Assembly (NCBI RefSeq): GCF_964204865.1
Contig: NC_135258.1
Span: 7,369,001-7,433,000, forward strand
Reading direction: 5' to 3'
DNA: 64,000 nucleotides
From: Styela clava
Taxonomy: Eukaryota > Chordata > Ascidiacea > Stolidobranchia > Styelidae
Both the position numbers and the translations under genes were made by a program. The notes under the pieces are model-generated. The model saw only the letters and a list, made by a program, of their open reading frames with translations. It did not search any database and was not told the origin of the DNA. Of the stretch, positions 1 through 64,000 are shown one piece after another (the stretch's first letter is position 1; each line of letters starts with the position of its first letter).

Positions 1-63
1 GGCCTTGGTTCGCCATATGGATATGCCGTCTTATCGGCTTTCCTCTCCCCCGGGATAAATATG
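1..63 (+). other. Fragment shared with the right end of the window
   Basis: About 43 bases around 33-75 resemble 63077-63118 in the same orientation with a few substitutions and single-base gaps. Read in one frame both give a peptide like IGF.LPRDKYVN. The left copy hits a stop almost at once, while the right copy stays open for longer. This looks like a remnant of a duplicated coding piece or of an unknown repeat. I do not recognise the family. Confidence 0.35.
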
Positions 64-1251
64 TAAATCCTATCCAATAAGGAGGACCAATCTATCATTT
101 TATTACGGCCTGTAAGAAAACTTGTTCGATCTTATAAGATAAGATTTTATTTATGCTGAAAAGGCTTCTTTCGTATGCTGCGAAGAAGCATATTTGCATA
201 TTTCTATAACGCTTCCTAATTGTAACACGGCGCTCTAGGGAGTCAAAGGATCTGTTGTAAAATCGCACTGACTTTGGAGTTTCTATCCCATTGTTCTTGT
301 CAATCGATTAATTGAATGGTACGGCAACGCTATGCTAATTTTGAAAGGTGGTATCAGTGCTTTAGGGAAATATTCAGAAAATCTATACCGAATATGGGCA
401 TGGCGAAAAAGTGTTGTTGAGACAGAAATAGCTCTTTTTTAGCTACAGCGCAAATCGCAGTCTGAGGAGACAGCAAAAGGATATTATCTAAAGAATCTAT
501 AGACTCCGTGATGAACTAAAAGTTTTGTATATTTTCAAGATTTTTTCAAGCGCCTTGTGAAAATTTGAGCCTAATGCCAACATATCTGAGCTTATCATAT
601 GGCAGGGGTGTGGTAAAACTTTTATCCATAATATTTCAATGCAATGAACTGGCGATATCTTGCTTCATGGTAATTGGGATACCGTCAGAATTTTTTTGCT
701 AAATTGGACAGGACAATTTATCGAAAATGATTAAGAATTCCCATCAACAAGAATGAGTCAATATAGGCTCGTTGCAATTTTTTTGCTTGACGTAACTTAT
801 TTTATAGATTTAACAGAATTTAGTCCTGGAGTTTTAGATAAAGTAGAAACATGTACCTGGAAGCGTAAGTGATAACGTCTCATAATTATAACCTTTGTAT
901 GAAATTCACAACATTATTAATTTATATATATTTAATTACTTGCGAATATGGGCTAATATTTGACCAAACGTTCTATTATCAGCTATCAATAAAACGCTTT
1001 GCCCATTCCGTAGACTGTAGAGGAAACAGAAACTGCTCTAAATCGAAAATTAGTTGAATGGTATATGAAATAACGTTACTCGACAAATACAGCAATTTTA
1101 TTTGTAGAGCAACCCTAGCGCAAGATAAACAAGTATAAATGTCTTTTTTTCCAAAATGGCACTAATTTTAACCTATTTTCGTTTTTAAAAGCATTAGAAT
1201 TATATAGAATAGAATTTTATTGTGCCTAAACGTTCTCGCGGTTTCTACAAG

Positions 1252-2237
1252 ATGTGGTTTCTACAAATAACCCAAAATATTTCAGTCAATGATAGCGATT
1301 CATTCTACAACAAAAACAAAGTATATAGAGAATGGCTGGCGGCTGTGATTTTTTCGTCTTTCGCAATGTTATTAAACATCTACGTCTTGGTCGTAACTTT
1401 GATTCATGAATGGAAAGTACAAAAAGAAAACAGTGAAATCACGGACCGAATTCGTCAGGAGGATCGATATTCAAGAATGAAAAAACATATAGCCATTGAC
1501 GTTATGAGATACTTAATCATTACGTTTCTATTTTTGTTCGTTGTACTGGGATGTCTTGATTTTATTGAATTACGTTATTCTTTTGACGATGAAGTGGATA
1601 TATGCAGAAACCTGCGATATGTGAAGCATGTTTTAATCGGTATTTGTGTCTCTGTACCGTATCTGATTTACTGGATGCGTCAAAGACAATTTTACAAGTC
1701 AGATTTACTAGAGCCACTATGCAACAAATTTATGCGAACATTGAGTTGGCTAGTCTTAGCTTTTATGATCATTAGTTTGCTTACGGGTTTACTAATAATG
1801 ATTATTCGTGGCGAATATAGGAATTCCTTACTTGGCTGCAAACGTGTACGCTTCTATGTATATCGTTATGGCAATTTTCCAATTTTCTTTACTTTTTCTT
1901 TTTGTTTATCCTTTGTGGAAATTTAGAAACAATCATAATGCACATTCCAGGAGATTATTAAAACGGATTAAACGGTCTTCGATTGCTACAGCAATAACGA
2001 TCGTTGCAATGATGATTGGTTCTTCAATCTCTTTTATATACAATTCGTACTTTCATCTGATAATTTTTGATTCACTTATATTGAGATTCGTGATCCTAGT
2101 TGTTACTATCTGTGTCATAGCTTCTTTCGATGAATGGAAAGGCTGTTTCCCTTTGCTCATCACGTAACTTTAGTCCAAGCTACAATCTCTGATCGGCCTC
2201 ACAGTCATTCTTATCACCATACTACTATTCTCGGATG
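1252..2237 (+). pseudogene. Decayed seven-transmembrane receptor-like gene
   Basis: This is a paralogue of the intact gene at 49912-50937, in opposite orientation. The N-terminal half reads openly from ATG at 1252 (MWFLQITQNIS) through four predicted membrane helices. Near 1840, just after the extracellular cysteine (LLGC), a deletion of roughly 35 bases relative to the intact copy shifts the frame. The sequence encoding helices 5-7 then continues in another frame (1808-2167). A second small deletion near 2140 (GAATGGAAAGG) removes four bases, and the original stop region is at 2235-2237. Many substitutions separate it from the other two copies. I call it a pseudogene; a spliced rescue of the frame cannot be excluded but no obvious intron borders are seen. 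Confidence 0.8.
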
Positions 2238-2498
2238 AATACACAAAATATTAATTGTCTTGGAGACTGCCTTACGCTGTGATTTGAATAAGAAAAGCTA
2301 TTATACGAATTTTTTACTTTCGCGCAATTGCATTGTGTCTAATCCTCATTAATTAAAACAGGGGTCCCCGTGACAAAGTTTGAAATTACTGATTTTTTTG
2401 CTCTGCTTTTATTAGCCAGAAACTACGAAGAGTAAAAATAAATACACATATATTGTTTTATATGTTGTGCGTATATAGTGAAATTAGGTATCATTTTT

Positions 2499-2813
2499 GG
2501 TACTGCCGAAGTATGTGAACCAAGATGGCGGACACCGGAAAGTAGTGTCCTCTCGTCCGGTTACCAGTTCAGGTCAGGTATGGGATTAGTTAGCCAGTTA
2601 TTTGTTTTCGGAAGCATGGACTTGAGTACGTGTAACAGGTTAGGGTAGGCCATAATTTCAGGTACAAATATTACGGGAGTCACTTGGCTAGACCCGAACT
2701 CGTAATAGAACTAAAATAATAAAAATTGGAATAAAATTATGACCTAACCCTAACCTGGTACACATACTACGTTTCGGTGTCCGCCATCTTGGTTCACATA
2801 CTTCAGGAGTACC
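2499..2813 (+). mobile_element. Short TIR element, family 1
   Basis: The ends are inverted repeats of roughly 40 bases: GGTACTGCCGAAGTATGTGAACC at the left and the complement of GGTTCACATACTTCAGGAGTACC at the right. Internally it has AAGATGGCGGACACCGG at one end and its complement at the other. There is no coding capacity. Other copies are at 17883-18123 and 49331-49571. It looks like a non-autonomous DNA transposon; the superfamily is not evident. Confidence 0.75.
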
Positions 2814-3036
2814 GTTTAAAATATATAGATTTATCTTATAGGCCTACTATAATTTGTCGCTATCCTTCTTTTTACTTGCATTTTTACTTTTCTACGAATA
2901 AGAATTTTATTCACCAAACTTAAACCATGATTGGGTCATATATAAAAAGACTACGTGTGTGTAGATCAGTGAATCTTTCCTTCCTTCGTCTACTTTGAAA
3001 CTCTTTGTTTCTTCCTCACTAAACAATACTTTGTTT

Positions 3037-3255
3037 GGCGCTCCAGAAGTATGTGTTGCAATATGGAGGTAACTAATTTTGTGCGCCTACTTTACATCAA
3101 GTTGTGTAAAGGGACTGAAACCTATAGGCAGAGTGTATATTCATTTGGCTAACACAAACAGTCCCCAAACTCATAACAAAACTAAAGTGAGAAAAATCGA
3201 AAAAAACAACAACAACAACTATGGCCTAATTCTAATCTGGTACACAGGCAGGGAC
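3037..3255 (+). mobile_element. Short TIR element, family 2 (degenerate)
   Basis: The left end GGCGCTCCAGAAGTATGTG and the body (ATGGAGGTAACTAATTTTG, ACAAACAGTCCCCAAACTC) match copies at 3928, 10732, 25849 and 57228. The right end decays after CTGGTACACAG. It is non-coding; the open frame over it is a shadow. Confidence 0.65.
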
Positions 3256-3927
3256 CGCACCGGCGCGTTCGTTTCTTCAGTACGATGTGCTATACTTTTT
3301 TAAGTCATCTTTGTCAGATAAAGTGCCACAGTCTTCAAGTTCTGAGGTATTTATTAGCAGTATAATATTGAGTCAATATTGAGTCGCAGTCTTCTATTCC
3401 TAGTTTTTTTTTCTTTCTAGTGGCTATTCGCCGACTTATATATTCGACAGCACAGATGGGCCGCCAAAAAGTGTCACATCGTTAACACTCATTTTGTTGT
3501 CGCCCCATCTGTTTATTTGATCTAATCAAGGTTGACACTGCAGGCTCCGCTATCGCGATATTCGCAATATTGAGTTCAGTTATACCAAACGACAATAGAG
3601 GGTGGCCCCCAGATACTAGCATACACACTACGGGAGTACCATTAATTCGTCATCTCTCATGAAAATGGCAAAAGTCTAGTTTCAGAGTTTTACCAACATC
3701 ACAACGTTATACTGACACAACGCATACTGATAATTACATCAAGAGTACATTAATTAAGATTTATATAGTCAATTTATTCCAAATTGAATCATTCACAAAG
3801 CAAAAACTTATCACAATGAGCACACCTCATCATGATATGCAAGCATTATTTTTGAAAAAGTCCTGCTTGTTTCAACTTTATTGCGTTGTAACGTCTGCTC
3901 TGTCTTTGAAATTTTATCGTTACTTTA
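3256..3927. other. Spacer with a small hairpin and a TIR scrap
   Basis: No gene is seen. A 59-bp imperfect palindrome lies at 3453-3511 (CAGATGGGCCGCC facing GTCGCCCCATCTG). A scrap of the family 2 right terminus (CACACTACGGGAGTACC) ends near 3643. The rest is unassigned AT-rich DNA. Confidence 0.5.
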
Positions 3928-4125
3928 GGCGCTTCAGAAGTGTGTGTACCAATATGTAGGTAACTAATTTTGTTCGTCTACCTTACAATTTGTATAAACG
4001 TATTGAAGCCTATGGGCAGAGGTATATTCACTTGGCTAACAAAGACAGTCCCCGAACTTGTAATAGAACTAAAATAAAGAAACTCTGAATCAACCCCAAC
4101 CTGGTACACACACTACGGGAGTACC
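3928..4125 (+). mobile_element. Short TIR element, family 2
   Basis: It runs from GGCGCTTCAGAAGTGTGTG to CACACTACGGGAGTACC. It contains the shared core AGTCCCCGAACTTGTAATAG and is shorter than the others internally. It has no coding potential. Confidence 0.7.
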
Positions 4126-4518
4126 CTACCTTATACAACTAATGGAACCCCAAAACACTGGATAGTAAAAATCAAATTTATTTTAATAAATACTATGATA
4201 TATTATATATGACACTTCTTTGAGAATTCTTTCATTGTGTTTTTCTTTTCTTGGTATTTTCGCGATATTGCCCTAAAATGTTTCACCTTAGAAATAATTC
4301 TACACATCAAACTAATTAAAAACAGAACTCTTTTGATAAAATATGGTAGAAATTGCACAGTTCTGACTTGGGACTAACATTTCCAGAAAATTAAACTACG
4401 TTACGATGAAGTGTTTTAAAATATCTGATTAGAAATAGTACTTAGTATGGATAATTTAGTTAAATAGGGCAATGACAAAATTTGCGTAAAGACGTGATAG
4501 CTGCCTGATTTGTTTGAA
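4126..4518. other. Spacer upstream of the first U4 gene
   Basis: AT-rich, with no gene or repeat element recognised. Parts of 4230-4500 resemble, in inverted orientation, the upstream flank of the minus-strand U4 copy (about 5650-5900), so the two U4 genes face each other inside a diverged inverted repeat. Confidence 0.45.
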
Positions 4519-4537
4519 TCACCACAAATGGTAGAGT
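4519..4537 (+). promoter_or_regulatory. PSE-like element of U4 at 4579
   Basis: TCACCACAAATGGTAGAGT lies at about -60 to -42 from the U4 start. This is where the proximal sequence element (bound by SNAPc) sits in animal snRNA genes, and it is conserved at the same distance in the other copies. No TATA box is seen, as expected for pol II snRNA genes. Confidence 0.8.
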
Positions 4538-4578
4538 GTATTTATACTCCTATAAGAAATGTTTTCTTCCCACTCGGT

Positions 4579-4721
4579 AGCTTTGCGCAGTGGCAGTATC
4601 GTAATTAATGAGGTTTATCCGAGGTGCGATTATTGCTAGTTGAAAACTATTACCAATACCCCGCTCTGGTGATACAAACGTGTCGCTTGTGGCAATTTGT
4701 GAATGGTTCTGCGGAATCTAA
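4579..4721 (+). ncRNA. U4: U4 snRNA gene copy (divergent)
   Basis: U4 pairs with U6 snRNA in the U4/U6 and tri-snRNP before spliceosome activation. The sequence matches metazoan U4 along its length: AGCTTTGCGCAGTGGCAG (U6 stem II), the 5' stem-loop with K-turn AATGAGG/CCGAGG, GATTATTGCTAG (U6 stem I), the central CCAATACCCCGC, an Sm-like site and a 3' stem-loop with a TGCG loop. This copy differs from the consensus at nt 27-28 (CC to TT), in the Sm region (AATTTGTG rather than AATTTCTG) and in the 3' stem (GAATC instead of GAACC). It may be a minor variant or a decaying copy. The next U4 copy faces it tail-to-tail. Confidence 0.93.
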
Positions 4722-5446
4722 CCTGATACAAGAAAGAGAAAAGCTGACCGACGGCAACAATTCTGTCAACGTGTCTCGATAAACGCGACGAATTCGTCTG
4801 TCAACAGGTTAAGAGCATCTAAAAATTTTATTTTCTTTTCGTTCAACGAACATAAATAATTACACTGACTGCTTTCTTGTTTCTATAGCACAGACATGAC
4901 TATACACATGTCCTCTATCGTTCGTTGAAACATACTTCCACTAAGCAACAAAATATGTATTTCACATCATCACGAACACCCCTTCAATAGAAAAAGTCGA
5001 GGGAATATTCAGTTACACACAAGTAGAAAGTCCCCGCCACAAGTGAAAAAAACGTAAATGACGAAACGATAAAATGACGTATCGTTTCCGGTTTGCCGAG
5101 AATGCTCTATAATATTGTGTTTTTTGTTTCACTCGATATATGACTTGTGATCTGACCGTAATCTTACTGCATTAGGAATTAAGTGTGTACAATTTTATCT
5201 GTATTTGGAATTTGGATCGTGCATCTTTTCAATAATATACAACAATTCGACAATCAACATTGTGTGCTTTTTGACCTCTGAAGGAGTCAAGATCGGAGTT
5301 AACGTGTGTTCAATAACACGGGAGTGTGGACACGCAGATAGGGTCGAATCTTTGTTGCCCTATACTACATTGTTAATACTCTCAGTAATCTTCTCGATGT
5401 TTTTGATAACTTCTACCGTCTTCGTTTTAAAATTAGTTTGTATGGG
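4722..5446. other. Spacer between two tail-to-tail U4 copies
   Basis: No convincing gene. The stretch 5160-5400 resembles 16620-16830 and 48180-48390 of block X (CTCTGAAGGAGTC, then CAATAACACG), and the stretch 4890-4985 is an inverted relative of 6180-6250. The short open frame at 5205-5450 lies in the duplicated part and is not kept open in the other copies. Confidence 0.5.
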
Positions 5447-5589
5447 ATAGGTTTCGTGAAACCCTTCAAAAATTGCCACAGGCGACGCGTTCGCGTTACA
5501 AGGGCGGGGTATTGGTAATAGTTTTCAACTAGCAATAATCGCACCTCGGATAAACCTCATTGGTTACGATACTGCCGCCGCGCAAAGCT
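5447..5589 (-). ncRNA. U4: U4 snRNA gene copy, minus strand
   Basis: The 5' end is at 5589 and the 3' end near 5447, the same 143-nt length as the + strand copies. The K-turn and the U6 stem I segment are intact. Differences are GCGCGGCGGCAG instead of GCGCAGTGGCAG (nt 11 and 13, inside the U6 stem II region) and a 3' stem GGTTT/AAACC with a CACG loop in place of GGTTC/GAACC with TGCG. The stem pairing is therefore kept by a compensatory pair. The Sm site is AATTTTTG, closer to the animal consensus than in the other copies. Confidence 0.93.
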
Positions 5590-5632
5590 GCAGAGTAAAT
5601 TTCAAATTTTTGTGTAATCTTATTAAAGAAAT

Positions 5633-5650
5633 CCACCATTTGTGGTAATT
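5633..5650 (-). promoter_or_regulatory. PSE-like element of the minus-strand U4 at 5589
   Basis: On the minus strand it reads AATTACCACAAATGGTGG at about -61 to -44, the same box and spacing as the plus-strand genes. Confidence 0.75.
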
Positions 5651-6246
5651 CGAACAAATCACGCAGCTGTCACGTCTTTACGCAAATTTTGTCATTGTTC
5701 TCATGTAACTAAATTAACCATGCTAATTACTATTTTTAATCAGATATATTGAAACTCTTATTCGTAGCGTAGTTTAGTTTTCTGCAAATATTAGTCCAAA
5801 GTCAGAACTGCGCAATTTCTGCCATATTTTATCAAATGAATTCCCTTTTTAATTGTGGTGTGTAGAGTAATTTCTAACATAAAACATTCAATCGGCCGAA
5901 TGAAATAATTTATCATTATTTCTTTGTGAGTTGTTCGAGCGCTTGTGGTATATATCGTGCCGGCATTATATTAATTAATTATCTTATTACTTTACTATTT
6001 TCTGGGTTATTCGAAGTCCAATAATATATATATATATATATATACCAATATACCCATATATACCAATATTTTTGTTTGTGATACAATAATTTGGGGTACG
6101 ATGTACATAACTCTTGATTTTTGTGGATTCGTGGAATAGTATGTATAAAATAAACATGAAAAAAATGAACTGCTGTTTGTGATGACGTAACGTAAGTATT
6201 TCGTTGCTTAGTAGAAGTTAAATAGGAAATAGCAGACATGTGTATA
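5651..6246. other. Spacer with TA microsatellite
   Basis: A TA run lies at about 6022-6042. The stretch 6075-6185 is a diverged relative of the block Y segment 8000-8100 (GATACAATAATTTG, GTACGATGTACATAAC). No gene is recognised. Confidence 0.5.
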
Positions 6247-6974
6247 GTCATATCTATGCTGTAGAAACAAGAAAGCAGTAATCAAATATACCGACACTAA
6301 AGTTCGACAATGAGTTCCTGCATTTAAATACATCGAGTGTCTAACAAAGCAGCGAGTTTGATGAAAGGTTGGATGACAAACAATACGGATGCGGACGATG
6401 GAAACGAATTAAACAGCGCAAAATAAAATAACAAAATTTTGAAGAAATATCTGGTCCCGAAGGACTTTGAGGAATAATAAAACTATTAGCTTTGCTATTA
6501 GCATCTTATTTCATCTTTAAGAATAGAGTATGTGTAATCGAATCGTGCATTAGTTGTGAAAGAGCGATTTTACTCCACGACAAAAATCACTCCAACAACA
6601 ACAACATGAAATTAGCAAACAAATATAAAGGTCCATTTCGTGTCCAACAACCTTTATTAATACTTGATTTTATATTCCTATCCGAAAATGAAAAATTATT
6701 CAGTTTATTTATATCATAATCCACAGTAATATCTTGACAGCGTCGTTAGCATCAAAAAAGAAAACTAGGTAGCGATCGGAGACAGCTGACTTATCGATCT
6801 GCGGTTTCGATTCCTTCGCTCTGACTCAAGAGCGACACTGCGTGTCCCATCACTAATTAATTGATAACCCGCTAATTATACAACATAATTCATCCAGGCT
6901 TCCGGTCCGAAATCTGGTGAATGCACATGCAAAATTTGGAGCAGATTCAACCTCGCTTCCGTGAGATATCGCGT

Positions 6975-7203
6975 AAAAACAAACATACAAATACCTATCA
7001 ACAAACTTACCGATCAAGATCGATAAGTAACAAACAGACAAACAGACAAATACCTATCAACATACTTACCGATCAAGATCGATAAGTAACAAACAGACAA
7101 ATACCTATCATCATACTTACCGATCAAGATCGATAAGTAACATTCAAACAAACAGACAAATACCTATCAACATACTTACCGATCTAGATCGATAAGTAAT
7201 TAC
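6975..7203. repeat. Minisatellite with an internal palindrome
   Basis: About four copies of a 50-60 bp unit with the core ACAAATACCTATCAACATAC, followed by the near-palindrome CTTACCGATCAAGATCGATAAG. The last copy carries GATCTAGATC at its centre, a perfect palindrome. A three-copy version is at 30420-30597. Confidence 0.85.
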
Positions 7204-7276
7204 GGAAAAAAAATATCAATTTGTACATCCCCGTTTTATTTCGCGTAAATATGTGAAGTTACGTGAGTTTTGGGGG

Positions 7277-7294
7277 TCACCTCAAATGATAGAG
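7277..7294 (+). promoter_or_regulatory. PSE-like element of U4 at 7336
   Basis: TCACCTCAAATGATAGAG at -59 to -42, one base off the common box (A to T in ACCACA). Confidence 0.75.
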
Positions 7295-7335
7295 TACATT
7301 CACACTCCTATACGCAATTTTATCTCTCCAGCAGT

Positions 7336-7478
7336 AGATTTGCGCAGTGGCAGTATTGTAACCAATGTGGTTTATCCGAGGGCCGATTATTGCTAGTTGA
7401 AAACTATTACCAATACCTCGCCCCGGTGACACGAATGCGTTGCCTGTGGCAATTTCTGAAGGGTTCTGCGGAACTTAT
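7336..7478 (+). ncRNA. U4: U4 snRNA gene copy (probably non-functional)
   Basis: Full length, but it carries substitutions in the most constrained parts. Nt 3 is C to A in U6 stem II, nt 22 is C to T, nt 33 is A to T inside the K-turn strand AATGAGG (the SNU13/15.5K site), and nt 47-48 are TG to GC. The Sm site AATTTCTG and the 3' stem GGTTC/GAACT are present. The K-turn change is expected to weaken 15.5K binding, so I treat this as a likely pseudogene-like copy. Its upstream flank is block W and its downstream flank is block Y. Confidence 0.9.
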
Positions 7479-8189
7479 CCTTAACGAACTTATAATTTAG
7501 AAAAGCGGGTTGCAGGTATTTTTGTTGTAGCAAGATTTCATCAAAAACTTAAGAGAGGTTTGCTAAGAATATAAACAATGTAGCACAGACGTAGAACTGA
7601 AGAATTCCATATTCCCTCGAGATATACGAGATTATTTTTATATTGGGATCATTTGTACAAAGACACCGACAATGCTCAAAATAGGAAAATTAGTAATTAT
7701 TTAGTGAGGGTTTGGGTTAAGGCCAGGAATGCAGATTGCGCTGTAAATTCGAATATTTGAGTAATTCTTAACCCTAACCCCAACTGGATAATTACTAATT
7801 TGTTATTTAAAAACGTGGCGGGGGAGTTTTCTTAATTCTCACAATTTTTACATTAGAGTCGGGGGCTTTGTTCAGAAGATCCCTAGATTCTTGCGATTTG
7901 TATGTAACTTGATCTTTTCTTTTGCCGATTAAAACTTTTGTCATTCTTGTTGTCACTGTGTCATTTATTCAGCTTCTCTTGGAATATGATTCTCGTTTAT
8001 GATACAATAATTTGATGTACGATGTACATAACCCGTGATTTTTGGGATTTATGAAATAGTATAAAATAAATATGAAGCAATGGACTGGTGTCCGTGATGA
8101 TGTGAAATACAAAATTAATATTAATTTTTAATTTGTACATCCCAGTTTTATTTCGCGGAAATATGTGACAGTTACGTGAGGTTTTAGGG
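7479..8189. repeat. Block Y, copy 1
   Basis: Spacer between two U4 genes, repeated at 22571-23298 and 54011-54712 with very few differences. It contains GGTTTGGGTTAAGGCC and TAACCCTAACCCC as a weak inverted pair around 7690-7790 flanking AT-rich DNA. No gene is seen. Confidence 0.85.
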
Positions 8190-8207
8190 CCACCACAAAT
8201 GATAGAG
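8190..8207 (+). promoter_or_regulatory. PSE-like element of U4 at 8249
   Basis: CCACCACAAATGATAGAG at -59 to -42 from the U4 start. Confidence 0.8.
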
Positions 8208-8248
8208 TTCATTCACACTCCTATACGCAAATTTCTTTCTTCAGCATT

Positions 8249-8391
8249 AGCTTTGCGCAGTGGCAGTATCGTAACCAATGAGGTTTATCCGAGGTGCGAT
8301 TATTGCTAGTTGAAAACTATTACCAATACCCCGCCTTGGTGACGTAAACGCGTTGCCTGTGGCAATTTCTGGAGGGTTCTGCGGAACCTAT
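8249..8391 (+). ncRNA. U4: U4 snRNA gene, alpha-1 type
   Basis: A clean copy. Nt 1-80 match the consensus of the array with no change in U6 stem II, the 5' stem-loop or U6 stem I. The central part is TTGGTGACGTAAACGCGTTGCC, the Sm-like site is AATTTCTG followed by G, and the 3' stem-loop is GGTTC-TGCG-GAACC with a cUNCGg-type tetraloop. The same type occurs at 23358 and 54772, always between blocks Y and Z. This type is a good candidate for a functional U4. Confidence 0.96.
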
Positions 8392-8753
8392 CCCTCTATA
8401 AACTTATTTCAGAACGAAAGCTATCTCCAGAAATGGTATTTTGGTTGACCGTTCTAAAAACTGTGGACACGTTTCTATTAGGCTATTTAGCGATTTGGAT
8501 GTAGCTGAATCTTGTTCCCGTTCCTCTTTATTTTTAAACTCCCTACATTACTGTTGTCGCAGTGTCACTTCTTTCCTATTCCCGTATCACAACAGAGGTC
8601 GTACTCATCGATATACATAAGTAACACGCGGGAGTATCGAGCGTTTTATGTTCGCAATTGCTTGAAGGCAGCGGATATAAACATGCTGGATATCTTAATT
8701 TTATAGACAAAGCCATCATGTCATGATTTGCAATTAAATACATCGGTCCAATG

Positions 8754-8845
8754 TTGCGTTTGTATTTTACGTTTCGTTTACGTTTGTATTTTACGTTTCG
8801 TTTACGTTTGTATTTGACGTTTCGTTTATGTTTCATACGTTTTAC
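8754..8845. repeat. 24-bp minisatellite
   Basis: About three to four units of CGTTTGTATTTTACGTTTCG plus TTTA. Orthologous arrays are at 23872-23960 and 55262-55345, differing by single bases. Open frames on both strands here arise from the repeat. Confidence 0.85.
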
Positions 8846-9732
8846 GTTTCTTGTCTTCTTTTTGAAATATTTATTACAGTTATCCCCAACATTATTCTGC
8901 TTCGCATGCAATGTTCATAACTGTACGAAGGAATGAAAGCATGAAGGACAAGAGAGCTACGCTCAAATATATGGGCACGTCTGTTCACAGTACAGTACGG
9001 TTTACCGTACCGTCGGATTACAGTCTACAAATATATTCACACCAAGCGAAGCAGTGCAGTCGGACACAAAATGGCGTCCGATGCCCGCAGAACGTTCAGT
9101 GACGTCATATCAAACAAAAACAAATCTTACAGAGCTAACAGAAATATTTGAAATAAATAAAAGTAATAGCCTTCTGGAGAAAAATTTCATCTTCAACCAC
9201 TAAAAATTTCAAAGCAATTGGTCCAGTGATCAAAGTGAAAAGCGGTTTTTTAATATTTCCACTAGGTGTCTTAAAAGTGTCAAAGAACAACATAACAAAA
9301 AAACGATCGTTATGTCCACTAAACGTGTCCAATAAAACAGAATTGAATTAAAATATGTCACAATTCGCTTGTCAAATTTTCTAGAATTACAACAATAACA
9401 GTCCAGCAGAGATAAGAGAAAATACATTCTTTGTCTTCAGAGTAAATGAACAAACATAAAATTATATTTATTGTAAATCATTTTTTCATGCGGGATGTCG
9501 GTCATTTATTTCAGAACAGAGATTCCATTCAGACATTTATAATCTCGTTCACCCCTTTCCTAAACGTGAAATTTACCCTATGAATTGTTTAGGATGTCTA
9601 TTTCAGTGTTGTGTAATGAAATTAAGAAAATGGAACTAGGTTGGACCCTGGTGCCTGCGTGATAATGGCAAAAGCATCAATTGCGTAAGAAAATACTTTG
9701 CAATCTTCTATCTGGTCAACAGCTACATTTAG

Positions 9733-9975
9733 TCATGTACGTTCTTGCTTGTGAAATTTACCCCGATAAAGGTTAAGTTTACCTCCGGGTTCAGCCCTTA
9801 GTTTATAAATTGCGTTGTAAGGGATTTCGTGAAATTTCCTAGTATTTCGGGATCGACATAACAAAAATAGGTTTGGCACAGGAGTGCTGTAATCCCAAAC
9901 AACATTGAAATAGTGGTTTTTAAAGACAATCATGTTTATACACAATTCAAACCCACCCAGTTTCTTTATCATCAT
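9733..9975 (-). CDS. Possible small ORF or exon, unknown
   Basis: An 80-codon frame that begins MMIKKLGGFEL and ends GKFHKQERT. It is kept open with the same length at 24852-25094 and 56231-56473, with only about three amino-acid changes in total. No membrane segment, signal peptide or known domain is recognised. Block Z as a whole is highly similar between copies, so an open frame alone is weak evidence, and it could equally be a chance frame. I assign no function. Confidence 0.2.
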   Translation of the reverse strand: MMIKKLGGFELCINMIVFKNHYFNVVWDYSTPVPNLFLLCRSRNTRKFHEIPYNAIYKLRAEPGGKLNLYRGKFHKQERT

Positions 9976-10731
9976 GTTTTCGCATATTTTTACAAATTAC
10001 AAGAAACATTCTATTATAAATCAAGAAACGATATTTTGGTTTGACCTTCTCACGAATTCTTTTGGTTATAAAACGTTATCTTTTTAATAAACAAACAAGT
10101 GATTACTCGGAACATCTACGAAAGAGATGACACAGTCACCTACAAAATATCAGAAAAATCTCTGGCTTCGATTTGTTCTTGCAATCAGCTTTGACTAACC
10201 TTGTTTCACACATACGCTGCTATTTGCTAATATCCATCATTTTCAATTCTCTTCCACACCCCAACACTAACCAAACTAGCTATTTTAAAGATACTGCTCA
10301 AACCTTTTACAATGTCACATTATAATACATGTAATCCACCGTATTTCTTGGAACTGTTTATTTACAAGCTCTATTATTTTTCTCAACGATTTCTTCATGT
10401 AATCAAGGTATTTTGAGGCTGACAATTGACATTTTTGGTTAATTTTTGTTGTTATAAATTACAACGCCCATCACGTATCATCGTTCTTACAATATTTGGC
10501 AATAGGCAAGAATTACATATTTATAAACCTACTTACTTATAATAACATTCGATAAACAGAACAAAATGAAGGATTATTTTTATGTCTGACCCTAGTTCCA
10601 CTTCATTAAACGTAACTTACCGTTCAATCATACGGCGTATATTCAAATTCTGTTTGCAATCGCCAAGTCTAAATTTTTATGTTCATTTGTTATTCATTAC
10701 ACCACAAAAAGTCGGAATCCTATTGAATCGA

Positions 10732-10957
10732 GGCTTCTGAAGTGTGAAGTGTATGTACCAATATGGAGGTAACTAACTTTGTTCGCCTACTTTACATCAA
10801 GTTGTGTAAAGGGATTGAAACATACCGGCAGGGGGTAGGTATATTTACTTGCTGGCTAACACAGACAGTGCCCGAACTCGTAATAGAACTAAAGTGAGGA
10901 AAATCGGAATAAAATTATGGCCTAACCTTAACCTGGTACACATACTACGGGAGTACC
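10732..10957 (+). mobile_element. Short TIR element, family 2 (block Z copy 1)
   Basis: It runs from about AGGCTTCTGAAGTGTGAAG to CATACTACGGGAGTACC. The body contains ATGGAGGTAACTAACTTTG and GTGTAAAGGGATTGAAAC. It sits at the same place in the three Z blocks, so insertion predates the duplication. Confidence 0.75.
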
Positions 10958-13903
10958 ATTGATTCGACATTTATTACACTTAATACGTTTTAATCTATTC
11001 AACGGAATGGCTTGTTCAGAATTATTATTGTTAAATCACCCCGATAATTTAACTTTTGTTTCATTTGTAAACATGAATTATGTGCCTGTAAACAGAAACT
11101 ATAGTCGCTATCTAAATAAAATAGAAAGACATTCAAAACAATGCTTAAACTTGAAAAATGATGAAGTTGGTGTCTTTCAGCTTAAGAAGTGTAATATGGC
11201 CTGCTATTTCATTCTTATGCACTCACTTTATATGTATTGTATTGTGTGAAATGATGAGGGCTGGTTTATTCATTTACGATTGTTCGTAACGAATGACAAG
11301 ACGTAACCACCACACGTTAGTTACCACAGATTTCTCCCAATTATGATGTCATTCCCTAAAGCTTACTTTGCGACAATGCGGTCAGATAATTTTATTGATA
11401 ACCTTGTCAGTGGAATCAACTAATCTTGTTGTTATAACGACGTCATATTAATATAAATATGGATGACTAGATTCAAAGATTACATTGTGATGTGAACTTA
11501 CAATTATCAATGCTGTCGAGAGCGTTTTTTGTACATCTTGGCTCAGACCCAGTCAAACTTAATCGGAGAATGGGACTTGCTGGCAATTAGGTGTACTTCG
11601 TCTTCCTTCCCGACAACGAATAATTTTACCAATACGGTGAATTGCTAAGTTACGATGCAACATCCCTTCATCGACATTAATTACCTTATTGTTCTTTCAT
11701 TAAGCTGATGTTAACGATTGCATTCACAAATTTGAACTTTTGTTGAAAAGGTATTCCGCAAAATTTTGCGATGGAACTCAGTAACACCTAATTTTGTCAT
11801 CGCGTAACGTTTTGCAATAACGACTGGAAAATTAAAAACTTAATATTAGTAAAATTCCATTTTGCTTTTGCCATTTCCAATTGTGGTCGACATAATATAT
11901 AATTTCATTCGTTCATGACCTATATAAACCGATTGAATAATAAAATGAAACTTGTCTCGGAATTACCATGTTACGGCTTTTCTCGATAGAGCAACAACAT
12001 TTGGTGAATGTTTTATTTTATAGTTTTTTTTATACTATCTACTCGTCAAGGAATAAGGTTAGCCCTGGTGGAAGTAAGTTGCTTTACCGTCGAATATTGG
12101 ATCGTGGGTTATACCTTTTTTTATTTATCAGCAGGCGGAGTTTCAAATTCTGATAACTAAATGAAAAATAGAAAAGTCTGTTGTAACATTTATTTATATT
12201 GTGCTGGGAAATTTTGCGCCTGTTTTCATTCTGAGATTCAGCTTATTACTCATTTCATCTATTTTCATGGAATCACATTATTATTTGCAAATTCTTTCAT
12301 AAATAGTATGGGAAATTAAGTAAAATTGAATCAAAAACAGCAACATTGAGGAACGATACCTTTATTCATTAACAAGTAACATAGGATGATAATAATAAAA
12401 TTAGAAATTTATCTCATGAGATTCGAATGATTTTGAGAGTAAACAAATAATAAAAAAAAATCATCGATTTGAATTCTAACAAGCTCGCAATGTTTGAACA
12501 AACAAAAACATTTGTTTATGAAATATTTAGTCGGTCAGTGATATAATTCTGACATCATATCTTTTTATCAATGTATGCTTTAACTTGAAATGATTAGCGT
12601 TAGTCTTAGATATTTTGAGACAAGAACCGATAAATAATGATTTTGCTAATATATTCAATGTCAGCCGTAAGGCTGGTGGGGTTATTTGCTTGCGTAGGTA
12701 AAACTTGAAGGTCGACTGTTGGTGTTAATATATTTGCTTAAAGTAGTCAAAACATGCGAACAGGTTTTTAGTGCAAAGCAACTAATTATTCCGTAATTTA
12801 ATTGGAATTGTAATAGTTAAAATTCCATCCGTCGGACAATGAATTTATCAACTATATCTGACACATGCAGTTTGTGCATGAATTATTTTATTTGCATGAT
12901 CCGCGTGATACTTGTTAAATTAATTAATATATATATATAGATTGTCGAGAATTGCTAAAGACAAAAAATTGTGTAAGACTTTGTGGTCTGGCTACAACAA
13001 GATCATATTAAAAATCCGCCATTTTCTTTCGTCACAAAATACACGAAACGATAATTTGAAAATATTTCTAGATAACCTTGAGTTGCGTCAAAAATAAACT
13101 AGGTATTTATGCATTCCTAAATCATTCTTTTTCAACTTCTCAGCCACAAAATGCATTGTAACGATGATCAATTGAGCGTTGATAAAAATCCTCCACACCC
13201 CCTTGAGCTTAAGTAGAATTTTATCTGAGACAACGTCATATTAATAACTGTTCTATTAATTGCACTCTCTGGGTTTTCTTCTTTTAACCATGCTTGATAC
13301 CATGATGAATTGATGTTTTCAAGTTCGAATTATGTTTGTTGTAAGGTCGACATGTTCAAGCCTTAACGCAGAGTCTGAATTTGCATGCTGGTAAAAATGC
13401 CCAGAAAATATTTAAATAAATATGCACTTCAATAGTTCAATGTTAGTTATACTTACTGTGCTTAGTTACCGATGAGTGAACGTAAAAATTACATTTTTCA
13501 ATTAAAACTGCACCATCATCGTTACACAAAGAGAATCAAGAGGGTAGGGTCTGCTTCACAGTCCGCCATTTTTAATTCAAACACTTCTTGACAACTATTA
13601 TGAAACAGATACTGTATGATGAAAGTGCGGAAAACACCGAAATGGTCGCAAATGGACGCGGTCGTTCTGAGACGAGATGATCAGGTGATAAAAGTCTTAA
13701 AACAAAGTTCAAATTACCATGCTGTGAAAATTGTTTGGAAAATGTAGCCATAACGATGCATTCCAATTTAATTCGGATTCATTGTGTTTGTGTTCCTACA
13801 GTCACAACTTAATTCAACTAGATTCTCTATAGTTACACTCACCTTTTGCGAATAGGCAGGCGGATTGATGAAAGACATTCGGATGATATTACACCATTTA
13901 AGT

Positions 13904-14868
13904 CAGGGGTGACGAACCCATTTGCTACCGCGGGCCATTTTATCAGTCACTGTTGAGTAAGTGGGCCACACAACTTTTTAGTCATACTATGATACCTGCT
14001 AATTTTCATTAACAAAAACAAACAACTGTATCCATAAAGATTAAGGTATTTAATGATATATTGCAGCATAAGATAAAATAAAAAGGAACATTCAATGAAT
14101 ATTGTGCTCGGTGACATTTGTGGAAAGTTATTTGCCTTACGAAGCGCTACTTCATATTTATAGGATGAACTGAAATTTTTGGAAGTCTCAACTGATTACT
14201 AACATTTCCGTCTGTCAGTCTTGATCTGTATCGATTAATTAAGTTGGGTTACTGGTGGCGCCATCTCACTCGGCTGCGAGCTTCGCTCGGCTCGGGTGTT
14301 CAAGATCCGAATTTCCGTTCGAATACCGCAGCATTTTTTATTCGAGATTTTTTGGTCGACTAACTTAGTATCACCATACAATCAATGAAATAAATTGTAG
14401 TCTTTACTAATTTACCCAGATCTACGGATTTCCTTAATGTTGATATCTTGAAAATAATCTTGGGTGGTGGCATTGCGATAGAGCGGAATCAGTGTTGCAA
14501 GAACAGATCAAATTCGTATAATTTAATACGTAAAAAAAAAACGCGACTTAAAACTAAATATAATCGGAAACATTACATTTTCACAAAAGTTACCCCCGCT
14601 CCGTTAATCTTTATGCGTTTGTCGATAAGGCAGTGTAACTATGCTAATACCATGCTGGTCAATTTAATCCATTGCTAAAGGTATCGATGAGCCAACAAAA
14701 ATAGATGTATTGGAAATAGAGTTACCAGTAATATTAATAATACTGGCTCCCGTTTTCGCTGTACAGTCTCCAAAGGTTTATGACTTCAAGCCAACTATAC
14801 ACTGAATGGCCTGAATGCTTCGCGGGCCGCACGAAATTCTCAGGCGGGCTGCAGGTTCGTCACCTCTG
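13904..14868 (+). mobile_element. hAT-like non-autonomous element
   Basis: The TIRs are CAGGGGTGACGAACC at the left and GGTTCGTCACCTCTG at the right. A perfect 8-bp target duplication ATTTAAGT flanks them (13896-13903 and 14869-14876). The 8-bp duplication and CAG..CTG ends are typical of hAT elements. No transposase frame is present in its 965 bp, so it is a non-autonomous derivative. It contains a GC-richer piece (GGCGCCATCTCACTCGGCTG) unlike the surrounding DNA. Orthologous copies are at 28110-28808 and 59479-60393. Confidence 0.88.
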
Positions 14869-15378
14869 ATTTAAGTCTTCAACAAGTCTTACGCCATTTT
14901 TTGTCCAATTCTTGACAATCTATATATAAAACACATATATATATATTATATGTGAATTCAAGCCGGGAAAGCGTATCGCAAGCCTTATGAGTAGAAATGT
15001 CAAAGCAGTTAACAAAACTTCTAGCAAAATATTTTTTCTTATACTTTTGCTACCCAAGCGATTATTTTTATCTAGCCATGTTTTTTAATTCTACTTCCGG
15101 TTTCCCAACTTCCAAATTGAGAACGAAATCGCATTGCTTAATGTTCATATGACATCTTGCTCAGTATTTTTCTGTTTACAGCTGATTATACTCTCAACGC
15201 GAAACAGGAAACAACTCCATGACGCTTTCCAAAAAGGAAAGTAATTTACCAATCGAATCTTAAATCAGTTTATGTTGTATTTAGTTGTCAATTTTGTGAT
15301 ATTGAATGATTTATTAAAAAAGGCGATTGCAGGAACTTTAATTTATATGAACGTGGCAATTATGTGCGTTTCCTTGAG

Positions 15379-15396
15379 TCACCACAAATGGTAGAT
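15379..15396 (+). promoter_or_regulatory. PSE-like element of U4 at 15439
   Basis: TCACCACAAATGGTAGAT at -60 to -43. Confidence 0.8.
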
Positions 15397-15438
15397 TTCT
15401 TCAATACTACTAGTCAAAATTGTGCAAGCTTTTTCGTC

Positions 15439-15581
15439 AGCTTTGCGCAGTGGCAGTATCGTAACCAATGAGGTTTATCCGAGGTGCGATTATTGCTAGT
15501 TGAAAACTATTACCAATACCCCGCCCTTGTGATACAAACGTGTCGCCTGTGGCAATTTCTGAAGGGTTGTACGCAACCTAT
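15439..15581 (+). ncRNA. U4: U4 snRNA gene, beta type
   Basis: A clean copy in U6 stem II, 5' stem-loop, U6 stem I and the Sm site (AATTTCTG). It differs from the alpha copies in the 3' stem-loop, GGTTG-TACG-CAACC instead of GGTTC-TGCG-GAACC. The closing pair is flipped from C-G to G-C with pairing kept and the loop stays UNCG-like. Compensatory change of this kind suggests selection on the RNA structure. It lies between blocks Z and X. Confidence 0.96.
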
Positions 15582-18463
15582 CCTGTTTACAACTGTTGAT
15601 CTTCCCCATTATTAACGACACACAGACAGCGTATATTGCTGAGTTATTTGTGTTATGCTATGCCTCTCTCTTGTGATACGATCGCGTCGTAGAGGCAATT
15701 TTCTGAAGGGCTCTATGGGATTCGTGTAACTACAAAAAAAGCGTTAATGATTCTGAAATTCCACGTTAGTAGGGATCTTTTGTAGTAATCCCTCTTCACA
15801 AATGCACAAAATGTGAGATTTTAGAAAAACATCCCCGACATGTTATAAGTAGGGCTGGGCATTTCCAATCGAATATTCGAATCGAATAGTAAATTATTCG
15901 AATCGGTTCAAAGCTAAATTTCGAATCGCCGCCATCTCTTTTTTTTGTTTCCGCCAATGGTTGAAACAATTTCAAATGAAGGCCATTGACGTGGTCAATG
16001 TATATGTTTGTGTGCATATATTTCATCTCTGTTCTTTATTATGGACACTCTCAAACGATAATTATAATTGTCCAGTGAAAATATTCTCACATCGCATCCA
16101 AATAATTTGCAATTGAGATTAGCCTTTATTTTCTACTGCATGGAATAGGAAACGTTGGAGCGATCGCTGATTTTAGTAAGTGTTGCTATATTTTAGCCCC
16201 ATCTTTTCAGAAATTAAATTAATATCCCTGATATCTTTATAATTAATGTTGGATACTCATACGAAGATATGTGGTTTGATAATCCACTCATAGACGTACA
16301 AAGCAAATGTTTATAGCTGTTAACTCACCCAATACTGCTCTGAAACTTATGTACCTTGGAATATATATGTATATATATATATATATAATGTATTTAGTCA
16401 AAAGTCTCCTTCATCTACAATTAGTCAAAATTTGAAACGTAGCGAGTACATAAGGATAGTTACTGTATGTTCTAATATTCTTCACCACGTATTGTCAAGA
16501 GTGCATGTTATTTGCCTGAAACAAGGTCGTTGCTCCAATTCATTTCCTTTGTGATGTTTTTCCCTCGCTCGTCTTTATCGTTCTTTGTTAGTTAGAAATT
16601 CAGTTTCATCACAATAAGTGCGTTTAGGGTTTAAGTGTATTTCAATATATCTGTATTTGGAATGGATTGTGCATCTTTACAATATACGAACATTTGGCTT
16701 TCAATACATTGTGTGCTCATTGACCTCTGAAGGAGTCCAGATCAGGGTTACATTCCATAACGTGTGTCAATTCAATAACACGTGAGCGAATGCGCAGTTA
16801 GGGTCAATCCTCCCCTATACTGTACTATAATTCAATTGTGTTCAACTTTATGTGAACCCGAAAGTCAGTTACATTTTTCAATAGACCCATCGAATCGAAA
16901 AAGACTGCTGAAATGGCTGTCATTCGTAGGTCACTGTCTTTATCATTTGTTTAACAAGAACTTGGAAATATAACTTCAATAAAAAAAACAAAAAAAAATA
17001 TACTATATATATATAATTAATATATATGATCTTCCACAAACCTGACATATTAAAAATTGGAAAGCTTGGGAAATTAGACTGCAAGGTAAAATGCTCGATT
17101 GACTCACTGATGAAAAGCAATGAAATTGGCCTAGCCTTTATTTTTGATCACTATTGAGGGAATGAAGACTGCTTCACCAATGGCATGGAAATTGGTTTTC
17201 AAATGATAATGCCGATCGGGCGAAACTAAAGTACAGCCCACCAAGATACCAACACCCGAAAAGTAGGGTCAAAGTACTCATAATTTTTCTTGTATTATTC
17301 AAAACTTATTATGTAATTATTATGACAAATATTATCTAACAAAATATGTTAATTAATCTACCAAATATACATAAATGATGATAGCATTGTTATTGAAAAT
17401 TTTAATCGCATATCAAGTTCTACACCAGTGGTTCCGAAACTTTTTATTATCATTACCCCTAAATTGAATTGCCAAATGCTCAAGTACCCATTTCATGAAG
17501 ATAAAATTAAATTTATCAAATTTGATACCAACCACAAGAACATAAGAATTCATGAACACAAATACAATGTTGCTTTGTAATTGCTATAGTATTGCTAATA
17601 TTCTTCATTTTCATTATTATAAACTACTTAAACTACAGCAAGGGTGCGACTCGCAAAAAAACATTGGATAAGGATCCCTCAACTACTGAATTAACAAAAT
17701 ATTATTTATAGTGAGGAAGGAACGAAGAGTTTTAAAATAGGCGAAGGAAGGATGCAAAAATTCACTGCTCTACACACACGCAGCCTTTTTATATATGATC
17801 CAGTAATGGTTTAAGTTTGGTGAATAAAATTCTTAGTCTTGTAAAAAGAAAAAATTGAAGTAAGGTATAAATCTATATATTTGGTACTCCCGTAGTATGT
17901 GAACCAAGATGGCGGACACCGGAATGTAGTATGTGTACCAGGTTAGGGTTATGCCATAATTTTATTCCAATTTTCCTTATTTTAGTTCTATTACGAGTTC
18001 GGGGACTAGCCAAAGTCAAGTGACTCCCGTAGTATTTGTACCTGAAATAATGACCTAACCCTAACCTGGTACACATACTACGTTCCGGTGTCCGCCATCT
18101 TGTTCACATACTACGAGAGTACCATATATTTTAAACTACAATAGCGTGCAATAAAGAATCAAACCGAATCAATATAAATACAACAATTTACAAATATCAT
18201 ATTGTCAGAAGTATGGATAAAAATGATACTTTATTTCACTATTAAGCAAAACATATAAAACAATATATGAGTAATTATTTTCGCTCTTTGTAGTTTTTGG
18301 CTAATTAAAGCAGAGCTAAATCAGTAATTTCAACCTTTGTCATGAGAACAACTGGAAAATAGACACAATATAGATGTGCGAGAAGTTAAAAATTCGTATA
18401 ATAGCTTTTCTTATTGAACTCAGAAGGTAAGGCAGTCTCAGATACAACTAATATTTTGTGTAT
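15582..18463. repeat. Block X, copy 1, left part
   Basis: Repeated at 46474-49911. At about 15849 a sequence starting TAGGGCTGGGCATTTCC begins; the third E-type flank (after the U4 at 60968) diverges exactly there, so this is a junction of a mobile element or a rearrangement. Position 16365-16386 is the empty site of the palindromic element found at 47279-47930. AT microsatellites occur at 16360-16386 and 17000-17030, and a family 1 TIR element at 17883-18123. Otherwise no gene is seen. Confidence 0.8.
17883..18123 (+). mobile_element. Short TIR element, family 1 (block X copy 1)
   Basis: 241 bp. The left end GGTACTCCCGTAGTATGTG is the complement of the right end CACATACTACGAGAGTACC. Each arm also contains AAGATGGCGGACACCGG or its complement. 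It sits inside AT-rich DNA with ATATAT on both sides. The frame on the minus strand is a shadow. Confidence 0.8.
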
Positions 18464-19489
18464 TCATCCGAGAATAGTAGTATTACGATAAGAATGACTG
18501 TGAGGCCGATCTGAGATTGTAGCTTGAACTAATGTCACGTGATGAGCAAAGGGAAACAGCCTAAGTTTCCATTCATCGAAGGAAGCTATGACACAGATAG
18601 TAACAACTAGAATCACGAATTTCAATATAAGTGAATCAAAAATTATGAGGTGAAAGTACGAATTGTATATAAAAGAAATTAAAGGACCAATCATCATTGC
18701 AAAGATCGTTATTGCTGTAGCAATCGAAGACCGTTTAATTTGTTTTAATAATCTCCTGGAATGTGCATTATGATTTTTTCTAAATTTCCATAAAGGATAA
18801 ACAAAAAGAAAAAGTAAAGAAAATTGGAAAATTGCCATAACTATATACATAGACGCTATTTGCAACAGCAATATGGGGACCGGATATTTCTTTTCACGTG
18901 TGCAGCCAATTAAGGAATTGCTATATTCGCCGCGAATAGTCATTATGAGTAAACCCGTAAGCAAACAAATGCTCATAAAAGCTAAGACTAGCCAACTCAA
19001 TGTTTGCATACATTTTTTGCATAGTGGCTTCAGTAAATCTGACCTGTAAAATTGTCTTTGACGCATCCAGTAAATCAGATACGGTATTAAGAGACAAATA
19101 GTGATCAAAGTATGCTTCACATATCGCAGGTTTCTGCATAATTCCGCTTCATCGTCATAAGAATAACGTAATTCAAGAAAATCAAGACATCCGAGTACAA
19201 CGAACAATAATAGAAACGTAATGATCAAATATCTCCTAACGTCTCTAGCTACATGATTTTTCATTCTTTAATATCGATTCTGCTGACGAATTCGGTCCAT
19301 GATTTCTTTGTTTTCCTTTTGTACTTTCCATTCATAAATCAAAGTTACGACCAAGACATAGATGTTTAATAAAATTGTGAAAGACGAAAAAATCACAGCC
19401 GCCAGCCATTGTCTGTATACTTTGTTTTTGCTGTAGAATGAATCGGTATCATTGACCGAAACATTTTGGCTTATTTGTAGAAACCACAT
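18464..19489 (-). pseudogene. Receptor-like 7TM gene with a nonsense codon
   Basis: Same length and frame as the intact gene at 49912-50937. The only break is a TCA to TAA change that turns a serine codon into a stop (codon at 19268-19270), at the end of the first intracellular loop (RIRQQNRY*RMKNH). Downstream of it helices 2-7 read to the same stop codon. A few missense differences are also present (Lys to Asn and Met to Arg before helix 2, Ser to Pro in helix 6). An assembly or sequencing error at this base is possible, since the copies are otherwise nearly identical. As it stands the product would be about 73 residues with one helix. Confidence 0.8.
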
Positions 19490-22372
19490 CTTGTTGAAAC
19501 TCCGAGAACATGTAAGCACAATGAAATTCTATTCGTAAAGCTTTTAAAAACGAAAATAGGTATTAATTAGTGCACCGCCATTTTGCAAAAAATATTATAC
19601 TTATTTATTTAATTTGCGCTGGAGTTGCTCTACAAATAAAATTGCTGTATTTGTCGAGTAACGTTATTTCATATATCATTTAAATAATTTGCAATTTACG
19701 GAATAGACAAAATGTTTTATTTATAGTTGACTATAGAACGTCTGGCCAAATTTTAGCTCATATTTGCATGCAATTAAATATAAATAATGTTGTGAATTTC
19801 ATTCGAAGTTAATAATTACGAGAAGTTATCTCTTACGTTTTCAAGCGCATGTTTCTACATTCTACCTTATTCAAAACTCCTGGATTTCTGTAAAATCTAT
19901 AAAATAGGTTACATCAAGAAAAAAAATGACAACGAGCCTATGGACTCATTCTTGTTGATGGGAATTCTTTCTCATTCTCGATAAATTTATTTCGGCCTGC
20001 AAAAAAATATTGACGGTATCCCAATTACCATGAAGCAAGATATAACCAGTTCATTGCATAGAATTATTATCAAAAAAAGTTTTCTCACAACCCCTGCTAT
20101 ATGAAATGCTCAGGCATATTTGCTTCAAGTTCAAATCTTCACATTGCGCTTGAAAAAATCTTGAAAATATACAAAACCATTAGTTCAACACGGAGTCTGG
20201 AGATTCTTTAGAAAATATCCTTTCGGTGTCTCCTCAGACTTCAACTTTTGAAAATTTGAAAGCGATTTGCGCTGTAGTTGAACAAAGGGGCTATTTCTGC
20301 CTCAACAAAACGTGTTGTTCGCCATGCCCATATTCGGTATAGATTTCTTGAATATTTCCTCAAAGCCATGATATCACATTTCAAGTTAGCATAACGTTGC
20401 CGTACCATTCAATAAATCGATTGACAAGAAGAATGAGATGGAAACTCTAAAGTCAGTGTTACAATCAGGAAGCGTCATAGAAAACTGCAAGATTGTTTCG
20501 TATCTTCCTAGCAACATACGAAAGAAACATTTTCAGCAAATGATCGAACAAAAATTCTGGCAGGTTGATTAAAATGATGGATTGGTCCTGTTTAGTGGAT
20601 AACCGTAATGTATCAGTCACAAACAAAAGCTTGGAAATGTTACTTCCATATTAAAAGCAATTAGAAAATAAACGAACATAGAAATCAAATGATTGACCGC
20701 ACTAGAGCCTTATGCAACCTACGCAAAAAACTGATCATCAAATTCTTTAATTGAACAAATTTGCAAAATAACTGTAGAAACTCACGCCGCTACTGGGAAG
20801 GCCTGAGCACTCGGATTTGGTAAAAAAAAAATGGGGGACTAACATGATAGCGCAATATATCCGAGATATGTTGTAAAATATCGCTTTAGTATATTTCATA
20901 GGATTAAGAAAAATCTGAAAAAATAAGAAAAAAAAAGCAAAATCTCTCAAACGACCGCTCCAGTTTTCAAGTGCTGAAGTTTAAAATTGATTGATTCATT
21001 GTTCTTGCTTTTTGCTTTAGAGACGCTAGACGTCTTACGTACCGATGTATCGGTATCCGGTATCGGTATCGGCAATATCGGCCAAGTATCGGTATCGGTT
21101 GGATCAAGGCCGATATTTCCGATATATTTACTTTTTTGATAAGGTCAAGAATGTTTTAAAAGATAAGTTGAAATACTACTTTATGATTTATTTTTTTGTC
21201 CAGAGAGATCGTGAGATATGAGCCATACATGTCCCCACCCTCGCGAGGGAATAGGATTCACCTGTTTGAGCTATTTATCAGCCAAACTAGCTCAACTAAT
21301 TTGGCTGTTTTCGCTGTCAAATTTTTATATTGACATTTTTAATATTACATAGTAATTATGAAGAAATATATCAACACAGCACATAACAAAAAGCAACTAG
21401 GCGCCCAGTTTTAAATCATACAGTGGAATTGGAGTCCTTGTTAACGCCACATGCACTTTGGGCACGGCTATAAATTCTGACTGTTTGTCGTCAAGTACGA
21501 GTGTCATTTAGTCCGTCGACATCGATAAACTAAATTACAACACAATTATCCCTCTACGCAGGTATTAATTTTGTTTAACTACACAATTTCTTTATAGATG
21601 TATTGACATGACCGCCTAGAGCCCTAGACTGTCTCAAAATATATGATAGCAATTGTAAAATATTATAAAATAGTGAAGTAAAAAAACATTCTCGACATTT
21701 ATAGGTAGGCCTTCTTCTTGTCGGTGCTGATTGATATTCTTTCATGTTGGCTTTGATTTATTGTGGCGACGATTATGATCAACCACAAAATAAAATATTT
21801 GTAAAATTCTTTCAAGTTGAACGTAGGACGGCGGCGTTAGAATGTGTGGGCGATATTCGATATTCTTTTAATTCGATATTCGAAGGTCGCGATATTAACA
21901 TTAACTTCGATTTGGACATCCCGGCTTATGAATTTTCTAATTGAACACCGAGATTACTAGCGTCACTGTACAATGCATCTTAATCCGTATCTGGATACAA
22001 ACATCAATTTCATATTATGTGATACATATATCTCTTTTTTCGATCTGAAATAATGTGTACTATGAACAACGCTCAAAGACCATTGTTTTAACCCTTCTGC
22101 CCTACACTGCACACCTAGTTAAGTAATAATTACATAGTATCGGTATCGGAATATCGGTAATAGTGGTACATCTCTATTACGTACCAGAATTACGTCCAAC
22201 GCGGCTGGCGACTAGCGTTATATTTGGCGTTTCGGAAATTATGTATTAGATTTATATAAAACGTGTCATTTTAATGCAGCTTATGTACGAGATATTTACA
22301 TACATACATTTTCTGAAATGAGTGGACCTGTTGTTAGTAGGTTCGCTGTGAACACTATCATTGCATTTTGAC
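19490..22372. repeat. Block X, copy 1, right part
   Basis: Repeated at 50938-53812. It includes the upstream region of the receptor gene, with no recognisable core promoter. A region at about 21035-22170 is bounded by clustered CGGTATCGG repeats (21050-21120 and 22135-22165). This could be a degenerate TIR element of about 1.1 kb, but its ends are not clear. The small + frame at 21744-21944 is not kept in the other copy. Confidence 0.75.
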
Positions 22373-22390
22373 TCAACCACAAATGGTCAA
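22373..22390 (+). promoter_or_regulatory. PSE-like element of U4 at 22428
   Basis: TCAACCACAAATGGTCAA at -55 to -38. It has an extra A and lacks the trailing TAGA, so it is a weaker match than the others. Confidence 0.65.
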
Positions 22391-22427
22391 AAATACACTC
22401 CGATAACATTTTTTTCCCCTCGTCATC

Positions 22428-22570
22428 AGCTTTGCGCAGTGGCAGTATCGTAACCAATCAGGTTTATCCGAGGTGCGTTTATTGCTAGTTGAAAACTATT
22501 ACGAATACCCCGCCCTGGTGATACAAACGTGTCGCTTGTGGCAATTTCTGAAGGGTTCTGCGGAACTTAT
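22428..22570 (+). ncRNA. U4: U4 snRNA gene copy with K-turn changes
   Basis: Full length. Nt 32 is G to C within AATGAGG of the K-turn, nt 51 is A to T just before U6 stem I, and nt 76 is C to G. The 3' stem is GGTTC/GAACT with a TGCG loop and the Sm site is AATTTCTG. The K-turn substitution affects the 15.5K protein site and argues against full function. It lies between blocks X and Y, and its sister at 53868 lacks these changes. Confidence 0.92.
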
Positions 22571-23298
22571 CCTCAACGAACTTATAATTTAGAAAAGCGG
22601 GTTGCAGGTATTTTTGTTGTAGTAAGATTTCATCAAAAACTTAAGAGAGGTTTGCTAAGAATATAAACAATGTAGCACAGACGTGGAACTGAAGAATTCC
22701 ATATTCCCTCGAGATATACGAGATTATTTTTATATTGGGATCATTTGTACAAAGACACCGACAATGCTCAAAATAGGAAAATTAGTAATTATTTAGTGAG
22801 GGTTTGGGTTAAGGCCAGGAATGCAGATTGCGCTGTAAATTCGAATATTTGAGTAATTCTTAACCCTAACCCCAACTGGATAATTACTAATTTGTTATTT
22901 AAAAACGTGGCGGGGGAGTTTTCTTAATTCTCACAATTTTTGCATTAGAGTCGGGGGCTTTGTTCAGAAGATCCCTAGATTCTTGCGATTTGTATGTAAC
23001 TTGATCTTTCTTTTTGCCGATTAAAACTTTTGTCATTTTTGTTGTCACTCTGTCAGTTACCGGTTGTATAAAAATATTCAGCTTCTCTTGGAATATGATT
23101 CTCGTTTATGATACAATAATTTGATGTACGATGTACATAACCCGTGATTTTTGGGATTTATGAAATAGTATAAAATAAATATGAAGCAATGGACTGGTGT
23201 CCGTGATGATGTGAAATACAAAATTAATATTAATTTTTAATTTGTACATCCCAGTTTTATTTCGCGGAAATATGTGACAGTTACGTGAGGTTTTAGGG
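22571..23298. repeat. Block Y, copy 2
   Basis: Near-identical to 7479-8189 and 54011-54712; compared with copy 1 it has CCGGTTGTATAAAAATATTC inserted around 23060. No gene is seen. Confidence 0.85.
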
Positions 23299-23316
23299 AC
23301 ACCACAAATGATAGAG
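23299..23316 (+). promoter_or_regulatory. PSE-like element of U4 at 23358
   Basis: ACACCACAAATGATAGAG at -59 to -42. Confidence 0.8.
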
Positions 23317-23357
23317 TTCATTCACACTCCTATACGCAAATTTCTTTCTTCAGCAGT

Positions 23358-23500
23358 AGCTTTGCGCAGTGGCAGTATCGTAACCAATGAGGTTTATCCG
23401 AGGTGCGATTATTGCTAGTTGAAAACTATTACCAATACCCCGCCTTGGTGACGTAAACGCGTTGCCTGTGGCAATTTCTGGAGGGTTCTGCGGAACCTAT
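23358..23500 (+). ncRNA. U4: U4 snRNA gene, alpha-1 type
   Basis: Apparently identical over 143 nt to the copy at 8249, including the central TTGGTGACGTAAACGCG and the TGCG-looped 3' stem. Upstream and downstream flanks are blocks Y and Z. Good candidate for a functional gene. Confidence 0.96.
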
Positions 23501-24851
23501 CCCTCTATAAACTTATTTCAAAACGAAAGCTATCTCCAGAAATGGTATTTTGGTTGACCGTTCTAAAAACTGTGGACACGTTTCTATAAGGCTATTTAGC
23601 GATTTGGATGTAGCTGAATCTTGTTCCTGCTCCTCTTTATTTTTAAACTCCCTACATTACTGTTGTCGCAGTGTCACTTCTTTCCTATTCCCGTATCACA
23701 ACAGAGGTCGTACTCATCGATATATATAAGTAACACGCGGGAGTATCGAGTGTTTTATGTTCGCAATTGCTTGAAGGCAGCGGATATAACCAATAAACAT
23801 GCTGGATATCTTAATTTTACGGACAAAGCCATCATGTCATGATTTGCAATTAGATACATCGGTCCAATGTTGCGTTTGTATTTTACGTTTCGTTTACGTT
23901 TGTATTTTACGTTTCGTTTACGTTTGTATTTGAAGTTTCGTTTACGTTTTATACGTTTTACGTTTCTTGTCTTCTTTTTGAAATATTTATTACAGTTATC
24001 CCCAACATTATTCTGCTTCGCATGCAATGTTCATAACTGTACGAAGGAATGAAAGCATGAAGGACAAGAGAGCTACGCCCAAATATATGGTCTGTTCGCA
24101 GTATAGTACGGTTTACCGTGCCGTCAGATTACAGTCTACAAATATATTCACACCAAGCGAAGCAGTGCAGTCGGACACAAAATGGCGTCCGATGCCCGCA
24201 GAAAGTTCAGTGACGTCATATCAAACAAAAACAAATCTTACAGAGCTAACAGAAATATTTGAAATAAATAAAAGTAATAGCCTTCTGGAGAAAAATTTCA
24301 TCTTCAACCACTAAAAATTTCAAAGCAATTGGTCCAGTGATCAAAGTGAAAAGCGTTTTTTAATATTTCCACTAGGTGTCTTAAAAGTGTCAAAGAACAA
24401 CAAGAACAACATAACAACAAAACGATCGTTATGTCCACTAAACGTGTCCAATAAAACACATTTAAAATAAAATATGACACAATTCGCTTGTCAAATTTTC
24501 TAGAATTACAACAATAACAGACCTGCAGAGATAAGAGAAAATATATTCTTTGTCTTCAGAGTAAATGAACAAACATAAAATTATATCTATTGTAAATCAT
24601 TTTTTCATGCGAGATGCCGGTCATTTATTCCAGAACAGAGATTCCATTCAGACATTTATAATCTCGTTCATCCCTTTCCTAAAAGTGAAATTTACCCTAT
24701 TAATTGTTTAGGATGTCTATTCCAGTGTTGTGTAATGAAATTAGGAAAATGGAACTAGGTTGGACCCTGGTGCCTGCGTGATAATGGCAAAAGCATCAAT
24801 TGCGTAAGAAAATTCTTTGCAATCTTCTATCTGGTCAACAGCTACATTTAG

Positions 24852-25094
24852 TCATGTACGTTCTTGCTTGTGAAATTTACCCCGATAAAGGTTAAGTTTA
24901 CCTCCGGGTTCAGCCCTTAGTTTATAAATTGCGTTGTAAGGGATGTCGTGAAATTTCCTAGTATTTCGGGATCGACATAACAAAAATAGGTTTGGCACAG
25001 GAGTGCTGTAATCCCAAACAACATTGAAATAGTGGTTTTTAAAGACAATCATGTTTATATACAATTCAAACCCACCCAGTTTCTTTATCATCAT
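24852..25094 (-). CDS. Possible small ORF, orthologue of 9733-9975
   Basis: Same 80-codon frame with Cys to Tyr near the N-terminus and one Glu to Asp. No recognised domain; low confidence that it is coding. Confidence 0.18.
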   Translation of the reverse strand: MMIKKLGGFELYINMIVFKNHYFNVVWDYSTPVPNLFLLCRSRNTRKFHDIPYNAIYKLRAEPGGKLNLYRGKFHKQERT

Positions 25095-25848
25095 GTTTTC
25101 GCATATTTTTACAAATTACAAGAAACATTCTATTATAAATAAAGAAACGATATTTTGGTTTGACCTTATCACGAATTGTTTTGGTTATAAACCGTAATCC
25201 TTTCAATAAACAAACAAAAGATTACTTGGAACATCTACTGTAAATATGACACAGTCACCTACAAAATATCAGAAAAATCTCTGGCTTCGATTTGTTCTTG
25301 CAATCAGTTTTGACTAACCTTGTTTCACACATACGCCCTGCTTGCTAATATCCATCATTATCAATTCTCTTTCACACCACAACACTAACCAAACTAGCTA
25401 TTTTAAACATACTGCTCAAACATATTACAATGTCACATTATAATACATGTAATTCACCGTATTTCTTGGAACTGTTTATTTATAAGCTCTATTATTTTTC
25501 TTAAAGATTTCTTCATGACATCAAGGTATTTTGAGGCTGACAATTGACATTTTTGATTAATTTTCGTTGTTATAAATTACAACGCCCATCACGTATCATC
25601 CTTTCTATCTTTTTTTGGCAATAGACAGGAATTATATATTTACAAACCTACATACTTATAATAACATTTGATAAACAGAACAAAATGAAGGAATATTTTT
25701 ATGTCTGATCCTAGTTCCACTCCATTAAACGTAACTTACCATTCAATCATACGGCGTATATTCAAATTCTGTTTGCAATCGCCAAGTCTAAATTTTTATG
25801 TTCATTTGTTATTCATTACACCACAAAATGTCGGAATCCTATTGAATC

Positions 25849-26064
25849 GGCGCTCCTGAAGTGTATGTACCAATATGGAGGTAACTAATTTTGTTCGCCT
25901 ACTTTACATCAAGTTGTGTAAAGGGATTGAAAGATACCGGCAGGGGGTATATTCACTTGCTGGCTAACACAGACAGTCCCCGAGCTCGTGATAGAACTAA
26001 AATAAGGAAAATCGGAATAAAATTTTGGCCTAACCCTAACCTGGTACACATACTAGGGAGTAAC
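25849..26064 (+). mobile_element. Short TIR element, family 2 (block Z copy 2)
   Basis: It runs from GGCGCTCCTGAAGTGTATG to a slightly damaged right end (CATACTAGGGAGTAAC). Same site as in Z copies 1 and 3. Confidence 0.72.
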
Positions 26065-28109
26065 ATTGATTCGACTTTATTAAACTTAATACGTTTTTTA
26101 ATCTATTCAACGGATTGGCTTGTGCAGAATTATTATTATTACATCACCCCGATAATTTGCCTTTAACTTTTGTTTCATTTGTAAACATGAATTATGTGAC
26201 TGTAAACAGAAACTATAGTCGCTATCTAAATAAAATAAAAAGATATTCAAAACAATGTTTAAACTTGACAAATGATGACCTTGGTCTCTTTCAGCTTAAG
26301 AAGTGTAATATGGCTTGCTATTTCATTCTTATGCACTCACTTTATATGTATTTTATTGTGTGAAATGATGAGGGCTGATTTATTCATTTACGATTGTTCG
26401 TAACGAATGACATGACGTACCCACCACACGTTAGTTACCACAGATTTCTCCCAATTATGATGTCATTTACTAAACGCTTATTTTACGACAATGCGGTCAG
26501 ATAATTTGATTAATACCCTTGTCAGTGGAAACAACTAATCTTGTTATTATAACGACGTCATATTAATATAAATATGGATGACTGGGTTCAAACATTACAT
26601 TGTGAGGGAACAATTTATAACGTTGTCGAGAGCGATTTTCGTACGTCTAGGCTCAAAACCGGTTGACCTGATCGGAAAGTGAGACTCACAATCAGACTGT
26701 ACTGTACTGTAGGCTGTACAATTAGGCACCCTATCCGCCAACGAATAATGATACCGCTAAGGCGAATTGCTAAGTTACGTTACCACATCCCTCTATCGCC
26801 TTATTGATCTTTCATTAAGCTGATATTAACGATTGTATTCATAATTTTCCGATAACTTCCTCAAACTGACATTAAAATCGTTAAGTATAAAGCGGCAAGT
26901 CTCATAATTGCAGTTGATTCCACACTATAGTTACAATATACCAACTCGATTGATAATTTGTAGTCTCTGTTAGAGGTCCAGCGAATATGACAAATTTGAT
27001 AGCAAAGGTAAAAACTTGAAGGGCGACTGTTGGTGTTAATATATTTGCTTAAAGTAGTCAAAACATGCGAACAGGTTTTTAGTGCAAAGCAACACATGCA
27101 GTTTTGTGCATGAATTATTTTATTGGCATGATCCGCGTGATACTTGTTAAATTAAATATTTAAAAGATATTATTTAAAACTGATCTGGCTACAACAATAT
27201 CATATTAAAAACCCGCCATTTTCTTTCGTCACAAAATACACGAAACGATAATTGAGTCAAAAACGATAATTTGAAAATATGAAACCAGGTGTATATCGCA
27301 TTCCTAAAGCATTCTTTTTCAACTTCTCAACCACAAAATGCATTGTAACGATGATTAATTAAGTGTTGATAAAAACCCTCCACACCTACTTAAGCTTAAG
27401 TAGAATTTTATCTGAGACAACGTCATATTAATAACTGTTCTTTTAATTGCGCTCTCTGAGTTTTCTTCTTTTAACCATGCTTGATACCATGATGAATTGA
27501 TGTTTTTAAGTTCGAATTATGTTTGTTGTAAGGTCGACATGCAGATGTAAGTTCAACACAGAGCCTTAACACAGAGTCTAAATTTACATGCTGTTAAAAA
27601 TGACCAGAAAATATTTACATAATCATGCACTTCAATAGTTCAATGTTAGTTATACTTACTGTGCTTAGTTACCGATGAGCGAACGTAAAAATTACATTTT
27701 TCAATTAAAACTTCACCGTCATCGTTACACAAAGAGAATCAAGAGGGTAGGGTCTGCTTCACAGTCCGCCATTTTTAATTCAAACACTTCTTGACAACTA
27801 TTATGGAACAGATTTCCGTATGATGGAAAGTTAAAGTGCGGAAAACACCAAAACGGTCGCATATGGACGCGGTCATTCTGAGACGAGATGATCAGCTGAT
27901 AAAAGCTTTAAAACAAAGTTTAAATTACCATGATGTGAAAATTGTTTGAAAAATGTAGCCATGACGATGCATTCCAATTTATTTCGGATTCACTGTGTTC
28001 GTGTTCCTACAGTCACAACTTAATTCAACTAGATTCTCTATAGTTACACTCACCCGAATAGGCAGGCGGATTGATGAAAGATATTCGGATGATATTACAC
28101 CATTTAAGT

Positions 28110-28808
28110 CAGGGGTGACGAACCCATTTGCTACCGCGGGCCATTTTATCAGTCATTGTCTCAACTGGATACTAACATTTCCGTCTGTCAGTCTTGATCT
28201 GTATCAATTAAGTTGGGTTTCTGGTGGCGCCATCTCACTCGGCTGCGAGCTTCGCTCGGCTCGGGTGTTCGAGATCCGAATTTCCGTTCGAATACCGCAG
28301 CGATTTTATTCGAGATTTTTTTGGTCGACTACCTTAGTATCACTATACAATCAATAAAATAAATTGTAGTCTTTACTATTTTATCGCAGATCTACGGATT
28401 TCTCTAACGTTGATATCTTGAAAATAACCTTGGGTGGTAGCATTGCGATATGGCGGAATCAGTGTTGCAAGAACAAATATAATATAATATATATAATCGG
28501 AAATATTACATTTTCACAAAAGTTACCCCTTCTCCGTTAATCTTTATGCGTTTGTCGATTAGGCAGTGTAAGTAACTATGCTAATACCATGCTGGTCAAT
28601 TTGATCCATTGTTAAAGATATCGATGAGTCAACGAAAATAGATGTATTGGAAATAGAGTTGTCAGTAATATTAATAACACATTTAATTAATAATTTCGCT
28701 GTACAGTTTCCAAAGGTTTATGACTTCAAGCCAACCATACACTGAATGGCCTGAATGCTTCGCGGGCCGCACGAAATTCTCTGGCGGGTCGCAGGTTCGT
28801 CACCTCTG
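28110..28808 (+). mobile_element. hAT-like element, internally deleted copy
   Basis: Same TIRs as the copy at 13904; the flanking duplication is ATTTAAGT at the left and ACTTAAGT at the right. It lacks about 230 bp after GTCATTGT that the other two copies retain. It is non-coding. Confidence 0.85.
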
Positions 28809-29309
28809 ACTTAAGTCTTACACCATTTTTTGTCCAATTCTTGACAATCTATATATAAAACATATATATATATATATATTATATGTAAATTCAAGCCGGG
28901 AAAGCGTATCGCAATCCTTATGAGTAGAGATGTCAAAGCAGTTAACAAAACTTCTAGCAAAATATTTTTTCTTATACTTTTGCTACCCAAGCGATTATTT
29001 TTACCTAACCATGTTTTTTAATTCTACTTCCGGTTTCTCAACTTCTAAATTGAGAACGAAATCCCATTGCTTAATGTTCATGACATCTTGATCAGTATTT
29101 TTCTGTTTACAGCTGATTATACTTCTAACGCGAATCGGAAAACAACTTTATGACGCTTTCCAGAAAGGAAAGTAATTTAACAATCGAATCTTAAATCAGT
29201 TTATGTTGTATTTAGTTGTCAATTTTGTGATATTGAATGATTTATTAAAAAATGCGATAGCAGGAACTTTAATTTATATGAACGTGACAATTATGTGCGT
29301 TTTCCCGGG

Positions 29310-29327
29310 TCACCACAAATGGTAGAT
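29310..29327 (+). promoter_or_regulatory. PSE-like element of U4 at 29370
   Basis: TCACCACAAATGGTAGAT at -60 to -43. Confidence 0.8.
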
Positions 29328-29369
29328 TTCATCAATACTACTAGTCAAAATTGTGCAAGCTTTTTACTC

Positions 29370-29512
29370 AGCTTTGCGCAGTGGCAGTATCGTAACCAAT
29401 GAGGTTTATCCGAGGTGCGATTATTGCTAGTTGAAAACTATTACCAATACCCCGCCCTGGCGATACAAACGTGTCGCCTGTGGCAATTTCTGAAGGGTTG
29501 TACGCAACCTAT
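29370..29512 (+). ncRNA. U4: U4 snRNA gene, beta type
   Basis: Clean in the U6-pairing segments, K-turn and Sm site; 3' stem GGTTG-TACG-CAACC as at 15439. The upstream flank is block Z, as for the other beta copies. The downstream flank is not block X: after CCCGTTT the sequence switches at about 29520 to a different piece that ends in a hAT-like terminus. Confidence 0.96.
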
Positions 29513-29519
29513 CCCGTTT

Positions 29520-29731
29520 GGAAATGACTGATATTTGTGCAAAAACCAATGAAGAAATTTCGGCGTTCTAACCGGGTAATAAGTGGGCCAACAACAAACT
29601 TTCTCAACCTGCCAACCGAGCACATTGTTACATTACATCGAAATACGTTTGTGCGCAGTAAATCTATTCGTGTGCGCACCCTCTGAAAGCTGTGTGCGCG
29701 CGCACACGCGCACACCTTAGAGGGAACACTG
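29520..29731 (-). mobile_element. Truncated hAT-like element end
   Basis: The right boundary reads, on the minus strand, CAGTGTTCCCTCTAAGG, followed by a GTGCGCGTGTGCGCGCGC-type purine/pyrimidine alternation. This is a terminus I associate with widespread hAT miniature elements. The facing terminus is missing: the left side runs directly into the U4 3' flank at about 29520. The base order right of it (GTCATATC) is where block W begins. Confidence 0.6.
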
Positions 29732-30673
29732 GTCATATCTATGCTGTAGAAACCAGAGAGCAGTGCTCAAATATACCGACACTAAGGTTCGACCATCAGT
29801 TCCTGCATTTAAATACATCGAGTGTCTAACAAAGCAGCGAGTTTGAAGAAAGGTTGGATGACAAACAATACGGATGCGGACGAAAATTTTGAAGAAATAT
29901 CTGGTCCCGAAGGACATTGAGGAATAATAAAACTAACATCTTATTTCATCTTTAAGAATAGAGTATGTGTAATCGATTCGTGCATTACTTGTGAAAGAGC
30001 GATTTTACTCCACGACAAAAATCACTCCAACAACATGAAATTAGCAAACAAATATAAAGGCTCACTTCGTGTCCAACAACTCTTGTTAATACTTGATTTT
30101 ATATTCCTATCCGAAAATGGAAAATTATTTGGTTTATTTATATCATAATTCACAGTAATATCTTGACAGCGTCGTTAGCATCAAAAGAAGAAAAAAACTA
30201 GTTAGCGATCGGAGACAGCTGACTTATCGATCTGCGGTTTCGATTCCTTCGCTTTGACTCAATAGCGACACTGCGTGTCTCATCACTAATTAATTGATGA
30301 CTCGCTAATTATACAACATAATTCATCCAGGCTTCCGATCCGAGATATGGTGAATGCACATGAAAAATCCGGAGCAAATTCAACCTCGCTTTCGTGAGAT
30401 ATCGCGTGTATCTAAAGGACAAACAAACAAACAGACAAATACCTATCAACCTACTTAGCGATCAAGATCGATAGGTAACAAACAGACAAACAGACAAATA
30501 CCTATCAACATACTTACCGATCAAGATCGATAGGTAACAAACAGACAAACAGACAAATACCTATCAACATACTTACCGATCAAGATCGATAAGTAATTAC
30601 GGAAAAAAATATCAATTTGTACGTCTCCGTTTCATTTTACGTAAATATGTGGAAGTTAAGTGAGTTTTTGGAG
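29732..30673. repeat. Block W, copy 2
   Basis: Direct repeat of 6247-7276 with small indels. It contains a three-copy version of the palindrome-bearing minisatellite (30420-30597). It ends at the U4 promoter of the gene interrupted by the retrotransposons. Confidence 0.8.
30420..30597. repeat. Minisatellite with an internal palindrome, copy 2
   Basis: Three units of about 58 bp with ACAAATACCTATCAACATAC and CTTACCGATCAAGATCGATA. It has one unit fewer than 6975-7203. Confidence 0.85.
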
Positions 30674-30691
30674 TCACCACAAATGATAGAG
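30674..30691 (+). promoter_or_regulatory. PSE-like element of the interrupted U4
   Basis: TCACCACAAATGATAGAG at -59 to -42 from the U4 start at 30733. The box is intact, so the promoter should still fire. Its transcript would contain U4 nt 1-41 and then the retrotransposon in sense orientation. Confidence 0.8.
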
Positions 30692-30732
30692 TGCATTCAC
30701 ACTCCTATACGCAATTTTTTCTCTCCAGCAGT

Positions 30733-30773
30733 AGCTTTGCGCAGTGGCAGTATCGTAACCAATGAGGCTTATC
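30733..30773 (+). pseudogene. U4: U4 snRNA gene, 5' part (interrupted)
   Basis: U4 nt 1-41. U6 stem II and the start of the 5' stem-loop are intact; nt 36 is T to C within the last 17 bases. The gene is broken after nt 41 by three retrotransposons totalling 15.6 kb. The 3' part lies at 46355-46473. No U4 RNA can be made from this locus. Confidence 0.95.
30757..30773 (+). repeat. Target-site duplication 1
   Basis: AACCAATGAGGCTTATC, U4 nt 25-41. It is repeated at 35963, 41181 and 46355 (there with T instead of C at the twelfth base). The A pair at its left end merges with the poly(A) tails at the other junctions, so the length is 15-17 bp. One C at the right end is ambiguous. Confidence 0.92.
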
Positions 30774-30874
30774 GAGCTATCTGTTTGATTAAAATGAACA
30801 TCTGCTATTGTTATCATCAATTGGAATACTTTGGATTGTAAGATATTTTGGATATTCGTTCTTGGATACTAAAA

Positions 30875-32170
30875 ATGGATTACTCCGCAGCTCTTACAGG
30901 ATCAATAGGGATTACAGGTAATCGCCCTCGATCGGTTGTGGCAGAGGTGAGTGATTCTATTGATATAAACCGATTTCTCTACATCTTGGGAGAAAACCCT
31001 ATAACAAAAGGATATGTCGAACACCTGTCAGGAATTTTTGAAACTAGACCGAAAATTTGGTTGATATCTTTCAAACAGTTGAACCCAACAAATCCAAATG
31101 ATTCAGTTAGAGACAAATTTATTGTAGAAACGCAAAATGGCATTAAAGTCGATGGTGTAATAGTACGCTTTTTTCCACCCACAAAACCTCCAACAAGGAT
31201 TAGCATTCGCGATATCCCAGACGAATCACGACCACAAGTCGTTTTCGAAGCTCTGAATAAGGCTGGATGCGGAAAAATTAAAAGCATGACCAAACTATAC
31301 TACCGAAACACTCAACTATTCAACGGATATATAGCCGTATGGATAGATGATTTTAAACAGGAAAAACTGCCCCCCTTTCTTGTCATTGACAAAGCTAGGT
31401 GCAAAACCTACGTACCCACCGAGTTGTACAATCCAACATGCATGAACTGCCTTGATACTGGTCATAATGCAAGAAATTGCCGAAATAAAACGAAATGTAG
31501 GTCGTGCAAAAGTGAAGGTCACGTTCAGGCAAATTGCCCCCTAAAATCCAATGTGAGACCGAATAACATGGAATCCTGGTTTAAGGAATCGATATCCACA
31601 AAACCTGGAATAGAATCACATGTAGGAGAAAAAGAAGATGCAATACCAAACAATAACACCACACCAGAAATAGGAGTAAACCAAATTCCCGAGGCAGTGT
31701 TCCTAACTTCAAAATCCGACACAATATCTGATACGGATTTGTTATACGAAGAAGTAAAAGATTGGTCTCTATCAGAAGACAATACTATAACAACACCCAA
31801 AAAGCGCACTCCACCTCGCAAAACAGTCCCGAAGCCTAAATTAAAACCTACATCCACAATAGGGAACACTCCAATTAGACCCCCAGTAATTGGCAAATCG
31901 TATGTAAACATGGTAATTAACGACTTCGAGATTAGAGACAGCACGTCATCATCAGTATTCTCAGACATACTTCAAAGTAACTCGGCACCGGCATACCTAG
32001 AGAACCCAGATAGCACGTATGAAACAGACCCATCACAAACACCCAGACTTGAGCCTACTATGAACAAAACCCAAAAACAGATTGGCAAACGGGGAAGAAA
32101 AAATACTTCCTCGTCGACAACGTCGAATATATCACCATCGCCAAAAAAGGGGAAAGACAATAAAACATAG
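30875..32170 (+). CDS. Retrotransposon ORF1 protein (zinc-knuckle), intact
   Basis: 431 residues from ATG at 30875 (MDYSAALTGS); the frame is open slightly upstream but without another ATG. It is expected to coat the element RNA and act as a nucleic-acid chaperone in the retrotransposition RNP. Two CX2CX4HX4C knuckles sit at about residues 189-202 (CMNCLDTGHNARNC) and 208-221 (CRSCKSEGHVQANC). The 180 residues before them may fold as an RNA-binding domain but I cannot identify it by eye. The C-terminal 200 residues are Ser/Thr/Pro-rich and low in complexity and end in a Lys/Arg-rich stretch (GKRGRKN, SPKKGKDNK) that could be a nuclear signal or bind RNA. The stop at 32168 precedes ORF2 by 29 bases. 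Confidence 0.9.
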   Translation: MDYSAALTGSIGITGNRPRSVVAEVSDSIDINRFLYILGENPITKGYVEHLSGIFETRPKIWLISFKQLNPTNPNDSVRDKFIVETQNGIKVDGVIVRFFPPTKPPTRISIRDIPDESRPQVVFEALNKAGCGKIKSMTKLYYRNTQLFNGYIAVWIDDFKQEKLPPFLVIDKARCKTYVPTELYNPTCMNCLDTGHNARNCRNKTKCRSCKSEGHVQANCPLKSNVRPNNMESWFKESISTKPGIESHVGEKEDAIPNNNTTPEIGVNQIPEAVFLTSKSDTISDTDLLYEEVKDWSLSEDNTITTPKKRTPPRKTVPKPKLKPTSTIGNTPIRPPVIGKSYVNMVINDFEIRDSTSSSVFSDILQSNSAPAYLENPDSTYETDPSQTPRLEPTMNKTQKQIGKRGRKNTSSSTTSNISPSPKKGKDNKT

Positions 32171-32199
32171 AAAGTATAAAATAAAAATCATCCCAATAT

Positions 32200-35100
32200 A
32201 TGACTGAAAATCTATCACAATTAAAAATAATCTCACTGAACGTAAACGGACTGGAAAAAAATTGGAACAAACTTAAAATCTTCATAACTTATCACAACCC
32301 AGACATTATTGCTTTACAAGAAGTCCACAGAGTTAAAAGAGACGTTTCCGAGAACCGACTACATAACATGGGGTACAGATTATTTATTAACTCACTGACC
32401 TACTTCGATAAGAGGGATGACCAAAGATTCTTCCAAGGCACCGCCACTGCAGTAAGAGAAAACTTATGTGCAACGCACAGCTTTGAATATGTTACATTCA
32501 TACCTTGTAGAGCGTGTTCGACAACAATGACGAACTTACAAACCAAAGACAAGCTATCGCTAGTAAATGTTTATGCACCTCCCAGAAGAGGCGACAGAAA
32601 AACTAGAATGTTCTACGAAAAGCTGATAAACTTAGTGAGAGAGATCAAGCATATTCAAATAATTTGCGGTGACTTTAACATGGTTCATCAGAAAATAGAC
32701 GTCAGCAACCAAAACTCATTTACACTAGGGAACACAGAAATGCAATGGAAAGACTTTATACAAGCTCACAACTACATAGACACGTATAGATATCACTGGC
32801 CCGATAAAAGATTATATACAATTACCAGGAGAAGACAATCCCGACGAATAGATCGAATATATATTCCGTACAACATTAGTCATGAATTGAAAAATACAGA
32901 ATATTTAGTAAACACCGTTTCAGACCACCACTTTGCATCACACATCACTTTCAAAAATATTAAACAAGTTAACTGGGGACGGGGAACCTGGAAAAACAAT
33001 ACAGCTCATTTTAGGCATGAAAAAGTCAGGTTTTTGATAAATGAGATATACAAAAAAGAAGAACAAAGAAAACACGAATATGAAATACTTGCCGACTGGT
33101 GGGACAACTTGAAGACTAAAATTAAAAAAAGTCTCCTCCAACACGGAATTAATGAAGCAAAGGTAAAGAAACAAAATGAAAGCAGGTGGAAAAATGAAAT
33201 TCTAAATAGCATGAACAAGTCACCATCAAACCAAGCAATGTATATGCTTATTAAAAACCTAAAACAAATGGAAAAAGAAAAAGTGATGTTTAAACAAAAT
33301 ACAGCAAAAATCAAAGCATTAGAACAAAACGAAAGACCAACAAAATATTTCTTTGACAAATTGAAAACTAGAAGACGTAAAACCACTATAGACAGACTAC
33401 AAAACAAAGAAGGAAATTATTTAAAAACAAAAAACGAAATTTTGGAAGAAGCGCAAACATTCTATAAAACACTATGGACACAAACAACACCAGGTGAGGA
33501 AGATAGAATGGAAGAATACCTCAACATATATGGGGAAACTAAGCTTAGCACTGAAGAAAAGGAACAAATGGGGACCTTAGCTTCAAAAGAAGAACTTCTC
33601 GTGACTTTAAAACAAATGGATAACTATAAAACACCGGGACCAGACGGACTATCAAAGGAATTTTACGTTGAATTTTGGGAAATTTTGAAGAATGACTTGC
33701 ACCAGCTAGTAAACAATGCTATCGCTTTCGGCACCTTACCCACCAGTAGCAAAGAATCGATAGTCACCCTTATCTATAAAAAAGGAAATTCAAATCACCT
33801 ATCTAACTACCGGCCCATATCTAACCTAAATGTAGATTTTAAACTGATATCAAAAATATTAGCTAACCGATTGAAACCTATCTTGGATAAATATATAATG
33901 CCAACACAGAAAAGCGCAATTCCTAAACGATCTATATTTGATAATTTACGAAACGTTCAAGGAATATGGAATTATACAACAAAATGGAACCTACCTTTAT
34001 ATATAATCAGTTTCGATCAGGAAAAAGCTTTTGATATGGTTAACCAACGTTTTTTATTCAAAACCATGACCAAACTAAACTTCAACAAAAATATCATTAA
34101 CTTAATCAAAGAAATGTACAATCGGATATACAGCAGAATACAAATTAACGGAGCTAAAACCAATAAAATCTTTCTGACAAGAGGAATCAGACAAGGCTGT
34201 CCATTGAGCATGGCAATGTACACCTTAGCCGCTGACCCATTGGCAAGAAAAATCATCGCGAACCAAAAGATAAAAGGATTCAGCATCGGAAAATACAAAA
34301 CCGTAATTGATCAATTTGCAGACGACAATACAACATACGCGCGAGACATTGAATCGATAGAACACACCTTCAACGAATTTAAGACTTACGAATTAATAAC
34401 GGGACAAAAAATAAATGAGAAAAAAACTGAAATATTATGTACTAACCAAATCGCAATGCAAAAACTTAAAACCTCGCCGTACAACAAATTCATGAAACCA
34501 AATATAAAAGTTTTAGGCCAAATTATAGGACCCCAACAGACGGAAAAAACTTGGGATGAAATCCTCAAAAGACTTAGGAACACCCTGGAAGTTAATAAGC
34601 AGAGACAATTGACGTGGATAGGTAAATTCCAAATTTTAAATGCCTTGTGTATATCGCAGGTAATATACCACGCTAGAGTAGTGAATGTACCACCAATCTA
34701 CATACGGAAACTGAACACACTTTTCTTTGACTTCATCTGGCACCCAGAAAGCTTTCAGCTATTGGCACAAAATAAATTAACAGCCGATTACTACAATGGA
34801 GGATTAAATGCCCCATGCATAAAAACAAAAATACAGGCATGTCTTCTGGAAAAAATAAAAACATTGAAATCAATAACAGAACCTAAAGAGATATGGCACG
34901 CAATAGCCCTTTATGACATTGGCACGAAGATAAAGAGAATAAATCCCAAACTTTACACCAACCAGATGCCCCATGCCCTCGAAACCCCAAAGCACTGGAA
35001 AGATTGCATTCAGTTAACCGAAAAAATAGGCATAAAAGAAGAAAAATGGACAGACATTTCTTTCAAACAAATTTACCAGACGATCTTGAAATCAAACCAA

Positions 35101-35718
35101 TCGGGAAGAAGAAAACAGGTAGAAACACAAACATGCACCAATTGGAAAGAGATTCTATGTAAAGAAAAAGACATAAAAAATATAATAACAAACAAGGAAA
35201 GGGTGATATCATACAGGCTGGCGCACAATGCAATACTAAATGGAACACAAAGAAAAAGAATCAATTTATATCATACAGTAAGCGGGAAAATGGCTATCAC
35301 GGAGTGTAAATTCTGCTCGAAATCGGAGGACAACACGGAACACCTTATTAAAGAATGTCCTTTCACGTGGCGGATTTTGTATAAAATACAAAAATCTCTG
35401 AATCAGGCTCTGCAAACACATCACCCCTTTTTAAATGAACTACTTTGGCATAATATCTACTTAAAAGAAAACCGAAAAATAATATTAATAACAGTGAATA
35501 TAGTAAAAACTCAAATATACAAGGTCAAATCAATGAAGGACATGACAAACACAAAAATGAATCCCGAAGAAAGTAAAAGGATAGAAGATGGCATAGTTTC
35601 GAAAACTTTTAATGAAATGATCTGGAGAGTAAAAAACATAGAATCACTCAGCGAAGAAATAAAACAGATAGAGAAAATTGAATATTGGTTGGCCCAAAAA
35701 AGTGTTGCTACAAACTAA
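32200..35718 (+). CDS. Retrotransposon ORF2: endonuclease-reverse transcriptase, intact
   Basis: 1172 residues from ATG at 32200 (MTENLSQLK). The AP-type endonuclease occupies about residues 1-245: LNVNG near the start, LQE with the catalytic-type Glu41, GDFN at 157-160, RRIDRIY and SDHH at 241-244. A Lys-rich linker follows. The reverse transcriptase shows GPDGLSKEFY, RPISNLNVDFK, FDQEKAFD (motif A, Asp606), RGIRQGCPLS (motif B) and FADD (motif C, Asp708-Asp709). A C-terminal zinc motif CX2CX8HX4C is at 1036-1053. It should nick the U4 target and copy the RNA by target-primed reverse transcription. DQEKAFD and the overall plan fit the Tx1/L1 group. No frameshift or stop was found, unlike element 2. 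Confidence 0.95.
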   Translation: MTENLSQLKIISLNVNGLEKNWNKLKIFITYHNPDIIALQEVHRVKRDVSENRLHNMGYRLFINSLTYFDKRDDQRFFQGTATAVRENLCATHSFEYVTFIPCRACSTTMTNLQTKDKLSLVNVYAPPRRGDRKTRMFYEKLINLVREIKHIQIICGDFNMVHQKIDVSNQNSFTLGNTEMQWKDFIQAHNYIDTYRYHWPDKRLYTITRRRQSRRIDRIYIPYNISHELKNTEYLVNTVSDHHFASHITFKNIKQVNWGRGTWKNNTAHFRHEKVRFLINEIYKKEEQRKHEYEILADWWDNLKTKIKKSLLQHGINEAKVKKQNESRWKNEILNSMNKSPSNQAMYMLIKNLKQMEKEKVMFKQNTAKIKALEQNERPTKYFFDKLKTRRRKTTIDRLQNKEGNYLKTKNEILEEAQTFYKTLWTQTTPGEEDRMEEYLNIYGETKLSTEEKEQMGTLASKEELLVTLKQMDNYKTPGPDGLSKEFYVEFWEILKNDLHQLVNNAIAFGTLPTSSKESIVTLIYKKGNSNHLSNYRPISNLNVDFKLISKILANRLKPILDKYIMPTQKSAIPKRSIFDNLRNVQGIWNYTTKWNLPLYIISFDQEKAFDMVNQRFLFKTMTKLNFNKNIINLIKEMYNRIYSRIQINGAKTNKIFLTRGIRQGCPLSMAMYTLAADPLARKIIANQKIKGFSIGKYKTVIDQFADDNTTYARDIESIEHTFNEFKTYELITGQKINEKKTEILCTNQIAMQKLKTSPYNKFMKPNIKVLGQIIGPQQTEKTWDEILKRLRNTLEVNKQRQLTWIGKFQILNALCISQVIYHARVVNVPPIYIRKLNTLFFDFIWHPESFQLLAQNKLTADYYNGGLNAPCIKTKIQACLLEKIKTLKSITEPKEIWHAIALYDIGTKIKRINPKLYTNQMPHALETPKHWKDCIQLTEKIGIKEEKWTDISFKQIYQTILKSNQSGRRKQVETQTCTNWKEILCKEKDIKNIITNKERVISYRLAHNAILNGTQRKRINLYHTVSGKMAITECKFCSKSEDNTEHLIKECPFTWRILYKIQKSLNQALQTHHPFLNELLWHNIYLKENRKIILITVNIVKTQIYKVKSMKDMTNTKMNPEESKRIEDGIVSKTFNEMIWRVKNIESLSEEIKQIEKIEYWLAQKSVATN

Positions 35719-35812
35719 TTAAAAAAAAAATTATTAATTTACTGATTTTATGCTCAAAATTGAAAAACCATCTAAAACGGAAATGACGAAATAGGAGCCT
35801 ATCAATGAGAAC

Positions 35813-35832
35813 GGCAATAGTCATCTATTGCC
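35813..35832 (+). other. 3' UTR hairpin of element 1
   Basis: GGCAATAG-TCAT-CTATTGCC is a perfect 8-bp stem with a four-base loop about 100 bases downstream of the ORF2 stop. It is unchanged at 41025-41044 and 46209-46228. It may be an RNA signal for the reverse transcriptase; that is inference. Confidence 0.75.
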
Positions 35833-35929
35833 ATTATGTGATACGGTCTATAACTGACCAAGCTCCGAATGGGATACAGGAAATGACGGGTTATCCCCGA
35901 TCCCGTATATTATAATCTGATCCGAAAAG

Positions 35930-35962
<33 letters not shown>

Positions 35963-35966
<4 letters not shown>

Positions 35967-35979
35967 AATGAGGTTTATC
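35963..35979 (+). repeat. Target-site duplication 2
   Basis: AACCAATGAGGTTTATC between the A tail of element 1 and the first bases of element 2 (GAGCTAGCTG). Confidence 0.95.
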
Positions 35980-36080
35980 GAGCTAGCTGTTTGATTAAAA
36001 TGAACATCTGTTATTGTTATCATCAATTGGAATACTTTGGATTGTAACCTATTTTGGATATTCGTTCTTGGATACTAAAA

Positions 36081-37370
36081 ATGGATTACTCCGCAGCTCT
36101 TACAGGATCAATAGGGATTACAGGTAATCGCCCTCGATCGGTTGTGGCAGAGGTGAGTGATTCTATTGATATAAACCGATTTCTCAACATCTTGGGAGAA
36201 AACCCTATAACAAAAGGATATGTCGAACACCTGTCAGGAATTTTTGAAACTAGACCGAAAATTTGGTTGATATCTTTCAAACAGTTGAATCCAACAAATC
36301 CAAATGATTCAGTTAGAGACAAATTTATTGTAGAAACGCAAAATGGCATTAAAGTCGATGGTGTAATAGTACGCTTTTTTCCACCCACAAAACCTCCAAC
36401 AAGGATTAGCATTCGCGATATCCCAGACGAATCACGACCACAAGTCGTTTTCGAAGCTCTGAATAAGGCTGGATGCGGAAAAATTAAAAGCATGACCAAA
36501 CTATACTACCGAAACACTCAACTATTCAACGGATATATAGCCGTATGGATAGATGATTTTAAACAGGAAAAACTGCCCCCCTTTCTCGTCATTGACAAAG
36601 CTAGGTGCAAAACCTACGTACCCACCGAGTTGTACAATCCAACATGCATGAACTGCCTTGATACTGGTCATAATGCAAGAAATTGCCGAAATAAAACGAA
36701 ATGTAGGTCGTGCAAAAGTGAAGGTCACGTTCAGGCAAATTGCCCCCTAAAATCCAATGTGAGACCGAATAACATGGAATCCTGGTTTAAGGAATCGATA
36801 TCCACAAAACCTGGAATAGTATCAGATGTAGGAGAAAAAGAAGATGCAATACCAAACAATAACACCACACCAGAAATAGGAGTAAACCAAATTCCAGAGG
36901 CAGTGTTCCCAACTTCAAAATCCGACACAATATCTGATACGGATTTGTTATACGAAGAAGTGAAAGATTGGTCTCTATCAGAAGACAATACTATAACAAC
37001 ACCCAAAAAGCGCACTCCACCTCGCAAAACAGTACCGAAGCCTAAATTAAAACCTACATCCACAATAGGGAACACTCCAATTAGACCCCCAGTAATTGGC
37101 AAATCGTATGTAAACATGGTAATTAACGACTTCGAGATTAGAGACAGCACGTCATCATCAGTATTCTCAGACATACTTCAAAGTAACTCGGCACCGGCAT
37201 ACCTAGAGAACCCAGATAGCACGTATGAAACAGACCCATCACAAACACCCAGACTTGAACCTACTATGAACAAAACCGAAAAACAGATTGGAAAACGGGG
37301 AAGAGAAAATACTTCCTCGTCGACAACGTCGAATATATCACCCTCGCCAAAAAAAGGGGAAAGACAATAA
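36081..37370 (+). CDS. Retrotransposon ORF1, element 2 (altered C-terminus)
   Basis: 429 residues from ATG at 36081. Both zinc knuckles are present as in element 1. Near the end one additional A in the run after CTCGCC shifts the frame, so the protein ends KKGERQ rather than KKGKDNKT. The change touches only the basic tail and may be tolerated. Other differences are a handful of substitutions (for example Glu-Ser-His to Val-Ser-Asp around residue 250). Confidence 0.85.
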   Translation: MDYSAALTGSIGITGNRPRSVVAEVSDSIDINRFLNILGENPITKGYVEHLSGIFETRPKIWLISFKQLNPTNPNDSVRDKFIVETQNGIKVDGVIVRFFPPTKPPTRISIRDIPDESRPQVVFEALNKAGCGKIKSMTKLYYRNTQLFNGYIAVWIDDFKQEKLPPFLVIDKARCKTYVPTELYNPTCMNCLDTGHNARNCRNKTKCRSCKSEGHVQANCPLKSNVRPNNMESWFKESISTKPGIVSDVGEKEDAIPNNNTTPEIGVNQIPEAVFPTSKSDTISDTDLLYEEVKDWSLSEDNTITTPKKRTPPRKTVPKPKLKPTSTIGNTPIRPPVIGKSYVNMVINDFEIRDSTSSSVFSDILQSNSAPAYLENPDSTYETDPSQTPRLEPTMNKTEKQIGKRGRENTSSSTTSNISPSPKKGERQ

Positions 37371-37414
37371 AACATAGAAAGTATAAAATAAAAATCATCT
37401 ACAAGACCCAATAT

Positions 37415-40400
37415 ATGACTGAAAATCTATCACAATTAAAAATAATCTCACTGAACGTAAACGGACTGGAAAAAAATTGGAATAAACTTAAAATCTTCAT
37501 AACTTATCACAACCCAGACATTATTGCTTTACAAGAAGTCCACAGAGTTAAAAGAGACGTTTCCGAGAACCGACTTCAAAACATGGGGTACAGATTATTT
37601 ATTAACTCACTGACCGACTTCGATAAGAGGGATGACCAAAGATTCTTCCAAGGCACCGCCACTGCAGTAAGAGAAAACTTATGTGCAACGCACAGCTTTG
37701 AATATGTTACATTCATACCTTGTAGAGCGTGTTCGACAACAATGACGAACTTACAAACCAAAGACAAGCTATCGCTAGTAAATGTTTATGCACCTCCCAG
37801 AAGAGGCGACAGAAAAACTAGAATGTTCTACGAAAAGCTGATAAACTTAGTGAGAGAGATCAAGCATATTCAAATAATTTGCGGTGACTTTAACATGGTT
37901 CATCAGAAAGTAGACGTCAGCAACCAAAACTCATTTACACTAGGGAACACAGAAATGCAATGGAAAGACTTTATACAAGCTTACAACTACATAGACACGT
38001 ATAGATATCACTGGCCCGATAAAAGATTATATACAATTACCAGGAGAAGACAATCCCGACGAATAGATCGAATATATATTCCGTACAACATTAGTCATGA
38101 ATTGAAAAATACAGAATATTTAGTAAACACCGTTTCAGACCACCACTTTGCATCACACATCACTTTCAAAAATATTAAACAAGTTAACTGGGGACGGGGA
38201 ACCTGGAAAAACAATACAGCTCATTTTAGGCATGAAAAAGTCAAGTTTTTGATAAATGAGATATACAAAAAAGAAGAACAAAGAAAACACGAATATGAAA
38301 TACTTGCCGACTGGTGGGAGAACTTGAAGACTAAAATTAAAAAAAGCCTCCTCCAACACGGAATTAACGAAGCAAAGGTAAAGAAACAAAATGAAAGCAG
38401 GTGGAAAAATGAAATTCTAAATAGCATGAACAAGTCACCATCAAACCAAGCAATGTATATGTTTATTAAAAACCTAAAACAAATGGAAAAAGAAAAAGTG
38501 ATGTTTAAACAAAATACAGCAAAAATCAAAGCATTAGAACAAAACGAAAGACCAACAAAATATTTCTTTGACAAATTGAAAACTAGAAGACGTAAAACCA
38601 CTATAGACAGACTACAAAACAAAGAAGAAATTATTTAAAAACAAAAAACGAAATTTTGGAAGAAGCGCAAACATTCTATAAAACACTATGGACACAAACA
38701 ACACCAGGTGAGGAAGATAGAATGGAAGAATACCTCAACATATATGGGGAAACTAAGCTTAGCACTGAAGAAAAGGAACAAATGGGGACCTTAGCTTCAA
38801 AAGAAGAACTTCTCGTGACTTTAAAACAAATGAATAACTATAAAACACCGGGACCAGACGGACTATCAAAGGAATTTTACGTTGAATTTTGGGAAATTTT
38901 GAAGAATGACTTGCACCAGCTAGTAAACAATGCTATCGCTTTCGGCACCTTACCCACCAGTAGCAAAGAATCGATAGTCACCCTTATCTATAAAAAAGGA
39001 AATTCAAATCACCTATCTAACTACCGGCCCATATCTAACCTAAATGTAGATTTTAAACTGATATCAAAAATATTAGCTAACCGATTGAAACCTATCTTGG
39101 ATAAATATATAATGCCAACACAGAAAAGCGCAATTCCTAAACGATCTATATTTGATAATTTACGAAACGTTCAAGGAATATGGAATTATACAACAAAATG
39201 GAACCTACCTTTATATATAATCAGTTTCGATCAGGAAAAAGCTTTTGATATGGTTAACCAACGTTTTTTATTCAAAACCATGACCAAACTAAACTTCAAC
39301 AAAAATATCATTAACTTAATCAAAGAAATGTACAATCGGATATACAGCAGAATACAAATTAACGGAGCTAAAACCAATAAAATCTTTCTGACAAGAGGAA
39401 TCAGACAAGGCTGTCCATTGAGCATGGCAATGTACACCTTAGCCGCTGACCCATTGGCAAGAAAAATCATCGCGAACCAAAAGATAAAAGGATTCAGAAT
39501 CGGAAAATACAAAACCGTAATTGATCAATTTGCAGACGACAATACAACATACGCGCGAGACATTGAATCGATAGAACACACCTTCAACGAATTTAAGACT
39601 TACGAATTAATAACGGGACAAAAAATAAATGAGAAAAAAACTGAAATATTATGTACTAACCAAATCGCAATGCAAAAACTTAAAACCTCGCCGTACAACA
39701 AATTCATGAAACCAAATATAAAAGTTTTAGGCCAAATTATAGGACCCCAACAGACGGAAAAAACTTGGGATGAAATCCTCAAAAGACTTAGGAACACCCT
39801 GGAAGTTAATAAGCAGAGACAATTGGCGTGGATAGGTAAATTCCAAATTTTAAATGCCTTGTGTATATCGCAGGTAATATACCACGCTAGAGTAGTGAAT
39901 GTACCACCAATCTACATACGGAAACTGAACACACTTTTCTTTGACTTCATCTGGCACCCAGAAAGCTTTCAGCTATTGGCACAAAATAAATTAACAGCCG
40001 ATTACTACAATGGAGGATTAAATGCCCCATGCATAAAAACAAAAATACAGGCATGTCTTCTGGAAAAAATAAAAACATTGAAAGCAATAACAGAACCTAA
40101 AGAGATATGGCACGCAATAGCCCTTTATGACATTGGCACGAAGATAAAGAGAATAAATCCCAAACTTTACACCAACCAGATGCCCCATGCCCTCGAAACC
40201 CCAAAGCACTGGAAAGACTGCATTCAGTTAACCGAAAAAAGAGGCATAAAAGAAGAAAAATGGACAGACATTTCTTTCAAACAAATTTACCAGACGATCT
40301 TGAAATCAAACCAATCGGGAAGAAGAAAACAGGTAGAAACACAAACATGCACCAATTGGAAAGAGATTCTAAGTAAAGAAAAAGACATAAAAAATATAAT

Positions 40401-40932
40401 AACAAACAAGGAAAGGGTGATATCATACAGGCTGGCGCACAATGCAATACTAAATGGAACACAAAGAAAAAGAATCAATTTATATCATACAGTAAGCGGG
40501 AAAATGGCTATCACGGAGTGTAAATTCTGCTCGAAATCGGAGGACAACACGGAACACCTTATTAAAGAATGTCCTTTCACGTGGCGGATTTTGTATAAAA
40601 TACAAAAATCTCTGAATCAGGCTCTGCAAACACATCACCCCTTCTTAAATGAACTACTTTGGCATAATATCTACTTAAAAGAAAACCGAAAAATAATATT
40701 AATAACAGTGAATATAGTAAAAACTCAAATATACAAGTTCAAATCAATGAAGGACATGACAAACACAAAAATGAATCCCGAAGAAAGTAAAAGGATAGAA
40801 GATGGCATAGTTTCGAAAACTTTTAATAAAATGGGCTGGAGAGTAAAAAACATAGAATCACTCAGCGAAGAAATAAAACAGATAGAGAAAATTGAAAATT
40901 GGTTGGCCCAAAAAAGTGTTGCTACAAACTAA
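37415..40932 (+). pseudogene. Retrotransposon ORF2, element 2, frameshifted
   Basis: It opens at ATG 37415 like element 1 and encodes the complete AP endonuclease. At about 38627 (AAAGAAGAAATT versus AAAGAAGGAAATT) one G is missing and the frame ends at 38638, after 407 residues. The reverse transcriptase, including FDQEKAFD, RGIRQGCPLS and FADD, continues in the next frame from about 38656 to the stop at 40932. A protein from this copy would have endonuclease but no polymerase. Confidence 0.92.
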
Positions 40933-41136
40933 TTAAAAAAAATGATTAATTTACTGATTTTATGCTCAAAATTGAAAAACCATCTAAAACGGAAATGACG
41001 AAATAGGAGCCTATCAATGAGAACGGCAATAGTCATCTATTGCCATTATGTGATACGGTCTATAACTGACCAAGCTCCGAATGGGATACAGGAAATGACG
41101 GTTTATCCCCGATCCCGTATATTATAATCTGATCCG

Positions 41137-41180
<44 letters not shown>

Positions 41181-41184
<4 letters not shown>

Positions 41185-41197
41185 AATGAGGTTTATC
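41181..41197 (+). repeat. Target-site duplication 3
   Basis: AACCAATGAGGTTTATC between the A tail of element 2 and element 3 (which starts GAACTAGCTG). Confidence 0.95.
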
Positions 41198-41298
41198 GAA
41201 CTAGCTGTTTGATTAAAATGAACATCTGCTATTGTTATCTTCAATTGGAATACTTTGGATTGTAAGCTATTTTGGATATTCGTTCTTGGATACTAAAA

Positions 41299-42560
41299 AT
41301 GGATTACTCCGCAGCTCTTACAGGATCAATAGGGATTACAGGTAATCGCCCTCGATCGGTTGTGGCAGAGGTGAGTGATTCTATTGATATAAACCGATTT
41401 CTCTACATCTTGGGAGAAAACCCTATAACAAAAGGATATGTCGAACACCTGTCAGGAATTTTTGAAACTAGACCGAAAATTTGGTTGATATCTTTCAAAC
41501 AGGTGAATCCAACAAATCCAAATGATTCAGTTAGAGACAAATTTATTGTAGAAACGCAAAATGGCATTAAAGTCGATGGTGTAATAGTACGCTTTTTTCC
41601 AATATCCCAGACGAATCACGACCACAAGTCGTTTTCGAAGCTCTGAATAAGGCTGGATGCGGAAAAATTAAAAGCATGACCAAACTATACTACCGAAACA
41701 CTCAACTATTCAACGGATATATAGCCGTATGGATAGATGATTTTAAACAGGAAAAACTGCCCCCCTTTCTCGTCATTGACAAAGCTAGGTGCAAAACCTA
41801 CGTACCCACCGAGTTGTACAATCCAACATGCATGAACTGCCTTGATACTGGTCATAATGCAAGAAATTGCCGAAATAAAACGAAATGTAGGTCGTGCAAA
41901 AGTGAAGGTCACGTTCAGGCAAATTGCCCCCTAAAATCCAATGTGAGACCGAATAACATGGAATCCTGGTTTAAGGAATCGATATCCACAAAACCTGGAA
42001 TAGTATCAGATGTAGGAGAAAAAGAAGATGCAATACCAAACAATAACACCACACCAGAAATAGGAGTAAACCAAATTCCAGAGGCAGTGTTCCCAACTTC
42101 AAAATCCGACACAATATCTGATACGGATTTGTTATACGAAGAAGTGAAAGATTGGTCTCTATCAGAAGACAATACTATAACAACACCCAAAAAGCGCACT
42201 CCACCTCGCAAAACAGTACCGAAGCCTAAATTAAAACCTACATCCACAATAGGGAACACTCCAATTAGACCCCCAGTAATTGGCAAATCGTATGTAAACA
42301 TGGTAATTAACGACTTCGAGATTAGAGACAGCACGTCATCATCAGTATTCTCAGACATACTTCAAAGTAACTCGGCACCGGCATACCTAGAGAACCCAGA
42401 TAGCACGTATGAAACAGACCCATCACAAACACCCAGACTTGAACCTACTATGAACAAAACCGAAAAACAGATTGGAAAACGGGGAAGAGAAAATACTTCC
42501 TCGTCGACAACGTCGAATATATCACCCTCGCCAAAAAAGGGGAAAGACAATAAAACATAG
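41299..42560 (+). pseudogene. Retrotransposon ORF1, element 3, deleted
   Basis: It starts at ATG 41299. After TTTTTTCCA (about 41600) 34 bases present in elements 1 and 2 are missing (they encode PTKPPTRISIR), so the frame ends at 41646. The remaining two thirds, with both zinc knuckles and the basic tail, is open in the original frame from 41676 (MTKLYYRN) to 42560. A truncated N-terminal protein or an internal restart are possible but a full ORF1 protein is not. Confidence 0.92.
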
Positions 42561-42597
42561 AAAGTATAAAATAAAAATCATCTACAAGACCCAATAT

Positions 42598-45500
42598 ATG
42601 ACTGAAAATCTATCACAATTAAAAATAATCTCACTGAACGTAAACGGACTGGAAAAAAATTGGAATAAACTTAAAATCTTCATAACTTATCACAACCCAG
42701 ACATTATTGCTTTACAAGAAGTCCACAGAGTTAAAAGAGACGTTTCCGAGAACCGACTTCAAAACATGGGGTACAGATTATTTATTAACTCACTGACCGA
42801 CTTCGATAAGAGGGATGACCAAAGATTCTTCCAAGGCACCGCCACTGCAGTAAGAGAAAACTTATGTGCAACGCACAGCTTTGAATATGTTACATTCATA
42901 CCTTGTAGAGCGTGTTCGACAACAATGACGAACTCACAAACCAAAGACAAGCTATCGCTAGTAAATGTTTATGCACCTCCCAGAAGAGGCGACAGAAAAA
43001 CTAGAATGTTCTACGAAAAGCTGATAAACTTAGTGAGAGAGATCAAGAATATTCAAATAATTTGCGGTGACTTTAACATGGTTCATCAGAAAATAGACGT
43101 CAGCAACCAAAACTCATTTACACTAGGGAACACAGAAATGCAATGGAAAGACTTTATACAAGCTTACAACTACATAGACACGTATAGATATCACTGGCCC
43201 GATAAAAGATCATATACAATTACCAGGAGAAGACAATCCCGACGAATAGATCGAATATATATTCCGTACAACATTAGTCATGAATTGAAAAATACAGAAT
43301 ATTTAGTAAACACCGTTTCAGACCACCACTTTGCATCACACATCACTTTCAAAAATATTAAACAAGTTAACTGGGGACGGGGAACCTGGAAAAACAATAC
43401 AGCTCATTTTAGGCATGAAAAAGTCAAGTTTTTGATAAATGAGATATACAAAAAAGAAGAACAAAGAAAACACGAATATGAAATACTTGCCGACTGGTGG
43501 GACAACTTGAAGACTAAAATTAAAAAAAGCCTCCTCCAACACGGAATTAACGAAGCAAAGGTAAAGAAACAAAATGAAAGCAGGTGGAAAAATGAAATTC
43601 TAAATAGCATGAACAAGTCACCATCAAACCAAGCAATGTATATGCTTATTAAAAACCTAAAACAAATGGAAAAAGAAAAAGTGATGTTTAAACAAAATAC
43701 AGCAAAAATCAAAGCATTAGAACAAAACGAAATACCAACAAAATATTTCTTTGACAAATTGAAAACTAGAAGACGTAAAACCACTATAGACAGTCTACAA
43801 AACAAAGAAGGAAATTATTTAAAAACAAAAAACGAAATTTTGGAAGAAGCGCAAACATTCTATAAAACACTATGGACACAAACAACACCAGGTGAGGAAG
43901 ATAGAATGGAAGAATACCTCAACATATATGGGGAAACTAAGCTTAGCACTGAAGAAAAGGAACAAATGGGGACCTTAGCTTCAAAAGAAGAACTTCTCGT
44001 GACTTTAAAACAAATGGATAACTATAAAACACCGGGACCAGACGGACTATTAAAGGAATTTTACGTTGAATTTTGGGAAATTTTGAAGAATGACTTGCAC
44101 CAGCTAGTAAACAATGCTATCGCTTTCGGCACCTTACCCACCAGTAGCAAAGAATCGATAGTCACCCTTATCTATAAAAAAGGAAATTCAAATCACCTAT
44201 CTAACTACCGGCCCATATCTAACCTAAATGTAGATTTTAAACTGATATCAAAAATATTAGCTAACCGATTGAAACCTATCTTGGATAAATATATAATGCC
44301 AACACAGAAAAGCGCAATTCCTAAACGATCTATATTTGATAATTTACGAAACGTTCAAGGAATATGGAATTATACAACAAAATGGAACCTACCTTTATAT
44401 ATAATCAGTTTCGATCAGGAAAAAGCTTTCGATATGGTTAACCAACGTTTTTTATTCAAAACCATGACCAAACTAAACTTCAACAAAAATATCATTAACT
44501 TAATCAAAGAAATGTACAATCGGATATACAGCAGAATACAAATTAACGGAGCTAAAACCAATAAAATCTTTCTGACAAGAGGAATCAGACAAGGCTGTCC
44601 ATTGAGCATGGCAATGTACACCTTAGCCGCTGACCCATTGGCAAGAAAAATCATCGCGAACCAAAAGATAAAAGGATTCAGCATCGGAAAATACAAAACC
44701 GTAATTGATCAATTTGCAGACGACAATACAACATACGCGCGAGACATTGAATCGATAGAACACACCTTCAACGAATTTAAGACTTACGAATTAATAACGG
44801 GACAAAAAATAAATGAGAAAAAAACTGAAATATTATGTACTAACCAAATCGCAATGCAAAAACTTAAAACCTCGCCGTACAACAAATTCATGAAACCAAA
44901 TATAAAAGTTTTAGGCCAAATTATAGGACCCCAACAGACGGAAAAAACTTGGGATGAAATCCTCAAAAGACTTAGGAACACCCTGGAAGTTAATAAGCAG
45001 AGACAATTGACGTGGATAGGTAAATTCCAAATTTTAAATGCCTTGTGTATATCGCAGGTAATATACCACGCTAGAGTAGTGAATGTACCACCAATCTACA
45101 TACGGAAACTGAACACACTTTTCTTTGACTTCATCTGGCACCCAGAAAGCTTTCAGCTATTGGCACAAAATAAATTAACAGCCGATTACTACAATGGAGG
45201 ATTAAATGCCCCATGCATAAAAACAAAAATACAGGCATGTCTTCTGGAAAAAATAAAAACATTGAAATCAATAACAGAACCTAAAGAGATATGGCACGCA
45301 ATAGCCCTTTATGACATTGGCACGAAGATAAAGAGAATAAATCCCAAACTTTACACCAACCAGATGCCCCATGCCCTCGAAACCCCAAAGCACTGGAAAG
45401 ATTGCATTCAGTTAACCGAAAAAATAGGCATAAAAGAAGAAAAATGGACAGACATTTCTTTCAAACAAATTTACCAGACGATCTTGAAATCAAACCAATC

Positions 45501-46116
45501 GGGAAGAAGAAAACAGGTAGAAACACAAACATGCACCAATTGGAAAGAGATTCTAAGTAAAGAAAAAGACATAAAAAATATAATAACAAACAAGGAAAGG
45601 GTGATATCATACAGGCTGGCGCACAATGCAATACTAAATGGAACACAGAGAAAAAGAATCAATTTATATCATACAGTAAGCGGGAAAATGGCTATCACGG
45701 AGTGTAAATTCTGCTCGAAATCGGAGGACAACACGGAACACCTTATTAAAGAATGTCCTTTCACGTGGCGGATTTTGTATAAAATACAAAAATCTCTGAA
45801 TCAGGCTCTACAAACACATCACCCCTTTTTAAATGAACTACTTTGGCATAATATCTACTTAAAAGAAAATCGAAAAATAATATTAATAACAGTGAATATA
45901 GTAAAAACTCAAATATACAAGGTCAAATCAATGAAGGACATGACAAACGCAAAAATGAATCCCGAAGAAAGTAAAAGGATAGAAGATGGCATAGTTTCGA
46001 AAACTTTTAATAAAATGGGCTGGAGAGTAAAAAACATAGAATCACTCAGCGAAGAAATAAAACAGATAGAGAAAATTGAAAATTGGTTGGCCCAAAAAAG
46101 TGTTGCTACAAACTAA
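42598..46116 (+). CDS. Retrotransposon ORF2, element 3, intact
   Basis: 1172 residues from ATG at 42598, chosen because MTENLSQLK aligns with the starts in the other two copies. The frame is also open for 42 codons upstream, overlapping ORF1. All endonuclease (LQE, GDFN, SDHH) and reverse transcriptase motifs (FDQEKAFD, RGIRQGCPLS, FADD) and the C-terminal CCHC motif are present. By eye it differs from element 1 ORF2 at about 14-16 residues, among them Ser to Leu in GPDGLSKEF and Arg to Ile in NERPTK. It could provide ORF2 activity in trans. Confidence 0.93.
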   Translation: MTENLSQLKIISLNVNGLEKNWNKLKIFITYHNPDIIALQEVHRVKRDVSENRLQNMGYRLFINSLTDFDKRDDQRFFQGTATAVRENLCATHSFEYVTFIPCRACSTTMTNSQTKDKLSLVNVYAPPRRGDRKTRMFYEKLINLVREIKNIQIICGDFNMVHQKIDVSNQNSFTLGNTEMQWKDFIQAYNYIDTYRYHWPDKRSYTITRRRQSRRIDRIYIPYNISHELKNTEYLVNTVSDHHFASHITFKNIKQVNWGRGTWKNNTAHFRHEKVKFLINEIYKKEEQRKHEYEILADWWDNLKTKIKKSLLQHGINEAKVKKQNESRWKNEILNSMNKSPSNQAMYMLIKNLKQMEKEKVMFKQNTAKIKALEQNEIPTKYFFDKLKTRRRKTTIDSLQNKEGNYLKTKNEILEEAQTFYKTLWTQTTPGEEDRMEEYLNIYGETKLSTEEKEQMGTLASKEELLVTLKQMDNYKTPGPDGLLKEFYVEFWEILKNDLHQLVNNAIAFGTLPTSSKESIVTLIYKKGNSNHLSNYRPISNLNVDFKLISKILANRLKPILDKYIMPTQKSAIPKRSIFDNLRNVQGIWNYTTKWNLPLYIISFDQEKAFDMVNQRFLFKTMTKLNFNKNIINLIKEMYNRIYSRIQINGAKTNKIFLTRGIRQGCPLSMAMYTLAADPLARKIIANQKIKGFSIGKYKTVIDQFADDNTTYARDIESIEHTFNEFKTYELITGQKINEKKTEILCTNQIAMQKLKTSPYNKFMKPNIKVLGQIIGPQQTEKTWDEILKRLRNTLEVNKQRQLTWIGKFQILNALCISQVIYHARVVNVPPIYIRKLNTLFFDFIWHPESFQLLAQNKLTADYYNGGLNAPCIKTKIQACLLEKIKTLKSITEPKEIWHAIALYDIGTKIKRINPKLYTNQMPHALETPKHWKDCIQLTEKIGIKEEKWTDISFKQIYQTILKSNQSGRRKQVETQTCTNWKEILSKEKDIKNIITNKERVISYRLAHNAILNGTQRKRINLYHTVSGKMAITECKFCSKSEDNTEHLIKECPFTWRILYKIQKSLNQALQTHHPFLNELLWHNIYLKENRKIILITVNIVKTQIYKVKSMKDMTNAKMNPEESKRIEDGIVSKTFNKMGWRVKNIESLSEEIKQIEKIENWLAQKSVATN

Positions 46117-46354
46117 TTAAAAAAAATGATTAATTTACTGATTTTATGCTCAAAATTGAAAAACCATCTAAAACGGAAATGACGAAATAGGAGCCTATCA
46201 ATGAGAACGGCAATAGTCATCTATTGCCATTATGTGATACGGTCTATAACTGACCAAGCTCCGAATGGGATACAGGAAATGACGGTTTATCCCCGATCCC
46301 GTATATTATAATCTGATCCGGAAATAAAAAAAAATAAAAAAATAAAAAAAAAAA

Positions 46355-46371
46355 AACCAATGAGGTTTATC
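46355..46371 (+). repeat. Target-site duplication 4
   Basis: AACCAATGAGGTTTATC; the right-most copy, continuous with U4 nt 42 onward. Confidence 0.95.
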
Positions 46372-46473
46372 CGAGGTGCGATTATTGCTAGTTGAAAACT
46401 ATTACCAATACCCCGCCCTGGCGATACAAACGTGTCGCCTGTGTCAATTTCTGAAGGGTTGTACGCAACCTAT
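46355..46473 (+). pseudogene. U4: U4 snRNA gene, 3' part (interrupted)
   Basis: U4 nt 25-143, with U6 stem I, central CCAATACCCCGCCC, Sm site AATTTCTG (with nt 114 G to T just before it) and the beta-type 3' stem GGTTG-TACG-CAACC. It has no promoter of its own. The beta type and the block X flank match the genes at 15439 and 60968, not the W-flanked gene at 7336. Confidence 0.95.
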
Positions 46474-47278
46474 CCTGTTTACAACTGTTGATCTTCCCCA
46501 TTATTAACGACACACAGACAGCGTATATTGGTAAGTTATTTGTGTTATGCTATGCCTCTCTCTTGTGATACGATCGCGTCGTGGAGGCAATTTTCTGAAG
46601 GGCTATATGAGATTCGTCTTACTACAAAAAAAGCGTTAATGATTCTGAGATTCCACGTTAGTAGGGATCTTTTGTAGTAATCCCTCTTCACTTATGCACA
46701 AAATGTGAGATTTCAGAAAAACATCCCCGACATGTTATAAGTAGGGCTGGGCATTTCCAATCGAATATTCGAATCGAATCGAATAGTAAATTATTCGAAT
46801 CGGTTCAAAGCTAAATTTCGAATCGCCGCCATCTTGTTTTTTTGTTTCCGCCAATGGTCGGAACAATTTCAATTGAAGGCCATTGACGTGGTCAATGTAT
46901 ATGTTTGTGTGCATATATTTCATCTTTGTTCTTTGTTATGGACACTCTCAAACGATAATTATAATTGTCCAGTGAAAATATTCTCACATCGCATCCAAAT
47001 AATTTGCAATTGAGATTAACCTTTATTTTCTACTGCATGGAATAGGAAACGTTGAAGCGATCGCTGATTTTAGTAAGTGTTGCTATATTTTAGCCCCATC
47101 TTTTCGGAAATTAAATTAATATCCCTGATATCTTTATAATTAATGTTGGATACTCATACGGAGATATGTGGTTTGATAATCCACTCATAGACGTACAAAG
47201 CAAATGTTTATAGCTGTTAACTCTCCCAATACTGCTCTGAAACTTTTGTACTTTGAAATATATATGTATATATATATA

Positions 47279-47930
47279 TCGCCGGATGAGAACAGAACAG
47301 GCCTAAGTCACAATTTTGAGTTTTGAGAAAAACGCAAAAAACAATTTGGAATTTTTTTATTTTCCAATTTCTAGATATTCACACTTAGTAAAGTCCTGAG
47401 CTCTGGTTATTCTAATGTGGATGAGAATATCTTTGTAATCGATATTTTTTGGCACTTCAGCTTCAATTCCTTCCTGCTTTTTTACCCCCATAAGAAACTT
47501 TGGCCCATTCTGTTCTCAACAACTTCTGAAATTTTTTGTATGGGATGCAAGGTAAAACAAGGTGACTTAGGCCTAAGTTGCACTGAACAAATTTTTAGGG
47601 ATGTAAGTTTTGGACATTTCATTTCTGATGTTCATGCCCATCATATTGGAACTTAGGACTATCTTTTTTCAATATTTTGGGGTTTTGAGCCATGCTTTAC
47701 AAGGTGGTGGTCTTGAAATCCTGAATTTCTCAATAATAAAAATTTTAGCTGGACTTAGGCCCATTCTGTTCTTAAATATTTTAGGCCTAAGTCCAGCTAA
47801 AATTTTTATTATTGAGAAATTCAGGATTTCAAGACCACCACCTTGTAGAGCATGGCTTAAAACCCCAAAATATTGAAAAAAGTCAATTTTCCAAAAATGT
47901 GACTTAGACCCTTCTGTTCTCATCCGGCGA
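47279..47930. mobile_element. Nested-palindrome TIR element
   Basis: The ends are TCGCCGGATGAGAACAGAA and its complement TTCTGTTCTCATCCGGCGA, inserted in a TA microsatellite. The matching site in the other X copy (16365-16386) is empty. The inner part is a second palindrome with arms of about 100 bp (47663-47762 and 47784-47883) around a loop of about 21 bases. The motif GGCCCATTCTGTTCT or GGCCTAAGTC recurs in both orientations at about 47290, 47510, 47560, 47756 and 47784. There is no transposase, and open frames on both strands give nearly the same peptide because of the palindrome. Confidence 0.88.
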
Positions 47931-49330
47931 CATATATAATGTATTTAGTCAAAAGTCTCCTTCATCTACAATTAGTCAAAATTTGAAACGTAGCGAGTAC
48001 ATAAGGATAGTTACTGTATGTTTCAATATTCTTCACCACGTATTGTCAATAGTGCATGTTATTTTCCTGAAACAAGGTCGTTGCTCCAATTCATTCCTTT
48101 GTGATATTTTTCCCTCGCTCGTCTTTATCGTTCTTTGTTAGTTAGAAATTCAGTTTCATCACAATAAGTGCGTTTAGGGTTTAAGTGTATTTCAATATAT
48201 CTGTATTTGGAATGGATTGTGCATCTTTACAATATACGAACATTTGGCTTTCAATACATTGTGTGCTCATTGACCTCTGAAGGAGTCCATATCAGGGTTA
48301 CATTCCATAACGTGTGTCAATTCAATAACACGTGAGCGAATGCGCAGTTAGGGTCAATCCTCCCCTATACTGTACTATAATTCAATTGTGTTCAACTTTA
48401 TGTGAACCCGGAAGTCAGTTACATTTTTCAATAGACCCATCGAATCGAAAAAGACTGCTGAAATGGCTGTCATTCGTAGGTCACTGTCTTTATCATTTGT
48501 TCAACAAGAACTTGGAAATATAACACCAATAAAAAAATAAAAAAATATACTATATATATATAATTAATATATATAATCTTCCACAAACCTGACATATTAA
48601 AAATTGGAAATCTTGGGAAATTAGACTGCAAGGTAAAATGCTCGATTGACTCACTGATAAAAAGCAATAAAATTGGCCTAGCCTTTATTTTTGATCACTA
48701 TTGAGGGAATGAAGACTGCTTCACCAATGGCATGGAAATTGGTTTTCAAATGATAATGCCGATCGGGCGAAACTAAAGTACAGCCCACCAAGATACCAAC
48801 ACCCGAAAAGTAGGGTCAAAGTACTCATAATTTTTCTTGTATTATTCAAAACTTATTATATAATTATTATGACAAATATTATCTAACAAAATATGTTAAT
48901 TAATCTACCAAATATACATAAATGATGATAGCATTGTTATTGAAAATTTTAATCGCATATCAAGTTCTACACCAGTGGTTCCAAAACTTTTTAATATCAT
49001 TACCCCTAAATTGAATTGCCATATGCTCAAGTACCCATTTCATGAAGATAAAATTAAATTTATCAAATTTGATACCAACCACAAGAACATAAGAATTCAT
49101 GAACACAAATACAATGTTGCTTTGTAATTGCTATAGTATTGCTAATATTCTTCATTTTCATTATTATAAACTACTTAAACTACAGCAAGGGTGCGACTCG
49201 CAAAAAACATTGGATAAGGATCCCTCAAATACTGAATTAACAGTAATCCAGTAATGGTTTAAGTTTGGTGAATAAAATTCTTAGTCTTGTAAAAAGTAAA
49301 AATGGAAGTAAGGTATAAATCTATATATTT

Positions 49331-49571
49331 GGTACTCCCGTAGTATGTGAACCAAGATGGCGGACACCGGAATGTAGTATGTGTACCAGGTTAGGGTTAT
49401 GCCATAATTTTATTTCAATTTTCCTTATTTTAGTTCTATTACGAGTTCGGGGACTAGCCAAAGTCAAGTGACTCCCGTAGTATTTGTACCTGAAATAATG
49501 ACCTAACCCTAACGTGGTACACATACTACGTTCCGGTGTCCGCCATCTTGTTCACATACTACGAGAGTACC
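49331..49571 (+). mobile_element. Short TIR element, family 1 (block X copy 2)
   Basis: Orthologue of 17883-18123, 241 bp with the same ends and only a few substitutions. Confidence 0.8.
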
Positions 49572-49911
49572 ATATATTTTAAACTACAATAGCGTGCAAT
49601 AAAGAATCAAACCGAATCAATATAAATACAACAATTTACAAATATCATATTGTCAGAAGTATGGATAAAAATGATACTTAATTTCACTATTAAGCAAAAC
49701 CTATAAAACAATATATGAGTAATTATTTTCGCTCTTTGTAGTTTCTGGCTAATTAAAGCAGAGCTAAATCAGTTATTTCAACCTTTGCCATGAGAACAAC
49801 TGGAAAATAGACACAATATAGTTGTGCGAGAAGTTAAAAATTCGTATAATAGCTTTTCTTATTGAACTCAGAGGGTAAGGCAGTCTCAGATACAACTAAT
49901 ATTTTGTGTAT

Positions 49912-50937
49912 TCATCCGAGAATAGTAGTATTACGATAAGAATGACTGTGAGGCCGATCTGAGATTGTAGCTTGAACTAATGTCACGTGATGAGCAAAGG
50001 GAAACAGCCTAAGTTTCCATTCATCGAAGGAAGCTATGACACAGATAGTAACAACTAGGATCACGAATTTCAATATAAGTGAATCAAAAATTATCAGGTG
50101 AAAGTACGAATTGTATATAAAAGAAATTAAAGAACCAATCATCATTGCAAAGATCGTTATTGCTGTAGCAATCGAAGACCGTTTAATTTGTTTTAATAAT
50201 CTCCTGGAATGTGCATTATGATTTTTTCTAAATTTCCATAAAGGATAAACAAAAAGAAAAAGTAGAGAAAATTGGAAAATTGCCATAACTATATACATAG
50301 ACGCTATTTGCAACAGCAATATGGGGACCGGATATTTCTTTTCACGTGTGCAGCCAATTAAGGAATTGCTATATTCGCCGCGAATAGTCATTATGAGTAA
50401 ACCCGTAAGCAAACAAATGCTCATAAAAGCTAAGACTAGCCAACTCAATGTTTGCATACATTTGTTGCATAGTGGCTTCAGTAAATCTGACCTGTAAAAT
50501 TGTCTTTGACGCATCCAGTAAATCAGATACGGTATTAAGAGACAAATAGTGATCAAAGTATGCTTCACATATCGCAGGTTTCTGCATAATTCCGCTTCAT
50601 CGTCATAAGAATAACGTAATTCAAGAAAATCAAGACATCCGAGTACAACGAACAATAATAGAAACGTAATGATCAAATATCTCATAACGTCTCTAGCTAC
50701 ATGTTTTTTCATTCTTGAATATCGATTCTGCTGACGAATTCGGTCCATGATTTCCTTGTTTTCCCTTTGTACTTTCCATTCATAAATCAAAGTTACGACC
50801 AAGACATAGATGTTTAATAAAATTGTGAAAGACGAAAAAATCACAGCCGCCAGCCATTGTCTGTATACTTTGTTTTTGCTGTAGAATGAATCGGTATCAT
50901 TGACCGAAACATTTTGGCTTATTTGTAGAAACCACAT
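49912..50937 (-). CDS. Seven-transmembrane receptor-like protein, intact
   Basis: 341 residues, single exon; the start is ATG at 50937 (MWFLQISQNVSV), the only in-frame Met at the N-terminal end. Seven hydrophobic helices at about residues 30-52, 87-107, 123-141, 164-185, 205-233, 256-274 and 280-302. The N-terminus has NVS and NDT glycosylation sequons, which fits an outside N-terminus. Cys118 before helix 3 and Cys196 between helices 4 and 5 are placed like the conserved disulfide of class A GPCRs. There is no DRY or NPxxY motif, and the first intracellular loop is long and charged (about 34 residues). I do not recognise the family: orphan GPCR-like is the best description. Ligand unknown. 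It is the only intact one of three copies in the window. Confidence 0.75.
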   Translation of the reverse strand: MWFLQISQNVSVNDTDSFYSKNKVYRQWLAAVIFSSFTILLNIYVLVVTLIYEWKVQRENKEIMDRIRQQNRYSRMKKHVARDVMRYLIITFLLLFVVLGCLDFLELRYSYDDEAELCRNLRYVKHTLITICLLIPYLIYWMRQRQFYRSDLLKPLCNKCMQTLSWLVLAFMSICLLTGLLIMTIRGEYSNSLIGCTREKKYPVPILLLQIASMYIVMAIFQFSLLFLFVYPLWKFRKNHNAHSRRLLKQIKRSSIATAITIFAMMIGSLISFIYNSYFHLIIFDSLILKFVILVVTICVIASFDEWKLRLFPFAHHVTLVQATISDRPHSHSYRNTTILG

Positions 50938-53812
50938 CTTGTTGAAACTCCGAGAACATGTAAGCACAATGAAATTCTATTCGTAAAGCTTTTAAAAACG
51001 AAAATAGGTATTAATTAGTGCACCGCCATTTTGCAAAAAATATTATACTTATTTATTTAATTTGCGCTGGAGTTGCTCTACAAATAAAATTGCTGTATTT
51101 GTCGAGTAACGTTATTTCATATATCATTTAAATAATTTGCAATTTACGGAATAGACAAAATGTTTTATTTATAGTTGACTATAGAACGTCTGGCCAAATT
51201 TTAGCTCATATTTGCATGCAATTAAATATAAATAATGTTGTGAATTTCATTCGAAGTTAATAATTATGAGAAGTTATCTCTTACGTTTTCAAGCGCATGT
51301 TTCTACATTCTACCTTATTCAAAACTCCTGGATTTCTGTAAAATCTATAAAATAGGTTACATCAAGAAAAAAATGACAACGAGCCTATGGACTCTTTCTT
51401 GTTGATGGGAATTCTTTCTCATTCTCGATAAATTTATTTCGGCCTGCAAAAATATTCTGACGGTATCCCAATTACCACGAAGCAAGATATAACCAGTTCA
51501 TTGCATAGAATTATTATCGAAAAAAGTTTTCTCACAACCCCTGCTATATGAAATGCTCAGGCATATTTGCTTCAAGTTCAAATCTTCACATTGCGCTTGA
51601 AAAAATCTTGAAAATATACAAAACCATTAGTTCAACACGGAGTCTGGAGATTCTTTAGAAAATATCCTTTCGGTGTCTCCTCAGACTTCAACTTTTGAAA
51701 ATTTGAAAGCGATTTGCGCTGTAGTTGAACAAAGGGGCTATTTCTGCCTCAACAAAACGTGTTGTTCGCCATGCCCATATTCGGTATAGATTTCTTGAAT
51801 ATTTCCTCAAAGCCATGATATCACATTTCAAGTTAGCATAACGTTGCCGTACCATTCAATAAATCGATTGACAAGAAGAATGAGATGGAAACTCTAAAGT
51901 CAGTGTTACAATCAGGAAGCGTCATAGAAAACTGCAAGATTGTTTCGTATCTTCCTAGCAACATACGAAAGAAACATTTTCAGCAAATGATCGAACAAAA
52001 ATTCTGGCAGGTTGAATAAAATGATGGATTGGTCCTGTTTAGTGGATAACCGTAATGTATCAGTCACAAACAAAAGCTTGGAAATGTTACTTCCATATTA
52101 AAAGCAATTAGAAAATAAACGAACATAGAAATCAATTGATTGACCGCACTAGAGCCTTATGCAACCTACGCACAAAACTGATCATCAAATTCTTTAATTA
52201 AACAAATTTGCAAAATAACTGTAGAAACTCACGCCGCTACTGGGAAGGCCTGAGCACTCGGATTTGGTAAAAAAAAATGGGGGACTAACATGATAGCGCA
52301 ATATATCCGAGATATGTTGTGAAATATCGCTTTAGTATATTTCATAGGATTAAGAAATATCTGAAAAAATAAGAAAAAAAAGCAAAATCTCTCAAACGAC
52401 CGCTCCAGTTTTCAAGTGCAGAAAGTTTAAAATTGATTGATTCATTGTTCTTGCTTTTTGCTTCAGAGACGCTAGACGTCTTACGTACCGATGTATCGGT
52501 ATCCGGTATCGGTATCGGCAATATCGGTCATGTATCGGTATCGGTTGGATTAAGGCCGATATTTCCGATATATTTACTTTTACGATAAGGTCAAGAATGT
52601 TTTAAAAGATAAGTTGAAATACTACTTTATAATTTATTTTTTTGTCCAGGGAGATCGTGAGATATGAGCCATACATGTCCCCACCCTCGCGAGGGAATAG
52701 GATTCACCTGTTTTAGCTATTTATCAGCCAAACTAGCTCAACTGGCTGTTTTCGCTGTCAAATTTTTATATTGACATTTTTAATATTACATAGTAATTAT
52801 GAAGAAATATATCAACACAGCACATAACAAAAAGCAACTAGGCGCCCAGTTTTAAATCACACAGTGGAATTGGAGTCCTTGTTAACGCCACATGCACTTT
52901 GGGCACGGCTATAAATTCTGACTGTTTGTCGTCAAGTACGAGTGTCATTTAGTCCGTCGACATCGATAAACTAAATTACAACACAATTATCCCTCTACGC
53001 AGGTATTAATTTTGTTTAACTACACAATTTCTTTATAGATGTATTGACATGACCGCCTAGAGCCCTAGACTGTCTCAAAATATATGATAGCAATTGTAAA
53101 ATATTATAAAATAGTGAAGTAAAAAAACATTCTCGACATTTATAGGTAGGCCTTCTTCTTGTCGGTGCTGATTGATATTCTTTCATGTTGACTTTGATTT
53201 ATTGCGGTGACGATTATGATCAACCACAAAATAAAATATTTGTAAAATTCTTTCAATTTGAACGTAGGACGGCGGCGTTAGAATGTGTGGGCGATATTCG
53301 ATATTCTTTTAAACACGATTAACGATATTCGAAGGTCGCGATATTAACATTAACTTCGAATTGGACATCCCGGCTTATGAATTTTCTAATTGAACACCGA
53401 GATTACTAGCGTCACTGTACAATGCATCTTAATCCGTATCTGGATACAAACATCAATTTCATATTATGTGATATATCTCTTTTTTCGATCTGAAATAATG
53501 TGTACTATGAACAACGCTCAAAGACCATTGTTTTAACCCTTCTGCCCTACACTGCACATTAAGTAATGATTACACAGTATCGGTATCGGAATATCGGTAA
53601 TAGTGGTACATCTCTATTACGTACCAGAATTACGTGCAACGCGGCTGGCGACTAGCGTTATATTTGGCGTTTCGGAAATTATGTATTAGATTTATATAAA
53701 ACGTGTCATTTCAATGCAGCTTATGTACGAGATATTTGCATACATACATTTTCTGAAATGAGTGGACCTGTTGTTAGTAGGTTCGCTGTGAACACTATCA
53801 TTGCATTTTGAC
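50938..53812. repeat. Block X, copy 2, right part
   Basis: Direct repeat of 19490-22372. It contains the upstream region of the receptor gene and the CGGTATCGG clusters (52490-52560, 53575-53605). No other gene is seen. Confidence 0.85.
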
Positions 53813-53830
53813 TCAACCACAAATGATCAA
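53813..53830 (+). promoter_or_regulatory. PSE-like element of U4 at 53868
   Basis: TCAACCACAAATGATCAA at -55 to -38, the weaker variant also seen at 22373. Confidence 0.65.
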
Positions 53831-53867
53831 AAATACACTCCGATAACATTTTTTTCTCCTCGTCGTC

Positions 53868-54010
53868 AGCTTTGCGCTATGGCAGTATCGTAACCAATGA
53901 GGTTTATCCGAGGTGCGATTATTGCTAGTTGAAAACTATTACCAATACCCCGCCCTGGTGATACAAACGTGTCGCTTGTGGCAATTTCTGAAGGGTTCTG
54001 CGGAACTTAT
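53868..54010 (+). ncRNA. U4: U4 snRNA gene copy with stem II change
   Basis: Full length, with an intact K-turn, U6 stem I, Sm site and 3' stem (GGTTC/GAACT). Nt 11-12 are AG to TA (GCGCTATGG), within the segment that pairs with U6 in stem II. It sits between blocks X and Y like 22428 but lacks that copy's K-turn changes, so the two sisters have decayed independently. Confidence 0.93.
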
Positions 54011-54712
54011 CCTTAACGAACTTATAATTTAGAAAAGCGGGTTGCAGGTATTTCTGTTGTACTAAGATTTCATCAAAAACTTAAGAGAGGTTTGCTAAAA
54101 ATATAAACAATGTAGCACAGACGTGGAACTGAAGAATTCCATATTCCCTCGAGATATACGAGATTATTTTTATATTGGGATCATTTGTACAAAGACACCG
54201 ACAATGCTCAAAATAGGAAAATTAGTAATTATTTAGTGAGGGTTTGGGTTAAGGCCAGGAATGCAGATTGCGCTGTAAATTCGAATATTTGAGTAATTCT
54301 TAACCCTAACCCCAACTGGATAATTACTAATTTGTTATTTAAAAACGTGGCGGGGGAGTTTTCTTAATTCTCACAATTTTTACATTAGAGTCGGGGGCTT
54401 TGTTCAGAAGATCCCTAGATTCTTGCGATTTGTATATAACTTGATCTTTCCTTTTGCCGATTAAAACTTTTGTCATTCTTCTTGTCACTGTGTCATTTAC
54501 CGGTTGTATGAAAATATTCAGCTTCTCTTGGAATTTGATGTACGATGTACATAACCCGTGATTTTTGGGATTTATTAAATAGTATAAAATAAATATGAAG
54601 CAATGGACTGGTGTCCGTGATGATGTGAAATACAAAATTAATATTAATTTCTAATTTGTACATCCCAGTTTTATTTCGCGGAAATATGTGACAGTTACGT
54701 GAGGTTTTAGGG
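54011..54712. repeat. Block Y, copy 3
   Basis: Near-identical to the other two Y blocks; about 28 bases are missing near 54535 (TTGGAATTTGATGTACG). No gene. Confidence 0.85.
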
Positions 54713-54730
54713 CCACCACAAATGATAGAG
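54713..54730 (+). promoter_or_regulatory. PSE-like element of U4 at 54772
   Basis: CCACCACAAATGATAGAG at -59 to -42. Confidence 0.8.
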
Positions 54731-54771
54731 TGCATTCACACTCCTATACGCAAATTTCTTTCTTCAGCAGT

Positions 54772-54914
54772 AGCTTTGCGCAGTGGCAGTATCGTAACCA
54801 ATGAGGTTTATCCGAGGTGCGATTATTGCTAGTTGAAAACTATTACCAATACCCCGCCTTGGTGACGTAAACGCGTTGCCTGTGGCAATTTCTGGAGGGT
54901 TCTGCGGAACCTAT
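54772..54914 (+). ncRNA. U4: U4 snRNA gene, alpha-1 type
   Basis: Apparently identical to 8249 and 23358 over 143 nt. Flanks are blocks Y and Z. Candidate functional gene. Confidence 0.96.
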
Positions 54915-56230
54915 CCCTCTATAAACTTATTTCAAAACGAAAGCTATCTCCAGAAATGGTATTTTGGTTGACCGTTCTAAAAACTGTGGACACGTTTCTA
55001 TAAGGCTATTTAGCGATTTGGATGTAGCTGAATCTTTATTTTTAAACTCCCTACATTACTGTTGTCGCAGTGTCACTTCTTTTCTATTCCCGTATCACAA
55101 CAGAGGTCGTACTCATCGACATATATAAGTAACACGCGGGAGTATCGAGTGTTTTATGTTCGCCATTGCTTGAAGGCAGCGGATATAACCAATAAACATG
55201 CTGGATATCTTAATTTTACGGACAAAGCCATCATGTCATGATTTGCATCGGTCCAACGTTGCGTTTGTATTTTACGTTTCGTTTACGTTTGTATTTTACG
55301 TTTCGTTTACGTTTGTAGTTGACGTTTCGTTTACGTTTCTTGTCTTCTTTTTGAAATATTTATTACAGTTATCCCCAACATTATTCTGCTGCGCATGCAA
55401 TGTTCATGACTGTACGAAGGAATGAAAGCATGAAGGACAAGAGAGCTACGCTCAAATATATGGACACGTCTGTTCGCAGTACAGTACGGTTTACCGTACC
55501 GTCAGATCACAGTCTACAAATATATTCACACCAAGCGGAGCAGTGCAGTCGGACACAAAATGGCGTCCGATGCCCGCAGAACGTTCAGTGACGTCATATC
55601 AAACAAAAACAAATCTTACAGAGCTAACAGAAATATTTGAAATAAATAAAAGTAATAGCCTTCTGGAGAAAAATTTCATCTTCAACCACTAAAAATTTCA
55701 AAGCAATTGGTCCAGTGATCAAAGTGAAATCCGTTTTTTTAATATTTCCACTAGGTGTCTTAAAAGTGTCAAAGAACAACAAGAACAACATACCAACAAA
55801 ACGATCGTTATGTCCACTAAACGTGTCCAATAAAACAGAATTAAATTAAAATATGTCACAATTCGCTTGTCAAATATTCTAGAATTACAACAATAACAGT
55901 CCTGCAGAGATAAGAGAAAATATATTCTTTGTCATCAGCATAAATGAACAAACATAAAATTATATTTGTTTTAAATCATTTTTTCGTGCGGGATGTCTGT
56001 CATTTATTTCAGAACAGAGATTCCATTCAGACATTTATAATCTCGTTTACCCCTTTCCTAAAAGTGAAATTTACCCTATTTATTGTTTAGGATGTCTATT
56101 CCAGTGTTGTGTTATGAAATTAAGATAATGGAACTAGGTTGGACCCTGGTGCCTGCGTGATAATGGCAAAAGCATCAATTGCGTAAGAAAATACTTTGCA
56201 ATCTTCTATCTGGTCAACAGCTACATTTAG

Positions 56231-56473
56231 TCATGTACGTTCTTGCTTGTGAAATTTACCCCGATAAAAGTTAAGTTTACCTCCGGGTTCAGCCCTTAGT
56301 TTATAAATTGCGTTGTAAGGGATTTCGTGAAATTTCCTAGTATTTCGGGATCGACATAACAAAAATAGGTTTGGCACAGGAGTGCTGTAATCCCAAACAA
56401 CATTGAAATAGTGGTTTTTAAAGACAATCATGTTTATATACAATTCAAACCCACCCAGTTTCTTTATCATCAT
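56231..56473 (-). CDS. Possible small ORF, orthologue of 9733-9975
   Basis: Same 80-codon frame with Tyr near the N-terminus and Leu to Phe in KLNFYRG. No known domain; coding status doubtful. Confidence 0.18.
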   Translation of the reverse strand: MMIKKLGGFELYINMIVFKNHYFNVVWDYSTPVPNLFLLCRSRNTRKFHEIPYNAIYKLRAEPGGKLNFYRGKFHKQERT

Positions 56474-57227
56474 GTTTTCGCATATTTTTACAAATTACAA
56501 GAAACAGTCTATTATAAATCAAGAAACGATATTTTGGTTTGACCTTCTCAGGAATTGTTTTGGTTATAAAACGTTATCTTTTTAATAAACAAACAAGAGA
56601 TTACTCGGAACATCTACGAAAGAGATGACACAGTCACCTACTAAATATCAGAAAAATCTCTGGCTTCGATTTGTTCTTGCAATCAGCTTTGACTAAACTT
56701 GTTTCACACATACGCTGCTATTTGCTAATATCCATCATTTTCAATTCTCTTCCACACCCCAACACTAACCAAACTAGCTATTTTAAAGATACTGCTCAAA
56801 CCTTTTACAATGTCACATTATAATACATGTAATCCACCGTATTTCTTGGAACTGTTTATTTACAAGCTCTATTATTTTTCTCAACGATTTCTTCATGTAA
56901 TCAAGGTATTTTGAGACTGACAATTGACATTTTTGATTCATTTTTGTTGTTATGAATTACAACGCCCATCACGTATCATCGTTCTTACAATATTTGGCAA
57001 TAGGCAGGAATTACATATTTATAAACCTACTTACTTATAATAACATTCGATAAACAGAACAAAATGAAGGATTATTTTTATGTCTGACCCTAGTTCCACT
57101 TCATTAAACGTAACTTACCGTTCAATCATACGGCGTATATTCAAATTCTGTTTGCAATCGCCAAGTCTAAATTTTTATGTTCATTTGTTATTCATTACAC
57201 CAGAAAATGTCGGAATCCTATTGAATC

Positions 57228-57455
57228 GGCGCTCCTGAAGTGTGAAGTGTATGTACCAATATGGAGGTAACTAATTTTGTTCGCCTACTCTACATCAAGT
57301 TGTGTAAAGGGATTGAAACATACCGGCAGGGGGTATATTCACTTGCTGGCTAACACAGGCAGTCCCCGAACTCGAAATAGAACTTAGAAATAAGGAAAAT
57401 CGGAATAAAATTATGGCCTATAATCCTGCCCTGGTACACATACTAAGGGAGTACC
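57228..57455 (+). mobile_element. Short TIR element, family 2 (block Z copy 3)
   Basis: It runs from GGCGCTCCTGAAGTGTGAAG to CATACTAAGGGAGTACC, at the orthologous site of the other Z copies. Confidence 0.75.
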
Positions 57456-59478
57456 ATTGATTCGACATTTATTACACTTAATACGTTTTAATCTATTCAA
57501 CGGATTGGCTTGTTCAGAATTATTATTATTACATCACCCCGATAATTTGCCTTTAACTTTTGTTTCATTTGTAAACATGAATTATGTGACTGTAAACAGA
57601 AACTATAGTCGTTATACAAATAAAATAGAAAGACATTCAAAACAATGTTTAAACTTGAAAAAGATGACCTAGTTTTCTTTCAGCTTAAGAAGTGTAATAT
57701 GGCTTGCTATTTCATTCCTATGCACTCACTTCATATGTATTTTATTGTGTGAAATGATGAGGGCTGATTTATTCATTTATGACATGACGTAACCACCACA
57801 CGTTAGTTACCACAGATTTCTCCCAATTATGATGTCATTCCCTAAAGCTTACTTTGCGACAATGCGGTCAGATAATTTGATTAATACCCTTGTCAGTGGA
57901 ATCAACTAATCTTGTTATTATAACGACATCATATTAATATAAATATGGATGACTGGGTTCAAACATTACATTGTGAGGGAACAATTTATAACGTTGTCGA
58001 GAGCGTTTTTCGTACGTCTAGGCTCAAAACCGGTTGACCTGATCGGAAAGTGAGACTTACAATCAGACTGTACTGTACTGTAGGCTGTGCAATTAGGCAC
58101 CCTATCCGCCAACGATTAATGATACCGCTATGGCGAATTGCTAAGTTACGTTACCACATCCCTCTATCGCCTTATTGATCTTTCATTAAGCTGATATTAA
58201 CGATTGTATTCATAATTTTCCGATAACTTCCTCAGTCTGACATTAAAATCGTTAAGTATAAAGCGACAAGTCTCATAATTGCAGTTGATTCCACACTATA
58301 GTTACAATATACCAACTCAATTGATAATTTGTAGTCTCTGTTAAAGGTCCAGCGAATATGACAAATTTGATAGCAAAGGTAAAAACTTGAAGGGCGACTG
58401 TTGGTGTTAATATATTTGCTAAAAGTAGTCAAAACATGCGAACAGGTTTTGGGTGCAAAAGCAACACATGCAGTTTTGTGCATGAATTATTTTATTTGCA
58501 TGATCCGCGTGATACTTGTTAAATTAAATATTTAAAAGATATTATTTAAAACTGAACTGGCTACAACAAGATCATATTAAAAACCCACCATTTTCTTTCG
58601 TCACAAAATACACAGAACGATAATTGAGTCAAAAACGATAATTTGAAAATATGAAACCAGATGTATATCGCATTCCTAAAGCATTCTTTTTCAACTTCTC
58701 AACCACAAAATGCATTGTAACGATGATTAATTAAGTGTTGATAAGAACCCTCCACACCCACTTAAGCTTAAGTAGAATTTTATCTGAGACAACGTCATAT
58801 TAATAACTGTTCTATTAATTGCGCTCTCTGGGTTTTCTTCTTTTAACCATGCTTGATACCATGATGAATTGATGTTTTTAAGTTCGAATTATGTTTGTTG
58901 TAAGGTCGACATGCAGATGTAAGTTCAACACAGAGCCTTAACACAGAGTCTAAATTTACATGCTGTTAAAAATGTCCAGAAAATATTTACATAATCATGC
59001 ACTTCAATAGTTCAATGTTAGTTATACTTACTGTGCTTAGTTACCGATGAGTGAACGTAAAAATTACATTTTTCAATTAAAACTGCACCGTCATCGTTAC
59101 ACAAAGAGAATCAAGAGGGTAGGGTCTGCTTCACAGTCCGCCATTTTTAATTCAAACACTTCTTGACAACTATTATGGAACAGATACTGTATGATGAAAG
59201 TGCGGAAAACACCAAATTGGTCGCAAATGGACGCGGTCATTCTGAGACGAGATGATCAGCTGATAAAAGCTTTAAAACAAAGTTCAAATTACCATGCTGT
59301 GAAAATTGTTTGGAAAATGTAACCACATTGATGCATTCCAATTTAATTCGGATTCACTGTGTTTGTGCTCCTACAGTCACAACTTAATTCAACTAGATTC
59401 TCTATAGTTACATTCACCTTTTGCGAATAGGCAGGCGGATTGTAGAAAGATATTCGGATGATATTACACCATTTAAGT

Positions 59479-60393
59479 TAGAGGTGACGAACCCATTTGC
59501 TACCGCGGGCCATTTTATCAGTCATTGTTGAGTAAGCGGGCCGCACAACTTTTTAGTCATACTATGATACCTGCTAATTTTCATTAACAAAAACAAACAA
59601 CTGTATCCATAAAGATGAAGGTATTTAATGATATATTGCAGCATAAGATAAAATAAAAAGGAACATTCAATGAATATTGTGCTCGGTGACATTTGTGGAA
59701 AGTTATTTGCCTTACGAAGCGCTACTTTATATTAGAATGAACTGAAATTTTTGGAAGTCTCAACTGAATACTAACATTTCCGTCTGTCAGTCTTGACCTG
59801 TATCGATTAAGTTGGGTTACTGGTGGCGCCATCTCACTCGGCTGCGAGCTTTGCTCGGCTCGGGTGTTCAAGATCCGAATTTCCGTTCGAATACCGCAGC
59901 ATTTTTTATCCGAGATTTTTTTGGTCGACTACCTTAGTATCACCATACAATCAATGAAATAAATTGTAGTCTTTACTATTTTATCCCAGATCTACGGATT
60001 TCTCTAACGTTGATATCTTGAAAATAACCTTGGGTGGTAGCATTGCGATATGGCGGAATCAGTGTTGCAAGAACAAATATAATAAAATATATATAATCGG
60101 AAACATTACATTTTCACAAAAGTTACCCCTTCTCCGTTAATCTTTATGCGTTTGTCGATTAGGCAGTGTAACTATGCTAATACCATGCTGGTCAATTTGA
60201 TCCATTGTTAAAGGTATCGATGAGTCAACAAAAATAGATGTAGTTGCCAGTAATATTAATAATACATTTAATTAATAATTTTGCTGTACAGTTTCCAAAG
60301 GTTTATGATTTCAAGCCAACCATACACTGAATGGCCTGAATGCTTCGCGGGCCGCACGAAATTCTCTGGCGGGCCGCAGGTTCGTCACCTCTG
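59479..60393 (+). mobile_element. hAT-like element, block Z copy 3
   Basis: Left end TAGAGGTGACGAACC (first bases mutated from CAGGGG), right end GGTTCGTCACCTCTG, flanks ATTTAAGT and ACTTAAGT. Full internal part as in 13904-14868 apart from small indels. Non-coding. Confidence 0.85.
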
Positions 60394-60907
60394 ACTTAAG
60401 TCTTCAACAGGTCTTACACCATTTTTTGTCCAATTCTTGACAATCTATATATAAAACATATATATATATATATATTATATGTGAATTCAAGCCGGGAAAG
60501 CGTATCGCAAGCCTTATGAGTAGAGATGTCAAAGCAGTTAACAAAACTTCTAGCAAAATATTTTTTCTTATACTTTTGCTACCCGAGCGATTATTTTTAT
60601 CTAGCCATGTTTTTTAATTCTACTTCCGGTTTCCCAACTTCCAAATTGAGAACGAAATCGCATTGCTTAATGTTCTTATGACATCTTGATCAGTATTTTT
60701 CTGTTTACAGCTGATTATACTCTCAACGCGAATCAGGAAACAACTCCATGACGCTTTCCAAAAAGGAAAGTAATTTAACAATCGAATCGTAAATCAGTTT
60801 ATGTTGTATTTAGTTGTCAATTTTGTGATATTGAATGATTTATTAAAAAAGGCGATTGCAGGAACTTTAATTTATATAAACGTGGCAATTATGTGCGTTT
60901 CCTCGAG

Positions 60908-60925
60908 TCACCACAAATGGTAGAT
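60908..60925 (+). promoter_or_regulatory. PSE-like element of U4 at 60968
   Basis: TCACCACAAATGGTAGAT at -60 to -43. Confidence 0.8.
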
Positions 60926-60967
60926 TTCTTCAATACTACTAGTCAAAATTGTGCAAGCTTTTCCTTC

Positions 60968-61110
60968 AGCTTTGCGCAGTGGCAGTATCGTAACCAATGA
61001 GGTTTATCCGAGGTGCGATTATTGCTAGTTGAAAACTATTACCAATACCCCGCCCTGGTGATACAAACGTGTCGCCTGTGGCGATTTATAAAGGGTTGTA
61101 CGCAACCTAT
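60968..61110 (+). ncRNA. U4: U4 snRNA gene, beta type, damaged Sm site
   Basis: The U6-pairing parts and K-turn are intact and the 3' stem is GGTTG-TACG-CAACC. The Sm site is altered from AATTTCTG to GATTTATA (nt 116, 121 and 123), which should impair Sm-ring assembly. It is therefore likely non-functional although the rest looks perfect. Upstream block Z; downstream matches block X for about 270 bases and then diverges. Confidence 0.93.
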
Positions 61111-61380
61111 CCCGTTTACAATTGTTGATCTTCCCCATTATTAACGACACACAGACAGCGTATATTGCTGAGTTATTTGTGTTATGCTATGCCTCTCTCT
61201 TGTGATACGATCGCATTGTAGAGGCAATTTTCTGAAGGGCTATATGAGATTCGTCTTACTACAAAAAAAGCAATAATGATTCTGAGATACCACGTTATTA
61301 GGGATCTTTTGTAGTAATTCCTCTTCACAAATGCACAAAATGTGAGATTTTAGAAAAACATCCCCGACATGTTATAAGTA
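61111..61380. repeat. Start of block X, truncated
   Basis: It matches 15582-15848 and 46474-46743. The match stops exactly where those copies enter TAGGGCTGGGCATTTCC. Beyond 61380 the sequence is unique in the window. Confidence 0.8.
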
Positions 61381-61669
61381 CTGCAAACCGTGACGATATT
61401 GGTGGTGGGGGTATTTTTGGAGGGGGTTTTCTTTCATATGAGTTTTGACTGCTTATGTATAAAGTAAACATCGGTAATATACACGAGACCGCCTATAAAT
61501 CACAACCACTAGGTGGCAATATAGGTAGACAGTGACTCGACAAGATTTTGTCAGTGACAGCAAGAGCACTCGCGAGTATTATACCAGCATCGACTTGTGG
61601 AGCTGTCGGAACTGGTTAGAAATGGACTCAAAAACACAGGCATGCTTTAAAACCATCAGCACTTATATA
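61381..61669. other. Unique spacer
   Basis: G-rich start (GGTGGTGGGGGTATTTTTGG), then unassigned sequence. No gene is supported. Confidence 0.4.
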
Positions 61670-61677
61670 TTTATAAG

Positions 61678-61857
61678 CAGTGGTGGGATTCAAATTTTTT
61701 GTCAGCCGGGACCTTCACAAAAGTCATATTTTTCAGCCGGTTCTGTTACAAACGGAACATTGACAGTAACCAGTAATTCTGACCGGTTCGCTGATCTCAT
61801 AAAATTCCGTGAGACGGTTCTATAGAACCGGTGCGAACCGGCTGAATCCCACCACTG
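61678..61857. mobile_element. 180-bp hAT-type miniature element
   Basis: The TIRs are CAGTGGTGGGATTCA at the left and TGAATCCCACCACTG at the right. Flanking 8-bp direct repeats are TTTATAAG (61670-61677) and TTCATAAG (61858-61865), 7 of 8 matching. Size, CAG..CTG ends and 8-bp duplication fit a hAT miniature element. The open frame crossing it is spurious. Confidence 0.88.
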
Positions 61858-61865
61858 TTCATAAG

Positions 61866-62163
61866 TGAGATTTCATCGTACACTACCTCACACATGTAAT
61901 ATAAAACAGTTTTAGTTTGGAATTTACTTGCCTTTGCGTTCTTTTACTATCAGGATGAATCGAGTCATTATTTCAATTCATGTTGGAGCGAGGTCGACGT
62001 GGAGAGATGAGTAGTGGGCGCGTGATAAAAAAAAATTCTGAAGTAATTTTATTTACCCTAAACTGCCGGGTGCTCACGTCAAGTGTTACGTTTAGGATAT
62101 ACGTCGACCTTCTTAGATAATTTCGACCAACCCTGTTGGCCACGGCTTGTCTTGTAAGGTAGG
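61866..62163. other. Spacer downstream of the minus-strand U4
   Basis: No gene or repeat recognised. Confidence 0.4.
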
Positions 62164-62306
62164 TTAGGTTCCGCAGAACCCTTCATAAAATGCCACAAGC
62201 GACACGTTTGTATCAAAAGGGCGGGGTATTGGTAATAGTTTTCAACTAGCAATAATCGCACCTCGGATAAACCTCATTAGTTACGATACTGCCACTGCGC
62301 AAAGCT
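62164..62306 (-). ncRNA. U4: U4 snRNA gene copy, minus strand
   Basis: 5' end at 62306. U6 stem II, K-turn, U6 stem I and 3' stem (GGTTC-TGCG-GAACC) are intact. It differs at nt 28 (C to T) and at the Sm site, which reads CATTTTATG instead of CAATTTCTG and remains U-rich. Inverted relative to the main array; possibly functional. Confidence 0.93.
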
Positions 62307-62350
62307 GTAGAATGAGAGAAAAAATGATCTTATGGGAGTATTAATAAACT

Positions 62351-62368
62351 CTAGCATTTATGGTGACT
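62351..62368 (-). promoter_or_regulatory. PSE-like element of the minus-strand U4 at 62306
   Basis: On the minus strand AGTCACCATAAATGCTAG at about -62 to -45, with two changes from the common box. Confidence 0.7.
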
Positions 62369-62615
62369 TGAAAAACACTAATAATTGCCACCTTGATGTG
62401 AATCAAAATTCCCGCAATTGACTTGCGTTAATAAATTATCCAATATCAATCATAAAACTGGCGACTACAAAAAGGACTGATTCAAGTCCCTCACAAAGCG
62501 CAATAATTTTTTTTGGAATGTATGAACAGGGAGGGATATTACACACCTCACATAACTTAACTAGTGTACCAATAACAAATCTGATGGAGAACATAAAAAT
62601 CGTAATTGTTAATAG
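62369..62615. other. Spacer
   Basis: No gene or repeat recognised; the short frames here are shadows or chance. Confidence 0.4.
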
Positions 62616-62688
62616 AACAGGTTCCGCAGAACCCTTCAGAAATTGCCACAGACGACCCGTTCGTATCACCATAGCGGGGTATTGGTAC
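62616..62688 (-). pseudogene. U4: U4 snRNA 3' fragment
   Basis: It matches the last 70 or so bases of U4 on the minus strand: CCAATACCCCGC, then the Sm site AATTTCTG and the 3' stem GGTTC-TGCG-GAACC. The 5' half is missing and the match stops at TACCAATACC. It has no adjacent PSE. Truncated pseudogene. Confidence 0.88.
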
Positions 62689-63004
62689 TCATTCAAGCCC
62701 TCTACGAAGAAACCAATCGTATTATAAATTTCTGAAGGTCATGAAACAGAAGATAGAAATATGATGATCAATATGTCATTTACACATAAGTATTCAATTT
62801 CATATTCATTTCGAATAATGGCAATCTCAAAAACTAAATTCAAAATGTGTTCAACTAGAAATAATAGGTTGGTTAGCAATAGTGTTACAAAAATGTGTTG
62901 ACCTTCATACTAATTGAACTTGCGTCAAGCTCTTTCATTATTGATTTACATACAGTATATATATAATTTATATATCAGTCGCCGAGAATTGTTATAGACT
63001 TAAA
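62689..63004. other. Spacer with TA microsatellite
   Basis: A short TATATA run at about 62956-62976. No gene is seen. Confidence 0.4.
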
Positions 63005-63262
63005 ATGATGTATTGTAGACGAACATCTTCTATCCCTTCACAGATGATAGACTCAGCGGTGGTGACCGGGCGAGAGATCGGCTTTTTTCTCCCCAGGGAT
63101 AAATATGTAAACCTATCCTACCCTATTATGAGCTTGACAAATGAGGAGCTACAGTTGTATAAGGATGTAAATTGTAAGGATATACACCGTTATGAGAACA
63201 TTTTTCGAAAAATTTTCACAACATGCCAGTTTGGACTTTATGATAAGGATTCTGTCACGTGA
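63005..63262 (+). CDS. Possible exon or small gene, unknown
   Basis: An 85-codon open frame (MMYCRRTSS to YDKDSVT) whose middle part IGFFLPRDKYVN is also seen, degraded, at about 33-75 of the window. The C-terminal half is charged and could be helical (NEELQLYKDVNCKD, HRYENIFRKIF). There is no signal peptide or membrane segment and I do not recognise a domain. It could be one exon of a gene or a piece of an unknown mobile element. Confidence 0.25.
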   Translation: MMYCRRTSSIPSQMIDSAVVTGREIGFFLPRDKYVNLSYPIMSLTNEELQLYKDVNCKDIHRYENIFRKIFTTCQFGLYDKDSVT

Positions 63263-63339
63263 TCAACTCGTCTTTGGATGACAACGTTGAGTTTGAAACA
63301 TTCAATATATCTGTTCCATATTAGTTGTCGATAAATGTT

Positions 63340-63970
63340 TAAATTAAAAATGGCGGACTATGAAGCAGACTCCTTATCTTTTTAGTTAAGATTAGTGTAA
63401 CGATGATGAAGCAAATTTAATTGAAAAAACGAACTATTCACTCTCATATATTCGTAACTTTTAGTGCAGTAAGCGCAGTAAATATGCATTTGACGATTGG
63501 AGTACATAGTTATAAAAATATTTTCTGGACATTTTTAACAGCATGCTAATTCAGACTCTGTGTTAGAGCATGAACCCACGTCTACATGTCGACATTCACA
63601 CAAACATAATTGGACTTTTAAAATATCAATTCATCATGGTATCAAGCATGGTTGAAAAAAGAAAACCCAGAGAGTGCAATTAATAGAACAGTTATTAATA
63701 TGACGTTGTCTCAGATAAAATTCTACTTAAGCTTAAGTAGGTGTGGAGGATTTTTATCAACACTTAATTAATCATCGTTACAATGCATTTTGTGGTTGAG
63801 AAGTAAAATAGTTATGCATTTCGAATGTGACAAATAACTGGTTTATCTTTGATATAACTGAAGGTTGTTTATACACGCACTGTCATTTTTGACTGGGATA
63901 TTTTGGTCCAAAATGAAATGGCGGATTTTTCTTTAGTTACTGTTTAGTCATGATATGGGTTTTAAATAGT
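63340..63970 (-). repeat. Inverted piece of block Z
   Basis: Reverse complement of about 58590-59140 (and of 13010-13560, 27200-27780), diverged by many small changes. Landmarks are AATGGCGGAC, ATCATCGTTACAATGCAT and TCTCAGATAAAATTCTACTT. With the minus-strand U4 at 62306 it shows that the right edge of the array is inverted. No gene is supported. Confidence 0.8.
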
Positions 63971-64000
63971 ATAGGATGTTCATAAAGTCTTGAAAAATTT

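Follow-up and report, generated by a model that had tools for sequence, protein, structure and literature searches.

Why should a single U4 small nuclear RNA (snRNA) gene of the ascidian Styela clava hold three retrotransposons head to tail: is the gene a chance address, or is it a target, and if a target, what would the element gain from it? The window analysed here (64,000 nucleotides; NC_135258.1, positions 7,369,001 to 7,433,000) is spanned by a U4 array with 13 matches to Rfam RF00015, namely 12 full-length genes and one 3′ half, and the trio of elements interrupts one of the genes of this array. The full-length gene nearest to the trio occupies 29370–29508 (+ strand), and the other Rfam RF00015 matches of full length start at 4579, 5451 (− strand), 7336, 8249, 15439, 22428, 23358, 53868, 54772, 60968 and 62168 (− strand). 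The split gene breaks after nt 41 at 30773 and picks up at nt 25 at 46355. Its 5′ half (nt 1–41; 30733–30773, + strand), delimited directly from the sequence and by comparison with the 12 full-length genes, has one substitution (C at nt 36), and its 3′ half (from nt 25; 46355–46469, + strand) scores 74.7 bits in Rfam, where the match spans 46331–46469. The U4 piece AACCAATGAGGTTTATC is found at 30757 (with one mismatch, GGCTT), 35963, 41181 and 46355, and its leading AA is indistinguishable from the poly(A) that precedes it. With up to three mismatches allowed, the piece occurs 16 times in the window versus 0.39 times expected in shuffles; 12 of these occurrences lie within the 12 full-length U4 matches, and the other four are the element junctions.

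Structurally, the three elements are each about 5.2 kb long, sense-oriented and closed by poly(A), with U4 nt 25–41 between them (35963–35979 and 41181–41197, both + strand). Copy 1 (30774–35962 including poly(A), + strand) has both reading frames open: ORF1 (30875–32170, + strand; 431 aa), with CCHC zinc knuckle(s), and ORF2 (32200–35718, + strand; 1172 aa), with an AP-type endonuclease, a reverse transcriptase (RT) and a C-terminal CX2CX8HX4C. Copy 2 (35980–41180, + strand) has an open ORF1 (36081–37370) and an ORF2 frameshifted by a 1-nt deletion (37415–38638 and 38722–40932), and copy 3 (41198–46354, + strand) has an ORF1 damaged by a 34-nt deletion and an open ORF2 of 1172 aa (42598–46116). 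In Pfam, the ORF2 product matches Exo_endo_phos (E = 5.8e-13) and RVT_1 (E = 7.2e-31); its motifs are FADD, presumably that of the RT, SDHH, and the CX2CX8HX4C, which we take to be a C-terminal knuckle. The closest solved protein is human L1 ORF2p (residues 1–881 of 1172, E = 9e-71), and with E = 2.9e-25 for the best R2 match the RT is of the L1 type rather than the R2 type. A sequence-only reading of this locus had described three two-ORF, poly(A)-tailed sense elements at one U4 base, four junctions made of the U4 piece (the first with one C), and an AP-type endonuclease with an L1-like RT in ORF2, all of which the junction sequences, reading frames, and Rfam and Pfam matches bear out. As for the two CCHC knuckles that it assigned to ORF1, Pfam recognizes one (zf-CCHC, 21.5 bits, barely over the cut-off of 20.8), and the second is seen by eye only. 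Elements of the Tx1 clade have two ORFs with CCHC knuckles, and among the hallmarks of that clade the U4 element, a candidate member, has this one together with an AP-type endonuclease plus RT in ORF2, an L1-type RT and a sequence-specific target. Scans of viral contigs and genome contigs found no relatives of the element. The fold of its 3′ UTR is weak (z = −2.16).

The window belongs to contig C10 of a 376.6-Mb genome, which was itself searched for copies with the ORF2 protein (the best 39 of 2518 candidates scored), with 3′-UTR DNA (16 of 16) and with 5′-end DNA (10 of 10), all counts being lower bounds. This genome contains at least 46 U4 genes with a full-length Rfam match (42 among the matches listed plus four further ones in the window), and the protein, 3′-UTR and 5′-end searches agree on at least eight near-identical copies of the element. 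Three of the eight young copies found are those of the window, two lie in a U4 array on C4, and three are strays outside U4 (C3:19.86 Mb, C9:16.76 Mb and C10:16.89 Mb); that is, five of eight sit at the same U4 site and three elsewhere. All five U4-resident copies have their 5′ end joined to U4 nt 41, copies 2 and 3 of the window tandem being preceded only by nt 25–41 after the poly(A) of the previous copy, and their poly(A) is joined to U4 at nt 25–28. On C4, nt 28 is the first U4 base at three of the four 3′ junctions, a shift of one nt downstream relative to the window. Three further U4 genes carry insertions at this position, making at least six in all. One of them holds an older copy (C10:8.883 Mb), known from its 5′ end only, which is 90% identical there, is preceded by a poly(A) remnant and is separated from the U4 piece by some 20 additional bases. 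The other two hold short remnants, one 5′-truncated with the end GTGGAAAAAACTCTGATCCGT followed by A-rich sequence, resembling the end of related families such as L009 (C4:20.1525 Mb), and one A-rich and lying between two partial target copies (C4:20.1532 Mb). Weaker 3′-UTR matches comprise eight fragments of 74–91% identity, and no U4 was recognized by eye beside the six whose flanks were read (those at C8:12.81 Mb and C10:22.06 Mb being left out). A tenth, weak 5′-end match lies at C8:7.91 Mb (75% over 83 bases).

Targeting of U4 is well supported by these flanks, and it is leaky. The specificity that the sequence-only reading had proposed holds for five of the eight young copies found and for three more U4 genes, and most young copies found do not lie outside U4, as that reading had allowed they might; it is nonetheless not absolute, with three of eight copies outside U4, though these carry a U4 leader.

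Could the same distribution have arisen if a single insertion had struck a U4 gene by chance and unequal crossing over and gene conversion had then carried it through the arrays, with no target specificity at all? Flank comparison within the window shows the gene that holds the trio to be a recombinant of two U4 types: the kilobase upstream of it resembles the one before the gene at 7336 (84%), and the 810 bases downstream resemble those after the gene at 15439 (96%). Recombination therefore does occur in U4 arrays, and part of the tandem structure of the trio may stem from it. A spread by recombination would also suit the 3′ junction lacking one C that is common to both copies and one of the remnants on C4, and the closeness of window copies 2 and 3, which at 0.55% are the closest pair and share four sites. 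Against such a spread, pairwise divergence among the copies (0.55–1.46%, with the C10:16.89 Mb stray included only from element position ~1022 and its 5′ end read separately) is nearly star-like, a pattern that does not fit the recent spread of one insertion. U4-resident copies diverge from each other about as much as from strays, with few shared sites: window copy 1 differs from the C9 stray by 0.74%, versus 0.85% from its neighbour copy 2, and the ten sites that it shares with the C9 stray are, with the four of copies 2 and 3, the clearest signals of this kind. Moreover, the poly(A) tails vary among U4-resident copies, and insertions at the site also include an older copy and a remnant whose 3′ end is not the same. 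We consider this origin quite improbable. Recent tandem duplication of one copy is ruled out by the divergence pattern, since the three window copies differ from one another by 0.55–0.86% and so are not one recently duplicated unit.

The three strays carry a U4 leader fused to the element, comprising nt 2–41 (C3), nt 3–41 (C9) and nt 3–41 with one mismatch (C10:16.89 Mb). All end in poly(A), and in three of three the junction of U4 nt 41 with element nt 1 is identical to that of the U4-resident copies; U4 sequence (at least nt 25–41) precedes the element in all eight young copies found. The C3 stray is flanked by a new target-site duplication, GATTAATTAGGGTT, with three extra bases, and the C9 stray by another, AACTTATTCTT; the flanks of the C10:16.89 Mb stray contain no recognizable target-site duplication. 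In Rfam, the leaders of the C3 and C9 strays fall below the cut-off, and those of the C10 stray and the C10:8.88 Mb copy give no match, as is consistent with a leader piece of only 40 nt. Because the 5′ end of the RNA is preserved in a full-length retrotransposed copy, the RNA of these strays would have begun no more than two bases from the U4 start, and the element RNA most likely begins at the U4 start site. Template switching or RNA ligation could also place U4 in front of a stray, by forming a chimera of U4 and element RNA with no read-through transcript involved, and snRNA-LINE chimeras such as U6-L1 are known in mammals; template switching, however, would be expected at variable points, including the 3′ part of U4, whereas the junction is exactly nt 41 to element nt 1 in each stray, as in the U4-resident copies. 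We hold this origin to be very improbable indeed.

The sites at which the strays landed were compared with the U4 site. At the C9 stray, the inferred nick TACCGT/AACT (slash, nick) agrees with TATCGT/AACC of U4 in 8 of 10 positions (background P = 0.00025) with a placement chosen post hoc, and the site agrees in 11 of 20 positions (P = 0.004), likewise chosen post hoc. The C3 site agrees in 4 of 10 or 2 of 10 positions depending on nick placement, and at best in 8 of 15 (P = 0.024); on these scores it does not clearly resemble the U4 nick site.

Upstream of the split gene, at −58, lies a PSE-like motif, CACCACAAATG (30675–30685, + strand), which is found at −53 to −59 with at most one mismatch in 13 of 13 U4 promoters of the window, the split gene included. 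The C10:8.88 Mb U4 gene also has it at −58, with no mismatch, as do the two C4 U4 genes that hold copies, with two mismatches each. Judging by its position, we infer that the motif is the snRNA PSE. It was found near none of the three strays, the best matches of an ungapped scan within 120 nt having 4, 4 and 5 mismatches (background mode 4). At about −35, the C9 stray has TACCACAATG, which is like the motif once a one-base gap is allowed (the scan being ungapped) and which we take to be there by chance. The presence of the motif at −58 of the U4-resident copies, and its absence there in strays, suggest that the element depends on the U4 promoter, and its expression most likely relies on that promoter. 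One might instead regard the U4 leader as a fixed 5′ UTR with its own internal promoter, U4 residence then being a side effect of leader annealing. That eight of the eight young copies found have U4 before the element, on or off target, agrees with such an arrangement, but the 3′ junctions at nt 25–28 and the leader-less truncated remnants at the site need U4 cutting, beyond annealing, and the leaders of strays remain U4-like (one mismatch in C10, none in C3 and C9), as if renewed from U4 genes. A fixed leader seems to us unlikely.

Mechanistically, we posit with considerable confidence that this is an L1-type, two-ORF APE non-LTR retrotransposon for which U4 snRNA genes would serve as both landing site and promoter. 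Transcription by RNA polymerase II would begin at U4 +1 and run on through the element to yield a U4(1–41)::element mRNA. In another U4 gene, ORF2p would nick the bottom strand near nt 24/25 (5′-CATTGGTT/ACGATAC-3′). The TT end at the nick could then prime on the element poly(A), and the last part of the cDNA, for which the U4 leader is the template, would pair with the 5′ half of the target U4, a pairing that would explain both the seamless 5′ junctions and the renewed entry at the same site in tandem. Under this scheme, the U4 leader may be the template for part of the 17-bp duplication, which need not be a pure target-site duplication. A copy that missed U4 would lack a promoter and should be silent, so that selection would hold the element in U4. 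The strays make visible what is usually only assumed, in that element RNA appears to start at the snRNA start, and they render testable the long-standing question of an element's loyalty to a low-copy gene, for which the need for the promoter of that gene is the suggested answer. We take the target stretch to be the U4 5′ stem-loop and to be nearly the same in human U4, in which case that site may be usable for insertion.

Related families in the same genome also carry leaders of small RNAs. In the L013 group, five of the six 5′ ends found have a U2 leader from +1 (three copies), +3 or +4 that ends near nt 40 (one being shortened by a few bases), and the sixth 5′ end is truncated; no copy of this group was found in a U2 gene among the 46 U2 genes listed. 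The L012 family has U2 sequence along with about 80 nt from upstream of that sequence. On C8, a spliced-leader (SL) RNA-like array contains the intact exon/intron junction 66 times, in one orientation throughout, and two related families are inserted at this boundary. In the first, the SL intron forms the 3′ flank in six of seven C8 copies among the loci (L018–L023), the SL exon precedes all three copies whose 5′ flank was read (L017–L019), and a stray on C19 (L014) carries the SL exon as well; in the second, the SL intron is the 3′ flank of three C8 copies (L024, L026 and L027), and the SL leader is absent from the one 5′ stretch read (L071). The SL exon preceding the array elements agrees at 24 of 25 positions with the ‘Chordata 1’ consensus given in an excerpt of PMC3795323, and the Ciona SL, as it appears in a portion of PMC7986045, differs from it. 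Evolutionarily, the sister of the U4 family in an ORF2 tree (15 of 25 retained ORF2 frames; L004, L006, L007, L008 and L011 of 30 loci excluded for broken or split frames) is L009, with support of 88/89, which is below the firm-support mark and comes with long-branch warnings; L009 has an SL-like leader and sits just before a histone H3 gene. We tentatively suggest, with slightly more doubt than conviction, that one L1-type lineage may have split into families riding the 5′ transcribed leader and promoter of U4 (nt 1–41), of U2 (about nt 1–40) and of the spliced-leader exon. If so, target choice would be promoter choice, the snRNA leader of the RNA would assist in completing integration, and a stray landing behind a new small-RNA promoter would found a new family.

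How does this element compare with known systems? Human L1, the source of the nearest solved protein, lacks gene specificity and has its own promoter, and in both respects the U4 element appears unlike it. For snRNA genes, the consulted part of PMC4640811 (2015) reports only Keno and Utopia (U2), Dada-U1 and Dada-U6; a text search of the 2022 Dada paper (PMC8869645) returned no ‘U4 snRNA’, and the open-licence papers searched yielded no U4-specific family, in keeping with the earlier suggestion that U4 may be a new target class. One paper containing both ‘non-LTR retrotransposon’ and ‘U4 snRNA’ (PMC4133162) is, from its excerpt, unrelated. As a target of site-specific retrotransposons, U4 would be new, short of proof that it is undescribed. 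Like Keno of the Tx1 group, the element is an APE-type non-LTR retrotransposon at a fixed snRNA-gene site; in this comparison, made by description only (PMC4640811, in part), Keno targets U2 and the present element U4 nt 25–41. Utopia likewise targets an snRNA gene and in one species is occasionally tandem, but according to the same excerpt it has a restriction-like endonuclease and a U2 target, versus APE and U4 here. Dada-U1 and Dada-U6 also reside in snRNA genes, and Dada-U1 is also found in tandem (PMC3706591, in part), yet Dada elements are DNA transposons with a DDE transposase and 6–7 bp duplications, whereas the U4 element has a reverse transcriptase and poly(A). Finally, reading the U4 leader as a trace of read-through follows the same logic that, in the relevant section of PMC2718515, is applied to non-28S copies of melanogaster-type R1 with a 28S leader: there, too, off-target copies carry the leader of the target gene, and precise 5′ junctions are attributed to a read-through transcript and annealing. 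R1, however, belongs to an rRNA gene and carries a 28S tag of 6–27 nt, whereas the leader of the U4 element begins at the snRNA +1 or right beside it.

The U4 gene that is split by the three tandem copies (nt 1-41 at 30733-30773, nt 25 onward at 46355-46469) is recombinant, combining two types of U4 gene (window 29509-30732 and 46470-47279). Between the U4 genes of the window lie repeated ORFs resembling multi-pass membrane proteins (1252-1926 and, on the reverse strand, 18464-19264 and 49912-50937), and a Pfam search of the ORFs at 1252-1926 and 49912-50937 (E-value 0.01) returned no match for either. Outside U4, the near-identical stray copy at 16.89 Mb on contig C10 and a 50%-identical relative (loci L008 and L010) have similar 3' flanks, so that both apparently landed in one common repeat.

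Related elements occupy other settings in the same genome. At L009:5513-5902, the start codon of a histone gene (Pfam Histone match, assigned to H3 by eye) directly follows one such element, with a second (L072) upstream in tandem. In other related families (L074, L075, L079, L084-L086), the 5' end of U2 snRNA serves as the leader; no copies of the related, U2-led L013 group were found inside the U2 genes listed. In an array of spliced leader (SL) RNA-like genes (C8:4.24-4.61 Mb), the 5' splice site is occupied by two related families (L017-L027, L069-L071, L078; ORF2 identity 35-38%), one of which carries a terminal stretch that resembles the SL intron itself (GTAAGTATCGTTGGGTTGAGGCCCAAATT).
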